Source: Lasiodiplodia sp. COLG20
Taxonomy: Eukaryota > Ascomycota > Dothideomycetes > Botryosphaeriales > Botryosphaeriaceae
Direction of reading: 5' to 3'
Length of the DNA: 64,000 nucleotides
Assembly (NCBI GenBank): GCA_009801085.1
Contig: VNWV01000020.1
Location: 186,001-250,000 of the forward strand
This document shows positions 1 through 64,000 of this stretch, piece by piece. The first letter of the stretch is position 1, and every line of letters starts with the position of its first letter. The translations under genes were made by a program, and so were the position numbers. Under the pieces are notes generated by a model. That model was not told the origin of the DNA. It saw only the letters and a program-made list of their open reading frames with translations, and ran no database searches.

Positions 1-971
1 CATAACTGCTTAGCCGGGAAGGTGATGCAGCGACCGACCGACCATTGGGCCTATGAGCATCGTTGGAGGCCTGAAGAAAATTAGGCAACGGCGGGCCTTG
101 CACAGTTATGTGGGTCTTTCAGCACGCAACGATTCGCTAAGTATGACGCGATACAGGTACACTGATCAAAGATCCTGCAAACTCTCCCAGGAGGAGGGAA
201 AGCTTGTGGTTGCACAACATGCTTGAGTGTTCGGAACGGCCGCATGACACGTGCGTGCTTTTGTCTTCGTGTCCAATCAAACTGCCACAAGTACTGTGCT
301 ACGCTTCTCCACAAAACCCCGCACTCTATGGAAAAAGCATTGCATCCGGCCGGTGACTTTCACAGCTCGATTCCGGCGAATCATTTGTATATGCCCTGCA
401 GAAACGAGCTGTGGCTTAAACCGGTAGCAACTCCTCGGAACTGGCCGCTGCAATCACGTTTAAGCGGTTAACAGCCCGCCCTAATGCCTTCGTGCCCAAC
501 TCTAGAGCAATATTGTTCGATTACCTTAACAATTTCGAAATGAGAGACGCGCACACACTTTCATTCTGTGATCAGTTCATGGATCTGGATCCAGACATAA
601 AACGAGGAGATTTTAGAGCAGTCATACGCGTACTCCAATTAGTGTCTCATCGACGCACGGTTAGCTTCACATACGGGGATGTAGCCAAGAAATCACCAAA
701 ACGTGGCTGCTTTCAGCATGGGTTTTCAGCTATGGATGCCTGCTATCAGTGCCCTCTCAGCACGTATGCAATCAAGGAGCAGATTGGACTGCTCACCCTG
801 CAGCCACATTTTGCCTCTCACATCTGATTATCACATCAAACAAAATCGAAGGAAAAGAGGATGTTTCTATGCGTTAGCTGTAAAGATTCCATGATTCTTT
901 CAGCCTATCAGGAGCGAAGATTGTCTGCCAATCTCCACTGCAACTACAGGAACATATTCAGCTCAAGCAAG
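1..971. other. Intergenic, no supported gene
   Basis: Only short overlapping frames without recognisable motifs, signal peptides or consistent splice structure. I see no RNA gene and no repeat here. Confidence 0.5.
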
Positions 972-1214
972 ATGGCTTGCTTCACCGGCGCTGAACTCGC
1001 CAATCCTTACGTCAAGCGTGAGGAGTTCTCCACCAAGGACTGCTGTGATGAGGCCGACAACAAGTGCCGCACCCCGCTCGATGCCAACACCGTGTCTCAG
1101 ACACTATCCAGCTTCTTGGAGGTGCCTAGATTCAACAACTCCGCAGCTCTTTCCTCTAATGGAGATTCCGCCTTTATGTGGCGGCTTATCGCTCACCCGC
1201 AGGCAAAGAAATAA
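972..1214 (+). pseudogene. Possible fragment of a cysteine-containing protein
   Basis: An open stretch from an ATG at 972 to a stop at 1214 reads like coding sequence at its start (motifs ELANPYVKREEF, then DCCDEADNKC, with a KR dipeptide as in Kex2-processed secreted proteins). The second half loses that character. No signal peptide precedes it in frame and I do not recognise a family. It lies about 250 bp upstream of the secreted-protein gene at 1468 on the same strand. It could be an exon of a missed gene, a relic, or chance. Confidence 0.2.
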
Positions 1215-1369
1215 CTGCCAAGCAGGTCATCCGCATCACGGGGGCCGTGGGTAGCCTCCTGTGACAACAGATGTGCTATCTCATGCATTGCATAGGATTG
1301 TTCCGTCAACACGAGCGTAATCACTTCGTGCTGTTGGTCACAGTCCGGTCTTCCAAAGTGCCAGAAGGC

Positions 1370-1377
1370 TATATAAA
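1370..1377 (+). promoter_or_regulatory. TATA box of the 1468 secreted-protein gene
   Basis: TATATAAA about 90 bp upstream of the ATG at 1468. A C/T- and A-rich leader follows, typical of a fungal 5' UTR, and the start context (CCAAAATGC) is good. Confidence 0.6.
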
Positions 1378-1467
1378 CCCCCTTCGTCTCCTTCAGAATC
1401 AACCAGCAGCTTCTACTTCTTTCATCAAAGCACAGCCAAAGCAAAATAACACCAAACAACCTCCAAA

Positions 1468-1808
1468 ATGCAGTTCAGCACCACCCTCATTGCCTCCATC
1501 CTCGCCGTCGCTGCCACCGCAGCCCCCAGCGCTGGCGCTGCTGCCGACCTTGAGAAGCGCCAGGCTTGCCCCGGGCTGCCTTGCGTGGACGTTACCGGTT
1601 CCGCCACCTGTATACTCCTTTCAATCGCTGCCGGATCAATTGACGGCGTCCGCGATTGTGTCACTGGTGGTGACTCCATTGTATGTCGGGAGCTTTCCCC
1701 CATTCAGCTGTTCTTGCAAGCTTATCCTTTCCTTTCTAGCTCTGCCAATGCGCCACTTGTGTTCCCGGACTCTCTGCCTTCCTCAGCAGCAGCGGTGTTG
1801 TTTGCTAG
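1468..1808 (+). CDS. Small secreted cysteine-rich protein (8 Cys, Kex2-type propeptide)
   Basis: Two exons, 1468-1680 and 1740-1808, with a 59-bp phase-0 intron (GTATGT donor, TTTCTAG acceptor), give about 93 residues. Residues 1-19 form a signal peptide ending in an Ala-rich stretch. A short propeptide ends at LEKR, a Kex2-type site, and the mature part begins QACPG. The mature chain has eight cysteines with spacing C-x4-C-x8-C-x15-C-x8-C-x1-C-x2-C-x14-C, and the last Cys is the C-terminal residue. The second exon supplies four of the eight, including the LCQCATC cluster, which strongly supports the splice. The protein is presumably exported and disulphide-bonded. The spacing does not clearly match hydrophobin or CFEM, so I call it a candidate effector or surface protein of unknown function. 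Confidence 0.75.
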
Positions 1809-3071
1809 GCTAGGAATGAGGTCCCACGAGGATGAAGGCGAATTTCGGCTTTAACGACCTCTTTCTTTCCAACACCGTCTCTATCTCTCCGTCTCTGCTG
1901 TAACTCGGCTTTCGAGATCCACGCTCTTTAGTATATACCTCGAGGAATATGTACATCTATAACTAAAACTTTGCTGGCATCAACTCTGAGCTGCGGTGAC
2001 TTGAGTAAATGTTCTGGGTGACATATGTAGACCTCCCGGCAATACGCCGCTGCACGTGGCGCTGAAGGGAGGCAAAACGATAATCATCCGGGTTTGGTAA
2101 ACGTGATACCGGACAAAACCTCCAATCTTCTATTTTAGAGTCTTGGCTCGCTAGCTGCTCAGCCGTCGCGGCCTAAAGTTCGGTTGTAACCATAAAATAT
2201 CTCATGAAATGCAGACATGGCTTATCTTTACTGAGCAATTGGGTAATACCAGGTCGCAGTTGAACAGCATCGGCTTCACCATGGTAAGGTACATTATTTG
2301 AAGGTTTATAGATTGGAATATCTAATTTTCTGCAGTAATTGGTACTAAAACGCAGACTGATTTTTCCTGCGCAGAGGAGACACAGATACATCTCAAGACC
2401 ATACCGAGTTTCCCAGTTGTTGCTTTCGTGTACTCAGGCTTCATCAACTGCTTTGAAATCCGGACGGACTTAAGACGGGAGTTGGAGAGGCCGTGCGCAA
2501 TGAACTGGTCCGAGCCCGAAACTTCTGGCGGGTAGCTGAGTCAGTCAAGTAGCCTATGAAGTGGAGGAGATTAGAGCAAAGTTGACCAGAAATCACGTCA
2601 TATAGTGCCTTCACAAACAAAGTTAGTTAGCATAAATGGTGGAAAGGGAGTGTTGACTCTATGTGTTGTTGGAAGTGGACACAGCAAGTCGGGAAATGTG
2701 TGCACTGCATCTATTGGTTGTATGTAAACTCTCAGGGTGCTAGAATGCGTTCTGAATCATGAAGATTAAGTTATCGGCGAGAGTGTTGCTCCGTTCGCAA
2801 GACGAGTCATGGTGAAAGTTGCTGGACCCGGTGCTTTGATTGGTGAGTAGTGTTTTCCAAATTGGGTCGGTCTGTTCCAGGACGCAAAAAATCCGAAAGA
2901 TTTGTTATCTTTCACTTCATTCTATGGGTTTCTCGGAGTTAATAGATGGAAGCAGCAATGCTAAGGAATGTTATAAAAGATGGTGGTATGCACCACGGTT
3001 TTGAGACAACCAACAGCGTCTATCCTCACACATCACAGCTACATCCACAATTTTGCCATCTCCACGTCAAT
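1809..3071. other. Intergenic region between secreted protein and SDR gene
   Basis: About 1.26 kb, moderately AT-rich, with stops in all frames. The only signal I see is the TATA-like element near its 3' end. Confidence 0.6.
2972..2979 (+). promoter_or_regulatory. TATA box of the SDR gene
   Basis: TATAAAAG about 93 bp before the ATG at 3072, the same spacing as for the gene at 1468. Confidence 0.5.
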
Positions 3072-3941
3072 ATGACTTCCACCGCTCAAACTCAACCCTT
3101 GACCTTGGCCGGAAAGGTCGCAATCGTGACGGGCGGAGCGCGCGGCATCGGCGCCGCGACAGCCATCGAGCTCGCAAAGCGTGGTGCAAACGTGAGAAAA
3201 GCAGCCTCTGCCACAAATCCAAGGCAAAAGTCAGTCTAACAAACAATCCCCCAGGTCGCCATCACCTTCGTCTCGCCGAGCAGCTCCACCCTCGCCGACG
3301 CCATCCTCGACCAAATCGCGGCCCTCAACACCGGCGCCACGGCCATCAAGATCCAAGCCGACGCCCGCGACCTCGCGTCGCCCGCCAAGATCATCGCCGC
3401 CACGACCGCCGCGTTCGGTGATTCCATCGACATCCTCGTCAACAACGCGGGCGTTCTGACCATGCAGCCGCTCGGCACCGTTACGACCGACGACTACGCT
3501 GGCCTGTTCGACGCCAACGTACGCAGCGCCATTTTCATGACGCAGGCCGTCCTGCCGCATCTGCGCGCCCCCGGACGCATTATTAATCTTAGCTCGACGC
3601 TCGCGCGCATCGGCAATCCGGGCTTCAGCGTGTACAGCGCGACCAAGGCGGCGCTGGAGGCGCTGACCAGAGGCTGGGCGAGCGAGTTGGGCGCGCAGGG
3701 CCATACGGTGAACGTCGTGGCGCCGGGGCTGACGGAGACGGATATGATGACCGAGACGGGTGCTGCTGCGGGCGCTGGGTTCGAGCAGGTGGTGCAGATG
3801 CAGCGCGCGATGACGCCGTTGGAGCATCGGTTGGGGAAGGCGGAGGATATTGCGCTGACGGTGGCGATGGTGGCGGAGCCGGCGAGTAGGTGGGTTACTG
3901 GGCAGACGATTCAGGCTGGTGGTGGTATCTATATGTCGTAG
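3072..3941 (+). CDS. Short-chain dehydrogenase/reductase (SDR), FabG-like
   Basis: Two exons, 3072-3191 and 3255-3941, encode 268 residues. The 63-bp phase-0 intron has a GTGAGA donor, a TCTAAC branch site and a CCCAG acceptor. Classical SDR hallmarks appear in order: the Rossmann TGGARGIGAA nucleotide-binding loop near residue 22, NNAGV in the middle, a catalytic Ser in the NLSST stretch, YSATK (catalytic Tyr and Lys), and a PGLTETD segment after the active site. The C-terminus GGGIYMS resembles 3-oxoacyl-ACP-reductase-like SDRs. It should be a soluble NAD(P)H-dependent oxidoreductase; the substrate cannot be read from sequence. An upstream in-frame ATG at 2946 lies before the TATA-like element, so 3072 is the better start. 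It converges with the membrane-protein gene ending at 4048. Confidence 0.9.
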
Positions 3942-4047
3942 ATGGCTGTCTGTGGTGGCCTTCCTTGGGAAAGCGCGAGGCTCTGGAAGTTAGAACAACC
4001 ATTTTTCTTTACAACGAGTGAACAACATCTGCGCGCAGTTGAAGCTA

Positions 4048-6544
4048 TCACCTTCCCCGCCGACAGCACCGACAAGCCGGCAACCCTTCCTTCTCCACCG
4101 TCCGCTGCACAACTTCCTTCCACCGTTCAAACGACATCGCCCCCGCCACCCCCTCCTGCAGAAACGGCACGGCAGTCGGCCTGAGCCGGCAGTATCGCGA
4201 CTGATTCCTCCCTCCACCCGTCTGCTCATGCCGCACTCCCCACTCCAACAGCCCCTCCGCAATGACGCCTCCGTCGCCCTCTCCTTCTCCTTCTGGTAGA
4301 TGGCACGCCGCCGCAATCGCCGCACTGCTACTCCCCGCCACAGGCACCCCATTCCGGAACCGCGGCAGCGCCATCCACAGCAAGAAAACCGGTGGCACCG
4401 CGAACGCAGCGAAGAGGAACAACAACGCAGTCGGCGAGTACCCGCACGTAAACACCGTCCCTTGCCCACCATCGAGCACCAAGCTGACCGTGAACAGACT
4501 CTGCGACGCGAACCAATGCAGCAGCGCGGACCAACACATCAGCGGCACAGAGAAGCGGAACGGCAGTTGCAGAAAATACGTGCCGCGCTGCTTGCCGCGC
4601 GGGATCCCAGAGACGCGGAGACTCTTGCTTGCGGGAGTGGAGCTGCCGTACGAATCCCACTCGGTAGCGGCGAGGATGGCGGTCAGCCGGCTGTTGTGGA
4701 CAAGGTAGAGGAACGAGAGGACGGGCTGCACGCTGTTGGCGAGAAGACTGTTCGCCCAGATTGCCGGTGCGGTGCCAGACTGGGCGACAGACCAGCCGGT
4801 GATGATGGTGCGCGTATTGAAGGCGCCGAAGCCGAGTTGGGTGGCGTCCCAGGTGTTTCCGAGGGCGTCGGTGTTTATGGCTCGGCTGAGAGCGTAGCCG
4901 ATGGCGGAGGCGACGAGGAGGGCGCTGGATACTTGTTAGTACGTACGAGATGGTGTAAAACGTTTGGCTTACAAGAGTAGGTAGAGGGCGGTTCTGCTCT
5001 CGCCGGCGGCGTGGATCTTTCGTTTCCGCCAGCGTGGCCATCCGAATATTAACATTAGCGAGAAGGTCCACGCCCACGACTGGTGCGGCTTTTTTCCCAG
5101 GCGGCAGAATGGCATTTGTGATGTGTGAGGGTCCGGGTCGGTGAGGAACGAGCAAATGGCATCTCCAATGGTCAGGAGGGGCGCTGCTGTCGGGCGGAAT
5201 GCTACGAATAGGAGGACTAGGGCCTTGACGAAACTGACCCCAATGGTCATGATGGCCAGTTGGGACGCTATTTCGAGCTTGTAATGCTCTGGGTAAGTGT
5301 GAGTGTAGCAGCCGCTGACGTTGTATCCAAATGGCTTCCAGTCGGTTCCATTCTGTGTTGTTGGAATATTACATTGCGGTGGCCATTGTTCGTTGAATGC
5401 TAATTCAGTCCAAGACTGATTAGAATCGATACCACAGATCCAGGCGTATGCATCTGTATTGTGCCTGTGAATGGCCCAGCTGACCCCAACATGCCGGCTG
5501 AAGTTGAGGTTGGTGATATTACTGCTCCAATGGTCCAGCTCCAATAGAACAAACTGGTACTCTGAGATGAGATTTTGGTCAAACAGATCCATGCATTCAT
5601 CTTGGTCATAGTGGGCAAGATCAGTCTTCAAAAGAGAAGACTGATTGCCTGATTCCGGTCCATTATTCTTGGAAATGATGTCTGAAAGGTAACCGAAGTT
5701 TTCAGCCGTCACAAGGCTACTGTTGGCCAAGACATTGCCCGGGTCCTCTGTCACAAAAACCCCCGGGTTTACACTGTAGACATCGTATGAATTTGCCCCA
5801 ACCGTGGAAAAGACCGTTGCGTTGAAGCTTTATGTATGTTTAGCCCGTGCATTAATGTATCGTGATGATGAAAACTTACCATAGGTGAATCAGAAGTGAT
5901 GTTACGACGAGAAGTGACCAGAGGGCACGTTTCGTCCAATGAAGACGCATGATATTCCGGAAGCTTAGGACACCGATTTCCATCCAAGCTCGTCTTGCAT
6001 GTGCTCTGTTTGTGTCTTTCCTACTCGGGGCCGAAAGGAACTGCATGCTGTAATTGCTGGCGGAGAGTAGCAGTGTGCTTACGACGTTGATGTAGAAATG
6101 AATCCACTTAGTTTTGCGTTCAGTAGCTTCACGAGAGCCTTCGAATATCAGGACCCGCCCGCTCCCGGACTGCTCCAACGCAGTAAGGGCCCGGAGTAGA
6201 AGAGCCGTGTTGACCGCAAACACAATTGTAGCTGAGATGGCGCCAATTCTCAAACTGAACTTCCATCCAGTAAGGGAGTTTTCCACTTTCCAATTAGAGA
6301 ATCTGTTTAGAGCATTGGTACAACTCCCCTTGGCTCCAGCAAACACACTGCAGCGACGGCCATGTTTGACCTCGGTCCCTGTTACATCCTGGCTGGCGGC
6401 TGTGGGTGGCTGTTCCGATTCACCTTAGCCGGCGAGGCGGGGATAAAGATATACCGATAAACTGGGTGGTTCTTCAGGAGAGCTCGAAACAGGATCTGCC
6501 GTGTTTTCGATGTCCTGCACAGGCTGTATTTCGTCAATATTCAT
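4048..6544 (-). CDS. DUF6536-type multipass membrane protein
   Basis: Four exons on the minus strand (6544-6455, 6409-5880, 5827-4973, 4924-4048) join in frame to 783 residues. The three introns are 45, 52 and 48 bp, with GTATAT/GTAAGT/GTAAGC donors and branch sites GCTAAG, GCTAAAC and TACTAAC. The N-terminal cytoplasmic part leads into GWKFSLRIGA, the first membrane segment typical of fungal DUF6536 proteins. A long extracytoplasmic loop follows, rich in Asn-X-Ser/Thr sites and cysteines, then several membrane helices. The C-terminal half has the family-typical LRVSGIPRGKQRGTYFLQLP, with an LHWFASQSLF segment a little further on. The family is of unknown function. The first exon depends on a short intron, so the extreme N-terminus is less certain. 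It ends 106 bp from the convergent SDR gene. Confidence 0.82.
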
Positions 6545-6952
6545 TTTAGAAAGCTTAGAATGCCTTTAAGGTGTTTTCACTTTTCGCTACTTGCGTGAGC
6601 CTTCTTTTATGATTCACCACGAACCTGCGAGGCTGTGCATATTGTGCAACGTTACTCATTCAGACTGTAGCTGGGAACACAATGCAATATTATCTATTCA
6701 GGATCCCGCAGGCACTATAGTGAAACATTACTAATTTAAGAGATCGCAAGTATTACGTGCGACCTACTATTTGTTGCACTGGGAGTTAAACGGAGGTATA
6801 TTCTCCGCAGTGAAGCATGAGGAACAAGAGGGTGGGGGTGCTTTTATACCCCACTCGTGAGATTAAGTGCTACATACATAACGCAACTCGCTTCCTGTAG
6901 AGGTCAAGGCCGCTGGTTGTATTAACCGTGCATTTCGAGCCCAACATGGACT
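6545..6952. other. Intergenic, between two minus-strand genes
   Basis: Contains the upstream region of the DUF6536-type gene and the downstream region of the 294-aa gene. No motif stands out. Confidence 0.5.
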
Positions 6953-7837
6953 CTATTCAGTAGTGGCTGGAAGATGTTCCCGGTTGTTGCGGCGGGCATA
7001 CTCTTTATCGGATGGCCGACCAATGCCATTTGGGTCCCAAAAGTCCCACTTAGGCTCACAGAACAAACCTCCGCTCGCCAATCTTCTGCACCCGTGAAAA
7101 TACTGATCACGAAGCCTCTCGATGGCGAGTTTTATGCTTTTTTTGTCGTCGCTACGTGACGGCGGGGGGAACACAAAGTCAAGGGCCTCCAGATCCCTCA
7201 AGATTTGCATTGCCAGATCATACCACACACCCTTCCGGATCAGCGTGTTGACACCGTTTATGCCGCTTTTGCTCCTTCTGGCATGTTCGTGGATCTCCCA
7301 GGTGAGTTTTCCGATGGTCAAGTCCGTTCCAAGAGCCATGACAGCCTGGATTACATCGCCCCGCCAAGGCATTGCTGGCCACTCGCTCTTGTCCGAAGTG
7401 GCTGCCCGGGCGCGCTGGGATTGTTCCTCTTCAATCTCGAGAGCAGCGGAGACGTCGATCCAGTCCACGTAGTAAGGGTTGTACAGCTTTTCCCTGATTC
7501 GCTTTTCCGTTTGGATGAGGCCGTGGTTCTCGTCGAGGTGGCTGCCGTAGTCTTGGAGCATTCGGTACTCCATCAACATGAGGGCTGAATCCTTGAACTG
7601 GTTAGCTATCGACTCCTTCCCGCGATACTGCTCCCACGCGTCTCGGATCCTATTCAAGCGCGGCTGATCATCGACGGGGTTCATCTCCGTCGGGTTCCTG
7701 TTCTTTGAAAGCTCCTCGCCCATCTTCTTTGAAAGCCTCTCGTCCATCTTTGACAGCTTCTCGCTCATGTTCTCTGAAAACCTCAAAAGCTTCTCGATGA
7801 TGTTGAGTTTGATTTTCGAGAAAAGTGCAACGCCCAT
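6953..7837 (-). CDS. Unrecognised 294-aa soluble protein
   Basis: Single open frame with a good start context (CCTCCATGGGC). After a short hydrophobic start there is a charged heptad-like stretch with the repeated unit MSEKLSKMDERLSKKMGEEL (about residues 24-43), suggesting a short coiled coil. The rest is mixed alpha-helical with several Trp-containing segments (DAWEQYRGKE, WPAMPWRGDVIQ, KWDFWDPNG). No signal peptide and no membrane helix. I do not recognise the family. The long frame and codon structure support a real gene; an intron or a further exon cannot be excluded. Confidence 0.6.
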   Translation of the reverse strand: MGVALFSKIKLNIIEKLLRFSENMSEKLSKMDERLSKKMGEELSKNRNPTEMNPVDDQPRLNRIRDAWEQYRGKESIANQFKDSALMLMEYRMLQDYGSHLDENHGLIQTEKRIREKLYNPYYVDWIDVSAALEIEEEQSQRARAATSDKSEWPAMPWRGDVIQAVMALGTDLTIGKLTWEIHEHARRSKSGINGVNTLIRKGVWYDLAMQILRDLEALDFVFPPPSRSDDKKSIKLAIERLRDQYFHGCRRLASGGLFCEPKWDFWDPNGIGRPSDKEYARRNNREHLPATTE

Positions 7838-9542
7838 GGAGGGAAACTTCTGACGAGAGGCTTTGCTGAAGCGGAGCTTGGGATGGAGGCGTGTCTGTGG
7901 ATAGCGTAGGGATCGTCAGGCTGATGCTGCCTTCTTCGGCTAGTTCGAAGTTTGTATCCTGGGGATCCTAGAATGTTTCGAAATCTACGTGGGAGGATGG
8001 CATCTTATAGTGTGGTGCCGAGTGGCCAAAACTTTGGTTCAGGGACGCTACGAGTACCAGTCAAAACTCGAAAGTAGAATGCAGAATTTTCGCGCTAATT
8101 TGCGACCGTAACAATGGCAATTCTTTTCTGACAAATCTTCCGTAGTGACAGATGCATAACATGATTGTCGAATTGTTGCGGTTCGGTGGAATAAGATGCT
8201 CTATATATCCGCAACGATCTTCGGATTACACGGGCTCGGTATATCCTCGCTGATGCGCTGCCATAGACTCTCCCTGCTCCCTGCTTGGCAATGGCCTTAC
8301 CTTGATCTAGAAGTTCGTTCCAAGAAACATGCTTTCTCTTATGTTTGCCAATACGAAGGCCCGGGCCGCATTACACAGGAGGCAACACAACAACAATCAC
8401 CTTCGCCTCCACCACCATACACATCATCTGTTTTTGAATTGGTTAACTACCTTAATTTCTCCGTAGAATTACTTCCATCTGGCTCATACGAACTCCGTGT
8501 CCATTTCGATGCTTTTTGTGGCACGCCTCCGCCCCTCTCTATCCATCTTCTTTGAAGAATTCCTTCGCATTTCGCTTGATTTTCGACAAGAACTCGACGT
8601 TTATTGGTGAGAATTTCGGACTCTGTGCTTCCTGAGGTGGCATATTTGTGGCAATTCTATGATTGACTCAAGGGTTGTCTGGATATCGGTGGCGATGGGC
8701 GGTGGAAGCATCGGCGGCTGGTTGTGGTGGCGCTTCGGACGATGACAGGGAACCGTCAATTTGACATCGGACTCGTTTGGCAGCTCGAAATCCTCATCGC
8801 GGCGATGCGATTCTTTCAACCTAGGCTTTTCTTGCCGTGGCATCTGTCGTTGTCGGGCGATGCAAACGTTCGAAAAGCCGGTCGAAAGACTTGGTCCATG
8901 TGCGCGAAAGGCACCAGTCAGAATTCTTCACAGGTCAGCGCGGAGTTGTCGCGGTGCTTCATGGCGCGGGGATGTGGTAAGCGGCTGCCGCGACTTCCTC
9001 TTTGCTGAGATACTGCGGGGTATTCGCGTAGCTCAATACACCGCACATCCACTTCCTCAGTCCTGTCTCAGCTCCCTTGCATGTCTTCGCTGGTGCGCCG
9101 TTGTAGACCCTGCCAACCTTTCCCGGCGTTGACACCTTGCTCGCGAAAACCGGTTGCAGCGCCTCGCCTGCCCATTCAGCTTCATTTTTAGATCCTTTCC
9201 GAGCCGCGGCGCCTGTCGACGCACCTGCTCCCATTTCCCCACCTGCCAATTCACAGCCATTCCAGCCCGTCAGCCCGCCTCTCCGCCTGTGCGATGCCGA
9301 CGCAGATGAGCTGTTACAAGGTTTTGCCAGCCAAACCAGACTATTCACTGCTATATTCGAGGTAGTGGAGGCTCCAAAGTAACTTTTGTGGCACTGTTGT
9401 CTTTGTGGAAAAATATGTTCCCCGGTGACATTTAACTCCGCGATGGTGCTGTTGATTGCGGAGCAGCGCCTTACGACGCGCCGGTTCGCAGTGAGCCAGC
9501 GGCCGCATCTTGTTCTCTCACTAATTCGTCACAGGGCTCTCA
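7838..9542. other. Gene-poor stretch, possible decayed coding sequence on minus strand
   Basis: No intact gene is supported. On the minus strand around 9120-8960 a short stretch (NGAPAKTCKG, then WMCGV) faintly resembles a MYND-type zinc finger that lacks most of its cysteines. This is too weak to annotate as a gene. Confidence 0.4.
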
Positions 9543-9973
9543 ATGAGCGCCAGGACTTCCAGTAATTCAAATAATCTTGGCAGTTTGAAACAGTTTCGCA
9601 GTTCAAATCGAGTTTTGTTTTTACCTACTCAGTTTTAGCCCCCACCAAGTAAATCAATTTTACAGCCGCCAAAATACCAAGTAAATCAAATCAGCCGATA
9701 ATTATCTAGGTAAAGAAAAGCAGGGGGGGAAGCAGGGGGGTAGCAGGGGGACAGCAGGGATACGGTAGGGATATATATACCCCTACCTCTCCTCTAGCAG
9801 GGGTATCGCAGGGGTATTATAGGGGTATCAGGTAAACTAGTCTTAAGTAAATCAAGCCAGTTTAATATGCTAAAAAAGACAAGTAGTTCAAGCCGCCACG
9901 AAATTATCTGCAGTTCGGTTTTAAAATTTACCTAAGCTTGTTTGATTTACTTGGTGGAAGTCCTGATGAGCGC
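9543..9973. mobile_element. hAT-type MITE, 415 bp, with 8-bp target-site duplication
   Basis: The element spans 9551-9965. Its ends are perfect 11-bp inverted repeats, CAGGACTTCCA at the left and TGGAAGTCCTG at the right. Identical 8-bp direct repeats ATGAGCGC flank it at 9543-9550 and 9966-9973. Eight-bp duplications and CAGG termini are hallmarks of the hAT superfamily. AAGTAAATCAA motifs recur near both ends in opposite orientation, extending the terminal similarity imperfectly. No transposase frame is present, so it is a non-autonomous element. The intact duplication implies a fairly recent insertion. Confidence 0.85.
9718..9832 (+). repeat. G-rich minisatellite inside the MITE
   Basis: About seven degenerate copies of a 9-12 bp unit based on GCAGGGG(T/G)A, interrupted by a small palindrome centred on GGGATATATATACCCC (about 9766-9784). 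The G-run strand could form G-quadruplex structures. Confidence 0.65.
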
Positions 9974-10704
9974 GCCTGCATGCAGCCCCCCAACGCGCTT
10001 GCATGCCCTTTTTTGACGCTCCTGTTAGCTTTTTAGGAGTAATTTACATCTATGCGTAATTTAGCGTCCCTTCGTGTTGGCTGAAACACGTGCCGTAAGA
10101 CCAAAGCGTAAGAAAATATCTTATATTGGGACAGGGAATACCATGGCGATCAAAATCTCTCAGTTTCACAAGGAGCCGATTTATATTGATGATTATAAGA
10201 TACCTCGGTCGGTGGACAGATACAGATAGAACCCGAAATGAGTGAAATGCGTGTATCCCTTTGTAGCCTTGTTAGACTCGCGCTGACTTGTTAAGTCATG
10301 CCGTAGTCATTCAACGCTTCTTCAGGAAGCGACAACGGCCAGTGATATCGAACCTTTCAAAAAGCTCTTAGAACTAAACAAAGAGAAGATTCTCAAACTC
10401 GCAATTTTAGTTTATCTATAATTTTAGTGATGGAGACTCTCGAAAGACTAAACAGAAAATACGACATTCCATAAACTGACTTCGGCCTGTTAGTTTCATT
10501 GGAGAATGCCTCTCGACTCGATTTTTGAAAAAAAAAAAAAAAAATGAAGGAACGCGCAGCTGCAACCATCCTTGAAAACCTTATTCTTTACCTAATAAGA
10601 ACTTCCGTGGCTGTGTAGTTGCTAAAGCGAAGTCTATTGTTTTTTTTTTTTTTGGAGGGGCCTGAAAAGGAGGCAAATCCTTGCCAAATATGTATATGAA
10701 GAGC
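9974..10704. other. Intergenic, AT-rich with homopolymer tracts
   Basis: Contains a 16-A tract near 10,529-10,544 and a 13-T tract near 10,641-10,653. No gene. The 3' flank of the downstream minus-strand HET gene lies at the right edge. Confidence 0.5.
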
Positions 10705-13002
10705 CTACCATACTATCCAATTTACCTCCTCATCTCTCGAAACATAATGGGCAAGTGCTTCCATCGCTCCTAGACTGTGCTTATCCACATAAGGTGATAT
10801 AGTGAAAGACCCAAGCTTGACCAAGGGTCCTCCTAAGAGTTGACCAATCACAACACCTTGCACTTCAATCTCATTCTGTTCCGTTGTCCAAGGAAATTGG
10901 TCCAACCGGTGCTGAGTGGCGACACAATAGATTGGGTATGGAATGCTTCGCACCCAGGCGTGTAAGTTCTCCACGAAATGTCTTTCCGGGACATTGGGTT
11001 TTAATTTAGGGTGTTGAGGGAGAATTAACGCTCCAAAGACCTCTTCGGGGCGTCCAAGTGCTTTTCCCGGAGGAGAGACAATACAAGCCCTCTCAATATG
11101 TACATGACCGGTCGGTGAGTCAATGGTCCACGAGCATAAGGACCGATGATCGGAGCACCGCCCCACGCTGAGTGTGATATTGTTGAAGACATTGCCAAAT
11201 CCAAGCCCAAAAGGGAGGAGCGATCCGCGAGACACATCTGGCTCCAGCTTGTCTCTATCGTCTGGATGTAGAGCGAAATTGGGCAGTTTGGTGAAGCCGC
11301 TGAAAAATTCGCCTGGGTTCTTGCATTTCAGCTCCTTAACGAACGCAAGAGGGTATTTCCCGAGTACAAGTTGGCGGTCGTTGCTCTCCCCAGGTATGTA
11401 CCAATCTGTCACATCCAGCACTGACATGATGGCTTCAGCCCGTCTTTCCGTACAATACCGCCCATCTCCAAATGCAACAATACCCATCCGAGAGATGTTC
11501 AGAAGCTGATTGAAACCTGTGTACATTATAAAATCTCCAAGCTCTTTAAACTGGTAAAGACCCTGATTATTTACCCTCTCGCATCGTTCATTAAACACGG
11601 GTATTTCATTGTCTTCATAAAGGACAAACCGTTCGTGAATGCATAGAAGACCATCAAGAGGCAGTGCAGTTTCCCCATCGATACTTAAAAAGGACCAGTC
11701 TCGAGCGCACAACCACATGTCTGGCCGGAGGCAAACTTCCTGCAGCGTCCACAGAGAGGTAAACCAAGGATTCAAGTCGGAAGGTCGTTGCGGCATGACG
11801 GGTCCAGTGACAAAAAGGTTTGTTGATTTACCAGCAATGTTCTTCCAAGCCTGGTCACGAAGTTCTGATAATGACCGCTGTTCCTCTGACTCTTCTGGGA
11901 CTTGCAGGAATCGGAGGACCATCCACTGCATGATGTTTGATAAGGCATCAAGCTCTTCCACGTCATTGAGCCATACTACGGCACGCTGAGCTGCCCGAAA
12001 TATTTGTCCTTGGCGTGCAATCTCTTGGGCGCCAATGATTGATCCATCTTGTGGGATGCACAGGAGGTCAAACCACACATAAGGAGTTCTCGTTGGCACA
12101 TTGCTAAGCAGGATTGGAAGAGCTTCGACCTCAAACTTCGAGTTACGGGGAATGCTCCATGGCACACCTTCAACCTGTGCTTCGCTGTCAAGTCTCGAAC
12201 GACCCCAAGTATGGCTTATGCATGTATACGATGGAACTCCGGTAAAATCGTCTCTGCATACTGTCTTGCGGTTCGCCACATCCCATAGATAATACGGCAT
12301 ACAGCGTGATTTGTCGCCTAAAGGAGGTAGCCAAGCGCAGCGTTCAAGGGAGGGTCCGTGGTCCAAAGGTAGGGTAGGAGAGGAAATGATGGGATAACCG
12401 CGAGAGGTTTTAATGGAGCCATACGTCATCAATCCCGTACCATGTGTAAAATAGTTCACTGCTGCACGCTGGGTATAAGCAGCAGCAATGGCCTCTTGTC
12501 GAGATTCGTGGAGTTGGGGAAAGTAGAGTCCATCCCTGGACCAACAAAACTCCGCTCTAAAAAGTTTGAGCATTTTCTTGTTGTAATAGCTCTCCTCCAG
12601 TAATGGGCTAGAAAGGGGAATATCCTCTCTTCCCGGAAATGTTCTCGGCGCTAAATGTTTCAAGACGCCCGCAAATCGTTCGCTCCAGTTTGTGCCGACA
12701 AGTTGCTCTAAATCAGCAGCTTGAGGGACGACTTCCAGGATTGCTGATACTGAAATTCTAGTATCCTGGTACGCTGCAGTCCACCAGTCAAATAGAAGGT
12801 GGTACGACATCAGCTGCTCTTCATGGAAGTGCTTTTCCGTTTCGGCCCGATTTGATATTAGGTGGTGATTCAAGAGGTACCAACTGGCGAGTGCTCTTGA
12901 ACTATTATGGTGTCTATCATTGCACGGGTAGATTTCAAAGCTGTTGAGATGCTTCTCAACCACCAATCTCAGCGGCGTCCTTGGTGAATCATTGGTGGTC
13001 AT
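10705..13002 (-). CDS. HET-domain protein, group A (copy A1)
   Basis: Single-exon gene of 765 residues; start context CCAAAATGACC. A helical N-terminal region of about 250 residues contains the group A signature SYHLLFDWW (near residue 66). It is followed by a HET domain at about 257-425: YTCISHTWGR, VWFDLLCIPQ, EIARQGQIFR, VVWLNDV and WFTSLWTLQEVCLRPDMWL. The C-terminal region has a second conserved block (RRAEAIMSVLDVTDWY) shared with the other group A proteins. HET domains in Pezizomycotina trigger growth arrest and cell death after recognition of non-self, usually with a partner locus. No sensor domain (WD40, ankyrin, NACHT) is visible, so the partner is unknown. Confidence 0.9.
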   Translation of the reverse strand: MTTNDSPRTPLRLVVEKHLNSFEIYPCNDRHHNSSRALASWYLLNHHLISNRAETEKHFHEEQLMSYHLLFDWWTAAYQDTRISVSAILEVVPQAADLEQLVGTNWSERFAGVLKHLAPRTFPGREDIPLSSPLLEESYYNKKMLKLFRAEFCWSRDGLYFPQLHESRQEAIAAAYTQRAAVNYFTHGTGLMTYGSIKTSRGYPIISSPTLPLDHGPSLERCAWLPPLGDKSRCMPYYLWDVANRKTVCRDDFTGVPSYTCISHTWGRSRLDSEAQVEGVPWSIPRNSKFEVEALPILLSNVPTRTPYVWFDLLCIPQDGSIIGAQEIARQGQIFRAAQRAVVWLNDVEELDALSNIMQWMVLRFLQVPEESEEQRSLSELRDQAWKNIAGKSTNLFVTGPVMPQRPSDLNPWFTSLWTLQEVCLRPDMWLCARDWSFLSIDGETALPLDGLLCIHERFVLYEDNEIPVFNERCERVNNQGLYQFKELGDFIMYTGFNQLLNISRMGIVAFGDGRYCTERRAEAIMSVLDVTDWYIPGESNDRQLVLGKYPLAFVKELKCKNPGEFFSGFTKLPNFALHPDDRDKLEPDVSRGSLLPFGLGFGNVFNNITLSVGRCSDHRSLCSWTIDSPTGHVHIERACIVSPPGKALGRPEEVFGALILPQHPKLKPNVPERHFVENLHAWVRSIPYPIYCVATQHRLDQFPWTTEQNEIEVQGVVIGQLLGGPLVKLGSFTISPYVDKHSLGAMEALAHYVSRDEEVNWIVW

Positions 13003-14258
13003 TTTGGAGTCTAATAATTCCTTGTTAATCAGAAGACGGCGTAATGAGTCAGTCCTTCAACGCTTACATATTGGTTCATCGAAATTGTTCTGACGGAGTG
13101 GCAGAAAAACCGTGGTGGGCGCGGAGACGGGGACAGCACAGGAGATAGATCTCCACTTAGCAGGTTATGTTCCGCGTCGTATTCTTCGCGTTCTCAGGGT
13201 GAAGTGGTAATAGTGGAGGGAGGGCGTGGTGGAGGTAAGCTTGCTGTAGAAAACGCAATAGTGATAGGACCGATGCACAGACAAAGTGGGGAAGTAATTT
13301 TGCGCTGTCTCATTGCTTTTAAGCAGGACGCCATGTAATATACATGCGCTGAGCACGAGCCAACAGTGGCTGCTGCCTGCTTGGGAGGCTTATTTCGAGC
13401 GCTTTGTAGATGCTTAGGATTGGATGACAGCCGAAGGGCTATCACTGATGCCGAAAGCTGCACATGGCCGAAAGAAACGATGCACGGCTTTAGGTTGGGA
13501 GCGAAAGGCCAATCTCTTGAACTAGGAGGAATAACTGGAGTTTGCTTGCCTTTGTTTGATACAATTAATCTTCACGAACCATTAAGTGTGGTCGAATATC
13601 ACGCGTGCTAAAAAGCTTTACTGGACGAGAATGCGTTTCGTCTTCCCTGTCGGTCGCGGGATAAACGGCCGAACTGTCTCAGCCTTGCCGCGTAGGAACC
13701 AAAGAGTACCTTGCGGCTCCCACGCCTCGCACAAGGCAGACACACTCGCTAAGGGCGCTTAGAGTTAAATTTAGAACCCCTATCTAACGAGTCACCATTC
13801 GCGGACACAAGGCAGATTTGGTCAGCCGCAGCGTAAGCTGCATTCAGCTCATACGACGTTTTACACAGCACGGGGCCAGTACGGATCCTCGTCGCAGGAA
13901 CCGCAACAAGTGGCGTCCCAGCTGGGCTTCGGTGGGTATGTGGCTGGCTGGGGCAGTTTCGCTTCTCCGCCCTTATGTGCTCGTATTCCGTGGCCTTTGC
14001 GAACCGGAAGGCCAAACGGCGGAGAAAGACCAATGAGGCACTTCCGAGATCATCAAGTTGCCTTCATATGAAACCGCAAGTGCATAACCATACACAAGAG
14101 CACGGGGACAAAGATAGCAATCATCCATATACCTTAAAATAGGACGGGCTGAAGCGGGTCTCCAGACTCCAGTAGCAAGGGAAAGCCTCAGTAATTGTTT
14201 TTCAACAACCATACGCCAGTAAACCCAATAAACTATTACCCAGCAGTCTTACAATACC
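13003..14258. other. Intergenic between HET A1 and the HET pseudogene
   Basis: Upstream region of A1 plus unassigned sequence. Only short unconvincing frames; no repeat or RNA gene seen. Confidence 0.5.
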
Positions 14259-15993
14259 TCAAAGAACTCTCCAATTCACCCTTTTACTTTGCAGGAGTGA
14301 TACAGATTCCTGTTCTCGAGCAGTGCCGAGGAAAATTCCAATTTTGATGAAGTCGTGGTGATCACCGGTGACATATACCCGTTCTACTATGACACCATTC
14401 AGATATGTGGAGCCTTTACTCGATAGTAGTAGGGCGTATTTCTCCGATCCCTGCCTGAAAGAACTCATCCACTCATGGAGATCAATCCCCCCACCATCTG
14501 CGAACATTACAAGAAGGTCGCTTTGAAATGTTGCTGGAGGCGTTTCAGATTGCGCAAGAGGTGGCCATGCGGCAATTGCACACGCTTCGTGGATGCGAAC
14601 TGAACCATCGGGGTGGAGAGCCCAAGTCCGGACGCTTGGGTGATCCTCAGTATTGTCCTGCTGTTGCGCCGCAAAAGTCCGTCAGGATGTACCATCAATA
14701 ATAAACGGAAGCATGGTTCCGTACAGTGACGTTCCTTTGATCCTGTCGTTCTCCAGGCTTAAGTGGGAGTCTGGGTGCTCCAGTACACTGCATGTAAAAA
14801 AAAAACTGAGAGCCAAATTTTTCGTAGACCTCATTTACAAAGGAAAAGGGGTATCGCTGCTCAATCAGGCCAAGGTTTTGCTGGCTCGTAGCTGAAGGGG
14901 TTGTGATTTCTTGTTTATTCAGGTACCAGTTTGTGACACCGAGCGCGGACATGATAGCCTTTCCTCGCTGGCCATCCTGGCAGTATCTGCGGTTACCATA
15001 AATCAAAACATGGATTGGAAACAAGTCGAGCAAATCGGCCATAGACGTTATCATCAAGAGTTGACAGAGCTCCTGCACGCTCCGCGGGTACTGGGCGAAT
15101 GCTTCGCGACCAGAGACTCCACCATGAGCTTCCACGCTGACAATGTACCAAAGGGCGATTAAATGATCCAGTGTAATGGAATAGGCGCCCCTTTTGGTCC
15201 CCAGAGGCTCCCAAAACTTGTTGCAAAGAAGGAGATCTGGTCTCATACAAGCTTCTTGGAGAGTCCAGAGTGATGTAAACCAGCCGTCAAGTTCCCAGGT
15301 ATCGTTTACCAATCCTGTCGTGCTACTTGCTCGTACTGCTAAGTCAGCCTCAAAGCCGGTTTCACAGAAGCCGTTATCCACATATGCTTTGAGGTACTTC
15401 AATGGCATCCAGTTGATGGCTGTTATTAAGCCGTCCTAAGAGGGGATTTGATTGAACCACACGGTTGCCCATTTGGCGGAGGAGAATATCGCTGCTTGTC
15501 GGGCAATCTCTCTGGTTTGGCGATCGTTACCATCATGTGGGATGCAGAGAAGGTCCAGCCAAACGTAGCGTGTCTCAAAAGGAACTTTTTCGAGAATGTT
15601 CGGCAGATCTGTAACGTCAAATAAATTGTTTACAGGAACTAGCCATGGTACTCCATCGACTTTGGTATTCTTACCCATGGGAAGATGCCAACGGCCTCAC
15701 GTATGGCTGATGACAAGGTACGAATTAGGGAACTCAAGGGTTCTAGGAGCAGTGGGAAAGGGCAATGAGAGTCGAAGCTTGGTTGCGATGTAATAAAGGC
15801 TGGCGAGACTAAGAGCAAAGTGAGGGGCTCTGTAAGCGCCATATTCCGTAAGTGATTGGGCTGCATAATTAGCCGGATAACGTCTTTTGTCAGGTGACGG
15901 GTTGTTTACGAAACCTGCAGATGTGGGTTCAGCTGCACATGCTTGCATCCGGATTAGCGAAGGGATTAACGCCAAAGGGGAGGCCGCAACCAC
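14259..15993 (-). pseudogene. Broken group A HET gene
   Basis: Clear remnants of the group A HET architecture lie collinearly on the minus strand. From 15,993 downward one frame carries YLVISHT followed directly by a TGA where the paralogs have the Trp of SHTWGR. Beyond the stop it continues with GRWH, VWLDLLCIPH, EIARQAAIFS and TVWFNQIPS, then a second in-frame stop (TAG at about 15,436). It then continues with WFTSLWTLQEACMRPDLLL and KAIMSALGVTNWY. Near 14,700 the homology moves to another frame. That frame ends at 14,259 with VNWRVL, matching the C-termini of intact group A proteins. At least two nonsense changes and one frameshift are visible, and the N-terminal region is mostly missing. 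It may still be transcribed. Confidence 0.8.
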
Positions 15994-16265
15994 TGATCGG
16001 TATCTCCAGCATTTGGCCCCCGCATACCCCCTGCCCTAGTGCAATAGACCTCGATAGTTTTATGGGAAGGATAAGCCACATGCAACGAGAGATATGTGGC
16101 ACATGCTAGTTGTGAAAGGTTGCACGAAACAGCCTGGAATTCTCCGGCCATCGGGGCAAAGGAATTAAATAGCTCACCCTGCCCCACGCCCCGGTACATG
16201 ACCTTCTATCTCGAAAATTCTTCGCCTCGTTACAGCCGTATTGGACCGCGATATTCTGTCGAGCG

Positions 16266-18046
16266 ATGAGCAGCACTATTGCGAAAGATCCAGAAGGCAT
16301 TGGCCAATTTCCGAGACGTCTTCTGCATGTCCCTACATCAACTTCACTGGAATGGCGACCCGGACACTACTATGGCAAATGGCATGAACCACGATACGCT
16401 GTCATCTCCTACACCTGGGGAAGATTTCGCCTCGACACAAAGAACACAAATAATGATCAGAGTCGCACGGCAGTGAAGGGCATATCTGTACACGGAATCC
16501 CGTGGAGCATCCCTCCTATTAGCCCAAGTCACTTCACCGAGAAAGAGTTCTGGGACATCATAAGAGCTGCTGCTGCCCTATCCGACAAGAGGAAGGATGA
16601 AAAGCCAGTCGATTTTGTTTGGCTGGATGTGGCCTGCATTGATCAGCGTCTCGGAAGTCCGGAAGGAAGACTTGAAATCGGCAGGCAAGCAGCCATTTTT
16701 ACAGGGGCCATTCACATGGTAATATGGCTGAATAACCTATCATCTACGTCTTTGAGTAGCTCCCTAAACGTACTTTGGGAGTGCAAAAAAGGTATGACTG
16801 CAGACCACTATTTTTTGGGGCAACCCAGAAAGACTAAAAATCTGTTCCAGAACTCAGAGAACTCACATCCAGCAAAGGGCATGAGCATGGAGGAAGAACC
16901 GCAATGGCTCACACCATGAGCAAGCTCAACACATCACTACACACCCTTTTGGATTCGCCCTGGTTTTCATCATTATGGACGCTACAAGAGGCCTTCATTG
17001 GTGGTGACACCTCCCTGGTAGCTTCGCGTGAAGGTACTATCCAGGATGTCAGATATGCTCTGTTGAAGATTAGCGATGCTTTCGAAGATATCCTCACTTA
17101 CTGTGCATGCCTGAAGTTCGAGGAAGAAGCATCAAAAGATGAAAAAGATGTGGAAGATATCTTACACACTCTTATCACTGAATGTTGTACTGCAATCCGG
17201 AAGAGCGGGATGGTTGAACTCTCCGCTCTCCATGTCATCGCACTATACCTTGCTGCTAAGCATCGCACAGCATCACAGGAAGAAGACTATATTTATGGAA
17301 TCCAGCAAAGTTTCGAAGTCAGACTTGGTAACACAGCAGAAGGCAGCGATCCATCACGGACTTTCAGCCGAGACGATTTGGAGCTCCAACTTGCAGCAAA
17401 AATGTTGAAGCTCTGTCCTATTGAGAGTCAAATGCACGTACACACGGCTCCAGTAGCTCCCGGATCCGGGTCTTATCCAAGGATGTCCTCAGAGCTCCCA
17501 GCATGGATTCCGAACGTTTTTGACAGCAGACAAATGATGTACGTATTTGAATCGGAATGCCAGTTGTCCATCTTAAACGCCGGGAAGACGACTCTGGGGC
17601 ACTTTCGCGGCCTTCAGATACCATTTCAGAGTCTGTATCAAGAGTGGGAACGTATCAACACCGCCCGGGGACTCACGCCAGCGAGCTCATCAGGATCGAG
17701 CGTAAAATCTATCTTCTACTTTGGAATTGACGGTACTGGTTCATTAGCTTCACCAGCTTTCCATCTTCCCGAACACGTCGATCCCAACCAGGCGATGATA
17801 CTGTTTCTTGGTCGAGCTTGGCTTGATCTTTCAGATACGAGGGAAGAAGCAGAAGAACTCGGGGTCGGAATACTGTCGTTGCGCGGAAAGGAGGAATATG
17901 GCAACCATACTTTCTTTCGCCGTCTCGGTTTCTGTATATGGAAGGTAAGATCACAGCAGGATGGCAGAGTCATTCTTCCGAGAAACATGCTGAACCCTTC
18001 AGTCAACGAGGATGGTTGGTGCGCTTGTGAAACATGTTTTGGGTAA
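16266..18046 (+). CDS. HET-domain protein, group B (copy B1)
   Basis: Two exons, 16,266-16,791 and 16,851-18,046, encode 573 residues. The 59-bp phase-1 intron has a GTATGA donor, an AGACTAAAA branch region and a TTCCAG acceptor, and removes a frame change inside the HET domain. The domain starts close to the N-terminus: RRLLHVPTSTS, YAVISYTWGRF (about residue 43), VWLDVACIDQ, EIGRQAAIFTGA, then WFSSLWTLQEAF after the intron. The C-terminal 300 residues carry no recognised domain. The layout matches B2 at 38.5 kb, which shares YTWGRF, ACIDQ and SLWTLQE. It is divergent from the broken HET copy ending at 15,993, with only about 270 bp between them, so the two may have shared a promoter region. 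Confidence 0.87.
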
Positions 18047-18958
18047 GGATAGCTTCATGTCGCTCTTTATTTCTTAATTAACAGGCCTATCTATCGGCAG
18101 ATGTTTTTTTTGAATTCTGAAAATCATAAAACTTATTACAGCAGATGTTGCAAAAGATCCACAGGAGTGTGCAGGCCCGGTAACGCTCTCATTCCGGCGC
18201 GGAGGCTGGGTCGCGCCATGCAGTTTACGACCATTCCACAATTGCACATATTTCACAGTTTTAGTGATCATATTGTCGTAGATTCTGGAGAAATGAGATT
18301 GATTGTCCAGAATATGTGACCTTCATACAGGATTGTCTTTGCCGAGGGGCTATGGGAGGCTGAGGCTGTGTCAAAGCGAAAGCGAAGCCCGGGGGATGAA
18401 GTCTGCCTTGAATCCCGCCACTCTTGATTCGGGATGCTGCTATGCGTTAGATTGAGGAGGCGACTCCATCGTGAACTTGTTTGGCTGCTCGCATGCAGAT
18501 AAAATGCAGCTTCGCCCCGCACCTGCAGCCCCACCAAATCCTCCCACTTTACGTGGTCGTCGCACAATCACTCGCCACCTGCCTGCCGTGAATCTCTCAC
18601 CGGAACCAGCACAGCCCTCTTCCTCCACTTTAAAGCACTGCATAGAAACAGCCACCCCGGCCTCACACTCGTGATCCTTTGATCCGCCTACGCTGCCTGA
18701 ATTCTTGGCGCATGTAAGCACATTTTTGATTCAATCAGCAGATGAAGCTGACCCACAATGGAGAATCTTTCCGACCGCGCACGATAGCCCGTCAGCTTGA
18801 GCAGCTGGCCTGAAACCGGGCGTGCAGGCCTTCGCTCTTACCCCCTGCACCTACAGCGCCGCATATTTCTCTGACTCTCATACGAAATGGCGGGGACACG
18901 CCATACCGCTGGCTTCCAGCCTTTCGCACCATCTTGGAATAAACAGCAAGCGCCGATT
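18047..18958. other. Intergenic upstream of a membrane-protein gene
   Basis: No supported gene. An in-frame upstream ATG at 18,887 belongs to the next gene's frame but is probably not its start. Confidence 0.5.
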
Positions 18959-20281
18959 ATGGACGCATCCTACGATAACGGCTCCGCTGACTCGAGCAAC
19001 AGCGCTGCTTCACAGAACTTGAGCGCGCTCGGGACGCTCATTGGCTACATTGGAGCCGAAGCCGCGACCGTGCATCTGTTCGAGCGGTTACTATGGCCGC
19101 AGAGGTTTTGGAACAACCTCACGCTTCGCAACGCCGCGCTTATGGCTATCTTCATGCCGATGGGCGGTCCTTTGCACAAAGCCGCATTACAAACACTCGA
19201 TGAATTCTTCGCACACGGTCTGTTCAGAGGCGATCGTCAAGGGCATATGCTTGGAACAGCTTTCTTCCGCGATACGACGCTCGGCTATACAGTATGGACA
19301 GATGGTGAAGCAGTCGAGAAGGAGTTTGTCCGGAACGGACTGTGGATTCGAGCTATCGCGCAAATGGACATGCCCAAGCCGAAAGAAGACAAGAGCGTAG
19401 AAGCTGCTACGGCCCCCAAGAGACCTCTTCGAGCAAAGACGTCGCTGAGCCATCTCACTCTCCAAAACAGCGCTGAGGCCAGAACACAACGCCGCCCTGT
19501 CATCGAGAATGATACCGGACCGCCATCTCCATTCGTCTATGCCTGCATCTTCATCTCCGAGCTGACCGGCGTGGCCATGGGAGCCATCGTCGCCTGCTTC
19601 TGGAAATCCGGGATTGCATTCCTGTGGTTCATGCCGTTGATACTGAAGCTCCTGAGCACCTTCTGGGCCATATCCCGGGAGGATCTCGTGCCCCCCGCCG
19701 TATCCCTGCCCGACGAAAAGGCCGCATCCGAGCCAACCAAGATGTTTGAAATCCACCACCCGCACCACGGGCTCTTCGTCATCGAGGGCAAGGAGTCTGT
19801 CGTTCTCCAGTTCTTCCGTCACTACGGGCACCCGGAGCGCAACCGCTCCCGCGAGGTGTTCCAATTCGCCATCATCATCTGCCTCGGCCTGGTATTTCCA
19901 GCCGGCCTCGTCATCTCCGTCATGTGCATGTCCAGCGAAATGCAATACCTCTGGTTTGGTTATCAGCTCTACACGACCTTCACCATGCACATGTATCGCT
20001 ATGCCAACACGCATGCTTGGGGAACTACAGAAGAAGCGGTTGCCGCGGAGCTTGATGGGTGCAGGCGCGAAGGCCGGCCGGAGGTGGTTGACCTACTCGG
20101 CCGCGATGGCTATGCTGTAACTGCAACTCTCTCCACCACGTATTACAATAACCTCAAAGATGCACAAGAGGCTGCAAGGGTGTTGCTCACAAGCCCGAAG
20201 CGGGATCGCTTACAGAGATCAGATTCGGATGTTACAGTTGTTGGAGATTCAGGGCTTGAGAAAGAAGAGCAAATAGGTTGA
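18959..20281 (+). CDS. Multipass membrane protein, unknown family (paralog 1)
   Basis: Single-exon frame, 440 residues from the ATG at 18,959. The frame also has an ATG 24 codons upstream at 18,887. I prefer 18,959 because the paralog at 23.8-25.1 kb begins at the equivalent residue (M-x-x-SY). Conserved N-terminal block: GTLIGYIGAEAATVHLFERL, then WPQR. Two hydrophobic segment pairs lie near the middle (ELTGVAMGAIVACFW, FLWFMPLILKLL) and near the C-terminus (FAIIICLGLVFPAGLVISVM, YLWFGYQLYTTF), giving about four membrane helices. A conserved soluble motif QFFRHYGHPER precedes the last pair. Function unknown. A HET gene lies between this gene and its inverted paralog. Confidence 0.8.
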   Translation: MDASYDNGSADSSNSAASQNLSALGTLIGYIGAEAATVHLFERLLWPQRFWNNLTLRNAALMAIFMPMGGPLHKAALQTLDEFFAHGLFRGDRQGHMLGTAFFRDTTLGYTVWTDGEAVEKEFVRNGLWIRAIAQMDMPKPKEDKSVEAATAPKRPLRAKTSLSHLTLQNSAEARTQRRPVIENDTGPPSPFVYACIFISELTGVAMGAIVACFWKSGIAFLWFMPLILKLLSTFWAISREDLVPPAVSLPDEKAASEPTKMFEIHHPHHGLFVIEGKESVVLQFFRHYGHPERNRSREVFQFAIIICLGLVFPAGLVISVMCMSSEMQYLWFGYQLYTTFTMHMYRYANTHAWGTTEEAVAAELDGCRREGRPEVVDLLGRDGYAVTATLSTTYYNNLKDAQEAARVLLTSPKRDRLQRSDSDVTVVGDSGLEKEEQIG

Positions 20282-21019
20282 CACAAGTAACAGGCAGCTG
20301 CGGGTTCGGGTTCTGAGGTGAAAACATTGATTTCTGTGTTCTTACCGTTGCGGCATCTCACTACTAATTGCATCTATTATTCTCATCAACGACGAGCCAT
20401 TCTTCTTTTGTTGTAAATAGCAGCGGAAATTGAGACACCACGACAAAGGGCCCTTCATTGAGTAGTGAAATCCCACTAAGAGGCCCACGAGCCTTTCCGC
20501 CTCGGATGACTCCGCAGGCCAACCAGGAAGATTTCTTTATCCATCAGCATCTTCTTTATTATTGTATAAATGTTCTACGAGTTCATTTCCAGATCCTTCG
20601 GCGGGAAGGATAATCTGTGAGTGGAGTGGCTTGCACGGTCGGAAGCCAAAGATCTGCTGAACGCTGTAGAAGCGGGTCTCTTCCCTCGTTACCGTTGTTA
20701 CATAGGGTAGAAAAGTTTTCACTCAACTTTATTCTCAAGTTGTGATGTCTATCCCGGAAAATCGAGCTATTTTTGGACAGTGGGGTTTGGCCCTTTTCGG
20801 ATTAGCGCTGATCTGACGCTGAAGTTCAGCCTTGAGCCTGCTGAACACAACCCAACACACAAGACGCTGCCTCCACCACGATCCTGCTCTATACGACCTC
20901 AAAGAAGACATACATATCGCCACTCTACTCGTTCTCGTCATATTGAGGCGGCCTCGCTAATCCAGATACTTGGAGATCCTTAACAGCAAGCCAGCCTGAC
21001 CAAAACCAGTGTACCAGAT
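20282..21019. other. Intergenic, 5' of HET A2
   Basis: No supported gene. A CA-rich leader precedes the HET start. Confidence 0.5.
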
Positions 21020-23305
21020 ATGAGTTCTGCGAACGGTAGGGATAGGCTCGGGGATGTAGCTGACAGCTACTTCAAATCCAACGAACTAGAATCCGAGATT
21101 CCAGAACATGTCGCTTCAAACCCAACGAGCGAGGCGGAAAACTTGGAGAGGTTTTTGTGGATGATGGGCTCCGAGAAGCATGGCCCTGCACTGCGGGCTC
21201 TGTTCACCGGACGTCAGACGCATTCATGTCGCTTGATTATGGAGTTGGCTGATCAAAAATCCAAGGTTTTGTCAGCCTCAGCGCCAGTACGAAAAAGCTC
21301 ACTGGGAGAGAACAAAATCGACAACCAAGACGAGAGTGGATCGGTTGACCGGAATGGTTCAACCTATCAATACATCCCTCCAAAGATTCACGGTTATGAC
21401 GAGTTTATTGTACAACTGGCCACAAAAGAATTCATGGTCAGCTCGGATAGGTGTCCACCAAAGCTCGATCAACACATTCTGGAGAGTCAGAGAAAACAAG
21501 CCATTCTGAAATCGTACTGTCAGAAAGTAGCGAGACACTGTTATAACAGCGAAGACGGCTTTTCTCAACACGAATTCCTGAAGCATTACGCGCCAACGCA
21601 GTCGAATGAAATCCCCGCCGGCCCTTCTGACTCTTTAGAGCACGGCCCGCCTCTAAAAGTGTGTCCATGGCTGGACGCGAAATCTCAAGATGAGAAGTAT
21701 CTGAATGGATGGCCTTACTTCCTTTTCGACATTATCGCTGGTACGACGGTTGTGACTCAGGAACTGAAGGAGTTTCCGGCCTACACCGCCATCAGCCATA
21801 CTTGGGGAAGATGGCGAGAACATGGGAAGCAGCCAGTGAAGATCGAGGGTGTTCCATGGCTTATACCGCAAACCACTATCTTCGATGTGCGGACCATGCG
21901 AGATTCCTTTCAAAAGTGCAAAGTCAATACCCGGTACATCTGGTTGGATCTTGTTTGCATACCGCAATATAAGTCCAAAATCGCAACTCAAGAGATCGGA
22001 CGCCAGGCGGACATATTCCGAAACGCATCTTGTGCTATCGCATGGATGCACGATGTTACCGACATGTCTTGTCTAGGCTCAATATTCCGATGGTTTGCGC
22101 TATCTCTACTTCAATTTGAGCCTGGATCATGTGATGCCCACAGAAGAGACGAGATGAAGAAAGAACTATGTAAAAATATTGTTGGCAAGCCAAGTGGTCT
22201 TCTGTCGCGAGGGTCCACAACAGAGCTCAATCCTTGGTTTACCTCCTTGTGGACTCTTCAGGAATTATGCCTACGGCCTGACATCCGACTGGCATCATCA
22301 AATTGGGATACACTTTCAATGAATCACGGCTTGAAAGTTCCGTTAAACGCATTTCTTTCGGTACTCAATGAATTCAACTCCAGTGACGGATCAGAGCCAG
22401 AGCCATCCGACGATCAAGGCTCCTATTCTGCGTTTACAGAAGTGAACATATGGCGCCTAGTGAGCGGCCTCCGCGACCTCTTCCGTTTCAGCAGGATCGA
22501 TATCCTTCAACTTGGAGAAGTTCGAGAGTGCGAGGGACGGCGGTCAGAGGCCATTATGTCTGCTCTGGGAACGACGAGATGGTTTTACGAGTCCGCCCGC
22601 GATCAACACGAAGACGACTTAGTGCTGAAAAAGTACCACCCGAAGTTTCTGGAAGAGGTCCGCCTAGAGATCCCGGGGGAGTTCTTTGGAACTGTATATA
22701 AACGGTCCTTCACTTACGAGGGAGAGGGCCGTAAGAATTTCCCCGAGAGTGGCCCATTCGAGGATCAAGACGATGCTGAGGTATCGGTCAACTGGATTAA
22801 GCAACACCAGTGGGCATCTCTCCTTCCCTTCAGTAGGTTTGGAGCCCTTTATTTCCCTGTCACGACCAACCATCACTGGATGCAAGCCCACGACTCTCTT
22901 TCTTCCTGGGAGATTCGACAATGTGGCCAGGTTCACATACCAAAGGTGTGCTTATTATCATCCTCCGTTCATGAAGTGCTCACGCAGCCAGCTCGCTTGC
23001 TCTGCTACTTCTACGGTTTCAACACGGCAGTTCCTGAAAAGCCCCAAAAGGATGGTGAGCTCGACTTTGAATTACATGACTGGGTACGCACTCGACGATA
23101 TGAGGTGCATGCCGTAGTCACTAGATTTCATACCTCGCAACATAATTCGGATGAAGGGAATTCTAATTTTTTCTGTTTTGCCAGCGGGGTTTTGTTGCGG
23201 AGGCTTGACGAAGAGAGTTTGTTCAACTTAGGCAGCTTTTATGTCAGGACATGGGATCAGCTCGTCTTGCCCGCCACTCGTGAAGTGGATTGGACTGTTA
23301 TTTGA
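21020..23305 (+). CDS. HET-domain protein, group A (copy A2)
   Basis: Single exon, 761 residues, start context CCAGATATGAG. The first 120 residues differ from the other group A proteins: the SY-LLFDWW block is absent and a low-complexity Ser/Lys-rich stretch replaces it. Group A homology resumes near residue 130 (EFMVSSDRCPP). The HET domain is at about 253-430: YTAISHTWGRW, IWLDLVCIPQ, EIGRQADIFRNA, WFTSLWTLQELCLRPDIRL. The C-terminal conserved block RRSEAIMSALGTTRWFYE and the terminal VDWTVI match the family. The gene sits between two inverted membrane-protein paralogs. Likely role in non-self recognition or cell death, inferred from the domain only. Confidence 0.9.
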   Translation: MSSANGRDRLGDVADSYFKSNELESEIPEHVASNPTSEAENLERFLWMMGSEKHGPALRALFTGRQTHSCRLIMELADQKSKVLSASAPVRKSSLGENKIDNQDESGSVDRNGSTYQYIPPKIHGYDEFIVQLATKEFMVSSDRCPPKLDQHILESQRKQAILKSYCQKVARHCYNSEDGFSQHEFLKHYAPTQSNEIPAGPSDSLEHGPPLKVCPWLDAKSQDEKYLNGWPYFLFDIIAGTTVVTQELKEFPAYTAISHTWGRWREHGKQPVKIEGVPWLIPQTTIFDVRTMRDSFQKCKVNTRYIWLDLVCIPQYKSKIATQEIGRQADIFRNASCAIAWMHDVTDMSCLGSIFRWFALSLLQFEPGSCDAHRRDEMKKELCKNIVGKPSGLLSRGSTTELNPWFTSLWTLQELCLRPDIRLASSNWDTLSMNHGLKVPLNAFLSVLNEFNSSDGSEPEPSDDQGSYSAFTEVNIWRLVSGLRDLFRFSRIDILQLGEVRECEGRRSEAIMSALGTTRWFYESARDQHEDDLVLKKYHPKFLEEVRLEIPGEFFGTVYKRSFTYEGEGRKNFPESGPFEDQDDAEVSVNWIKQHQWASLLPFSRFGALYFPVTTNHHWMQAHDSLSSWEIRQCGQVHIPKVCLLSSSVHEVLTQPARLLCYFYGFNTAVPEKPQKDGELDFELHDWVRTRRYEVHAVVTRFHTSQHNSDEGNSNFFCFASGVLLRRLDEESLFNLGSFYVRTWDQLVLPATREVDWTVI

Positions 23306-23813
23306 TCTATTGCGACAGTGTCTCCTTTGTAGTAAAGGCGAGTTGAAGCTTAAATCTCATCATTATGATCCAAAAAGAAACCAGCTACATTGCGCTTTTT
23401 GCTGATTGTGTAGTGGCCTGATTCACCTGCTGCTGAAAATTGAGCGTTGTTAAATGGTACAAACAAGGGTCTTTGAACGCTTGAACGCAATTGATTTCGG
23501 CTATAATAAATTCTATTAAGTTTCATTCCTTAATCAAATCAAAGCAACGAGTCACTTTCACATTAGTCGGCAGGAGAGCCCAAGTCAGAAAAGCATCATA
23601 AGCAATTAGATACCAACTCACGAATCGATCAGCCCACGTGAAGAATCTTTTCAAGATGCAACTATGGCTGATATACCAACTATAACCTTTGCCACACTGT
23701 CTCCATGCGCTCTTATCTGTCTCTACCTCCCCTAGTTAACTTACCCGCTTACAACTCTCCAACCTTTCCTCCCTCCGCACCACCTCCTCCACATCCACCC
23801 CCACCATCCGCCC
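23306..23813. other. Convergent intergenic region
   Basis: 3' flanks of HET A2 and of the minus-strand membrane-protein gene. AT-rich, with nothing recognisable. Confidence 0.5.
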
Positions 23814-25088
23814 CTACGCCGTACTCCTCCCCCCAAGCATCCTCCCCGCCGCCCCCTGCGCCTCCCTCAAATTATCATAATACGTCGCCACCAACGTCGC
23901 CGTCACCGCCTCCCCACCAGCTCCCCTCAACTCCACCCTCTCCACCACCCCCGCCCTCCTACACCGCTCCCACCCCTCCGCCACCGCCTCTTCCGTCGAG
24001 CCCCACCGCCGCCCGTCCGCAAACCGATACACCAGCATCGCTGCCGCGACGTACACCTGATACGCCAACCACACGCGCTGGACGCCCGCCGGCATCAACA
24101 ACACCGCGCAGACGAGACTGGCAGGGAAGACTAGCCCTAAGGCAGCGACGACGGCGAAGAGGGCGACTTCGCGATGGCGAGAGGAGCGCAGCGGGTGCCC
24201 GTAGTGGCGGAAGAATTGCAGGACGGTGGCGTCGGTGCCGGAGAGGAGGATGATGCCGTGGCTGGGGGAGTGGATTTCGTAGGTCTCGACGGGGTCGTTG
24301 GTGGTGGTGGTGGTGGTGGGCGGTGGTGCGGCGAGGTCTTCGCGCGGGAGGGAGAGGCGGGTGGCGAGGAGTTTGAGGGCGAGTGGGATGAGCCAGAGGG
24401 TGGCGAGCCAGGTGCGCCAGTACGTCGCTACGCCGGCGGCGACGAGGAGGGCGGTGGTTTCGGAGATGGCGACGTAGGCGTAGGTGGTGAGGGTTGGCGG
24501 GCCGGTTTCGTGGGTCACGGCGATGGCGGGGTGGGCGGCGTGGTGGCTCTGTTCTAGCTTGATGTGGTGGAGGGCCGTCCGGGCGCGGACGGGCCGCTTG
24601 ATAGTGGTGGTGGTGGAGTCGACGATGATACTGGCTTCTTTGCTCTTATCTGCGACGGTGTTGGCTGGGGGGAGTATCTTCGGGATGGCGACCTGGCCGA
24701 CGGCGCGCAGCCAGAGGTTGTTGCGGCAGAAGTCGTGCTCGACGGGCGCGCCGTCGAGCCAGACGGTGTAGGGCAGCTTGCTGTCGCGGAAGAAGGCGGT
24801 GCCGAGCATGTGGCCTTGATGCGCGCCCTGGAAGAGGCCATTCTCGAAGAAGCCGCTCAGCGCCTGCAGCGCGGCCTTGTGGAGCAGGCCGCTCATGGGC
24901 ATGAAAAGGCCGGTGCGGATGGCATTGCGCATGTCAAAGGTGTTCCATGAGCGTTGCGGCCAGAGCAGTCGCTCGAAGAGGTCGACTGTGGCGGCTTCGG
25001 CGCTGACGTAGCCGAGCAAAGCTCCCAGTGTGCCGAAATTCTCGGAAAGTGCGTTGGTTGCACCGGTGAGGTTGTAGGAGTCGTGCAT
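23814..25088 (-). CDS. Multipass membrane protein, unknown family (paralog 2)
   Basis: Single exon, 424 residues. It aligns along its whole length with the gene at 18,959: GALLGYVSAEAATVDLFERL then LWPQR near the N-terminus, AFFRDSKLPYTVW, VLQFFRHYGHPLR, and a C-terminal TATLVATYYDNLREAQ. About four membrane helices in two pairs. The codon usage is much more GC-rich than its paralog, and a run of Thr codons (GTG/GGT repeats on the plus strand near 24,300) forms a loop. Its start codon aligns with 18,959 of paralog 1. The function is unknown; the two flank HET A2 in inverted orientation. Confidence 0.82.
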   Translation of the reverse strand: MHDSYNLTGATNALSENFGTLGALLGYVSAEAATVDLFERLLWPQRSWNTFDMRNAIRTGLFMPMSGLLHKAALQALSGFFENGLFQGAHQGHMLGTAFFRDSKLPYTVWLDGAPVEHDFCRNNLWLRAVGQVAIPKILPPANTVADKSKEASIIVDSTTTTIKRPVRARTALHHIKLEQSHHAAHPAIAVTHETGPPTLTTYAYVAISETTALLVAAGVATYWRTWLATLWLIPLALKLLATRLSLPREDLAAPPPTTTTTTNDPVETYEIHSPSHGIILLSGTDATVLQFFRHYGHPLRSSRHREVALFAVVAALGLVFPASLVCAVLLMPAGVQRVWLAYQVYVAAAMLVYRFADGRRWGSTEEAVAEGWERCRRAGVVERVELRGAGGEAVTATLVATYYDNLREAQGAAGRMLGGRSTA

Positions 25089-26878
25089 GGCTGAAATTTG
25101 AAAGGGCGTTGAGGAAAGGTGATGTTGGTGATTCTGCTTTTGGCTTTGGGAGTAATCTCGAAACAGTGTAGGTTGGGGTTCAACGATGTGGCGAGCAGGG
25201 ATCTGTGCGGGCCGAAGTGTAGCAAATGCAACAATGCAACTATAGACTCAGCCACAAACCTGGTGGCGATCACTGAATCCTGCGAATCCCGCAATTGGAG
25301 AGAGATTGTTTTCAAATCCCGAAGAGAAGTTGATGACAGAAAAAGCGAAGAATGTGATGATTGTTCAATACCGTGACAGTAGCAATAGAATCTGGTCTTA
25401 TAGACACAGCCAAGTAAATGTCTGCCCGGTAGGCCGCAAGGCAGACGTGCTGTGATCTCGGCTTAGCTCGATCAGTGCTAGTCCCTCATCCTGTCAGCTC
25501 ACTGAATCGCGCGTCAGCGGAATTCATGCATACCATCATCTCACCGACCACCCGAGGAGACACAGGAAATCTTCACTATCGGAGGAATCATCCAAGGCAG
25601 ATCGCAGGGTCCGAGGCAGTCTCACGGGTGGGGTAAACAGGACATCACTGCGTACGGTTCAATGATCCGCCACTTATGAAGTCACGTCACCATCTAAAAT
25701 GCCTCTTTTATTGGAGAAGCCGGAAGCTCCTCCGGGGAGAATAAATTGCTTTTGCCGTGATTCCCGATTTTGACCAGTATGCCGGAGTCCGGACACACCT
25801 CTTTGGGTCATAAGCTGCGAGAAATGAACTGATCAGAACCGGTCAAGGGGCCCCGACAAAGGTCCACGACAACTGCAGCAGATCTTGGGCAGTACTCTCA
25901 GACCCACTTATGCATACTAACGCATGAAGCCTCTCACAATCATGGACGATAAGCTGGTTTCATTCTGAGTCTGCCTTGAGCGGGCCATTGTTCGTCAGCC
26001 AACAGTGTGATCCCAACTCGGGTCCGTCGTATTTTGACGCAAATCTCGCAGCTTTGGACATTTGTACTAGTCCAATTTGACGCGCAGATCGAGATGCAGC
26101 AGGTTGAATGTGCACCTATTCCACATCATTATCAATCTACCGGACCATTTTTAGCTCTCGGCTGGCTGTGTTGTATCAAAAATGTGAAGCCTGCAACATT
26201 CTCCATTTGCCACGGTTAACTAAGTAGAATCACAGGGATTCTACGCCAATCTTACTCTTCCCTTGCATCAACTCACTGTAATATGACTGTTATCCCTTAT
26301 ATGATACCATGCACATGTACCAAGGCGATGCCAATAAGAAATTTGCCCAACCTTAACATGCATCTCTCGTGCATGCAAGATTTGTACCAACAGGTTCAAG
26401 AGCAGGCATACGAGGTCTGCATAGCTGTCACGAATTATCGATATGCAAAGGCAGGTTAGAACGGCGATATCTACGAGTTTCGAGATAGAAATTTTGAGAT
26501 CCGTGAAATGGTTCTCACAGAGAGAATTACTCTATGTGAAATAAGGATCTAGTGTGCTTATTCGTTCAACTAATCTAGTATGAGTCTTAGTAGCTGAAAC
26601 TACTAGAAGCTTCTGTCCAAGTGCAAGATATCCGCAGAAGAGGAGGTTAACTAGAGGGTGCTCTAAGTAGAGAAAGTCGCTGAATGAATTTTGCATCCTC
26701 ATAGTTTTGGAAGAACTCTAAGATTACCCGCTATAAGCTGGCTTTCATAGTAAAAGTAAAACTCAGTAAACCCACGAAACACGGGAAAGAACAAAAATGC
26801 AAACTTCTAATACTGGTAGAAAAGCGACCCGTTATTTCCTCGAAAGCCTCGCTTTTCTATTGGAATGAATTGAACGCT
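25089..26878. other. Intergenic, 1.8 kb without a supported gene
   Basis: Promoter side of the membrane-protein gene at the left; the rest is AT-rich with scattered stops. I see no tRNA, repeat array or degenerate HET sequence. Confidence 0.5.
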
Positions 26879-29014
26879 CTACTCAAGAAGAAAATCATCC
26901 AAAGCCTGTTTGACATACGATGGACCGTAGCGGTACATGGTGAATAACTCTCCGCCTTCCATCTTGGAGATTACTTTACAATCTTCGCTGAGCTCATTAA
27001 GTTCAACAGTAGAATTTTTCATTGGCGTTGTGAAGATTACTTCAGGTATCCGTCTGCGCATCTCTTCGGCGAATTCTGGAGGGTAGTGAGTTTGGACGGT
27101 CTGCCCTGTGTTCCGCTGCCCAGCCTGAACCTCATTGTACCATGAAGTAGCGCCGATGGCCGACATGATGGCTTCAGCTTTTCGTTCCTTGCAGTAACGA
27201 TGCTTCGCGAGCTTGAGAACATCTAATACCGTGAGGTCCAGTAGCTCGTGAATTCCAGTAAATTGGCACCAGTCCGAGATATCTTTCATTGCAACAGAAA
27301 TTTCATCCGTGGGCTCCCTCGTGGAGACGTATCTGTTGTACACGCACAAGAAACCATTGAGTGGAATTGCGTGACCATTGTCAACAGACATGATATCCAG
27401 ACCTGACGTCGCAAGAAGCATGTCAGGTCTCAAGCAGAGCTCCTGTAACGTCCAGAGAGAAGTGAACCATGAGTCGTTGTCCCGACCCACCTCCTTGTCT
27501 TCCGTCTCCTCTGACGCAATAGTCTCGGATGATGGTTGAGGAATATCTTCCTTCTCCCACTCGGAAATATCCTCCCACCCGGAAAGACCAGTCAATTGGT
27601 CTGTGATCCGATCGAGTAGCCCATGCTTGAGTTCCTCCCGCTTATGCACATGCTCTGGGTAATCGTCAAGCTCCAGCATGGACAGGCAAAGCCACTGAAA
27701 AAGCGCCGCTGCGCATGAGAGATCTTCAACGTCATGTAGCCACGCAACTGCCGCAGCCGCATTTCGAAAGATCAAGTCCTGTCTTCCAATTTCCTGCACC
27801 CTGATTTGCTTATCATCCTCAGTCAACGCACCTGCGCAGCTCTGCGGAACACAGACAAGATCAAGCCATACGTATTCCGTATGGATTTGCCCCTTAAGCT
27901 TCTTCAAGTGCTCGGGAATGGCGGTCACGTCGAAGGTAGTATTCAAGGGGACGGGAGACGCCAGCCCGCCAGGGATGTATCCAGTGTCTGATCGCGCGCC
28001 GCGGCCCCATGTGTGGCTGATAGCGGTGTATGCGGGGCGATTGTAGCCTAGGGCGCGGGTGCGGACGATGCAGGAATTCTCTAAGTCCCACAGGTATTCC
28101 GGCCAGCCAGCGAGAGGCTCACGCTCCAGATCATCATTTTCGTCGTCGTCATCCTCGTCCTCGCTGTCTTCGTATGTGCGAAACTTCCGTATAGGCAGCC
28201 AGGGGCACGCCGCAACAAGAGGGCCGCGGTCGACGCGGCGGGGATGCTCGGGGTCTGACGCCCGGAGAGAGCAGATGTGGTTCCGGGCATTTTCCTTCTC
28301 TATTGACGTCCCGACAGGTTCCAAAACCGGGCGGAATAGGTCGGGTACGGCGTTGCGCAGGCACTGCATTGCTGCACCCCGGCAGTAAGCTACGATGCTA
28401 GCCTCGTGGCGCCGTGCTCTCAGTATGAAGTCGAAGTCGGGGTCGGGTTCCGCTGCGTACATTCTCTCGTCACAGAACTCGACAAAAAAAAGTTGCCATA
28501 GGGCGGTGCTATAAGCATCTTCTGGGAGCCGCTCAGGAAAGAAGAACTCTGTTTCGGAATATTCTAGGACTCTCAGGTGCTTTATCAACCAGGACCACAT
28601 CGCATTGTTCCTATCGTTGGGATCGGAATCAAACTCCTCGATGGTGCGGGCCAGAGTGGGGGATTCCCTAATGAAGAAGGCTAGGTATGCCAAAGGAATT
28701 GATGGGTGCTGGAATTCGGCTGTCCAGAAATCAAACAGAAGGCGATATGAGTTGCACTGCCGTTCGTTCATGATATTGGCTGGTATACCGCAGCTGAAGA
28801 GGATCTGCAGGCGGCACCATTTGTTGTAGGCGGGGAATTTGATGTCACTCGCCCCTGGGCGATCCTTGGAAAAGTCTTCAAAGTTGAAAATTTCAGCTAC
28901 GACAACCCACATAGCCTCGACAAATCGTCCGAGCGTCCTTGTCCGCGGTCTGCTGCTACCGACTTCGTTGTGCAGCCTCCTGTCGGAGATTTCGAATAAT
29001 CCACCTTCTACCAT
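26879..29014 (-). CDS. HET-domain protein, group A (copy A3), C-terminally short
   Basis: Single exon, 711 residues. The N-terminal region carries the group A block NSYRLLFDFWTAEFQHPS (near residue 89). An acidic stretch EDSEDEDDDDENDDLE (about 282-297) precedes WPEYLWD. The HET domain is at about 327-545: YTAISHTWGRG, VWLDLVCVPQ, EIGRQDLIFRNA, WFTSLWTLQELCLRPDMLL. The block RKAEAIMSAIGATSWY follows. The protein then stops shortly after, so it lacks roughly 130-200 residues of the C-terminal region present in A1, A2 and A4. An insertion rich in Glu and Ser separates VWLDLV from WFTSLW more widely than in A1. Either the end is a natural short form or a nonsense change has truncated it. Confidence 0.87.
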   Translation of the reverse strand: MVEGGLFEISDRRLHNEVGSSRPRTRTLGRFVEAMWVVVAEIFNFEDFSKDRPGASDIKFPAYNKWCRLQILFSCGIPANIMNERQCNSYRLLFDFWTAEFQHPSIPLAYLAFFIRESPTLARTIEEFDSDPNDRNNAMWSWLIKHLRVLEYSETEFFFPERLPEDAYSTALWQLFFVEFCDERMYAAEPDPDFDFILRARRHEASIVAYCRGAAMQCLRNAVPDLFRPVLEPVGTSIEKENARNHICSLRASDPEHPRRVDRGPLVAACPWLPIRKFRTYEDSEDEDDDDENDDLEREPLAGWPEYLWDLENSCIVRTRALGYNRPAYTAISHTWGRGARSDTGYIPGGLASPVPLNTTFDVTAIPEHLKKLKGQIHTEYVWLDLVCVPQSCAGALTEDDKQIRVQEIGRQDLIFRNAAAAVAWLHDVEDLSCAAALFQWLCLSMLELDDYPEHVHKREELKHGLLDRITDQLTGLSGWEDISEWEKEDIPQPSSETIASEETEDKEVGRDNDSWFTSLWTLQELCLRPDMLLATSGLDIMSVDNGHAIPLNGFLCVYNRYVSTREPTDEISVAMKDISDWCQFTGIHELLDLTVLDVLKLAKHRYCKERKAEAIMSAIGATSWYNEVQAGQRNTGQTVQTHYPPEFAEEMRRRIPEVIFTTPMKNSTVELNELSEDCKVISKMEGGELFTMYRYGPSYVKQALDDFLLE

Positions 29015-30232
29015 GTTTCTGATGAAACGGGCGTCTAACTTTGCTGAATAACAGATGTGAGAAAGTATTTTCGGGTATATTGACGAGAAACAGCTCGGGT
29101 AGCAAAATTATTCGATGAAAAGAAAATTAACCGGCGAGCGGGTTCGTAAGTAAGTAAGTGAAGATATCCACAAGATGTCTTGCTTATTCTTACTATGACC
29201 ATAGTTCCCCATATTTGCTCGCCTGTTTGCTGCGTGGCGCAGTCACCGCCCCGCAGCAAGAGGATTGCGACCGGGGGGCGACATCATGGCACGCGACCAC
29301 TGTTCGGAATTAGTCGGATCCAGCGCTATTATTGAAAATTTCAAACACCAAGTTGTATTCAAACAGTTTCAAGAAATTTCAGCACAACAACGGAGATCTG
29401 CAGCTGCAACGGAATGGCTGTCCGCCTTCCAACTATCTGAATTTGCCTTACCCCACCAACCCGCCCCAAGCGGTCACCAATGGCAGGCCACGTGGCAGGG
29501 AGCGGTGCCGTTATCTGTGCCTGGCTGACTGTGTAGGTGTTAGGCAACAGTCCACAGCCACTGTGTACTCCCAACCCTATTGTATTGACCCGTGCAGACA
29601 CCGGCTTCTCATGCTTATCAACGTGCCGGCTAAGCCTCTCTAAACCCTGCTTGCAACAACTTTCGTCACCGCTGCCAGCCAATCGGGGCGAGGCGGCTAA
29701 TGAAGGACAAGGCGGCGGAGTCAAATTATTGATCAGTCACATTGGTGCAGGATATTTTTGTAGACGTCGGTAAGACTAATGTGATGGAACAACCAAACTT
29801 GCATCCTCGAGTTGTTTCACGTCCAAAAGTATTCGGATAGGCAGTCGAAGTTGAGCCCGGCAACAAAATTCATTCATTCCGTTCCCCTCGCAGCTGTAAG
29901 TGAATGCGCTGTACCGTTTGAGAGATTGTTTACCACTAAGCACGAATAATGATGTGCAGAAAAGGAACTTCGTGGTAGGATGGCAAGTCCGACAAAAGCT
30001 CAGCCTCGCGACCTCACCCCGGCTCTCGAAGCTCGGCCGAGCTGAGATATGTCTCCACACCCCACATGGAGAGAAGCAGGCAGCCTCCATGATGACAGGA
30101 TTCCAGGCAGCTATGCGTAGAGAGATTGCCACTCAAAAACTTAGCGTATCTACTCCAGGATATTTCAGCCGCACTCCATCCCCGTCCCAAAGTCAACAAT
30201 CTATCATTCCTCAAGCTTAATCTCCAAAAACA
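29015..30232. other. Intergenic upstream of the AAA+ gene
   Basis: Divergent region between HET A3 and the AAA+ ATPase gene. Overlapping frames on both strands near 29,360-30,220 have no motif and were not accepted. Confidence 0.5.
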
Positions 30233-32681
30233 ATGGCAACCTCTCATAATCGTGAAACAGGTACTTAAACACCACTGAGCCAGCACAACATGTGTGAATC
30301 TAACTAATTATCCGTTCCGATAGGCCCACGGTATACGATTCCCTCATGGTTCCTGGAGAACAACGTTCGGACAGACGCAGATACCGCCGATGATGAACCT
30401 GGTCTTGCATTGGTAGATGATTCTCCGGGCGAAGAGGAAGGGAAGAAGCGACCAGCCATATTTGAAATCCTCAGAGACGACTACGACGCCATTCAGCTAA
30501 CGGCTGCTGCTGCTCTAATTCGAGATGATTCTGGAAAGCTTCCCGCGAGAACGCCCAGTCTCTTCTTCGGCTTGGAGAAGGATAATAAACTCCTTCCTGG
30601 TGGTAGTGACTACATCGATTGCCTGGTGAAGCGACTGGCTCGTGATCTTGGGACAGGCCTGATCTCCGTTAGCCCCGACGATCTGGAAGAGTTGGGCTGC
30701 GCATTCTATCTACAAGACCAGGAGAGGCAGGAAGACACAACAAAACAGCAGATGAGTGAGGACGGTTCGACAGAGGACACTGCGATTGAGGCAACGGATG
30801 AGCAGGCCCTCCCAACCGAGGAGCCTGAGTGGAACACTGCTTATGCTTTGCTTCAGTTCTACTTCGGCGTGCGCAGCGAGTATACTGGAACGGCGGAGTC
30901 ACGGAAGCGAAACAAGGCGGCGATAGATGCGCTTCTTGATTCAGTGCGAATCAAGCGAGGAAAAGCGCTCGAGAAGGGGCCGGGGGATGGTACGAGTCTC
31001 GATCCGCCACTGCTCCTGCACCTCGTGGATCTGCAGGTGCTCGAATACGGATATCCGCGCTGTCGTCTCCTGGGCAGATTCGCGAGCCGCATTGAGGAAC
31101 TCCGCACAGCGGCGGAAGGAGGTGCACAAAGGACCCTTGGGATCGCGTCCAAGATATCAGGCCTGTTGCGCGATGACGAACGGAGGAAGTTCTTCAGCAA
31201 CGATCATAGGACTTTTCTAATCTCCTCGCCACCAAACTACTCTGCTCAAAAGACTTTCTATATGAGAAAGAAGTTTGATCACATTCGGGCGAGTAACTTC
31301 CGCGAGTTCAAGAGGATACTGAAGGCAAAGCTCGCGAAGGCCTTTGAGCCAGGTGTGCTTGATTCTCACGTCAGCGAAGACGTTCGACAGCGCTGGCTGA
31401 ATGAAGTATTTCCCGGAAGCGAGGTCTGTTCTGTAAGGAACTTGAACCGTGCGGCTATACAGGTGGCGGGTATGCAGTTGAGAAACCCTGTTTTGACTAT
31501 TGACGATGTCATTGCCGTGGCTAGGCGCATGCGTCGCAAAGGGGATTGGGACGGTGAGGAGGTTCCGAAAGAAAATGAGCAGGGAAAGGGCGAGGAGGTT
31601 CCGGAAGAAAATGAGCAAGGGAAGGATGCCGAGAAAAGTAGCGCCGATCAAAACCCGTGGGAAGGCCTTACTCTGCAGCAACGACAGGATAAGGTCTCTC
31701 CTGAGTGTGACGAGTATGAGAGCGACCTACTCGACTGCATTGTCAACCCAGGTAACGATATCTCCACATTCACCTTAGACGCTTGATGGCTAATGATGCT
31801 CAGAGGAACTCTCAACAACGTATGAAGACGTTATAATCGACGAGGAAACGAAAGACCATGTGAAACAGCTCATTAGTCTATCGCAGATCAGGCTGGAAGC
31901 CTCGTCGAAAACGCTACTCCAGAACCTTCGCGTGTCGGGTGTATTATTCTACGGCGCTCCGGGCACGGGCAAGACATACCTCTGCAAAGCCATTGCCAAC
32001 AACTCGAGATCCAACATGCTCGCACTGAGCGCGTCGAACATCCGTGGCCCATACATCGGCGAGACTGAGAAGAACATATCGGCGGCCTTTTCGCTCGCGG
32101 CCAAACTGTCTCCCTGCGTGCTCTTCATCGATGAGGTAGACGCCCTATTCTACCGCCGTGGCAATGAGGATAGGGTCCATGAACGCGCTGCTCTGAATCA
32201 GTTCTTACAGGAGATGGATGGCGTGGTGAGCCAGAATAAGGGCACTGCTCCGTTCGTCATCGTAGGCACAAATCGTCCTAGCGACCTGGATGAAGCCTTT
32301 CTGCGCCGCCTGCCGCATAAAGTGCTATTCATGCTACCTACCGCCACGGAACGCGAGAGAATCCTTCGCGTCTCTCTTCATAATGATGATATCGACCCAC
32401 AACTTGACCTTAATGATCTCGCAAAGAGAACTAAAGGCTTTTCCGGATCAGATCTCAAAAGTCTCTGCACGCACGCAGCGGTAGCTTGGGCTCTCGAGCA
32501 AACTAAAGGGCAGCCTACCAGAGATGTAGCGACGATACGAGTTCACCTGAAACAGCACCACTTCGACTTGGCGTTGAGGAAGACGAAGCCAACGGTGTCG
32601 GCACAATCGACGAAGGCTTTGATGGATTTTGCGAGACGGTTCAACCCCGAGGACTATAACGTACGACCAGTTTGTCCATAA
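30233..32681 (+). CDS. AAA+ ATPase (VPS4/FtsH-like single AAA module)
   Basis: Three exons, 30,233-30,260, 30,324-31,751 and 31,804-32,681, give 777 residues. The introns are 63 bp (branch TCTAAC) and 52 bp (branch GCTAATG), both phase 1. The N-terminal 480 residues are a mixed region without known domain, ending in an imperfect 12-residue duplication (GEEVPKENEQGK / GEEVPEENEQGK). The C-terminal AAA module has Walker A GAPGTGKT, Walker B VLFIDEVDAL, sensor 1 VGTNRPSDLDEAF, an arginine pair RRLPHKV and sensor 2 GFSGSDLKSLC. The family remodels or unfolds protein complexes using ATP. As drawn, the protein ends FNPEDYNVRPVCP. A GT at 32,661 could instead splice to 32,727 and continue in frame into the downstream HET gene (see findings). 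The substrate is unknown. Confidence 0.85.
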
Positions 32682-33008
32682 TAGTGCCCACAACTGTTGA
32701 AGAAGGGGTACTCACTGATTCTGTAGAGATATTCCGCGTCTATAGATAATTCGAGGATTGATTCCCGGGCGAGCTCAACTCCAGTTCAAGCCGATCCCCG
32801 CCCTCGAGCTCCTCCCAGCGCACGAGAGTCTTCTGATTCAAGGGCTGATAGAATAACGTCGGCGTTCAGCGCCTGTGTGGCGGCGGCGGCGGATCAGATT
32901 TCAGATGCGCGTTTTGTTGGCATTACCGGCTTAACAGTGGATAAGGAGACCCTCTCCCTGTCAGCGTCTGACACCAAGCCAGAACTAGAGTTTCTGCCTA
33001 CTGAGTCG
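32661..33008 (+). other. Candidate intron plus open linker joining AAA+ and HET frames
   Basis: GTACGA at 32,661 and CTGTAG ending at 32,726 would form a 66-bp phase-0 intron with a CTGAT branch-like site. From 32,727 to the HET ATG at 33,009 the frame is open for 94 codons and in phase with both genes. The peptide is Ser/Pro/Ala-rich, like a linker. If unspliced, this is the 3' UTR of the AAA+ gene plus the HET promoter. Confidence 0.45.
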
Positions 33009-35651
33009 ATGTTATATTTCAATTTCGACCTTCCATGGCTGAACAGTCGGCCATCTGGCCGCTCACTCGGAAGACTGAGCGAAGACTGCTTGTGCATCAC
33101 CAAAACGGAAAGGGACAATCTATCTGCGAAACCCAGTTCAAATACACAGTACTGGTGCCCCGAGTCTACTGGCTATTCAAAGGCCGTTTTGAGAGCTTTG
33201 ACGAATTGGTACCGCGTTCAGTTTTTGGTTTCTGTGCCAGGTCTTGCAGATCGGATCTTCAGCTGGGAGCAAAGATATTCTTACCAGGTGCTCTTCGATT
33301 GGTGGTCCGCATCTTTCCAGGACCCCTCAATCCCGCTGAGCTACCTACAAACCTTGGTAACGGAGTCGAAAGTCTTGAGAGATGAGTGTGCACGCTCCGA
33401 ATTCGATCGCCACAAAGAAATTTGGGCGTGTATTTTTTATCACCACAACAAGCTTTACGAGGCTGGTGGCCGAGCCGACGAGGATTTAGACACGTCATTT
33501 TACACCATCGCCGTTTGGAAGCTCTTTATCCTCGAGTTTTGCCACTCGGATGCTTATGTCACGGATGGGACGCTCGTTACAACCAAATTGGCCGCGCAGA
33601 GGCAAAGGACACTTCGGAGAGCATATTGTCATCTAGCTGCAATGAAACTCACGAGACGCTTGCCGCCCGGCCCACCACTTCACAGGATATCGGACGAGTC
33701 GCCATGGATTCTCTCAGTCGAGGCATCAGATCCTTCTTACCCTCGAACACTCAGTCGCGGTCCCTTGATCAGGGCTTGTCCGTGGCTCGATCATATCCCC
33801 ACGACTAGCTTCGAATACCAGAGAATGCGCAATAGTGATGATGACGATCTAGATGGATGGCCAGAATATCTGTGGGACATTGCGAATCGCTGCACAGTCT
33901 GGACCAGAGATTTCCAGGACAAGCGTCCTGCGTATGTCGCCATCAGCCACACCTGGGGACGATGGCAGCTAAAAGACCAATGGGTCCAGATGGAGGGTGG
34001 CCTAGAACTTCCGATTCCTTGCAACTCTGCATTCGATGTGAATAAGCTTCCCGAAATGCTGCTCAAGCTTAAGACTCTGAACCATAAGATAGCAGTGGAA
34101 TACGTCTGGATCGATCTGCTCTGCATCCCACAGGTACCTCTAGGCGGAACGTCGGATGTGTACGAGCCGTGGATCCCAATACAGAAGCGGGAGATAGCAC
34201 GGCAGGGGTCTATTTTCCGCAACGCCCGGGCAGCTATTGCCTGGTTCCATGATATTGACAACCTCTCCTGCCTCAGAGGCCTGTTTGAGTTGTTCTCCCT
34301 GTCCTTTGTCTTGGACGAAGACGGCTCAACGGATGACGTGCGAGACAGGAATCTGGAAGAAGAGGCATATCGCAGAATCCGCAAAAGTCCAACCGGTCTT
34401 CTGAGCAAACACTTTGGAACCGAGTACGATGACGACTTTGATAGCAAGTATCCAGGACTGCGTGAACCTAACAGTTGGTTTACCTCCCTTTGGACCCTCC
34501 AAGAGGTCTGCTTGCGGCCTGACATGTGGCTTGCGACATCAGACTGGGATATTTTAGTAGTCGACCACAACGAGCCAATGCCGCTAAGCGGGTTATTGTG
34601 TGTTCAATTGGAGAGCGTCGCGCTGGGTTATTGGCATACAAAGAAGCCTGAACTTGCTTTTTACGAGCTCAAAGAGTGGCTATTATCAACCGGCCTAGAT
34701 TGCCTCGTCGAACTCACCCAACTGGATATTCTCCGGCTCGGGGACCGCAGACGCTGTTCGGGTAAAAGGGCTGAAGCGATCATGTCCGCCATCGGAGCGA
34801 CGAAATGGTTTTTCCGCGATGGAAATCACGAAGAGAGCCTAATCATGGGCAAATATCCCCACGAGTTCATCGAAGAGATCCGCGAGTCTGTGTCCGGAAA
34901 CTTCTTCGCCACTTTCGCCAAATTGCCGCGCCGAGACCGATACGATGACTCCCTGAGCACGACAGTTGACTTCAAGGGGCTACACGGCAGAAATTTGGTC
35001 CAGTCCTATGAGAGGGCCAATGTCTGTGGCTCTCTGCTGCCCTTTAGCAACATGGGCACCTTCTACTTCCAGTTCAATCAGAGCCTTGCTCGCCAGCATC
35101 ATCTGGCCACACACGAGTCTGTCCGTTCATGGGAAATTACTACTTCAGGCAAGGTGAAAATCGAGAGTGCATGCATCTTATCGTCAAGCACGTTGACCGA
35201 TATCCCAAAGTCTCCAGAAGAGCTTCATTGCTACTTCGAGGGGCTTTACTTGAGCCCCGACCACGTCAAGGAGGGTGATTACACCTTTGACATGGACATT
35301 CACAAGTGGACGAGTGAACGGAAGTCCGAAATTCATGCTGTGGTAGTAATGCACGCAGATCTTAGAGCGATGTTGCGTGACAAGGAGATATTCGGCAACC
35401 CTACCCAAAGAGATCTTAGCACAGACGATTCGAAGACAGGTGGTTTTGCCGACAAAGAAGGACATACTATCCGGGGAATTTTGCTTCGATCCACGAAGGA
35501 GGATTCTTTGAGGACAGCGAAAAAGGAAGGGAAATTGCAGGGTGCCGATGGAAAACCTCAGCGTTTGGTCAAGATCGGCATCTTTCTTGCATCGGGCCCT
35601 GGCAAGGTGATTTTGCCGGAAACACGAAAAGTCTCTTGGGAAATATTGTAG
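33009..35651 (+). CDS. HET-domain protein, group A (copy A4)
   Basis: 880 residues from the first in-frame ATG at 33,009; the frame is open upstream to 32,727 without another ATG. Group A N-terminal block SYQVLFDWWSASFQDPS (near 92). The acidic DDDDLD and WPEYLWD motifs precede the HET domain at about 308-510: YVAISHTWGRW, VWIDLLCIPQ, EIARQGSIFRNA, WFTSLWTLQEVCLRPDMWL. The C-terminal blocks RAEAIMSAIGATKWFF and KVSWEIL match A1 and A2, with extra charged loops (KEDSLRTAKKEGK) near the end. A4 and A3 are the most similar pair in the N-terminal region. It lies immediately downstream of, and may be fused to, the AAA+ ATPase. Confidence 0.85.
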   Translation: MLYFNFDLPWLNSRPSGRSLGRLSEDCLCITKTERDNLSAKPSSNTQYWCPESTGYSKAVLRALTNWYRVQFLVSVPGLADRIFSWEQRYSYQVLFDWWSASFQDPSIPLSYLQTLVTESKVLRDECARSEFDRHKEIWACIFYHHNKLYEAGGRADEDLDTSFYTIAVWKLFILEFCHSDAYVTDGTLVTTKLAAQRQRTLRRAYCHLAAMKLTRRLPPGPPLHRISDESPWILSVEASDPSYPRTLSRGPLIRACPWLDHIPTTSFEYQRMRNSDDDDLDGWPEYLWDIANRCTVWTRDFQDKRPAYVAISHTWGRWQLKDQWVQMEGGLELPIPCNSAFDVNKLPEMLLKLKTLNHKIAVEYVWIDLLCIPQVPLGGTSDVYEPWIPIQKREIARQGSIFRNARAAIAWFHDIDNLSCLRGLFELFSLSFVLDEDGSTDDVRDRNLEEEAYRRIRKSPTGLLSKHFGTEYDDDFDSKYPGLREPNSWFTSLWTLQEVCLRPDMWLATSDWDILVVDHNEPMPLSGLLCVQLESVALGYWHTKKPELAFYELKEWLLSTGLDCLVELTQLDILRLGDRRRCSGKRAEAIMSAIGATKWFFRDGNHEESLIMGKYPHEFIEEIRESVSGNFFATFAKLPRRDRYDDSLSTTVDFKGLHGRNLVQSYERANVCGSLLPFSNMGTFYFQFNQSLARQHHLATHESVRSWEITTSGKVKIESACILSSSTLTDIPKSPEELHCYFEGLYLSPDHVKEGDYTFDMDIHKWTSERKSEIHAVVVMHADLRAMLRDKEIFGNPTQRDLSTDDSKTGGFADKEGHTIRGILLRSTKEDSLRTAKKEGKLQGADGKPQRLVKIGIFLASGPGKVILPETRKVSWEIL

Positions 35652-36521
35652 AAAGTATACGAAAATTACTTTTTGCAACTTCGAAAGGCTGGAGAGAACG
35701 GTTTCTCCTCAACAAAGCTACTCACAAAAAGTCAGCTGGCTCCTCCTATTTTGATTGTGATGACTTTTCATATCGGACCGCTGAGAGCGCTCAAAGTCGT
35801 TCGTCTCCGAAGATGGCCGGGGTAGGAGCGGAAGCAGCCTATTCGTCAAAGCGATTGATCACAAGCTCAATCATGGAATTTCGCTCCAAATCCTTCATAC
35901 TTCCATTGAACATTAGTATAAGTAGTAAAGACGGGCCAAGTCAAAAGGCGTTGAAATGCTCGCCGTTTATCAAATTCCAGGTTCTTATCACATCACACAA
36001 CCACCTTCTGCCCTACAACGTGGGCCAAAGGTTGATTTATCGCTTGGTTTGTATTATACTCCGATGGATGGTCCGTTGTTGGATCGAGGATTAAATCCGC
36101 GCTCGGTATCTTGGTGTTTGATTTTGTTCTGCCTTCAGGCATAAGGAGTTCAGAGCGAAAGGAGTAGTACTAAGAGTATTCCTTACTCAGAAGTCAGATT
36201 TATTGTATACATGATATACCCCTGGCTACTACCCGGCGAGGATGAGCAGCAAAAGTTAGTAAGCAATGCCCTGCGCGGGGATTCTCTTTGGGGGCGGCTC
36301 GCGTAAAGTGACCCTTGCAATGAACTCGCGTGTCGTGGTCAGCTGTGCTTTTCTTACCCTTCAAAACGTTTACGCTCACCGCGCACTCATGGGTCGATGA
36401 ATTCCCGCGTCGGAAAGGATCCTCGGTGTAGTACGCCATCATCTACCTCCCATGCATAGTGCAGCAGGGTAGCCAGCTGCATCGCCGTGATATTTCGAAG
36501 GAGCGCCGCATCGTGCACAGC
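35652..36521. other. Intergenic, 5' of canonical HET gene
   Basis: No supported gene. Upstream sequence in frame with the next HET gene begins at a GTG (36,459) but contains no ATG before 36,522. Confidence 0.5.
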
Positions 36522-38420
36522 ATGGAGGAAGAAACACACTCCGCCCCGCGCCCCGCCTACGAGTACAAACCGTTCGATCACCACCGCAAAATTCGCCTAC
36601 TCCAAGTCCTGCCCGGGGACGGGTCGCGAGATATCCACTGCATTCTCTCCGAGAGTGACACTAGCGCACGATACGAGGCTCTGTCGTATTGCTGGGGCTC
36701 TGAGACCGCCACGTCTCGACCTTCAATCATCCTGGAAACCGACGACGGGCCCAGATCTCTGAGCATCACACCAAACCTTCACCTAGCCCTCCAGCATCTG
36801 CAACTCCCAAACAGCTCCCGGCATCTCTGGATCGACGCCGTCTGCATCAACCAACACGACAACACCGAAAAAAGCATCCAAGTCCCCCGGATGAGTCAGA
36901 TCTACCGCAACGCCCTCTCCGTCTGCGTCTGGATCGGCAAAGAGGAATCGGACGCCGAACTCGCTATCAGCGTCATCGACCGCCTCCTCAACAGCCTGGA
37001 GCGGAGCGACACGGTCACCATCACTCAGCCCGAAGCATCCGCCTTCATGAGCTTCATCGACCGGCCCTGGTTCAGCCGGCGATGGGTCGTGCAGGAGGTG
37101 GCGCTGGCGCGCCACGCCACCATCTTCTGCGGCAAGAAGGAAGTCGAGTGGACCAAGCTCGCGGCGGCCATCAGCCTGCTGCAGGACCGCTACCAGAACA
37201 AAGGCATACAGTCGCACGAGCCCGCAGTTGCTGGCTGGCACCGCTCTTACGCCTCGTTCATGACCGGCGCCCCCGCAACACGCCTCGTTGACGCTACCAC
37301 GACAATGGTCTGCAAGCGCGATGACGGTACCGTGTGGCCCTTGTATACTCTGGAGACGGTCGTCGCCGTCCTCGCGAGTTTTGAGTGCGCGCTGCCGCAG
37401 GACGTGCTGTTTTCCGTCGTCTCGCTGTGCGCGGACCCGGGGAAGGACCTGCTCCAGCAGCACGCAGACGCCGATGCACATTGCACACATGACTCTGATG
37501 TCGAGGTGCAAGAGGGCCTGCGCGTCGACTACAGCTACGACTTCCCCAAGGTCGCGCAGGACTTCATCACCCTCGTCCTCTCCGCCTCGAAGCGCGTCGA
37601 CGTCCTCTGCCGGCCGTGGGCGCCCAACATGCCGGACATGCCTTCGTGGATAGCGAAATCGTCCGGGCGAGCGTGGGAGCGCGCCGGGCCGCGCAAATAC
37701 GCGCGCGCGAACGCGGACCCGCTCGTCGGCATCGCGAACCGGAAGTACGCGGCGTCGGGCAACCTCGGGGCGTTCGGCTGGCGGTTCGTCGAGCACGGGA
37801 GTAAACTCAATCCTGCGTATGCCTGCCTTTGCGTGAAGGGGTGCGTGGTTGACGTCGTGGTAAAGCTCAGTGCTAGCGCGGCCGCCGCCGGGGTGATCCC
37901 GGTGCACGAGTGGGCGGCGATGGCGGGATGGACCGATTTCGACGCGCAGTTGCCGCCAGTCTCGTTTTGGTCTACGCTGGTGGCGGATCGGGGGTTGGGC
38001 GGCGGTCCGTGTCCGACGTATTACTCGTATGCGTGCCAGGTTTTGTTTAAGAGGTGCGCGGCTGGCACGCTGGATCTGGAGGAGCTGCTGGATGGTAGTG
38101 GGTTGCCGTCGTCTGTTGCGGAGTTTATTCGGCGGTTGGAGTGCGTGGTTTGGAATAAGAAATTGGCCATTACGTCGAATGGGCAGGCGGCCTTGGTTCC
38201 GCAGACGGCGTGTGAGGGCGATTTGATTTGCATTCTGTACGGGTCTTCTGTTCCCGTTGTCCTGCACAGCCTAGAAGGAACTGCTTTGGAGACTACGATT
38301 CAAGATGGTATAGACTGTATCCTGAGGGGAGATTGCTACATGCACGGCATAATGTACGGAGAAGCAATGGCCAAGGGATTCCAGTCAAAGCGCGAAAGAG
38401 TAGAGTTTCGATTACATTAA
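36522..38420 (+). CDS. Canonical HET-domain protein (group C)
   Basis: Single exon, 632 residues from the ATG at 36,522. The HET domain begins near residue 20: PFDHHRKIRLLQVLPG, then YEALSYCWGSE, LWIDAVCINQHD, EKSIQVPRMSQIYRNA, VCVWIGKE and WFSRRWVVQEVALAR. These are the textbook HET signatures and differ clearly from the SHTWGR/SLWTLQE variants nearby. The C-terminal region contains a VDYSYDFPKVAQDF block and a terminal EGDLICILYGSSVPVVL segment, both common in HET proteins. The coding sequence is more GC-rich than neighbouring HET genes, suggesting a different origin or less decay. It converges with HET B2 across about 120 bp. Confidence 0.92.
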   Translation: MEEETHSAPRPAYEYKPFDHHRKIRLLQVLPGDGSRDIHCILSESDTSARYEALSYCWGSETATSRPSIILETDDGPRSLSITPNLHLALQHLQLPNSSRHLWIDAVCINQHDNTEKSIQVPRMSQIYRNALSVCVWIGKEESDAELAISVIDRLLNSLERSDTVTITQPEASAFMSFIDRPWFSRRWVVQEVALARHATIFCGKKEVEWTKLAAAISLLQDRYQNKGIQSHEPAVAGWHRSYASFMTGAPATRLVDATTTMVCKRDDGTVWPLYTLETVVAVLASFECALPQDVLFSVVSLCADPGKDLLQQHADADAHCTHDSDVEVQEGLRVDYSYDFPKVAQDFITLVLSASKRVDVLCRPWAPNMPDMPSWIAKSSGRAWERAGPRKYARANADPLVGIANRKYAASGNLGAFGWRFVEHGSKLNPAYACLCVKGCVVDVVVKLSASAAAAGVIPVHEWAAMAGWTDFDAQLPPVSFWSTLVADRGLGGGPCPTYYSYACQVLFKRCAAGTLDLEELLDGSGLPSSVAEFIRRLECVVWNKKLAITSNGQAALVPQTACEGDLICILYGSSVPVVLHSLEGTALETTIQDGIDCILRGDCYMHGIMYGEAMAKGFQSKRERVEFRLH

Positions 38421-38544
38421 TCTTGGGATATCCTGATACTACATAAAACTTTTTGTATATGGCCGAACCTTTCATAGCAAGTATACAACATTGAATTTCT
38501 TAGAAGAAGTGAGTGACCCGTGTGGAAAGAAAAGAGGGAAAATG

Positions 38545-40243
38545 CTAATACAACGCGATATTGATATCCTCCCATACCGGCAGCTCCGTGAGCGGGAGGC
38601 TAGAAGGGTAAAGACCCCAAAGGCAAATACCCATGCGTCGCCAGCCCGCACTGCAATCATCTCGGTATACTATGAGTCCAAGGAAGGACTCCCACTGCTC
38701 GCCAAACTCTGAGAAGAAGTCTTCAAGAATCGTTCCGAGCACAACGACTTGCAGGTTGGCCGCAGGAAAGCTCGAGATTAATCGTTTACATGCCTCGTAG
38801 TCATCAGTCCAAGTCTCCATGGCGATAGTCTTGCTATAGCTGTAGTAAAACTCAAATTCGTTGAAGTCCTCGCCTTTGTGCGATAGAAAGACGGCATCAT
38901 AGTCCAGCATGACTTCCGCGCCATACTCCTTTGCCGTCGTGATCCCAGGTAACCTTTGCCACAATTGCTCCAGCCGCTGCAATGAACAAGCCGGGCCAGT
39001 GACAGTGACTGCAGGACTGCCAGGACTCTTCAAAATGATGCAGTTGGTCCGCGTGTTGTTTCCAGAGCCGTAGATATCATTGAGGGACATCGGAACGCGC
39101 GAGTGCTGAGTGATGCGCCAGCTTCTGCCCTCCGCCGAGCTCTTCTTGTGTATGAAGCTCTGGCCGACCATGGGCGAGCGTTCGTTCAAAACCGCGGTGA
39201 ACTCGTCTTCTAGTTCCTCCACGGATTTGATGGTCCGGCCGGCCCGGGCCGCTTCTCCTACGGCGATGCCGTAGATCTGCATGATTCCGTAGATGCGGTC
39301 GAGCGGGAACGCCGTCTGGCGGAACCCGGCTGCTGCGTACTGCACGTTTGGGTTGCTCGAAACCAAAAAGTGGAACCCGGCTTCTTCGATGCGGGATACC
39401 AAGCCCTCGGCTGCGGAGCTCTCGGGCTTGATGCGTTTGCTTTTCAGACCCCGTTGTACATCCAGGCAGATGTTTCGACATATGTTTGCGAGCATCGTCA
39501 GGCTGACATCCAGATTATCAATCCAGGGGTGTGGAACCGGACGTGCATCGCGAGAGAGTATGACGGCATCTCGTCTCAGGACTGACTCCTGCAGCGTCCA
39601 GAGAGATGTGAACCAGGGATCGTCAAACAGTCTCTCGAGGTTCAGCTGTAGCGTAGCCGCTACCGTTGGAAAGTCAGCTTTGATCATGTCGGCCTGCGGG
39701 CCGAACTCAAAAACGGTGTGGAGCACGTTTTTCAGCTCCACGTTGCTAAGCGAGTGAAGCCACACGAATGCTCCTTTAGCGCCCTTGAAGATCCCCACCT
39801 GTCTTCCGACCTCGTGCATTTTCATCTCATTGTCTTCTTGATCGATGCACGCAATGTCTACCCAAGCGTAGTCTGTCTCGTACCCCATGACTTGGATAAC
39901 GCGGTGGAATGCTTCGACAGTAAAGCAGCTCTCTTTGACTGGCGGGATCTTCCAACTTGTCCCCTTTACGTTGAGGGCCGCACAGCCCCAATCAGCTCTG
40001 AAGCGGCCCCACGTATACGTCAAGACGCAATACTTTGGCTCCTTATCCACACCGTACGTATTTTCCCCTGTCCTCTCGATCGAAGTCATTGTTGGGATAT
40101 GAAGCAACCGTAAAGGCCACTGTATTGGCACGTCCGCCCACCAGAGCTCGTGGAACTGATGTTACAGTTAGCTTTGCAGTGTGGAGCTAATCAATCGTAT
40201 GAGTGCATACCGACTCCCCTTGAAAGTTGCGAGAGCGGGACAT
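38545..40243 (-). CDS. HET-domain protein, group B (copy B2)
   Basis: Two exons, 40,243-40,211 and 40,155-38,545, encode 547 residues. The first exon is only 11 codons (MSRSRNFQGES). The 55-bp phase-0 intron has a GTATGC donor, a GCTAAC branch site and an ATCAG acceptor. The second exon starts FHELWWAD and runs through WPLRLLHIPTMTS, YCVLTYTWGRF, AWVDIACIDQ, EVGRQVGIFKGA, FVWLHSLSN and WFTSLWTLQESVL. The C-terminal half includes YGIMQIYGIAVGEAARAG and ends WEDINIALY. The homology and layout match B1. A decayed fragment of a close relative of this gene lies at 57.1 kb. No ATG exists in frame in exon 2 before the HET domain, which supports the short first exon. Confidence 0.85.
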
Positions 40244-42068
40244 GGCGCAGTATCCTCTGCCGTTAAAAATGTCTTGTTGTTGTACAGGAGACGAGAAATA
40301 TGAAGTGGTGTCTTCGTACCATACACGGAGGTGGAGCGGCTGATCGTCAGCATGCGAATTTTGCGGGCGCTTGACAAGGATTCAGATCCTTGCTCCCGAC
40401 ATATAATTGGCCAAGTATGAGTACAGTTCCGTTCTCTTACCAATCCATTGGCTTCTGTTGCACAGAAACCAGGCTACAGCGGCTCTGCGTATCACCAACG
40501 TCTGACACAATACGTAATACCATACAAGCTCACGCCCAACCCTATCATGGCAGGATATTTCCTGCAGTACATCAGCAACCAATTCTGACTCTTATTCAGT
40601 GGAGCGTGTGACCTCAATCCAGTAACGCTTTCGTCTCGTGCCAGATTCATTTATAAGAGGATGAATCTGGCTGTGTGTATCCATCCCGCATCCTGGCCCC
40701 CTGCCACAAAGAGCAGGAATTCCCCAGAACCTGTCGGGTTGGTAATCCAACCATTCCGTGTGTACTATCATCGTCGTTATCTTCTTCGTCTTCTCCTCCG
40801 GCGCCTTGAACGGCGAGAGCTCGCCCAACAAGAAGACAGACCGATTGTCCTTCAGCAGCTCCTCCGCCACAAAAGATACCCGAGAACTTTATTCTCAAGA
40901 CTCAGGTCACTCCCAATTTTGCGAAGCTCAGCAGGGATATTCCCCAGCACGAACTACCACGAGTACAGCGTCAGCAAAACCACAGGCTCCGGGGTAAGCT
41001 CGCTGCCAGTACTTCAGAATGTGCGGCCCTGAAGTAGGTTGCTAACACGTTCCGAGATGATTGTGAGTAAGTCATGCTGACCAAAAATAAATTGCGGTTT
41101 TGAATGCATCTGGATGATTGCAACCGTCGAAGACTCGGATTACACATCTCAATTTAAGCTTCTTGTCTGATGCGTTCCGGGGCGTTGACTGTTTCAGGCT
41201 TACGGGTCACGGATGGATTCGGCACAGGTCCCGCCGGCGCCTTACCTGGCGAAGGTAAGCAACGCCTTCCAAAGCCCCCACTGTGCTTTTCGACTAATAT
41301 TTGAAGCTGAACGCAGAGGTGTAATAATTCTGGTCTCTTCTTGATAGATGGCCAGGTTCGTTGCCAAAGATATATCACTCTGAGTGGGCCTGCGGCGGTG
41401 TTCTCTCAAAGTGTATGCAGTGCCAGGGGTAACATTGTGTTTCCAGACAACGGGAAGAATGATGCCTCCATTGAAATCAGCCAGCTTATAGCAATTGCGG
41501 TCAGCCAGTGGGCTCCCTCTGCATCATCACCCTAATTTTGATCCTCGGAATCAGCAATTATCTCTCGGATTAGACAATCCATTCCCTGTAGAGCTAAGCC
41601 TGATACCCCTTTATGTAAATCTGAGAGTACGCAAGAAATGGACATCTAAGTGAATGTTCTTATATTCATGGTCTTACAGGATATACAGGGAAGAGTATAC
41701 AAGGCATGACCGAAAGATAACATGATTGGCGAAAGTTGTTTGCTGGGACTGAACGTGCTTCGGGATCGCCTCCACCGGATGGCAAACCAGTTTCATCTCT
41801 GCTGGAAGATGGAGAACAACAGTTTGAACGCTTATCCTACTACAGAATGAAATTCCTGGTCTTGATGCCGCGGCTTTCAACCAGCCGCATAATCTTCGTT
41901 GCTTTCCAAACATCACTTAACTCTTACACTTCGAGCCTGTTTGCGGCTGCCACGCAGTCACGGCAGATGCATACGTCGGGTTCACCTCATAGATAGCACT
42001 TCAAACTTACACGCCCACAACGCTTCGAGTCTGTCCAATACCTACGCCATCTCAATGCTGGTAAGACG
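40244..42068. other. Gene-poor stretch
   Basis: No supported gene. It includes the left copy of a roughly 390-bp duplicated segment (40,980-41,370) listed separately. Confidence 0.5.
40980..41370. repeat. Segmental duplicate, copy 1 (pairs with 57,350-57,745)
   Basis: Diverged non-coding sequence shared with 57,350-57,745 in the same orientation. Shared landmarks are TAAGCTCGCT, TTGCGGT, TTAAGCTTCTTGTCTGATGC versus GTAAGCTTCCTGTCTGATGC, GGATGGATTCGGCA and GCGCCTTAC. It lies upstream of HET B2, just as copy 2 lies upstream of a B2-like relic. Confidence 0.6.
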
Positions 42069-42605
42069 GTAATGTGGTACATTCATCTCCGGATGAACAC
42101 TTCAGCTACCCCAGCTTGTCGCATTTGTGTCATGCATTTATGTCTTCAAACGCCCCAACTTGTCAATTTCTTTTTCGTACATGCATATCCGGATAGATGC
42201 TTCAAATACCTTGACTTGTTGCATATTTCGTGCATTCATGTCCGGATGAACGCGTAAGCTACTTCAACATGTTGTATTTCCATATTACATTTACGTCCGG
42301 ATGGATGCTACAGATAGCTCAATTTGTTATATCCCCCCTTACAATCATGCCGTGATAAATGCTTCAACCACACCAGTTTGTTACATTTTTTATTTATACA
42401 TTCATGTCCGGACGGACGCTTCAACCACCCCAGATTGTTGCATTTTTCCGTGCATTTACGTCTGCATGATGGCTTCAGCTACCCCAGTTCGTTACATTTC
42501 GTTGTACATTTATGCGGGATGAACTCTTCAGCCACCACTTGTTGCATCATTTTCGTACACTTGCGTCTGGATAGATGTTTCAGCTACCCAACTTCGTTGA
42601 ATTTT
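42069..42605 (+). repeat. Degenerate minisatellite, about 60-bp unit, about nine copies
   Basis: Repeating unit of roughly 55-65 bp with the landmarks TTTACGTCCGGATGGATGCT, TCA(A/G)CTACCCCA and TTGTTGCATTTTTCGT, from about 42,080 to 42,605. Copies differ by substitutions and small indels and contain no open frame. The core is the same 33-bp motif that forms the hairpin elements at 42,717 and 52,925. Confidence 0.75.
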
Positions 42606-42716
42606 CAGTGAAACTGACCTTATACGTCCTTTTTGGCATGTTCAGAATTGAGCCTTTATGGTGCGATCAGTAGGTACCGAAAGAACTGATCCTCCGCAGC
42701 TATTTTTGACTTACGT

Positions 42717-42797
42717 AGACAGGTGAAGCTACCATCCGGACGTAAATGTATATTGAAGAATTCAACATCTACGACCGGACAGTAGCTTCAACTACCC
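42717..42797. mobile_element. Short fold-back element (hairpin copy 1)
   Basis: Two 33-bp arms (42,717-42,749 and 42,765-42,797) are imperfect inverted repeats separated by about 15 bp. The shared arm core is GAAGCTAC..TCCGG. The arms match those at 52,925-53,005 and the core of the minisatellite next to it. No target duplication is obvious. Confidence 0.6.
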
Positions 42798-43149
42798 GTG
42801 AAATGAGAGAGAAAGAAAATTAAGTTCAGCCAGTCTCCAGCTTCCAACAGATGTAGCATTCAGCCAGACGACTGAAAGTAAATCAGCACCCAAGTTGCAA
42901 TCGACTCACCACGACACAGATTCGCACCTCGATGGCGCAATCGTCAAAGACGGAAGGAACCACAGCACCTGACCGAAGAGGAGGAGAGAGAGACCCTGAC
43001 TCGGGCGTGTACATAAGACGGTCTCCTCTCCCTTCTCTCCCTCCCTCCTCCACCTCTCCTCCACCACACACCCACCCACCCACACCCACTCACAACCACC
43101 ACACCATACCATCCAACCTTCCCACCCTCCTCGCACACTACCATCCCAC

Positions 43150-46011
43150 ATGCCTCCCACCGCCGCCGACGCCGACATCGCCGCCTCCACCTCATCCCCT
43201 CACGTCTCGCAGACACCGCCGCCGCCTTCTGCTCACCTCGAACACGAACGCGACGACACCACCGCCACCGCCAACGCCGCCATGGGCGTGTCAGTCAGCA
43301 AGGCTGAAGCGCCACCAGACACGCGCATTGCGGGAGCTGAAGCGGCAGCGGAAGTGAGGGGTGGCGGTGAGGCGGTGAGCCGAAAGGGCAAGGAGCGGGC
43401 AGATGAGGGGATGGTGGAGAGCAGGGTGGAAGACAGCAGGGAGTCGACGCCAACGATGGAGGAGGAGATGGCAGCTAGGAGCAAGGTGCGATTGGGGAAT
43501 GGACTGGAGGGCGGTGGGGAGAAAGCAGGAGATGGTGGTGGGGCGGAGAAGAAGCAGGGGAAGGCTGCAATGGTCATGGGGATGAGGACTGGTGGTGGGG
43601 TGAGGGGTGAGAGGGTGAATGTGAGGAGGAAGAATGACTGGACTATCGAGTCGAGGAGTGGTATGGGCTGGAAGACTGGGCGCCCGGCAGCCGTTGCCGG
43701 AGAAGGAAGTGTGGCGGCTGGAAAGAGGTATCTGGACTCGTCGGCGCAGTCGTCTCCTGGACCCGTCGAGAAGCGGCAGAAGGTGGATTTGGCGGAGGCG
43801 AGCGTCCAGCAGCAAGCCAAGCTACCGCCGTGGAAGAGTCTTGTGCCAAGGGTCGAGAAGCTGCTTCTGGAAGCTCAAGCACACGACAAGGACCTTGAGA
43901 CTTACAGGGCTCGGATCAAGGAGTTGGAGAATATGGCCAGAGAGCAGCAGACGCTTCTTGATGCGTACAGAGCCGAGGAAACTGACCTATCTGACTCTGA
44001 CGTCAACTACGGCAAGGTTGCCGGCCATCTGGAGCGGAAGAAGGTCCAGTTGGAGCAGAAGGGAGAGCAGCTCTACAAGATGTCCAAGGAGAAGGTCGAG
44101 CTGAAGAAGAAAATCACCGAGTTGAAGAACGCGAACGCGGCACTTCTCAAGAAGAACGAGCAATGGGAGGACAATGACGATATTCTAAGGGAAAAGCTCG
44201 AAAAACAAGCGAATGAGCACAAGAAGCTTTCCGCGGAAAAGAAAGAAGTCAACAAGGAGCTCACAGCGAAGAGGAACGAGGCCGAATCCCTCAAGAAGAA
44301 GCTCCAGACGGCCGAAAAGAAACTGGACAAGGATGAGGAAAAGATAGCCGATTTGACGGAAAACCGTGATGAGTGGAAAGAAAAATATTCAAAGGCTTTC
44401 CGAGCAGGCAAGATAGAGATGGAAAAGCACAGGAAAGAGACCAATGAGTTGAAGAAGGAGATCCAAAAGCTGAACAAGGACCAAGATGGCATGGAGAACA
44501 CCATCGATAAACTTAGAGAAAACCTTGAGAAAACAGGAGAAAGGCTCAACAAGGCAAAGGACAAGAGAAGCCCTTGCGAGCTGTGCACTAACAAGATGTG
44601 GTCTGCTGCACTGCACTTGACTCTACAGGCTTGCGAGGATCAGGAGAACGGCCAGGAGGTCTCACTGGAAGTGATCCACCGTACGCTCAAGCAGCTAGTC
44701 AAAAAGCTGCCCGAGATTGAGAAAATCCGCGACGCGGGCCGCGAATTCATCCCAAAGATGCCGCATTACTTCGAACAGAAGTCTTCGGAGAGCGCCGGCA
44801 GCTCCGCTTCTGGACAGAAAGCTTTGGCAGGTGGACTCTGCGCCATGTGCAGCAACGACGAAATATTACGGGCTCTCTACTGGGTGATCGAAGCATGCGA
44901 AGCCCCCCAGGAAACAGATTTCTGGCATACCAAGCTCGTGAGCCAGATGTATGCCTGGCAGGAGGCCTATCCGGATCTTATCGAAAGGTGCCTGGATGGA
45001 TGCAATGCCGAGCGTCCCATTGATGTCCCATCGGATGACTCTGATGATGAGGAAGATGCGGAACAGCAAGATGCAGCAGATTCCGAACAGCACGACGTTC
45101 CACGGGAAAAGACCATGGAGGAGAAAATCCAGGAGAAGCATGGCGAGTTCTACATTCTTCTCGTCAGGGTGCAGCAGACCGTTCAAGCTTTTCACGAAGC
45201 TGGTATGCCTCTTGCTGAACTGGGTGGAGCATTCAAGGATTTGAAGGCAGAGCTGGACAAACGAAAGGAAAATGGCACTAGCTCGTGCGATATGCAAGAC
45301 CGGTTGGACCTAGGCCAGAAGTATCTTGAGGAGCGCGCGGGTTTCTGGGCTGAGAGGGCTGAGGACCAGGATTCCGAGACCGAGCAGGAGCCTGATTGCA
45401 CACCGCTGTCAGTGGATATTCCCGAGAAGATTGTGGCGTTGTTTCAAGAGCTGGAGGAGAAGAAAGGAGAGGTGGATGAGCTAAGAAAGCAGCCGGTAGA
45501 CGTACCATCCGAGACCACTGAGGTACAGCAGGAGGGTATCTCCTGGACCCAGTTCAAGGGAGAGGTGCGAAGCCATGCAAGCCCGCTGGCACAGCGGTTC
45601 GGCGTCCCGGAACACAGTCCTGGTGTTCCAGTCAGGCGTCCAGAACGACTGCCTCCGATTGAGTCTCGTTCACACTCCCACGCCATGGTAGAACAGAGCA
45701 GTACACCAGTTGATCTTACTGCCAGCACTGCTGAAGAGGAAGAAGAGGTCAATGAGGCTCGCCGAGAGGAATCGGCTGGTAGCGCTTCCATGTCCGGACT
45801 GAGCAGCTCGCAGATGTCTCCTGAACCGGTCGCTCAGGAGATGTCGGCTGAAAGGGTGGCAGATGGGGTCGATGCCGACCAGGATGAGGCCCATCCTACG
45901 GACTTACCTGAACAAAACGTGGCTAGCGGCAGCTCTTCTCCGACGGAATTCTTCGATGCAAGCCAGGTAACGATGGAATCTCTGCTGGAAATAGGAGGAC
46001 TTCGCCACTAA
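43150..46011 (+). CDS. Long coiled-coil protein with duplicated CxxC module
   Basis: Single exon, 953 residues. The N-terminal 230 residues are Gly/Ala/Glu-rich and disordered, with a basic stretch around EKRQKVDLAE that could be a nuclear signal. Residues about 235-475 form a long Lys/Glu-rich coiled coil. Two similar modules follow: CELCTNKMWSAALHLTLQAC (near 476) and CAMCSNDEILRALYWVIEAC (near 563). Each has a CxxC pair, a downstream ACE and a helical tail. After an acidic stretch (DDSDDEEDAEQQD) there is a second helical part and a disordered Ser/Glu-rich tail. I do not recognise the family. An alternative start at 43,282 (MGVSVSK) would remove 44 disordered residues. It is probably a structural or scaffold protein; codon use is like a housekeeping gene. 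Confidence 0.82.
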   Translation: MPPTAADADIAASTSSPHVSQTPPPPSAHLEHERDDTTATANAAMGVSVSKAEAPPDTRIAGAEAAAEVRGGGEAVSRKGKERADEGMVESRVEDSRESTPTMEEEMAARSKVRLGNGLEGGGEKAGDGGGAEKKQGKAAMVMGMRTGGGVRGERVNVRRKNDWTIESRSGMGWKTGRPAAVAGEGSVAAGKRYLDSSAQSSPGPVEKRQKVDLAEASVQQQAKLPPWKSLVPRVEKLLLEAQAHDKDLETYRARIKELENMAREQQTLLDAYRAEETDLSDSDVNYGKVAGHLERKKVQLEQKGEQLYKMSKEKVELKKKITELKNANAALLKKNEQWEDNDDILREKLEKQANEHKKLSAEKKEVNKELTAKRNEAESLKKKLQTAEKKLDKDEEKIADLTENRDEWKEKYSKAFRAGKIEMEKHRKETNELKKEIQKLNKDQDGMENTIDKLRENLEKTGERLNKAKDKRSPCELCTNKMWSAALHLTLQACEDQENGQEVSLEVIHRTLKQLVKKLPEIEKIRDAGREFIPKMPHYFEQKSSESAGSSASGQKALAGGLCAMCSNDEILRALYWVIEACEAPQETDFWHTKLVSQMYAWQEAYPDLIERCLDGCNAERPIDVPSDDSDDEEDAEQQDAADSEQHDVPREKTMEEKIQEKHGEFYILLVRVQQTVQAFHEAGMPLAELGGAFKDLKAELDKRKENGTSSCDMQDRLDLGQKYLEERAGFWAERAEDQDSETEQEPDCTPLSVDIPEKIVALFQELEEKKGEVDELRKQPVDVPSETTEVQQEGISWTQFKGEVRSHASPLAQRFGVPEHSPGVPVRRPERLPPIESRSHSHAMVEQSSTPVDLTASTAEEEEEVNEARREESAGSASMSGLSSSQMSPEPVAQEMSAERVADGVDADQDEAHPTDLPEQNVASGSSSPTEFFDASQVTMESLLEIGGLRH

Positions 46012-46437
46012 AGGAGTGCATCATATTACCCCAACACTTACACATGCTTTTTGGTTATCGAGATTGGATTTAACTTTGCAAATTTGGGGGTTTGAGACGG
46101 CTTTGGCTCTCTGCATCTAGGCAATTTAGCAGCCGGAGGACAAAAGTGATTTTCATTGAATACGAGACATTTACTCTGATCCACACACATGACCTGCACT
46201 CGTGATTCGAAGCTCCTGCGACAGAGATGATGCTTGTGGAAACGTTCGCGAACATCGAGAAGTAGGTTGTCGGGGCATGGAGATGACGTGTGTAGTTGAA
46301 AGTCAAAGTGGGGCGGGGCAGCGTATCGATAATCACCGAGCCAACGCGTCCCTGAAAGCAGGAAAGCCGCGCGCAAGCTCTCGCCAATCTCCAACACCAC
46401 CTCGACCTGCGCTGCTCACACTCGCTCCACACCCACG
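46012..46437. other. Intergenic upstream of haspin-like gene
   Basis: 3' flank of the coiled-coil gene and 5' flank of the kinase gene. The last 50 bp are C/A-rich (CACACTCGCTCCACACCCACG), a typical leader. Confidence 0.5.
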
Positions 46438-48706
46438 ATGGCCCGCATAAAGACGACATATGGCAAGCGGCCTAAGGCCAACACCACCTTCGCTGCCTCG
46501 ACCGATTTCTGGTCCAGCCCCGACAAAGCCCCGTCCAATGCCAATCCCGCGCCCGCAGACGCCGTTGACGAGATCACGAACACCCTTGACAACCTAGACA
46601 TAAGGGAGAAGGAGAAGCAGGAGAGAAAGGAGCGGAGAAAGAAAGAAAAGCGGGACAGAGCCCTACAGGCTATTGACGCCAATGCCGCCTCACCAGCCGG
46701 CGCGCGCGAGAAGGCGATCATCAAACAGACGCACGACGATGGCGAGCTCCAGAAGCCCGCAAAGATCGATATTTCGGAAGCAGCAGTTGTTCCCAAGACG
46801 CCCCAGAGACTCAAGAAGCTACTCCCGCCGAAGAAGAAGCTCGAAGAAGCCAAGAATGTCGAGCAAACGCCTCAAAGCGAGCGCAGGCGGCGGCGCGGGA
46901 AGCGCGACATCCCCACCATCATTCTAGGCAGCGAAGACGACGACGACGCTGCCATGGACCAGCAGCAACAGAAGCGCAGATCCCGCGCGCTGTCCAGCCC
47001 CGAGCCCGCGCACCACCTCTCGACCAAGACCCCAGCTCCGTCCACCGTCCACCGCCGCAGCAAATCCCCCTCCACCTCCACCGCACGCAAAGCCTCCTCC
47101 ACGCCGTCCGATCCACTCACCACCTATACCAAGCCCCTCCTCCGTCTCTGCGCCGACCGCGCCGGCCGCAAAGCCCCTACGCCCTTCGCCCTCTGGGCCG
47201 CTGCGCTCTCTCCCTACTTCTCCGTCGCCAAAATCGCAGAAGCCTCCTACGGCGAGGTATACCGCCTCGCGCTAAAGCGCGCGCAGCCAGGGTTGAGTGC
47301 CTCGGATGAGTCGGTCCTCAAGATCATCGCGCTCAAGCCGCCAGAAGACGCACGGCCCAAGGCCGCGAAGGGGAAGAAACTCACGAAGGCGCAGAAGGCG
47401 CTAGCGGAGAAGATCGACGGGATGAGCAGCGTCGAGAGCGTCGCGGGCGAGATAAAGTTGCTGCGGCGCATGGCGCACGTCCCGGGTTTCACGAACTTTC
47501 GCGACGTGAGGGTGCTGAGGGGACGCCCGGACGAGATGTTTGCGCGGGCGTGGAAGGAGTGGAATGAAGGGAGGGAAGAGGAGAAGAGGAGTATCTTCCC
47601 TGACCCGGCGAAGAAGGGGAGTTATGATGAGGATCAGCTATGGGCAGTCATCGAGATGCAGGATGCCGGGACGGATTTGGAAAATTTGAAGATGGAAGAT
47701 GTGGGAGGCGTTTTTGGGGTTTGGGATATCTTTTGGAGCGTGACGCTGGCGCTGGGGAAAGGCGAGGAGGAGGCGAGGTTTGAGGTGAGTCGTCCCGTTC
47801 TTACATCACCTTCTTTCCTTCAGGATGGACCTTTCTAACGAGCATCTGGCACTCTAGCATCGCGACCTCCACATGGGCAACATTTGCATCCGCCCCGCCG
47901 ACGCCAACCGCCCCATCGCCGCCCCGTCCTCCTCTGTCACCGATATCGCCCGCAACCTCAACTTCACCGGCCTTGAAAGCACCATCATCGATTACACGCT
48001 GTCGCGTGCGCAGATGACGCAGCCCTCCGCCTCACCGGATCCCGAAGAGGCCGAAATCGCTTTCCTTGACCTTGAGGCCGACCCGGCGCTATTCGACGGC
48101 GACGCTGAGGAAGAATACCAGTACGAGATGTACCGCTACATGCGCGCTGCCATGTTCCTAGGCGACCCGCTGGCCGATGTCGAGGAGAGGTGGGACGAGG
48201 CGCTGGATAGTGGAAGGACATGGGTTGGGTTTCACCCGCAGACGAATCTGGTGTGGTTGCATTTTATTTTACATGAGATGATGAAGCAGATCGTGGCTGC
48301 CGCGCCGTCGGACAAGGGGAAGAGCACAAAGGGCAAGAAGACGAAGGCGAAGAAGAAAGACGGCAGGCCCACCCGAAAGAAGCTCGTCGTAGTCGACTCG
48401 GAAGACGAGAACGAAGACTTCTTCGCTGCCCGGCGGGTACAAGACGCAGCTGACGAAGCGGAACGCGCGGCCCTTGAACAGCTCGTCGCCGACAAGCGCA
48501 AGAAGCTGGAGAAGATCCTGAGGAAGGTTCAGAAGCTGCTCGATCCGGCGCGCTGGGCGAAGAGCGAACTGCATTCCGTGAAAGACCTCGTCGCCCTGGC
48601 GTTGGAGGAGGCATGGTTGGATGAGGAGGACGTCATTGCCGTGCCGCAGTTGGGCGATGAGGGTGAAGGGAGTCTGTTGGAGTTGGTGAGGGGGATGGGG
48701 GTTTGA
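46438..48706 (+). CDS. Haspin-family serine/threonine kinase
   Basis: Two exons, 46,438-47,784 and 47,858-48,706, give 731 residues. The 73-bp phase-0 intron (GTGAGT donor, TTCTAACG branch, CTCTAG acceptor) falls exactly before the catalytic loop. Residues 1-240 are a disordered basic region with a Lys/Glu coiled stretch and KRR/RRRRRGKR clusters (nuclear). The kinase part has a divergent glycine loop EASYGEVY, VLKIIALKP with the catalytic Lys, ESVAGEIKLLRRM (helix C Glu), AVIEMQDAG at the hinge, HRDLHMGN and IIDYTLSR. HRDLHxGN and DYT in place of DFG are haspin hallmarks. Haspins phosphorylate histone H3 Thr3 and help place the chromosomal passenger complex. A Lys-rich insert with an acidic DSEDENED stretch interrupts the C-lobe, lengthening it compared with the usual domain. 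Confidence 0.92.
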
Positions 48707-49328
48707 TGAGGTGGTTCATGACCGCGAGTGTTTTGCTTGTTTGGGAATAAGGCTACAGCATTGGTGGCGTTGTTTTTTGTGGGCTGGGTAGGTACGATTG
48801 GTTGGCATGCTGGCGCAAAGGCGGTTCGTTGTGGTATTGTAATACGATACGATGCAAGTGAAGCTTCTGTTGAGACTTTTCGTCAGGGTTCTCATCGTGA
48901 TCCGCGCTTACTTTTGCGGAACTACAGCAGGCGAGAAGGGTACTTAACCAGAAGCTGTTTTCAAGCACACCAATGCAGTTTATAAGCCAGTAAGCGAAGT
49001 CATCCCGGTATGCTAGCTGCGCTCGAAGAGGTGGTGCTTGGTTAAATGAGAGCCTGAAGATTTACGTAGGGTACCCCAAGTTGCCACCCGTCCTCTGTGG
49101 GTCAGAAAGAGGTCGAAGGTTCGAGGACGAGCTGGGGAAGACAAAAAAGACGGTCCCAAAGAGTCTTTCTGAGCGTTAACCCGCATGTAGCGGGGTTCAG
49201 TTTTGCCATTTTCGTTGACAACACTTCTTTTTTTTTTCTTCTTTTTCGCCAGAACCACTAGTAGGCAAGAATGGCAGGGAATCTCGAAACCGTCATGCTT
49301 TATTGCCAAGATTTGCAATGCTGCGCAC
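48707..49328. other. Intergenic
   Basis: No supported gene. Contains a 22-bp T/C-rich tract (TTCTTTTTTTTTTCTTCTTT, about 49,225-49,246). Confidence 0.5.
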
Positions 49329-49508
49329 GTAATCTGAGGTAGAAACGCTACGAATAGCTTGATCCCAGACCAGGGACAACCCGTTGCGCAAATACCATCG
49401 TGGATGCGCCGTTGGGACCACAGCGCAGTCGGTACGATCAAGTGCCGCGCAACGCTAGCGCCGCGCTCAGCATTGCCGCGTTCGCTGGCTCCCGCATCGA
49501 CTGCGCCG
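49329..49508 (-). pseudogene. MFS transporter fragment 1
   Basis: Minus-strand sequence matching part of the intact MFS gene (about 51,950-52,183). Encoded remnants are PTALWSQRR versus PNALWANGA, and SMREPANAAMLSAALAL versus SMREPANVAMLCTALAL. It carries frame changes and a small internal deletion. It lies head-to-head with SSP1, the same arrangement as the intact MFS gene and SSP3. Confidence 0.7.
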
Positions 49509-49583
49509 TTGGAACGGAGGAGGATGGTGTAGTTGTTAGGCTAGAACGGATATAAATACGTCTGTGGGGATTTTCTACCGCTA

Positions 49584-49595
49584 GTATATATATAT
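49584..49595 (+). promoter_or_regulatory. TATA box of SSP1 with conserved upstream element
   Basis: TATATATATATC about 60 bp before the ATG. It is preceded by TCTACCGCTAG, which is also found directly before the TATA-like TATACATATC of SSP3. Confidence 0.6.
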
Positions 49596-49652
49596 CGTCC
49601 AAAGCCCACCTTTTCAGTGCTTTCGCCGCCACCGTCGGCAACTCCAGCAGCT

Positions 49653-50169
49653 ATGAAGCTTTATAGCCTTCTTGTTGCCGCTAGCTTCCTAGCTACCCTT
49701 TCGGCTGCCCTTCCTGCGCCTACTCCGACCCCGACCGCTACTGGGGTGAAGATCGTTCCTGCGTCTGGCACCGTTATACCTGGACCTACTCCGACTTCGG
49801 GTCCTACTCTTATGCGAAGGTAAATACAATCAAGCTACTAGTCTAATAGAGTACTAATATGTAAAATAGAGATTGGGATCTTAAATGTATACTGCTAGAG
49901 CTAGGGCTTATCGAGAACTTAACACCCTCGACGATTACACTTAATCGAACTGGACGAACAAGACTCAATCCTCATCTAAGAAAAAGGTATATAAATTTAA
50001 AATAAAGCGAATCGCCTAGTAGAGTACTAATAGTTAATATAGAGCTGACCTTAAAGCCATATGCCAATCTATAAAGGAAGGGAAGCTTGTGCATCATAGG
50101 TTCACCATACCTGATTATGTTACCAAAACATCGATTACGTTGCCGTTCAATCCGTACGGTGATCCATAG
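49653..50169 (+). CDS. Small secreted protein SSP1 (YGDP family)
   Basis: Three exons, 49,653-49,819, 49,870-49,986 and 50,043-50,169, give 136 residues. Both introns are phase 2 with canonical TACTAATA branch sites and (A/T)TAG ends. Residues 1-19 are a signal peptide (MKLYSLLVAASFLATLSAA). A Pro/Thr-rich linker (LPAPTPTPTATG) follows to about residue 55. The conserved domain contains LLELGLIEN, ITLNRTGRTR, ICQSIKEGKL and the C-terminal NPYGDP. All four paralogs share this architecture, splice positions and 3' flank (GCTAGGATTTTCGTATAA). I know no family with this signature. A secreted effector, toxin-like or recognition peptide is possible; none of these is shown. Confidence 0.78.
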
Positions 50170-50537
50170 TCTTCGTAGCTAGGATTTTCGTATAATTAGG
50201 CGAGGCAATAATACTTCTTCTAGTTTCGCTACTCGATATTGATCACCTCCGCGTCCAGAACGCTTTTCGCTTTCACGTTCTCTTGCATAAAGAAAATTAA
50301 TCGAAGGTTCTGTTGTTCGTAGAGTTTGACCCACGTATGTACATACATACCCTACTATGGTAGGAGGCGTAAGTAATGTTAGCGCGGCTTTGACAGCAGG
50401 GGGTCTCAACGCCAATTCAACCAACCAGTCTTCTGTGTTTGCCTTACACGGACCCTGCCAAAGAATCCGCGCTAAAATTACTTATGCCTCCTACCATAGT
50501 ATACGTGGGTATCTATAATCGCGGGCCACCCTGTGAA
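50170..50537. other. Intergenic between SSP1 and MFS fragment 2
   Basis: The first 60 bp are the conserved SSP 3' flank. A 17-bp motif is repeated in inverted form: CCTACTATGGTAGGAGGC at about 50,350 and GCCTCCTACCATAGTA at about 50,486. Confidence 0.5.
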
Positions 50538-50690
50538 TTGACGACTTTTTTTCTTGTTTCACCCCCACCTTTCCGGGCCCTTCTCAGCCTCCCCAACAGG
50601 CATTGACTACCACAGCAACCGCGCTCAACGTGAAGCAGTATCCCCCCTCTCAAGCCGGCCCTACATCCCTGCAAAATCGCCTCTCCCTGT
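50538..50690 (-). pseudogene. MFS transporter fragment 2 (3' end)
   Basis: Minus-strand copy of the 3' end of the MFS gene at 51,400-51,545. Remnants are AILQGCRAGLRG versus ALLQGYKAGWWY, and CLLGRLRRARKG versus WGLRRVGKVG, with frame changes. It lies head-to-head with SSP2. Confidence 0.72.
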
Positions 50691-50730
50691 CTGCGGCTCC
50701 TCAACCGCCATAAACACGTCGGTGGGAGTT

Positions 50731-50740
50731 GTATATATAT
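50731..50740 (+). promoter_or_regulatory. TATA box of SSP2
   Basis: GTATATATAT, 58 bp before the ATG. The following leader (TCAAAGCCCGCCTCTTTAGT then GCTTTCGCCGCCACCGTC) matches the SSP1 leader. Confidence 0.6.
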
Positions 50741-50797
50741 TGTCAAAGCCCGCCTCTTTAGTGCTTTCGCCGCCACCGTCAGCAATTCCCAGCAGCT

Positions 50798-51284
50798 ATG
50801 AAGCTTCATAGTCTTCTTGTAGCCGCTGGTTTCCTATCTACCCTCTCGGCCGCTGTTCCCGCGCCTACTCCAACCTTTACTGCATCTGGGACTATGAACA
50901 CCGTCGAGGCCGTTGCGCCTCCTGCGACTTCGGCTCCTACTGTCATCTTGCCAAGGTAAATACAACAAAGCGACTAGCCTAATAGAGTACTAATATAATA
51001 TAGAGGCAAGGTGGAAGACTATTGTGCACTGGTCGAGCTAGGACTAGCAGAAAACAGGGAATTTCGGAAGGTTACACTCAATCGAACCGGAAAAACACAA
51101 ATCTTTCCAAGGTACCTATATAAAATTAAGCGACTCGTCTAGCAGAGTGCTAATATTTAATAGAATGGACACGAAAGAGTGGTGCAAATCTATACGGGAA
51201 GGAAAGCTTACGTATCGGGTGCACCATCTCCATCCTGGTAAGAACATCATTACTTACGCGGTGAACCACTACGGTGATCCGTAG
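50798..51284 (+). CDS. Small secreted protein SSP2 (YGDP family)
   Basis: Three exons, 50,798-50,955, 51,004-51,111 and 51,164-51,284, give 128 residues with both introns in phase 2. Branch sites are TACTAATA and GCTAATAT. Signal peptide MKLHSLLVAAGFLSTLSAA, then VPAPTPTFTASG and a Pro/Ala/Thr linker. The conserved domain reads EDYCALVELGLAENREFR, VTLNRTGKTQ, then after intron 2 MDTKEWCKSIREGKLTY, HHLHPGKN and the C-terminal NHYGDP (His replaces Pro of the consensus). Two cysteines (EDYC and EWC) are shared with SSP4 and probably pair. The promoter and 5' leader are nearly identical to SSP1. It is the closest paralog of SSP4 over the mature domain. Confidence 0.8.
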
Positions 51285-51406
51285 TTGGGGTTCATGAAAG
51301 TGTATCTCTAGCGTAGCTAGGATTTTCGTATAACTACCTTCGCGTCCGGAACGCTTCTCACCTGCTGTTGTAAAAGGCAGTTTGAGGGCCGCTCTGAAAT
51401 GACGAC

Positions 51407-53574
51407 TTACTCTTGCTTCACTCCCACCTTTCCGACCCTCCTCAGCCCCCAGGCACTAACCACCACAGCACCTGTGCTCAACGTGAAGCAGTACCACCAG
51501 CCAGCCTTGTATCCCTGCAAAAGCGCCTCCTCGTTGCCACGACCGTCCTGCACTTCGGCCGTCACGCGCATTGCGACCGCCGCTGTTGTGGCCAGGCCGA
51601 CGCTCTTACCAATCTGCGCCATCGTGTTGAACACTCCGCCCGCCAGCGCCTGCGTTTTCTCCGGGAACGCCGCCGTGATAACCAGGTTCGCAATCGTGTA
51701 GATGACGTCCGGCGCGACGACGTTGAGCGCCATGGCCTCGAACACAGCGTGCCAGTATCCGGGCCCATCCACTCGGCACAAGAGGGCCAGAATCAACGGC
51801 GCGACAGCCGTGACGGCGCAGGCCGCAGGCACAGCGACGGCGGGCTGCATCAGCGGCAGCAGTGCGCCGACAGCGACATTAACGAGAGTGCCAGCAATGG
51901 GCGCGGGCAGGAAGTACAGCGATGACTGCAGCGGTGCAACTCCGCGGACGTACTCGAGGTAGAACGCCATGAACTGCTCCACACCATTGAACGCGCCCCA
52001 GACGAGGAAGACCGTGGCACAGACCGTCGTGAACGCGCCGTTGGCCCACAGCGCGTTGGGAATCAGCGCCGGCCGTCCCAGTCGCGCCTGCCGCCGCATC
52101 CACAACCAAAACGCCGGCAGCAGCGCCAGCGCCGTGCACAGCATCGCCACGTTCGCCGGCTCGCGCATCGACCGCGCCGCCCCTGTGATGGCCGCGAAGA
52201 CGTACGACAGCAGCGCCAGCGCCGTGCTAATGACCAGCGCCCCGACCCAATCGATGTCCTTCCCCAACCGCCGCCACGTACTCGCATCCAGCAACCGCGG
52301 CTCCCTCTCTTTCACTCTCGGCAGCGCCCACGCCGCGACCACCCCAAAAACCGCACCCAACATCGCCGCGAGGTGAAACACCCACCGCCAGCCGACGGAC
52401 CCGGCGAGCGCCCCTCCCAGCGTCAGTCCGGCAGCGAACCTTACGGCCTGCGCGCCACCCATCGATGCGAAAGCGGCATTACGCCGCCGAGTACCTTCCG
52501 CGAAGCTCCGTGCCACCAGTGCCACCGCTGACGGCAAGCACAATGCCGCCGCGACACCCGTCAATCCGCGGAATGCGATCAGCACTTCACCACTACGCGC
52601 GAGACCAGAGCCCAAGGCGAAGACGGACTGCAGCGCCGTCCCGGCGAGGTAGGCGCGACGGGGCCCCAGGGCATCGGCGAGGGTGCCGGATAACAGGAGC
52701 GTGCAACCGCAGGTGAGGGAGAAGATGGATACCGGCCTGCCAGCGTCGGTGTCAGTGTTGTTCACGCTGTCTCTGGTGTGTGTATGTGTGGAGGGGAATT
52801 CGACGACCGGCATTGGGCCTACGAGAGCCGCACGCTCTCTGGGATTTTGTAAGTTGTTTCTCCGCTCCTGCAACCTCTGGTGGTGAGTCCATCTCTCTCG
52901 GGTTTCTTTTTTCGCTCATGTTATGGGTAACTGAAGCTATCGCCCGAACGAGAATGTCGAATTAAAAATTCTACATACACGTCCGGACGATAACTTCAAC
53001 TACCCGCGTATGTCATTTTTCTAACGCAGAGCTAGGGCACAGTTACGCTCGATCAAAAGCCCTGCTACTCCTTGCGCCAGCCATCGGCCGATCCACGGAG
53101 CCGCCCAGCTAAGCTCCCGGGACGTCGAAATCGGAAAGGATTGGGCGGCGGTCGCACAGATCGTCGTGGGGGGCGTGGGCGCCTCCGTGGTGATGGCTTT
53201 CATTGCGGAGCCGCCGGGCGGGAAGGAGAGGAAGACGGGCCTGTTGGGGTGCTGTGTGGTGGGAATGGGGGAGAGGCCTACCAGAGTCGCACGCTCTCTG
53301 CAAAGGAAAGCTCATCTGCTATGACCGGAATACAGACTGTCAGAGCTCCGGCGAGCAAGTTGCCGATTCCGGTAATGCATGTGATGGAGGCAATGATGGC
53401 TACTGTTCTGCTCGTCGAGACGTTGGACCCGTCTTCTTCGACCACCACAGGCTCGAGCACGTGTCCTGAACCATGGCTCGTTCGTGGCGCTGGGAGCGTG
53501 GGCGAGGCTCTGGGAATTGACGTCACTTCAAGAGTTGTACCGGTGGTCGGCACCTCGGTAACTGTCTGGGACAT
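51407..53574 (-). CDS. MFS drug:H+ antiporter-like transporter (DHA2 type), with a large intron
   Basis: Two exons, 53,574-53,282 and 52,736-51,407, join in frame to 540 residues, a normal length for 14-helix DHA2 transporters. The first exon has a cytoplasmic Thr/Ser-rich tail and helix 1 (RTVAIIASITCITGIGNLLA), ending at SVRLW. The second continues PVSIFSLTCGCTLLLSGTLA then DALGPRRAY (motif A), AFRGLTGVAAALCLPSAVAL (helix 4) and further helices, to VVVSAWGLRRVG. It would export small molecules using the proton gradient; the substrate is unknown. The 545-bp intron (GTAGGC donor, GGCAG acceptor) is about ten times longer than its neighbours. It contains a fold-back element, a second copy of the exon-1 end and a foreign coding-like piece, so expression may be impaired. 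It is divergent from SSP3. Confidence 0.75.
52925..53005. mobile_element. Short fold-back element (hairpin copy 2) inside the MFS intron
   Basis: Two 33-bp arms (52,925-52,957 and 52,973-53,005) form an imperfect inverted repeat around a 15-bp loop. The arms match hairpin copy 1 at 42,717 and carry the same TCCGGACG-type core. Confidence 0.65.
53072..53285 (+). pseudogene. Foreign coding-like fragment in the MFS intron
   Basis: Plus-strand frame reading GKDWAAVAQIVVGGVGASVV then MAFIAEPPGGKERKTGLLGC, which looks like part of a membrane protein. It is antisense to the MFS gene and has no start or end. Source not recognised. Confidence 0.3.
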
Positions 53575-54212
53575 TTTCCCTGCCTTTTGAGAGGGCTGAA
53601 ACGATGCACGAATTCAACTTGGGGGTTTTTGATTCTGAGAAGACAGTAAAGTTAAAGAGGAGTCACTGAAACTGGCATTGGGAAGAAGAGACGTGGCTAA
53701 AGTGCCGTACACCCGTTCAATACGTAATCGGCGCCTTTCCCCAAGCAGACAAAGTGATGCCGATCACTTCAACCTTGAATCAACATGCACGCCCGAACGA
53801 CAACTTCAACCATCTACGTTCTGAACTCTTTCCGTTACTGCGCAGTGGTCCAAATTTGTGGGGTTCTCGCCCGAGATCTGAAGCTCCTTGTGAATTCGTT
53901 TGTTTCAGGACTTTCAGCACCGCCAGGAAGTTAACCTAATTAGGAAATATAGTAAAAGCAATCCATTGAGTTCAAACATCGTTTACGTTGTTGAATCCGC
54001 CGCTATGGATGGTGTTGAGGGGGAGGAAGGAGGAGATGTTGGGGGTGGTTGTTGGGCTGCAGGGACTATAAATCCGTGGATGTGAGTTTTCCAGCTTATC
54101 TACCGCTAGTATACATATCTTCGAAAACTTCCTCTAAATTGCTTTCACCACCACCCCCAGCAACCACCACATTACCGACACTACCAACAACCATCGAGGA
54201 CCATCGACAGCT
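53575..54212. other. Divergent promoter region, MFS / SSP3
   Basis: Contains a lone 30-bp arm of the fold-back family at 53,783-53,812. Also contains TATA-like elements ACTATAAATC (about 54,066) and TATACATATC (about 54,110), the latter preceded by the conserved CTACCGCTAG. Confidence 0.5.
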
Positions 54213-54676
54213 ATGAAGCTTATCAGTTCTCTTGTAGCCGTCGGCTTTCTATTTGCCCTCTCGGCCGTCGCTATTCCTACGCCAACTCCGGCCTTTACTA
54301 CGTCCAGAACCATGACTACCGTCGCCGAGGCCGCCATGCCACCTCCGACTTCGGCTCCTACTCTCATGCCAAGGTACATACAACAATAACAAAACAACTA
54401 GCCTGATAGAGTACTAATATATTATAATATAGAGGCGATGATGATATCGAAGGCTATTGTCTAATGCTAGAGCTAGGGCTTATCGACAACGTGGAAGCTC
54501 GGACAACGGTTACACTTAATCGAACTGGAGTAACAAGAGTAACAAGATCTCATCGACGTGATTTAAGAGGCATATGCAAAGGCCTAAAGGAAGGGAAGCT
54601 TACGTATGACGTACATAGGCTCCATCCTGGTCATAACAAGATTACGATGAAGCACAATCCGTGGGGTGATCCATAG
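54213..54676 (+). CDS. Small secreted protein SSP3 (YGDP family, intron 2 absent)
   Basis: Two exons, 54,213-54,373 and 54,433-54,676, give 134 residues. The single phase-2 intron has a TACTAATAT branch site. Signal peptide MKLISSLVAVGFLFALSAVA, then IPTPTPAFTTS and a Pro/Thr/Ala linker. The domain reads EGYCLMLELGLIDN, VTLNRTGVTR, ICKGLKEGKLTY, HRLHPGHNKIT and the C-terminal NPWGDP (Trp replaces Tyr). The position of intron 2 in the other three copies is here continuous coding sequence (RSHRRDLRG), so this copy has lost, or never gained, that intron. Its 3' flank ATAGTTGATGGGTCGGG is identical to that of SSP4. It is divergent from the intact MFS gene. Confidence 0.8.
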
Positions 54677-55879
54677 TTGATGGGTCGGGATTCACCAAAT
54701 GAATGCGCAGTATTCGATTACTATTTTCATGGTCAAGTGCGATTCTCATTTTCGGAGAATACTTGAGAGTTGACGATTCGTTGATTTTGGAAGAGTGCTC
54801 CGGTGACGATACACCTCGTCTTGAGTAGATGTGCGTGTGCAAAATATTTGAATAGCCGATTCCAATCTGAATAGCCCACCCTTTCGACATGCAGTGTGAA
54901 GAGACAATCTGCTGCTGCATTCATGTACGTCTACTCGTTGGAGTTGAGGTCGTGAGGGTAAGCTGGTGCTGCGTCTCAAGGGCCTTCAGTGTTGAAATCA
55001 GGCGGCTGAGCTGTGGCGGCAGCCAGCGACGAAACGTCGGCTGAATCTTCCGCCGGCCCTGGCCGCATTTGGGTGCGCCCGATCGTCGCGCCGCGCCCCG
55101 CCAAACCAACACCATCCCACCAATAACCCGCGTTGCCGTCGCGGATCGCCACAATACGATCGAAGTTCGCCGGGCCTTTCCTGATTCCGCAATCCCAGTC
55201 GCGGGGATTCTCTCCTCGATCTTCAACCAAGGGTAACTTGTCCCGACCGAACCGAGCGGACACTGTAGCTCTTCTACTCGAAACTCCGCCAAACGCAATG
55301 ACCTGGGAAATTTTTCGAGGTGAAATGCTTTTCCTTGCTTTGAAGAAATCAAAATGCAATGACGTGAACTAATTACATGCACAGGCAAGCTCAACCAGTC
55401 CCTCCGAACACCTTCACGCTTGCTATAGAACTCGGAACATCAATAGAAGCCCCGGTAGGCTTATGACATTATATGGATCCCCCTGCGCAAGGCAGCTCGA
55501 GCTGGACTGTCGGATGGTTGCTAGCGAGGTGGGTCAGCTACACAGTGTATCCGGCTATTCACAACATAATCCTCTCTCCACCTTTCAAGCTGCGGCGCTG
55601 CGGCACACGGAGGTTTGATCTGCACCGACAAATGTACTTGCGCCCAGGCTCTGGTGTGGCTGTACTAATACCATGATTGTCACTGCAGCATCCAGGACGC
55701 CAATGACTGCCCCATTTCTTCGTACCCAATATCGCCCAAAGTCCCTCAAGCATAGCTTCGCTTTCGCACACGGTTGTAATCTTATCCAATCAGAAGAATG
55801 AGAGACCGGGCCTCTTTCCAAATTTTCGGCTCCCCTTGGTTTCTACAAAGGAGCCTTTGGCTGGAAATTGCAGACGTGA
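54677..55879. other. Intergenic, possible coding relic on minus strand
   Basis: Minus-strand frame 55,359-54,976 includes a plausible stretch (NPRDWDCGIRKGPANFDRIV), but its ends are undefined and overlapping frames compete. Not accepted as a gene. Confidence 0.4.
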
Positions 55880-56200
55880 TTGCTTGGAACACTTGTCAAA
55901 GAGCTATGGCCGTCTATAGCAGAGGTTCAGCACTCCCATGGCCAAGACCGAGACCAAGAGAAAAGCCCTGGGCCGGACAACATCCAGATCATACGCGCCA
56001 TCGCTGACTGGGTACCACATGAAGAGCCTTGCCTCCGTTGAAGTCTTTGTCGATGTCATGAGCGAAGAACAGCCGAACTCATATCGTCTGCTTTTTTACT
56101 TCTGGACAACCGCATTTCAGCACCATCAATTCCTGCCACGTACTTGCACTCCGCTATATTGTAGACTCCTCTACCCTGGCGCTGTACAGTATTGTTATTT
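55880..56200 (+). pseudogene. Group A HET N-terminal relic
   Basis: Three successive frames carry pieces of the group A N-terminal region closest to HET A3. These are LVKELWPSIAEV (A3: FVEAMWVVVAEI), then NSYRLLFYFWTTAFQH (A3: NSYRLLFDFWTAEFQH), then after a one-base loss SIPATYLHSAI and DSSTLA (A3: SIPLAYLAFFI, ESPTLA). No HET domain follows. It is a decayed fragment that lies upstream of SSP4. Confidence 0.75.
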
Positions 56201-56386
56201 GATTGTTCTTTTTTCGCTTGCACTCAGTGTGTTGCACCAACGCTTTATGAGCCGATCGCTGGTGACGCTGAAATACTCTTCCTCAACAGGGTGGGTAGTG
56301 GTTAGTGGGGCTGGGAGGATCGTGGTCGTGGGGCCCTTTACCATAGAAGAATTTTCTACTTAGCGTATCGGCAGCAAGTACAATAG

Positions 56387-56409
56387 GTATATATATATAT
56401 ATATATATC
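56387..56409 (+). promoter_or_regulatory. TATA tract of SSP4
   Basis: An 11-fold TA repeat about 70 bp before the ATG, longer than in the other SSP promoters; preceded by ATTTTCTACTTAGCG. Confidence 0.55.
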
Positions 56410-56477
56410 GTTGAAGCTCGCCTATTGATTGATATCAGCACCACCGCCAGCACCACCGCCAGCAACCATCGACAGCC

Positions 56478-56969
56478 ATGAAGCTTAGCAATTTTTTCGT
56501 GGCCGTTGGCTTCCTAACCCTCTCGGTTGCCCTTCCTGCGCCTACTCCGAGCTTCACCGGGGTGAATGTCGTTCCTACGTCTCCCACCATGACCACCGTC
56601 ATACCGACACCGGCTCCTACTCTCATGCCAAGGTAAATACAACAAAGCAACTGGTCCAACACAGTACTAATATATTGTAATATAGAGGCTATGTTGAAGA
56701 CTATTGTGCAGTGGTCGAGCTGGGACTAGCAGAAAACCACACATTTCGAACCGTCACACTCAATCGAACCGGAAAAACACAACTTTCTCCAAGGTATACA
56801 AATTGAGCGAATCGTATAGTAGAGTTCTAATGATTAATATAGAATGGACACGAAAGACTGGTGTAAATCTATAAGGGAGGGGAAGCTTACGTATCAGTTG
56901 TACGACCTCCCGCCTCCCGGTCAAACCACAAGCATTACGCTGCCGATAAATCCATACGGTGATCCATAG
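56478..56969 (+). CDS. Small secreted protein SSP4 (YGDP family)
   Basis: Three exons, 56,478-56,632, 56,686-56,793 and 56,843-56,969, give 129 residues. Both introns are phase 2 (branch sites TACTAATA and TTCTAATG). Signal peptide MKLSNFFVAVGFLTLSVA, then LPAPTPSFTGVN and a Thr/Pro linker. The domain reads EDYCAVVELGLAENHTFR, VTLNRTGKTQ, then MDTKDWCKSIREGKLTY, PPPGQTTSIT and the C-terminal NPYGDP. It shares both cysteines with SSP2 and its 3' flank with SSP3, so the copies have probably exchanged segments. The family lies in 7.3 kb, all on the plus strand. Confidence 0.8.
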
Positions 56970-57119
56970 TTGATGGGTCGGGTTCAGTTTCCAGCGTAGC
57001 TAGAATTTTCCTCTAATAATCGAGAGGCGACAAAGCGCCTCTTTGTTTCACTATTACATGAGCAATCCTCGGCCTGGTTCAGGTTCTTCAGAGAGCACAC
57101 CTTGCTCACTACCCGCACT

Positions 57120-57300
57120 CAACAACGGTATCAAGTAGGATCTTCAGCTGGATGTTGCTGAACGAAATGAAGCTACACGAATGCCTCCCTTGGCGTCTTC
57201 AAAAATTCCAGTCTGTCTCCCAACCTCATGCGTCTCCATGTCATTGTTTTCTTGATCGATGCACGCCAGCTCATTCTCGGTTCCGCGAAAGCTCAACGGG
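57120..57300 (-). pseudogene. Group B HET relic (close to B2)
   Basis: Minus-strand remnant ACIDQENNDMETHEVGRQTG then IFEDAKGG, against B2 ACIDQEDNEMKMHEVGRQVG then IFKGAKGA. The next motif FVWLH has become FV-stop-LH in another frame (Trp TGG to TAG). The rest of the gene is missing. With the duplicated flank at 57,350 it marks a deleted copy of the B2 locus. Confidence 0.8.
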
Positions 57301-57349
57301 ATCTTACCGGACGGCCAGCTGCAACGGATCCAGCGCAAGTAACCAAACA

Positions 57350-57745
57350 AGGCCCGCTGGATAAGCTCGCTACCAGAGTTCTGGAACACATTGCACGGCG
57401 GGGATGCTGCTGATGCGCCCTCTCGGATGGCTGCGGGTATTTCTCGCTGGCACAAATGAGTTGCGGTATTGCATGCATTTGAATGCTTTGCTACTGTAGA
57501 AGCCTTGGATCGCACATCCTAATGTAAGCTTCCTGTCTGATGCGTTTCGCGGCGGTAACTGTTTCAGGTTTGCAGGTGGCGGATGGATTCGGCATATGGG
57601 ACCCCCGCCCGCGCCTTACCGGGCGAAAAGAAGCAACACCTTCCGACACTTGCTCACAGATTGCTTTTGATCCAAGCTTCGGGGCCAAGCGCAGTGAAAT
57701 AAATAACTCCAACCAGCTTTCTATTGCTAGTCAAGTTCGTTACCA
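57350..57745. repeat. Segmental duplicate, copy 2 (pairs with 40,980-41,370)
   Basis: Diverged copy of the region upstream of HET B2, in the same orientation and adjacent to the B2-like relic. About 1.1 kb present between the two parts at the B2 locus is missing here. Confidence 0.6.
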
Positions 57746-58799
57746 GTGAGGTTTCACATGTGGTGCTCGGTGTTCTTCACCGGGTGGTCGGGTTTGGGGT
57801 GGGGAAAGGGGCACAGACGGAGGCCAAGCTTCGACCCCGGAAAGCTTCGTCGACGTAAGCGGCGGAGCATGCGGATGCTGTCGTGTCTGAAGATCAGCGT
57901 GTCTTGAAGACCAAGCGAAATTGGGATGTTGAGGCGAGGGATGACGTGCTTGTATCCGAATCTGGAACGGGTTTCAGTTTCCCCACTGTGCTTCGGAAGT
58001 TGCAACACCATGCCAAGAATCGCGATGATCGATGAATGAATGGGTCGATGTGGAGGCGTGTCCATCTCGAGTAAGCGGGCGGCCTTGTTGATAGGAGAGA
58101 GGCTGTGCTTGTCTGGCCTGATATTTTTCTGTTGGGTAGGTGGATAATTTTGTCGTGAGGCAAATACGACTCAACGCATTTATGCCCTGAAAGCGAGATC
58201 AAGGGATACACTTCGCAAAAACATAAAAATGTGATGATGAATCCACAGATCCCCGTTGATTTTGCGGGAGTTGCGGAGAAGTGATGATAAGGCGCAGTGC
58301 TAAAATAGAGCCACGATCTTGGCTGAAGCTTGCGAAAAGCTTAAACTTCGCCGTGAATACCTGATCTGGGTTGTAGGCCCACTTAAGTAACTCTGTTCTT
58401 GATCTTCTGCTAATTATATCTTAGTTCGATACGATATTTGGTTATTATGATGCAAGTTCGGCAGGGCGCGTTTCCGAATCCAGGGGAAGACGGAGATCCG
58501 GCGCTTGAAGTAACAAGGCCCGATTTTTGGCTTATGAGCCCGGGGCTTAATCTGGGTGTTATTGCACCATTTCAGTTGCTGACGAAAAGAAAGCTGTCTT
58601 GCTTATTTTCCAAATAGACACAAATTTCTCGATCGTTGATTATTTTTCGCATAGAGTCTCTTCCACTTCCTTCACTCTAGTTTATCGCTCGCTTCCTTCC
58701 ACCTGTCCTTGATTTTCGTACTCCTTTTTTCTCGCAGGGCGAGTTTCGAGCTTTTATTTACTATTGTCTACTTATTTCGCATCATTCCATTTCCGTACC
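57746..58799. other. Intergenic upstream of antiporter
   Basis: No supported gene. The last 150 bp are pyrimidine-rich (CTTCCACTTCCTTCACTC and similar), a likely promoter/leader. Confidence 0.5.
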
Positions 58800-60691
58800 A
58801 TGCATGAGCTCGAGCTTACGGGGGTAAACATTGTTCTTTATACCGTCGGAGCTTTTTTCATTCTCTTTGGTGTGATATCATCCAAGCTTAAGAACACCTG
58901 GCACATCGGAGAAGCCCTTCCAGCTACATTGATGGGCATATTACTGGGCCCAGTAGCAGCCAAGTTCATTGATTCGACAAAGTGGGCATCTGCGGAGCCG
59001 GGACAACAGAAGGAAATTACCCACGTAAGTACCAGTTCACGCATGGCTTGAAGCGCTATCTGAGCTGATCAAGACTCAGAATGGCTGCAGAGTCGTCATC
59101 GGAATCCACCTGGTGATGGCGGGATTTCAGCTTCCGGCAAGGTTCCAGCTTCTCCGATGGAAGAGGTTGATTGGAATGCTGCCAGTGATGACCCTCATGT
59201 GGCTTTTCACATCACTCTGCGTGTTCATGATCATCCCAGACCTTACATGGGTAAGTGTATCCAAAATCAAGATCCTCGCAGACGTCATGTTGACCACCGC
59301 ACACAGCTCAGTAGCCTCGTCATCGGCTCCTGCCTCGCGTGCACCGACCCCGTCCTGTCTCAGGTCATTGCCAGGGGGGCTTTCGCCCAAAAATACATAC
59401 CGCTTCACCTCCGGGAAGATCTTCCTCCTGAGACGGGTGCAAACGACAGCTTTGCCTTTCCCTCCCTCATGCTGGCCACATTCCTGATTCGCCACGCAGC
59501 CATGCCCGGAAGCGGCAAGGCAAACAGTGACGGAGAAGTGAGAGAGCATGTAGAGAGGGTTGGTAGAATAGGCGGTGGCTTGGGTGTGGCGCTCAAGATG
59601 TGGTTTCTTGAGACGTGGCTTTACACTGTGCTGTTGAGCATCGTTTATGGCGCCCTCGTTGGATACGCCAGTTGTCTTGTCCTCCAGCTGGCATTGAGAA
59701 GATATGGCACAAAGTTCTGGCAAGAGACGCAAAGCATTAACAACTGCAGGGGTTGGATTGACACTGTAAATTTCTTTCTCTTCCCCACAGTAATAGGCGT
59801 AAGTGAACATCTTGTACTCCAGCACTCTTAGCTCTCCCTGACTGAGGCATACCAGCTCTTTGTCCTCGGTAGCGCTGAAGCTATTGGCACGGAGGATCTC
59901 CTTGCCTGCTTCGCAGCCGGCAACGCACTTAACTGGAACGGCCTTTACCAAGAAGAGTGCAACAACAGGCGTGATTCTGTTAACCCAGCCATCTCTTCTT
60001 TCCTCACCCTCGTTGCGTTTCTTTACCTGGGCTCCGTCATGCTATGGGATACTTTCAATTCTCCGAATATCACATACCCACGTCTTTTTGCACTGGGGTT
60101 TGCACTTTTGCTCTTCCGGAGAATACCGGCTACCATGATTTCTTACACAGTGTTTCCGAAACTGTATACCAACGCTAGAGAAGCATTGGTTTTAGGACAC
60201 TTGGGGCCACTCGGTAAGCCAAAAAGTATATTGCCGTTATGCTTCACCGCTGATGTCAAGCCTTTCTGCAGGTGTTGGCGCAATATTCTTTGCGGAGCAC
60301 ACACGCGAACTCTTCCCTAAACTTGAAGAAGGCGACGATGAAGAAACCAACCTTATTGCCGCTCTAACGCCCAGTAGGTGTATACCTCAACCACAAGCAT
60401 CATACATATTGCTGATCGGAATTAGCTGTGTACGGGATGGTACTTTTCTCCATCATTGTTCATGGTCTCTCCGTCCCTCTTATCGATTTCGTATACAAAC
60501 GTCTCAGCGTGCCTACAATCCAAGAAGGCACGCCAAAGACTCTACCCTTCTCTCGGAGAGAATCACTTTTAGACAAGGAAATTGTGGAGCGCCGACCACA
60601 AGTCCTATCGCGAAAGCAGGAAAAGATTCGAGATGCTCCATCTATTCGAATCGAAATTGCACGACTACCCGCTGGAACATATCCAATATGA
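58800..60691 (+). CDS. Nha1/Sod2-type Na+(K+)/H+ antiporter
   Basis: Six exons (58,800-59,024; 59,080-59,250; 59,307-59,798; 59,856-60,213; 60,272-60,373; 60,426-60,691) join in frame to 537 residues. All introns are GT-AG, about 50-60 bp. About 12 membrane helices. Family motifs: EALPATLMGILLGP in helix 2-3, ACTDPVLSQVIARG (the conserved DP ion-binding pair), GSAEAIGTEDLLACFAAGNA and LNWNG, LGHLGPLGVGAIFFAEH. It would exchange Na+ or K+ for H+ across the plasma membrane, in salt and pH tolerance. The hydrophilic tail is short. After GTPKTLPFSRRESL the frame runs over a CorA pseudogene read in another frame, so the last 45 or so residues probably do not belong to the original protein. Confidence 0.87.
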
Positions 60692-61007
60692 CCACTAAAC
60701 TTACTGGAGGCTCGTCAATGCATGTGTCGCTTTGTCTAACAAGATCAAGCAAAGTGTGGAGATAAATTAGGAAGACCGCGGAAAGGAAATCTTAGTGTTG
60801 ACTATCGTCACGGCTATTTTCCTCCCGCTACCCTTCATCACCAACTATCTCGGCATGAATACAAGCAATCTCCAAGATATGCATCAAGAACAGTCAATCC
60901 TTTGGGTTGTAGCCATTCCCGTCTCTATCACTTTTGTAGCACTCATCCTGGGTGCTGCGTACAGCGCGGACGACCTCCAAAGGCCTTTCCAACATTTTCT
61001 TCCGTGA
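60570..61007 (+). pseudogene. CorA-type Mg2+ transporter, 3' fragment
   Basis: A single frame from about 60,573 to 61,007 encodes the C-terminal part of a CorA-like protein: KLWSADHKSYRESRKRFEML, HLFESKLHDYPLEHIQYDH, YWRLVNACVALSNKIKQSVE, EDRGKEILVLTIVTAIFLP with helix 1, the signature YLGMNT, and helix 2 ILWVVAIPVSITFVALILGA. Two in-frame stops, TAA at 60,696 and TAG at 60,768, interrupt it. Both are consistent with a single C-to-T change in a CpA context from Gln codons, as RIP would make. The 5' part of the gene is missing and the fragment overlaps the end of the antiporter gene. Confidence 0.82.
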
Positions 61008-61728
61008 TGTCCCCCGAAGCATCAATAAAGGCGGCAGAAATATTTCAGAGGGACGAGAACGCCAATAAATTTGGAGTCCAACTGGATAGACGCAACCTGC
61101 TTGCAAGTGTTGAGTTCAGAAATCCGATCAGTCCTTCAGTAACCAGAGTTTCTGCGAAGAAGATCCCAATCGATACACTTACGTATTAAAATTTGCCGTG
61201 GGAGGGGGACCAAGTAAGTACACGCTTTTCTTGTTACTTTTGTGACCTTACTGAGGAGTTAATTCCCTATCCCTTTCATAGGATTACATCTTGATCAAAC
61301 AAAAATTGTCAAATGAAAGCCTGGAAAAGTTTTTCGAACACGTGCGAAAATCTCGGGGAGACCTTTTACCTCCATCGCCATTGCCGAGTTTCAATAATCA
61401 TGAATAAACTTCTGGTGTATCAAGGGTAGCGGAGGTCCGGCCAAGGCATGTGATCAGAATGGCTGCTTAATCGCTATGTGTTTTGATCCCAAGTGAATAT
61501 GATATACCTTCAGATAATTCTGCTGTAAGGTAACTGTCTGCATGTAGGACTGTGCGGAAGAATCACGGGATAGTATATCAAATCTCATTCCCGTTTATTA
61601 CCATTGCCGCGTTTATTTGCCTTTTTTTTCATTGCCTTTTCTCAACACCAAGTATTAATTCCAGTACATTCTCGTATTATCACGCCACTGGCATGAAATG
61701 CATCATTGCCAAACTTTTTTATTTATCA
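61008..61728. other. Intergenic
   Basis: A frame continuing to 61,189 (VEFRNPISPSVTRVSAKKIP) could be more of the CorA tail or chance. Otherwise nothing recognised. Confidence 0.4.
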
Positions 61729-62207
61729 TTCGTGTGCAGGGGTCGCAGATTGAACTGCTTGCAAGCGCAAGCGGCCTCTCAGGGGCCGCTTACAAGCATA
61801 AGGGGGGTGTAGATTTGATCAATCAATCCGCCAAGACTCCGCTTGGATTGATTGAACGCTTGATAAGCGCTTGCAAGCCGGATTCCTACTATAATAGGCT
61901 TAGTTTTTACCCAATCTGGAAGATATGGTACGTATATATCAAGACGGTTTTAAGGCTTCCCTCCTCTCCCCCCTCTTCAGATCCGCCAAGATATATAAAA
62001 TTAGTAACACTAAGCCTATTATAGTAGGTAACCATCCCTAAAAACGGCTTACCAAGCGCTTGCAATCAATCGGGTACTTTAGCCCGCTTGCAAGCCAAGC
62101 GCTTGATCTTGAAAATTCGATCAAGCGGGTCCAAAATGGCCGCTTGCAAGCGGATTGATTGAACGCTTGCAAGCGCGCTTGCGCTTGTTGCGACCCCTGT
62201 TCGTGTG
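61729..62207. mobile_element. hAT-type MITE, 463 bp, with perfect 8-bp target-site duplication
   Basis: The element spans 61,737-62,199. Termini CAGGGGTCGCA and TGCGACCCCTG are perfect inverted repeats. Direct repeats TTCGTGTG flank them at 61,729-61,736 and 62,200-62,207. The subterminal regions on both sides carry many copies of GCTTGCAAGCG-like palindromic motifs, typical of hAT transposase binding regions. No open frame codes for a transposase. It shares no internal sequence with the MITE at 9,551, so it is a different family. Confidence 0.9.
61885..62028. repeat. Inner inverted repeat nested in the MITE
   Basis: A 20-bp perfect inverted repeat (CCTACTATAATAGGCTTAGT at 61,885-61,904 and its complement at 62,009-62,028), extending imperfectly to about 30 bp. 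It encloses about 100 bp and may be a second, nested element. Confidence 0.7.
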
Positions 62208-64000
62208 TATAAGCAGAAGATCCAGCCTCCCAATCCCGGAGAACAGTACTGTGCAAAGGGATTGATTCACAGTGTTGCATATTCTACAAACTGGTCTTGT
62301 AGAATGTATGAATTCATCCGTATTATTTCCCCATGCCAGTCATGTTGATATTAAGCACGTACCACACTGGCCTACATACTCTATCCGCAATACCAGGCCC
62401 CGCCGAACCGACACCCAAAGCAGCTCCTCTTTTTAGTTTATTTCGCCCCGAAAGAAGGACATGCGAGGGGAGCTTGCATTTGCGATGGGGGCGTGGGGGT
62501 GGGAGGACGAGCGGAAATAGGAATAACTGCCGGTCCAAAGTGCTTGAGGCAAGGCTTCGCGCCACCGCACCAATCGCGTTTCCGCGGAGAGAACGAACTA
62601 CGCCACATCATGCCCCCACACCTCATGCTTCTAATCATTCCAATGCCCTACAGGCGCTAATATGCTTCGGCATCACGCCGAGACAGCTGGGAAAGTAACG
62701 GCGATGGATAAATCAAACATCTACTACAGGCGCGGAACTCCATATTCCACAACTCCGCCTCCTATTTCCCTCATACCAACAGATGAAACTAACAAGCTGC
62801 CCGTCGGGTATGCTTTGCCTTGAGGCCAACGGCTTGCCGATTGTTTGCTTGTTTGCCTGGTCTGCTCCTTTGTTGTCACCACGGCAGTGTTCTTTCCCGA
62901 TTAGGTTTAGCTCAAGTTGGTTGGCAGTGGTACATCACTACCATCCGTCGCATTTACCAATCGAAATCCTTTCGCATTCTTCAAAAACACATCGATGAAA
63001 TGACTCTTCGGTCCCGCGTCAGCAGAGTCATCGGCGCCCTCGAACATCCACAACAGCCGCTCCGGTAACGAAGTCATTCATGATTCAAGACGTCCTCGGC
63101 CTCCAAACCAGACTCATTGCCGAAGACATCTGCACCAGCCACCACTGCCTGGATGACGCCAGGTCCTTCGCGCTCCGCATCACGGGCAAGGCGGCAGAGA
63201 GCGGCACCCCAGGCCTCGATGCCGCAGTGCCTTCTCCGGCGCCTTCTCAATTCCCGCAACCCAGTTGGACGAATAAATGCACTGTGATCGGAGGCCCCCA
63301 TCTGGACCGGCTGACTCGAACCGAGGTAGTCCAAAATTGCTGTTGTTGGAACATGAAGACCCTGGCAGAGATATGTACTTCTCCGAAAAGGCCACCCGGG
63401 CGCTTTGGACTGGACAGATTGCCAGGGAGGGCCGATCGAGATAAATGTGACTGAGCTGCTGCTGTTGAGGTATACGGGGGGCCGACCCTGCTCGGCATTG
63501 AAAAAAGAAAAAAAGGTGGGATGTATAACTGTTGATTTGAACATTTGCCCTCTGGACAATCGCTTCAGCTACCTGTGACATGAGCGGGAAAAAACCAATT
63601 CACGGTATCGGTGGTCTTCAGAATTGCGCGTTGTTGCTCTCAGCTGGCAGAATGGGGGGCAAAAGAATCACTGGAACATGCAAATGTCAGGTGGACGACG
63701 GCGGGCGCAGCAATATCTCAAAGTGGTAAGAACCAATCGATCAATCAATCACGCAACAGGAATAAACAACAATCTTCCGTCAAGACTACGTGATACCCAA
63801 AGACAGGCGAAAAGACACACGCAAGGCTAAAGATGCAGTAGTAACAGAGTAGAAGCATGAAAAAGGAGGAAAGAGGTGGTGGGAAATAGGCAGAGAGAAA
63901 GCGTTAGAGGGGCCCACCTCACAAATATGGGTGGAGAAAGAACCAATTCCGGGGCACAATTTGCAGGAGAGGACGAGGGAGGAAGGGAGGGGGACCGGGG
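62208..64000. other. Terminal region without supported gene
   Basis: Competing frames on both strands at 63,070-63,580 show no motif. A lone arm of the fold-back family (ACATTTGCCCTCTGGACAAT, then CGCTTCAGCTACC) lies at 63,541-63,573. The last 200 bp are purine-rich. Confidence 0.5.

What the first reader, a model, noticed from the sequence alone, without database searches (positions are those of the whole stretch)
49584..56969. Four-copy cluster of an unrecognised small secreted protein family ending in (N)(P/H)(Y/W)GDP
Seen: SSP1-4 share a signal peptide, a Pro/Thr linker, a domain with ELGLxxN, TLNRTGxT and (S/G)(I/L)(K/R)EGKL, and a strictly C-terminal GDP. They share phase-2 intron sites, TATA-type promoters and 3' flanks. 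Conservation of the domain and C-terminus against a fast-changing linker implies selection on the mature protein. Inference: a secreted recognition, toxin-like or effector peptide family. I know of no described family with this signature.
Basis: partly seen in the sequence, partly recalled or inferred. Interest (0 to 1): 0.88.

Follow-up and report, generated by a model that had tools for sequence, protein, structure and literature searches.

The report
Twice-cut small secreted fungal protein family
A fungus, probably a relative of the woody-plant pathogen Lasiodiplodia, carries a cluster of small secreted-type proteins that match no known family and look built to be cut into two short, related chains, with both predicted cut sites written at the joins between the gene's pieces.

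Summary
The four genes are real and intact; a fifth lies 26 kb beyond SSP4, outside the window. They encode 128-136 aa precursors: signal-like N-terminus, Pro/Thr segment, then two short segments with one Cys each, ending in GDP. No Pfam family reaches E 0.04; two searches of 5.8 billion proteins gave four unannotated relatives. A neighbouring transporter is 97% identical to one of Lasiodiplodia hormozganensis. Best reading: Kex2-processed, lineage-restricted effector- or toxin-like peptides, possibly two disulfide-linked chains. Expression, cleavage and function are untested; structure models are low-confidence. A new variant of Kex2-processed pro-domain effectors.

The parts
49653..50169 (+). 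SSP1: exons 49653-49819, 49870-49986, 50043-50169; 136 aa precursor
   Evidence: GT-AG phase-2 introns, TACTAAT branch-type sites
50798..51284 (+). SSP2: exons 50798-50955, 51004-51111, 51164-51284; 128 aa
54213..54676 (+). SSP3: exons 54213-54373, 54433-54676; 134 aa; second intron absent
56478..56969 (+). SSP4: exons 56478-56632, 56686-56793, 56843-56969; 129 aa
49820..49869 (+). SSP1 intron 1, homologous to intron 2 and to the other family introns; splits an AGA Arg codon at predicted cut site 1
49987..50042 (+). SSP1 intron 2, splits an AGA Arg codon at predicted cut site 2
50956..51003 (+). SSP2 intron 1 (98% over 48 bases to SSP5 intron 1)
51112..51163 (+). SSP2 intron 2
54374..54432 (+). 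SSP3 intron 1
56633..56685 (+). SSP4 intron 1
56794..56842 (+). SSP4 intron 2
51407..53574 (-). MFS transporter convergent to SSP2 (PF07690): main exon about 51407-52735, probable first exon from 53574 to about 53290; the intron between them seems enlarged by an insertion flanked by 26-base repeats
   Evidence: (97% to L. hormozganensis); the first exon (no Pfam match) and the splice are inferred by reading
49314..49508 (-). degenerate MFS fragment upstream of SSP1 (like 51935-52179)
   Evidence: 68% and 85% pieces
50500..50717 (-). fragment like the 3' end of the MFS gene, downstream of SSP1; 86% to the stretch downstream of SSP5, 76% (50531-50683) to 51392-51529

Best explanation
A lineage-restricted family of Kex2-processed small secreted proteins. 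The signal peptide is removed; the Pro/Thr segment acts as a pro-domain cut off after [LI]x[PR]R; a second Kex2-type cut at the second exon junction divides the rest into chain A (36-42 aa, one Cys, NRT sequon) and chain B (38-41 aa, one Cys, ending GDP), which could stay joined by the single disulfide. Both chains descend from one intron-exon unit by internal duplication: introns 1 and 2 are homologous, all introns are phase 2, and the split AGA codon at each junction supplies the P1 Arg of the cut. The mature parts then diversified among clustered copies. Most likely role: an extracellular effector or antagonistic toxin-like peptide. Shown by sequence: gene models, two cut-type sites, Cys placement, intron homology, family restriction, rate pattern. 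Inferred: secretion, cleavage, disulfide, role.
For: In 6 of 6 full precursors (SSP1-5 and P0001) exactly two [KRP]R dipeptides occur, both at the aligned junction positions; P4 is aliphatic in 6 of 6 at site 1 and 5 of 6 at site 2, as in the Kex2 motif described in PMC8528282. Each half has exactly one Cys. [KRP]R-x(5,8)-C-x5-G-x(0,1)-L fits 12 of 12 halves and occurs once elsewhere in six frames of the window. 9 of 9 introns are phase 2 and split AG|A. Intron 1 against intron 2 in the four genes that have both, with donor and branch-to-acceptor ends kept fixed: 0 of 1000 shuffles reach the score in SSP1, SSP2 and SSP5, 19 of 1000 in SSP4; such introns were found nowhere else in the genome. 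In P0001 the ORF is continuous and reads as the predicted splicing would have it. Five intact SSP frames stand beside decayed MFS fragments.
Against: No transcript, peptide or cleavage data. The Arg at the junctions follows partly from splice consensus (AG before the intron, phase 2), though SSP3 keeps RR at site 2 without an intron. The exon 2 against exon 3 resemblance is weak on its own: hhalign E 0.027 with probability only 1.8%; 29 of 2000 column shuffles reach it (six of the eight sequences used); exon DNA no better than shuffles (289, 285, 51 and 93 of 300 in SSP1, SSP2, SSP4, SSP5). The AlphaFold models are low-confidence (pLDDT 55 and 61) and cannot tell one chain from two; in the second a strand runs across site 2. 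Intron 2 can be read through in frame in SSP5, P0002 and P0003, so other isoforms are possible.
Confidence: 0.5

Rival explanations
1. An ordinary single-chain Kex2-processed pro-domain effector: only site 1 is cut, and the two Cys form one intramolecular disulfide in a domain of about 75 aa. The [KRP]R at the second junction is a by-product of splice consensus.
For: Site 1 fits [LI]x[PR]R in 6 of 6 and follows a Pro/Thr-rich, disorder-type stretch in the first half. The P0001 model has a helix-strand-strand-helix-strand-strand order with a strand across site 2 (pLDDT 61).
Against: Site 2 also carries [KRP]R in 6 of 6 and keeps RR in SSP3, which has no intron there.
Confidence: 0.35
2. Decaying or unexpressed duplicates: the copies are passengers of a duplication-prone region with no present function.
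For: Domain omega is 0.745 and omega = 1 is not rejected; the MFS partner has decayed in other duplicates.
Against: 5 of 5 frames and 9 of 9 introns are intact; site rates vary strongly; two relatives, P0002 and P0003, come from contigs listed with the same length of 8,894 bases, taken to be one contig.
Confidence: 0.08
3. A ligand for recognition between fungi (allorecognition or pheromone-like) rather than a host-directed or antagonistic factor.
For: The window is rich in HET genes: 6 of the 15 window sequences scanned with Pfam carry a HET domain.
Against: HET genes are numerous in such fungi in general (recalled); no receptor or partner gene was identified beside the SSPs.
Confidence: 0.07

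Closest known systems
Kex2-processed pro-domain (K2PP) effectors such as SnTox3 and ToxA (PMC8528282; passages and section 4 read)
   Same: Signal-type N-terminus, disorder-type pro-segment in the first half, Kex2 motif (RR or LxxR type) before the mature domain.
   Different: No sequence relation found; a second conserved Kex2-type site divides the mature part; sites coincide with exon junctions.
Yeast killer toxins processed from precursors, such as the alpha/beta heterodimer K28 (abstracts in a search listing only; disulfide linkage recalled)
   Same: Secreted precursor with several Kex2-type sites; possible two-chain product.
   Different: Chromosomal gene cluster with introns; much smaller chains; no sequence relation found; no killing activity shown.
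Hessian fly small secreted salivary gland proteins (PMC2955719; abstract and section 7 read)
   Same: Clustered small secreted genes in which intron and signal regions are more conserved than the mature coding part.
   Different: Insect family; here positive selection is not shown, the flanks are not notably conserved, and the two introns of a gene are copies of each other.
Pea aphid cassette effectors built from miniature exons (PMC7495047; start of abstract in listings only)
   Same: Effector candidates assembled from small exons.
   Different: Insect; here two exons only, joined at protease-type sites.

Membership tests
Kex2-processed pro-domain (K2PP) effectors | N-terminal signal peptide | tested here: inconclusive
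   Lys near the start, hydrophobic stretch (mean hydropathy of residues 4-18 1.39 to 2.29 in 6 precursors); no signal-peptide predictor was available
Kex2-processed pro-domain (K2PP) effectors | Kex2 motif (KR, RR or LxxR) in the first half after a disorder-prone segment | tested here: met
   [LI]x[PR]R ending at residues 52-58 of 128-136 in 6 of 6; one of them (SSP2, ILPR) has Ile, an aliphatic alternative, at P4; the preceding segment is Pro/Thr rich
Kex2-processed pro-domain (K2PP) effectors | Pro-domain shown to be removed by Kex2 | not testable with these tools
   needs protein
Kex2-processed pro-domain (K2PP) effectors | Effector activity on a host | not testable with these tools
   needs an assay
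Killer toxins (K1/K28/KP6 type) | Sequence or fold relation to a known killer toxin | tested here: inconclusive
Killer toxins (K1/K28/KP6 type) | More than one Kex2-type site giving separate chains | tested here: inconclusive
   Two sites present in 6 of 6; cleavage not shown
Introner-like elements | Many near-identical intron copies across the genome | tested here: not met
   5, 5 and 3 matches, all inside this cluster
Any Pfam family | Match to a Pfam-A profile above its curated cut-off | tested here: not met
   4 precursors: one weak match, DUF7099 E 0.31; 8 mature domains: ERCC4 E 0.043 in 2 members and three weaker families in 1 member each (the one score shown for ERCC4, 14.2 bits, is under its cut-off of 24); P0001: none at E <= 1

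The most novel reading that the evidence does not exclude
An exon cassette for making processed peptides: a symmetric phase 2-2 exon whose two edges are at once splice sites and Kex2 sites (the split codon AG|A supplies the P1 Arg), so that copying one intron-exon unit adds one more secreted peptide chain without breaking the frame. The family would be a two-chain product of one such duplication, with intron sequence held more constant than synonymous sites, perhaps because it regulates splicing of the whole family or is homogenised by conversion.
Probability: 0.3. Interest if true: 0.72.

Novelty: new variant of a known kind. Interest (0 to 1): 0.52.

Why it matters
If right, it is an effector-like family absent from the domain libraries searched and without a named protein among the relatives found, so secretome surveys may miss it. 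It also gives a concrete, testable route by which short processed peptides can arise and multiply: duplication of an exon that carries its own protease site at the splice junction. Introns more alike than synonymous sites in a secreted multigene family recall the Hessian fly case and make the same open question (homogenisation or function) testable in a fungus.
Full report
What is there. The window is G000:C13:186001-250000 of a 43.5 Mb assembly in 88 contigs. A fifth copy lies at C13:268597-269091. Protein searches of the whole genome with SSP2, SSP1 and SSP3 queries found no other locus at E <= 1e-3; two weak matches elsewhere appeared only with SSP3 (E 0.013 and 0.13).

Which organism. The transporter beside SSP2 is 97% identical over 442 aa to a protein of Lasiodiplodia hormozganensis; the next named hit, Neofusicoccum parvum, is at 67%. 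I infer a Lasiodiplodia or a very near relative in the Botryosphaeriaceae; no marker gene was compared.

Relatives. A profile of the four precursors found 3 proteins at E <= 0.01 (only the 7,994 candidates sharing most words were scored); a profile of eight mature domains found these and one more at E <= 10 among 3,734 candidates. The four carry no name. P0001 (129 aa, contig 4,128) is close to SSP3 and reads without introns; P0002 and P0003 come from contigs listed as 8,894 bases, which I take to be one contig, and read intron 2 through in frame; P0004 is a partial frame. No named protein appeared, although the same database holds a named Lasiodiplodia transporter: the family is either absent from those annotations or missed. 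Library scans: SSP2 none in Pfam, P0001 none at E <= 1, best of four precursors E 0.31, best of eight domains ERCC4 at E 0.043; NCBIfam gave a bacterial acyltransferase model at E 0.0028 in 1 of 4 precursors, taken as chance; PDB sequences nothing below E 3.9. The literature searches made listed no paper that I could tie to the family; sequences cannot be searched there. Of the Botryosphaeriaceae pan-effectome paper PMC13188853 I saw passages only, not its supplementary tables.

Anatomy. Each precursor has a hydrophobic N-terminus, a Pro/Thr segment, and two Cys. In 6 of 6 precursors (SSP1-5, P0001) exactly two [KRP]R dipeptides occur, at the two exon-junction positions and 5 to 8 residues before the two Cys. 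P4 is aliphatic in 11 of 12 sites. PMC8528282 (passages and section 4) gives P1 Arg, P2 Lys or several others including Arg and Pro, P4 Leu or another aliphatic residue for Kex2. 9 of 9 introns in the five genes are phase 2 and split an AGA codon, so the P1 Arg is spelled by the junction itself. SSP3, without intron 2, still has RR there. The NRT sequon of TLNRTG is in 6 of 6; a second sequon occurs in 3 of 6.

Internal duplication. Introns 1 and 2 are alike beyond the splice signals: in the four genes with both introns, 0 of 1000 shuffles of the middle part reach the observed score in three and 19 of 1000 in SSP4. An intron tree separates intron 1 from intron 2 copies with bootstrap support 90 and 85, SSP1 intron 1 being unplaced, so the duplication is probably older than the gene copies. 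The halves share [KRP]R-x(5,8)-C-x5-G-x(0,1)-L in 12 of 12; in six frames of the unspliced window it occurs twice, once in SSP3 itself and once elsewhere. Against this, profile comparison alone is weak (E 0.027, probability 1.8%; 29 of 2000 column shuffles with six of the eight sequences) and the exon DNA shows nothing. That introns keep more likeness than exons is odd for a plain duplication and fits the next point.

Rates. Intron middle parts agree at 350 of 417 compared bases (84%) and fourfold sites at 341 of 488 (70%), pooled over the 10 gene pairs. The pairs are not independent and gapped alignment favours the introns. SSP2-SSP5 alone gives 49 of 52 against 35 of 51, one-sided p = 0.0007; 6 of the 10 pairs have p above 0.06, and in SSP1-SSP3 the order is reversed. 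Domain omega is 0.745 (0.689 with rate variation) and signal plus linker 0.626 (0.534). Omega = 1 is not rejected for the domain (2 delta lnL about 2.3) and only just for signal plus linker (about 4.1), with kappa tried at a few fixed values. Rate variation in the domain is strong (delta lnL 21.8 for one parameter). So the domain is a fixed skeleton with fast positions between. The Hessian fly family of PMC2955719 (abstract and section 7) shows a like contrast of conserved introns and variable mature parts, with positive selection, which is not shown here.

Surroundings. An MFS gene (PF07690) lies tail to tail with SSP2, and pieces like it lie upstream and downstream of SSP1 and downstream of SSP5. 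The ancestral unit was probably SSP plus MFS; the SSPs stayed intact in 5 of 5, the extra MFS copies did not. Six of the 15 window sequences scanned carry HET domains.

Structure. Two AlphaFold runs are low-confidence: SSP3 domain with ten rows, pLDDT 55; P0001 alone, pLDDT 61. Both place each Cys in a helix; strands follow both helices in the second model but only the first helix in the first. This suits two related halves but proves nothing. Fold searches gave nothing usable.

Judgement. A real, new, lineage-restricted family of secreted-type precursors; very likely pro-domain proteins processed at site 1, about even odds for cutting at site 2 as well. The role as effector or toxin-like peptide is inference from secretion type, small size, clustering and rate pattern.

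Noticed in passing
50353-50501: Inverted repeat with 49-base arms, 84% complementary, in the 3' flank of SSP1; by eye the matching stretch near SSP5 lacks it, so it looks like a small MITE-type insertion.
   Followed up: partly
52816-52841 and 53275-53300: 26-base direct repeats (92%) flank a stretch of about 430 bases inside the likely intron of the MFS gene.
   Followed up: no
52901-53000: Element of about 100 bases with diverged copies near 42.7 kb in the window and at several places downstream on the contig, on both strands.
   Followed up: no
10708-40161: Six large ORFs with HET domains (10708-13056, 20984-23302, 26882-29107, 32727-35648, 36432-38417, 38548-40161) make this a HET-rich stretch.
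   Followed up: no
57113-57757: Stretch after SSP4 that is a diverged copy of 39701-39852 and 40903-41378; the first of these lies in a HET ORF.
   Followed up: no
L010:2513-2560: Intron 2 of SSP5 is 48 bases without in-frame stop, so retention would add 16 residues; P0002 and P0003 read through what looks like the same intron.
   Followed up: partly
46333-48703: Haspin-like kinase gene just upstream of the cluster (PF12330).
   Followed up: no
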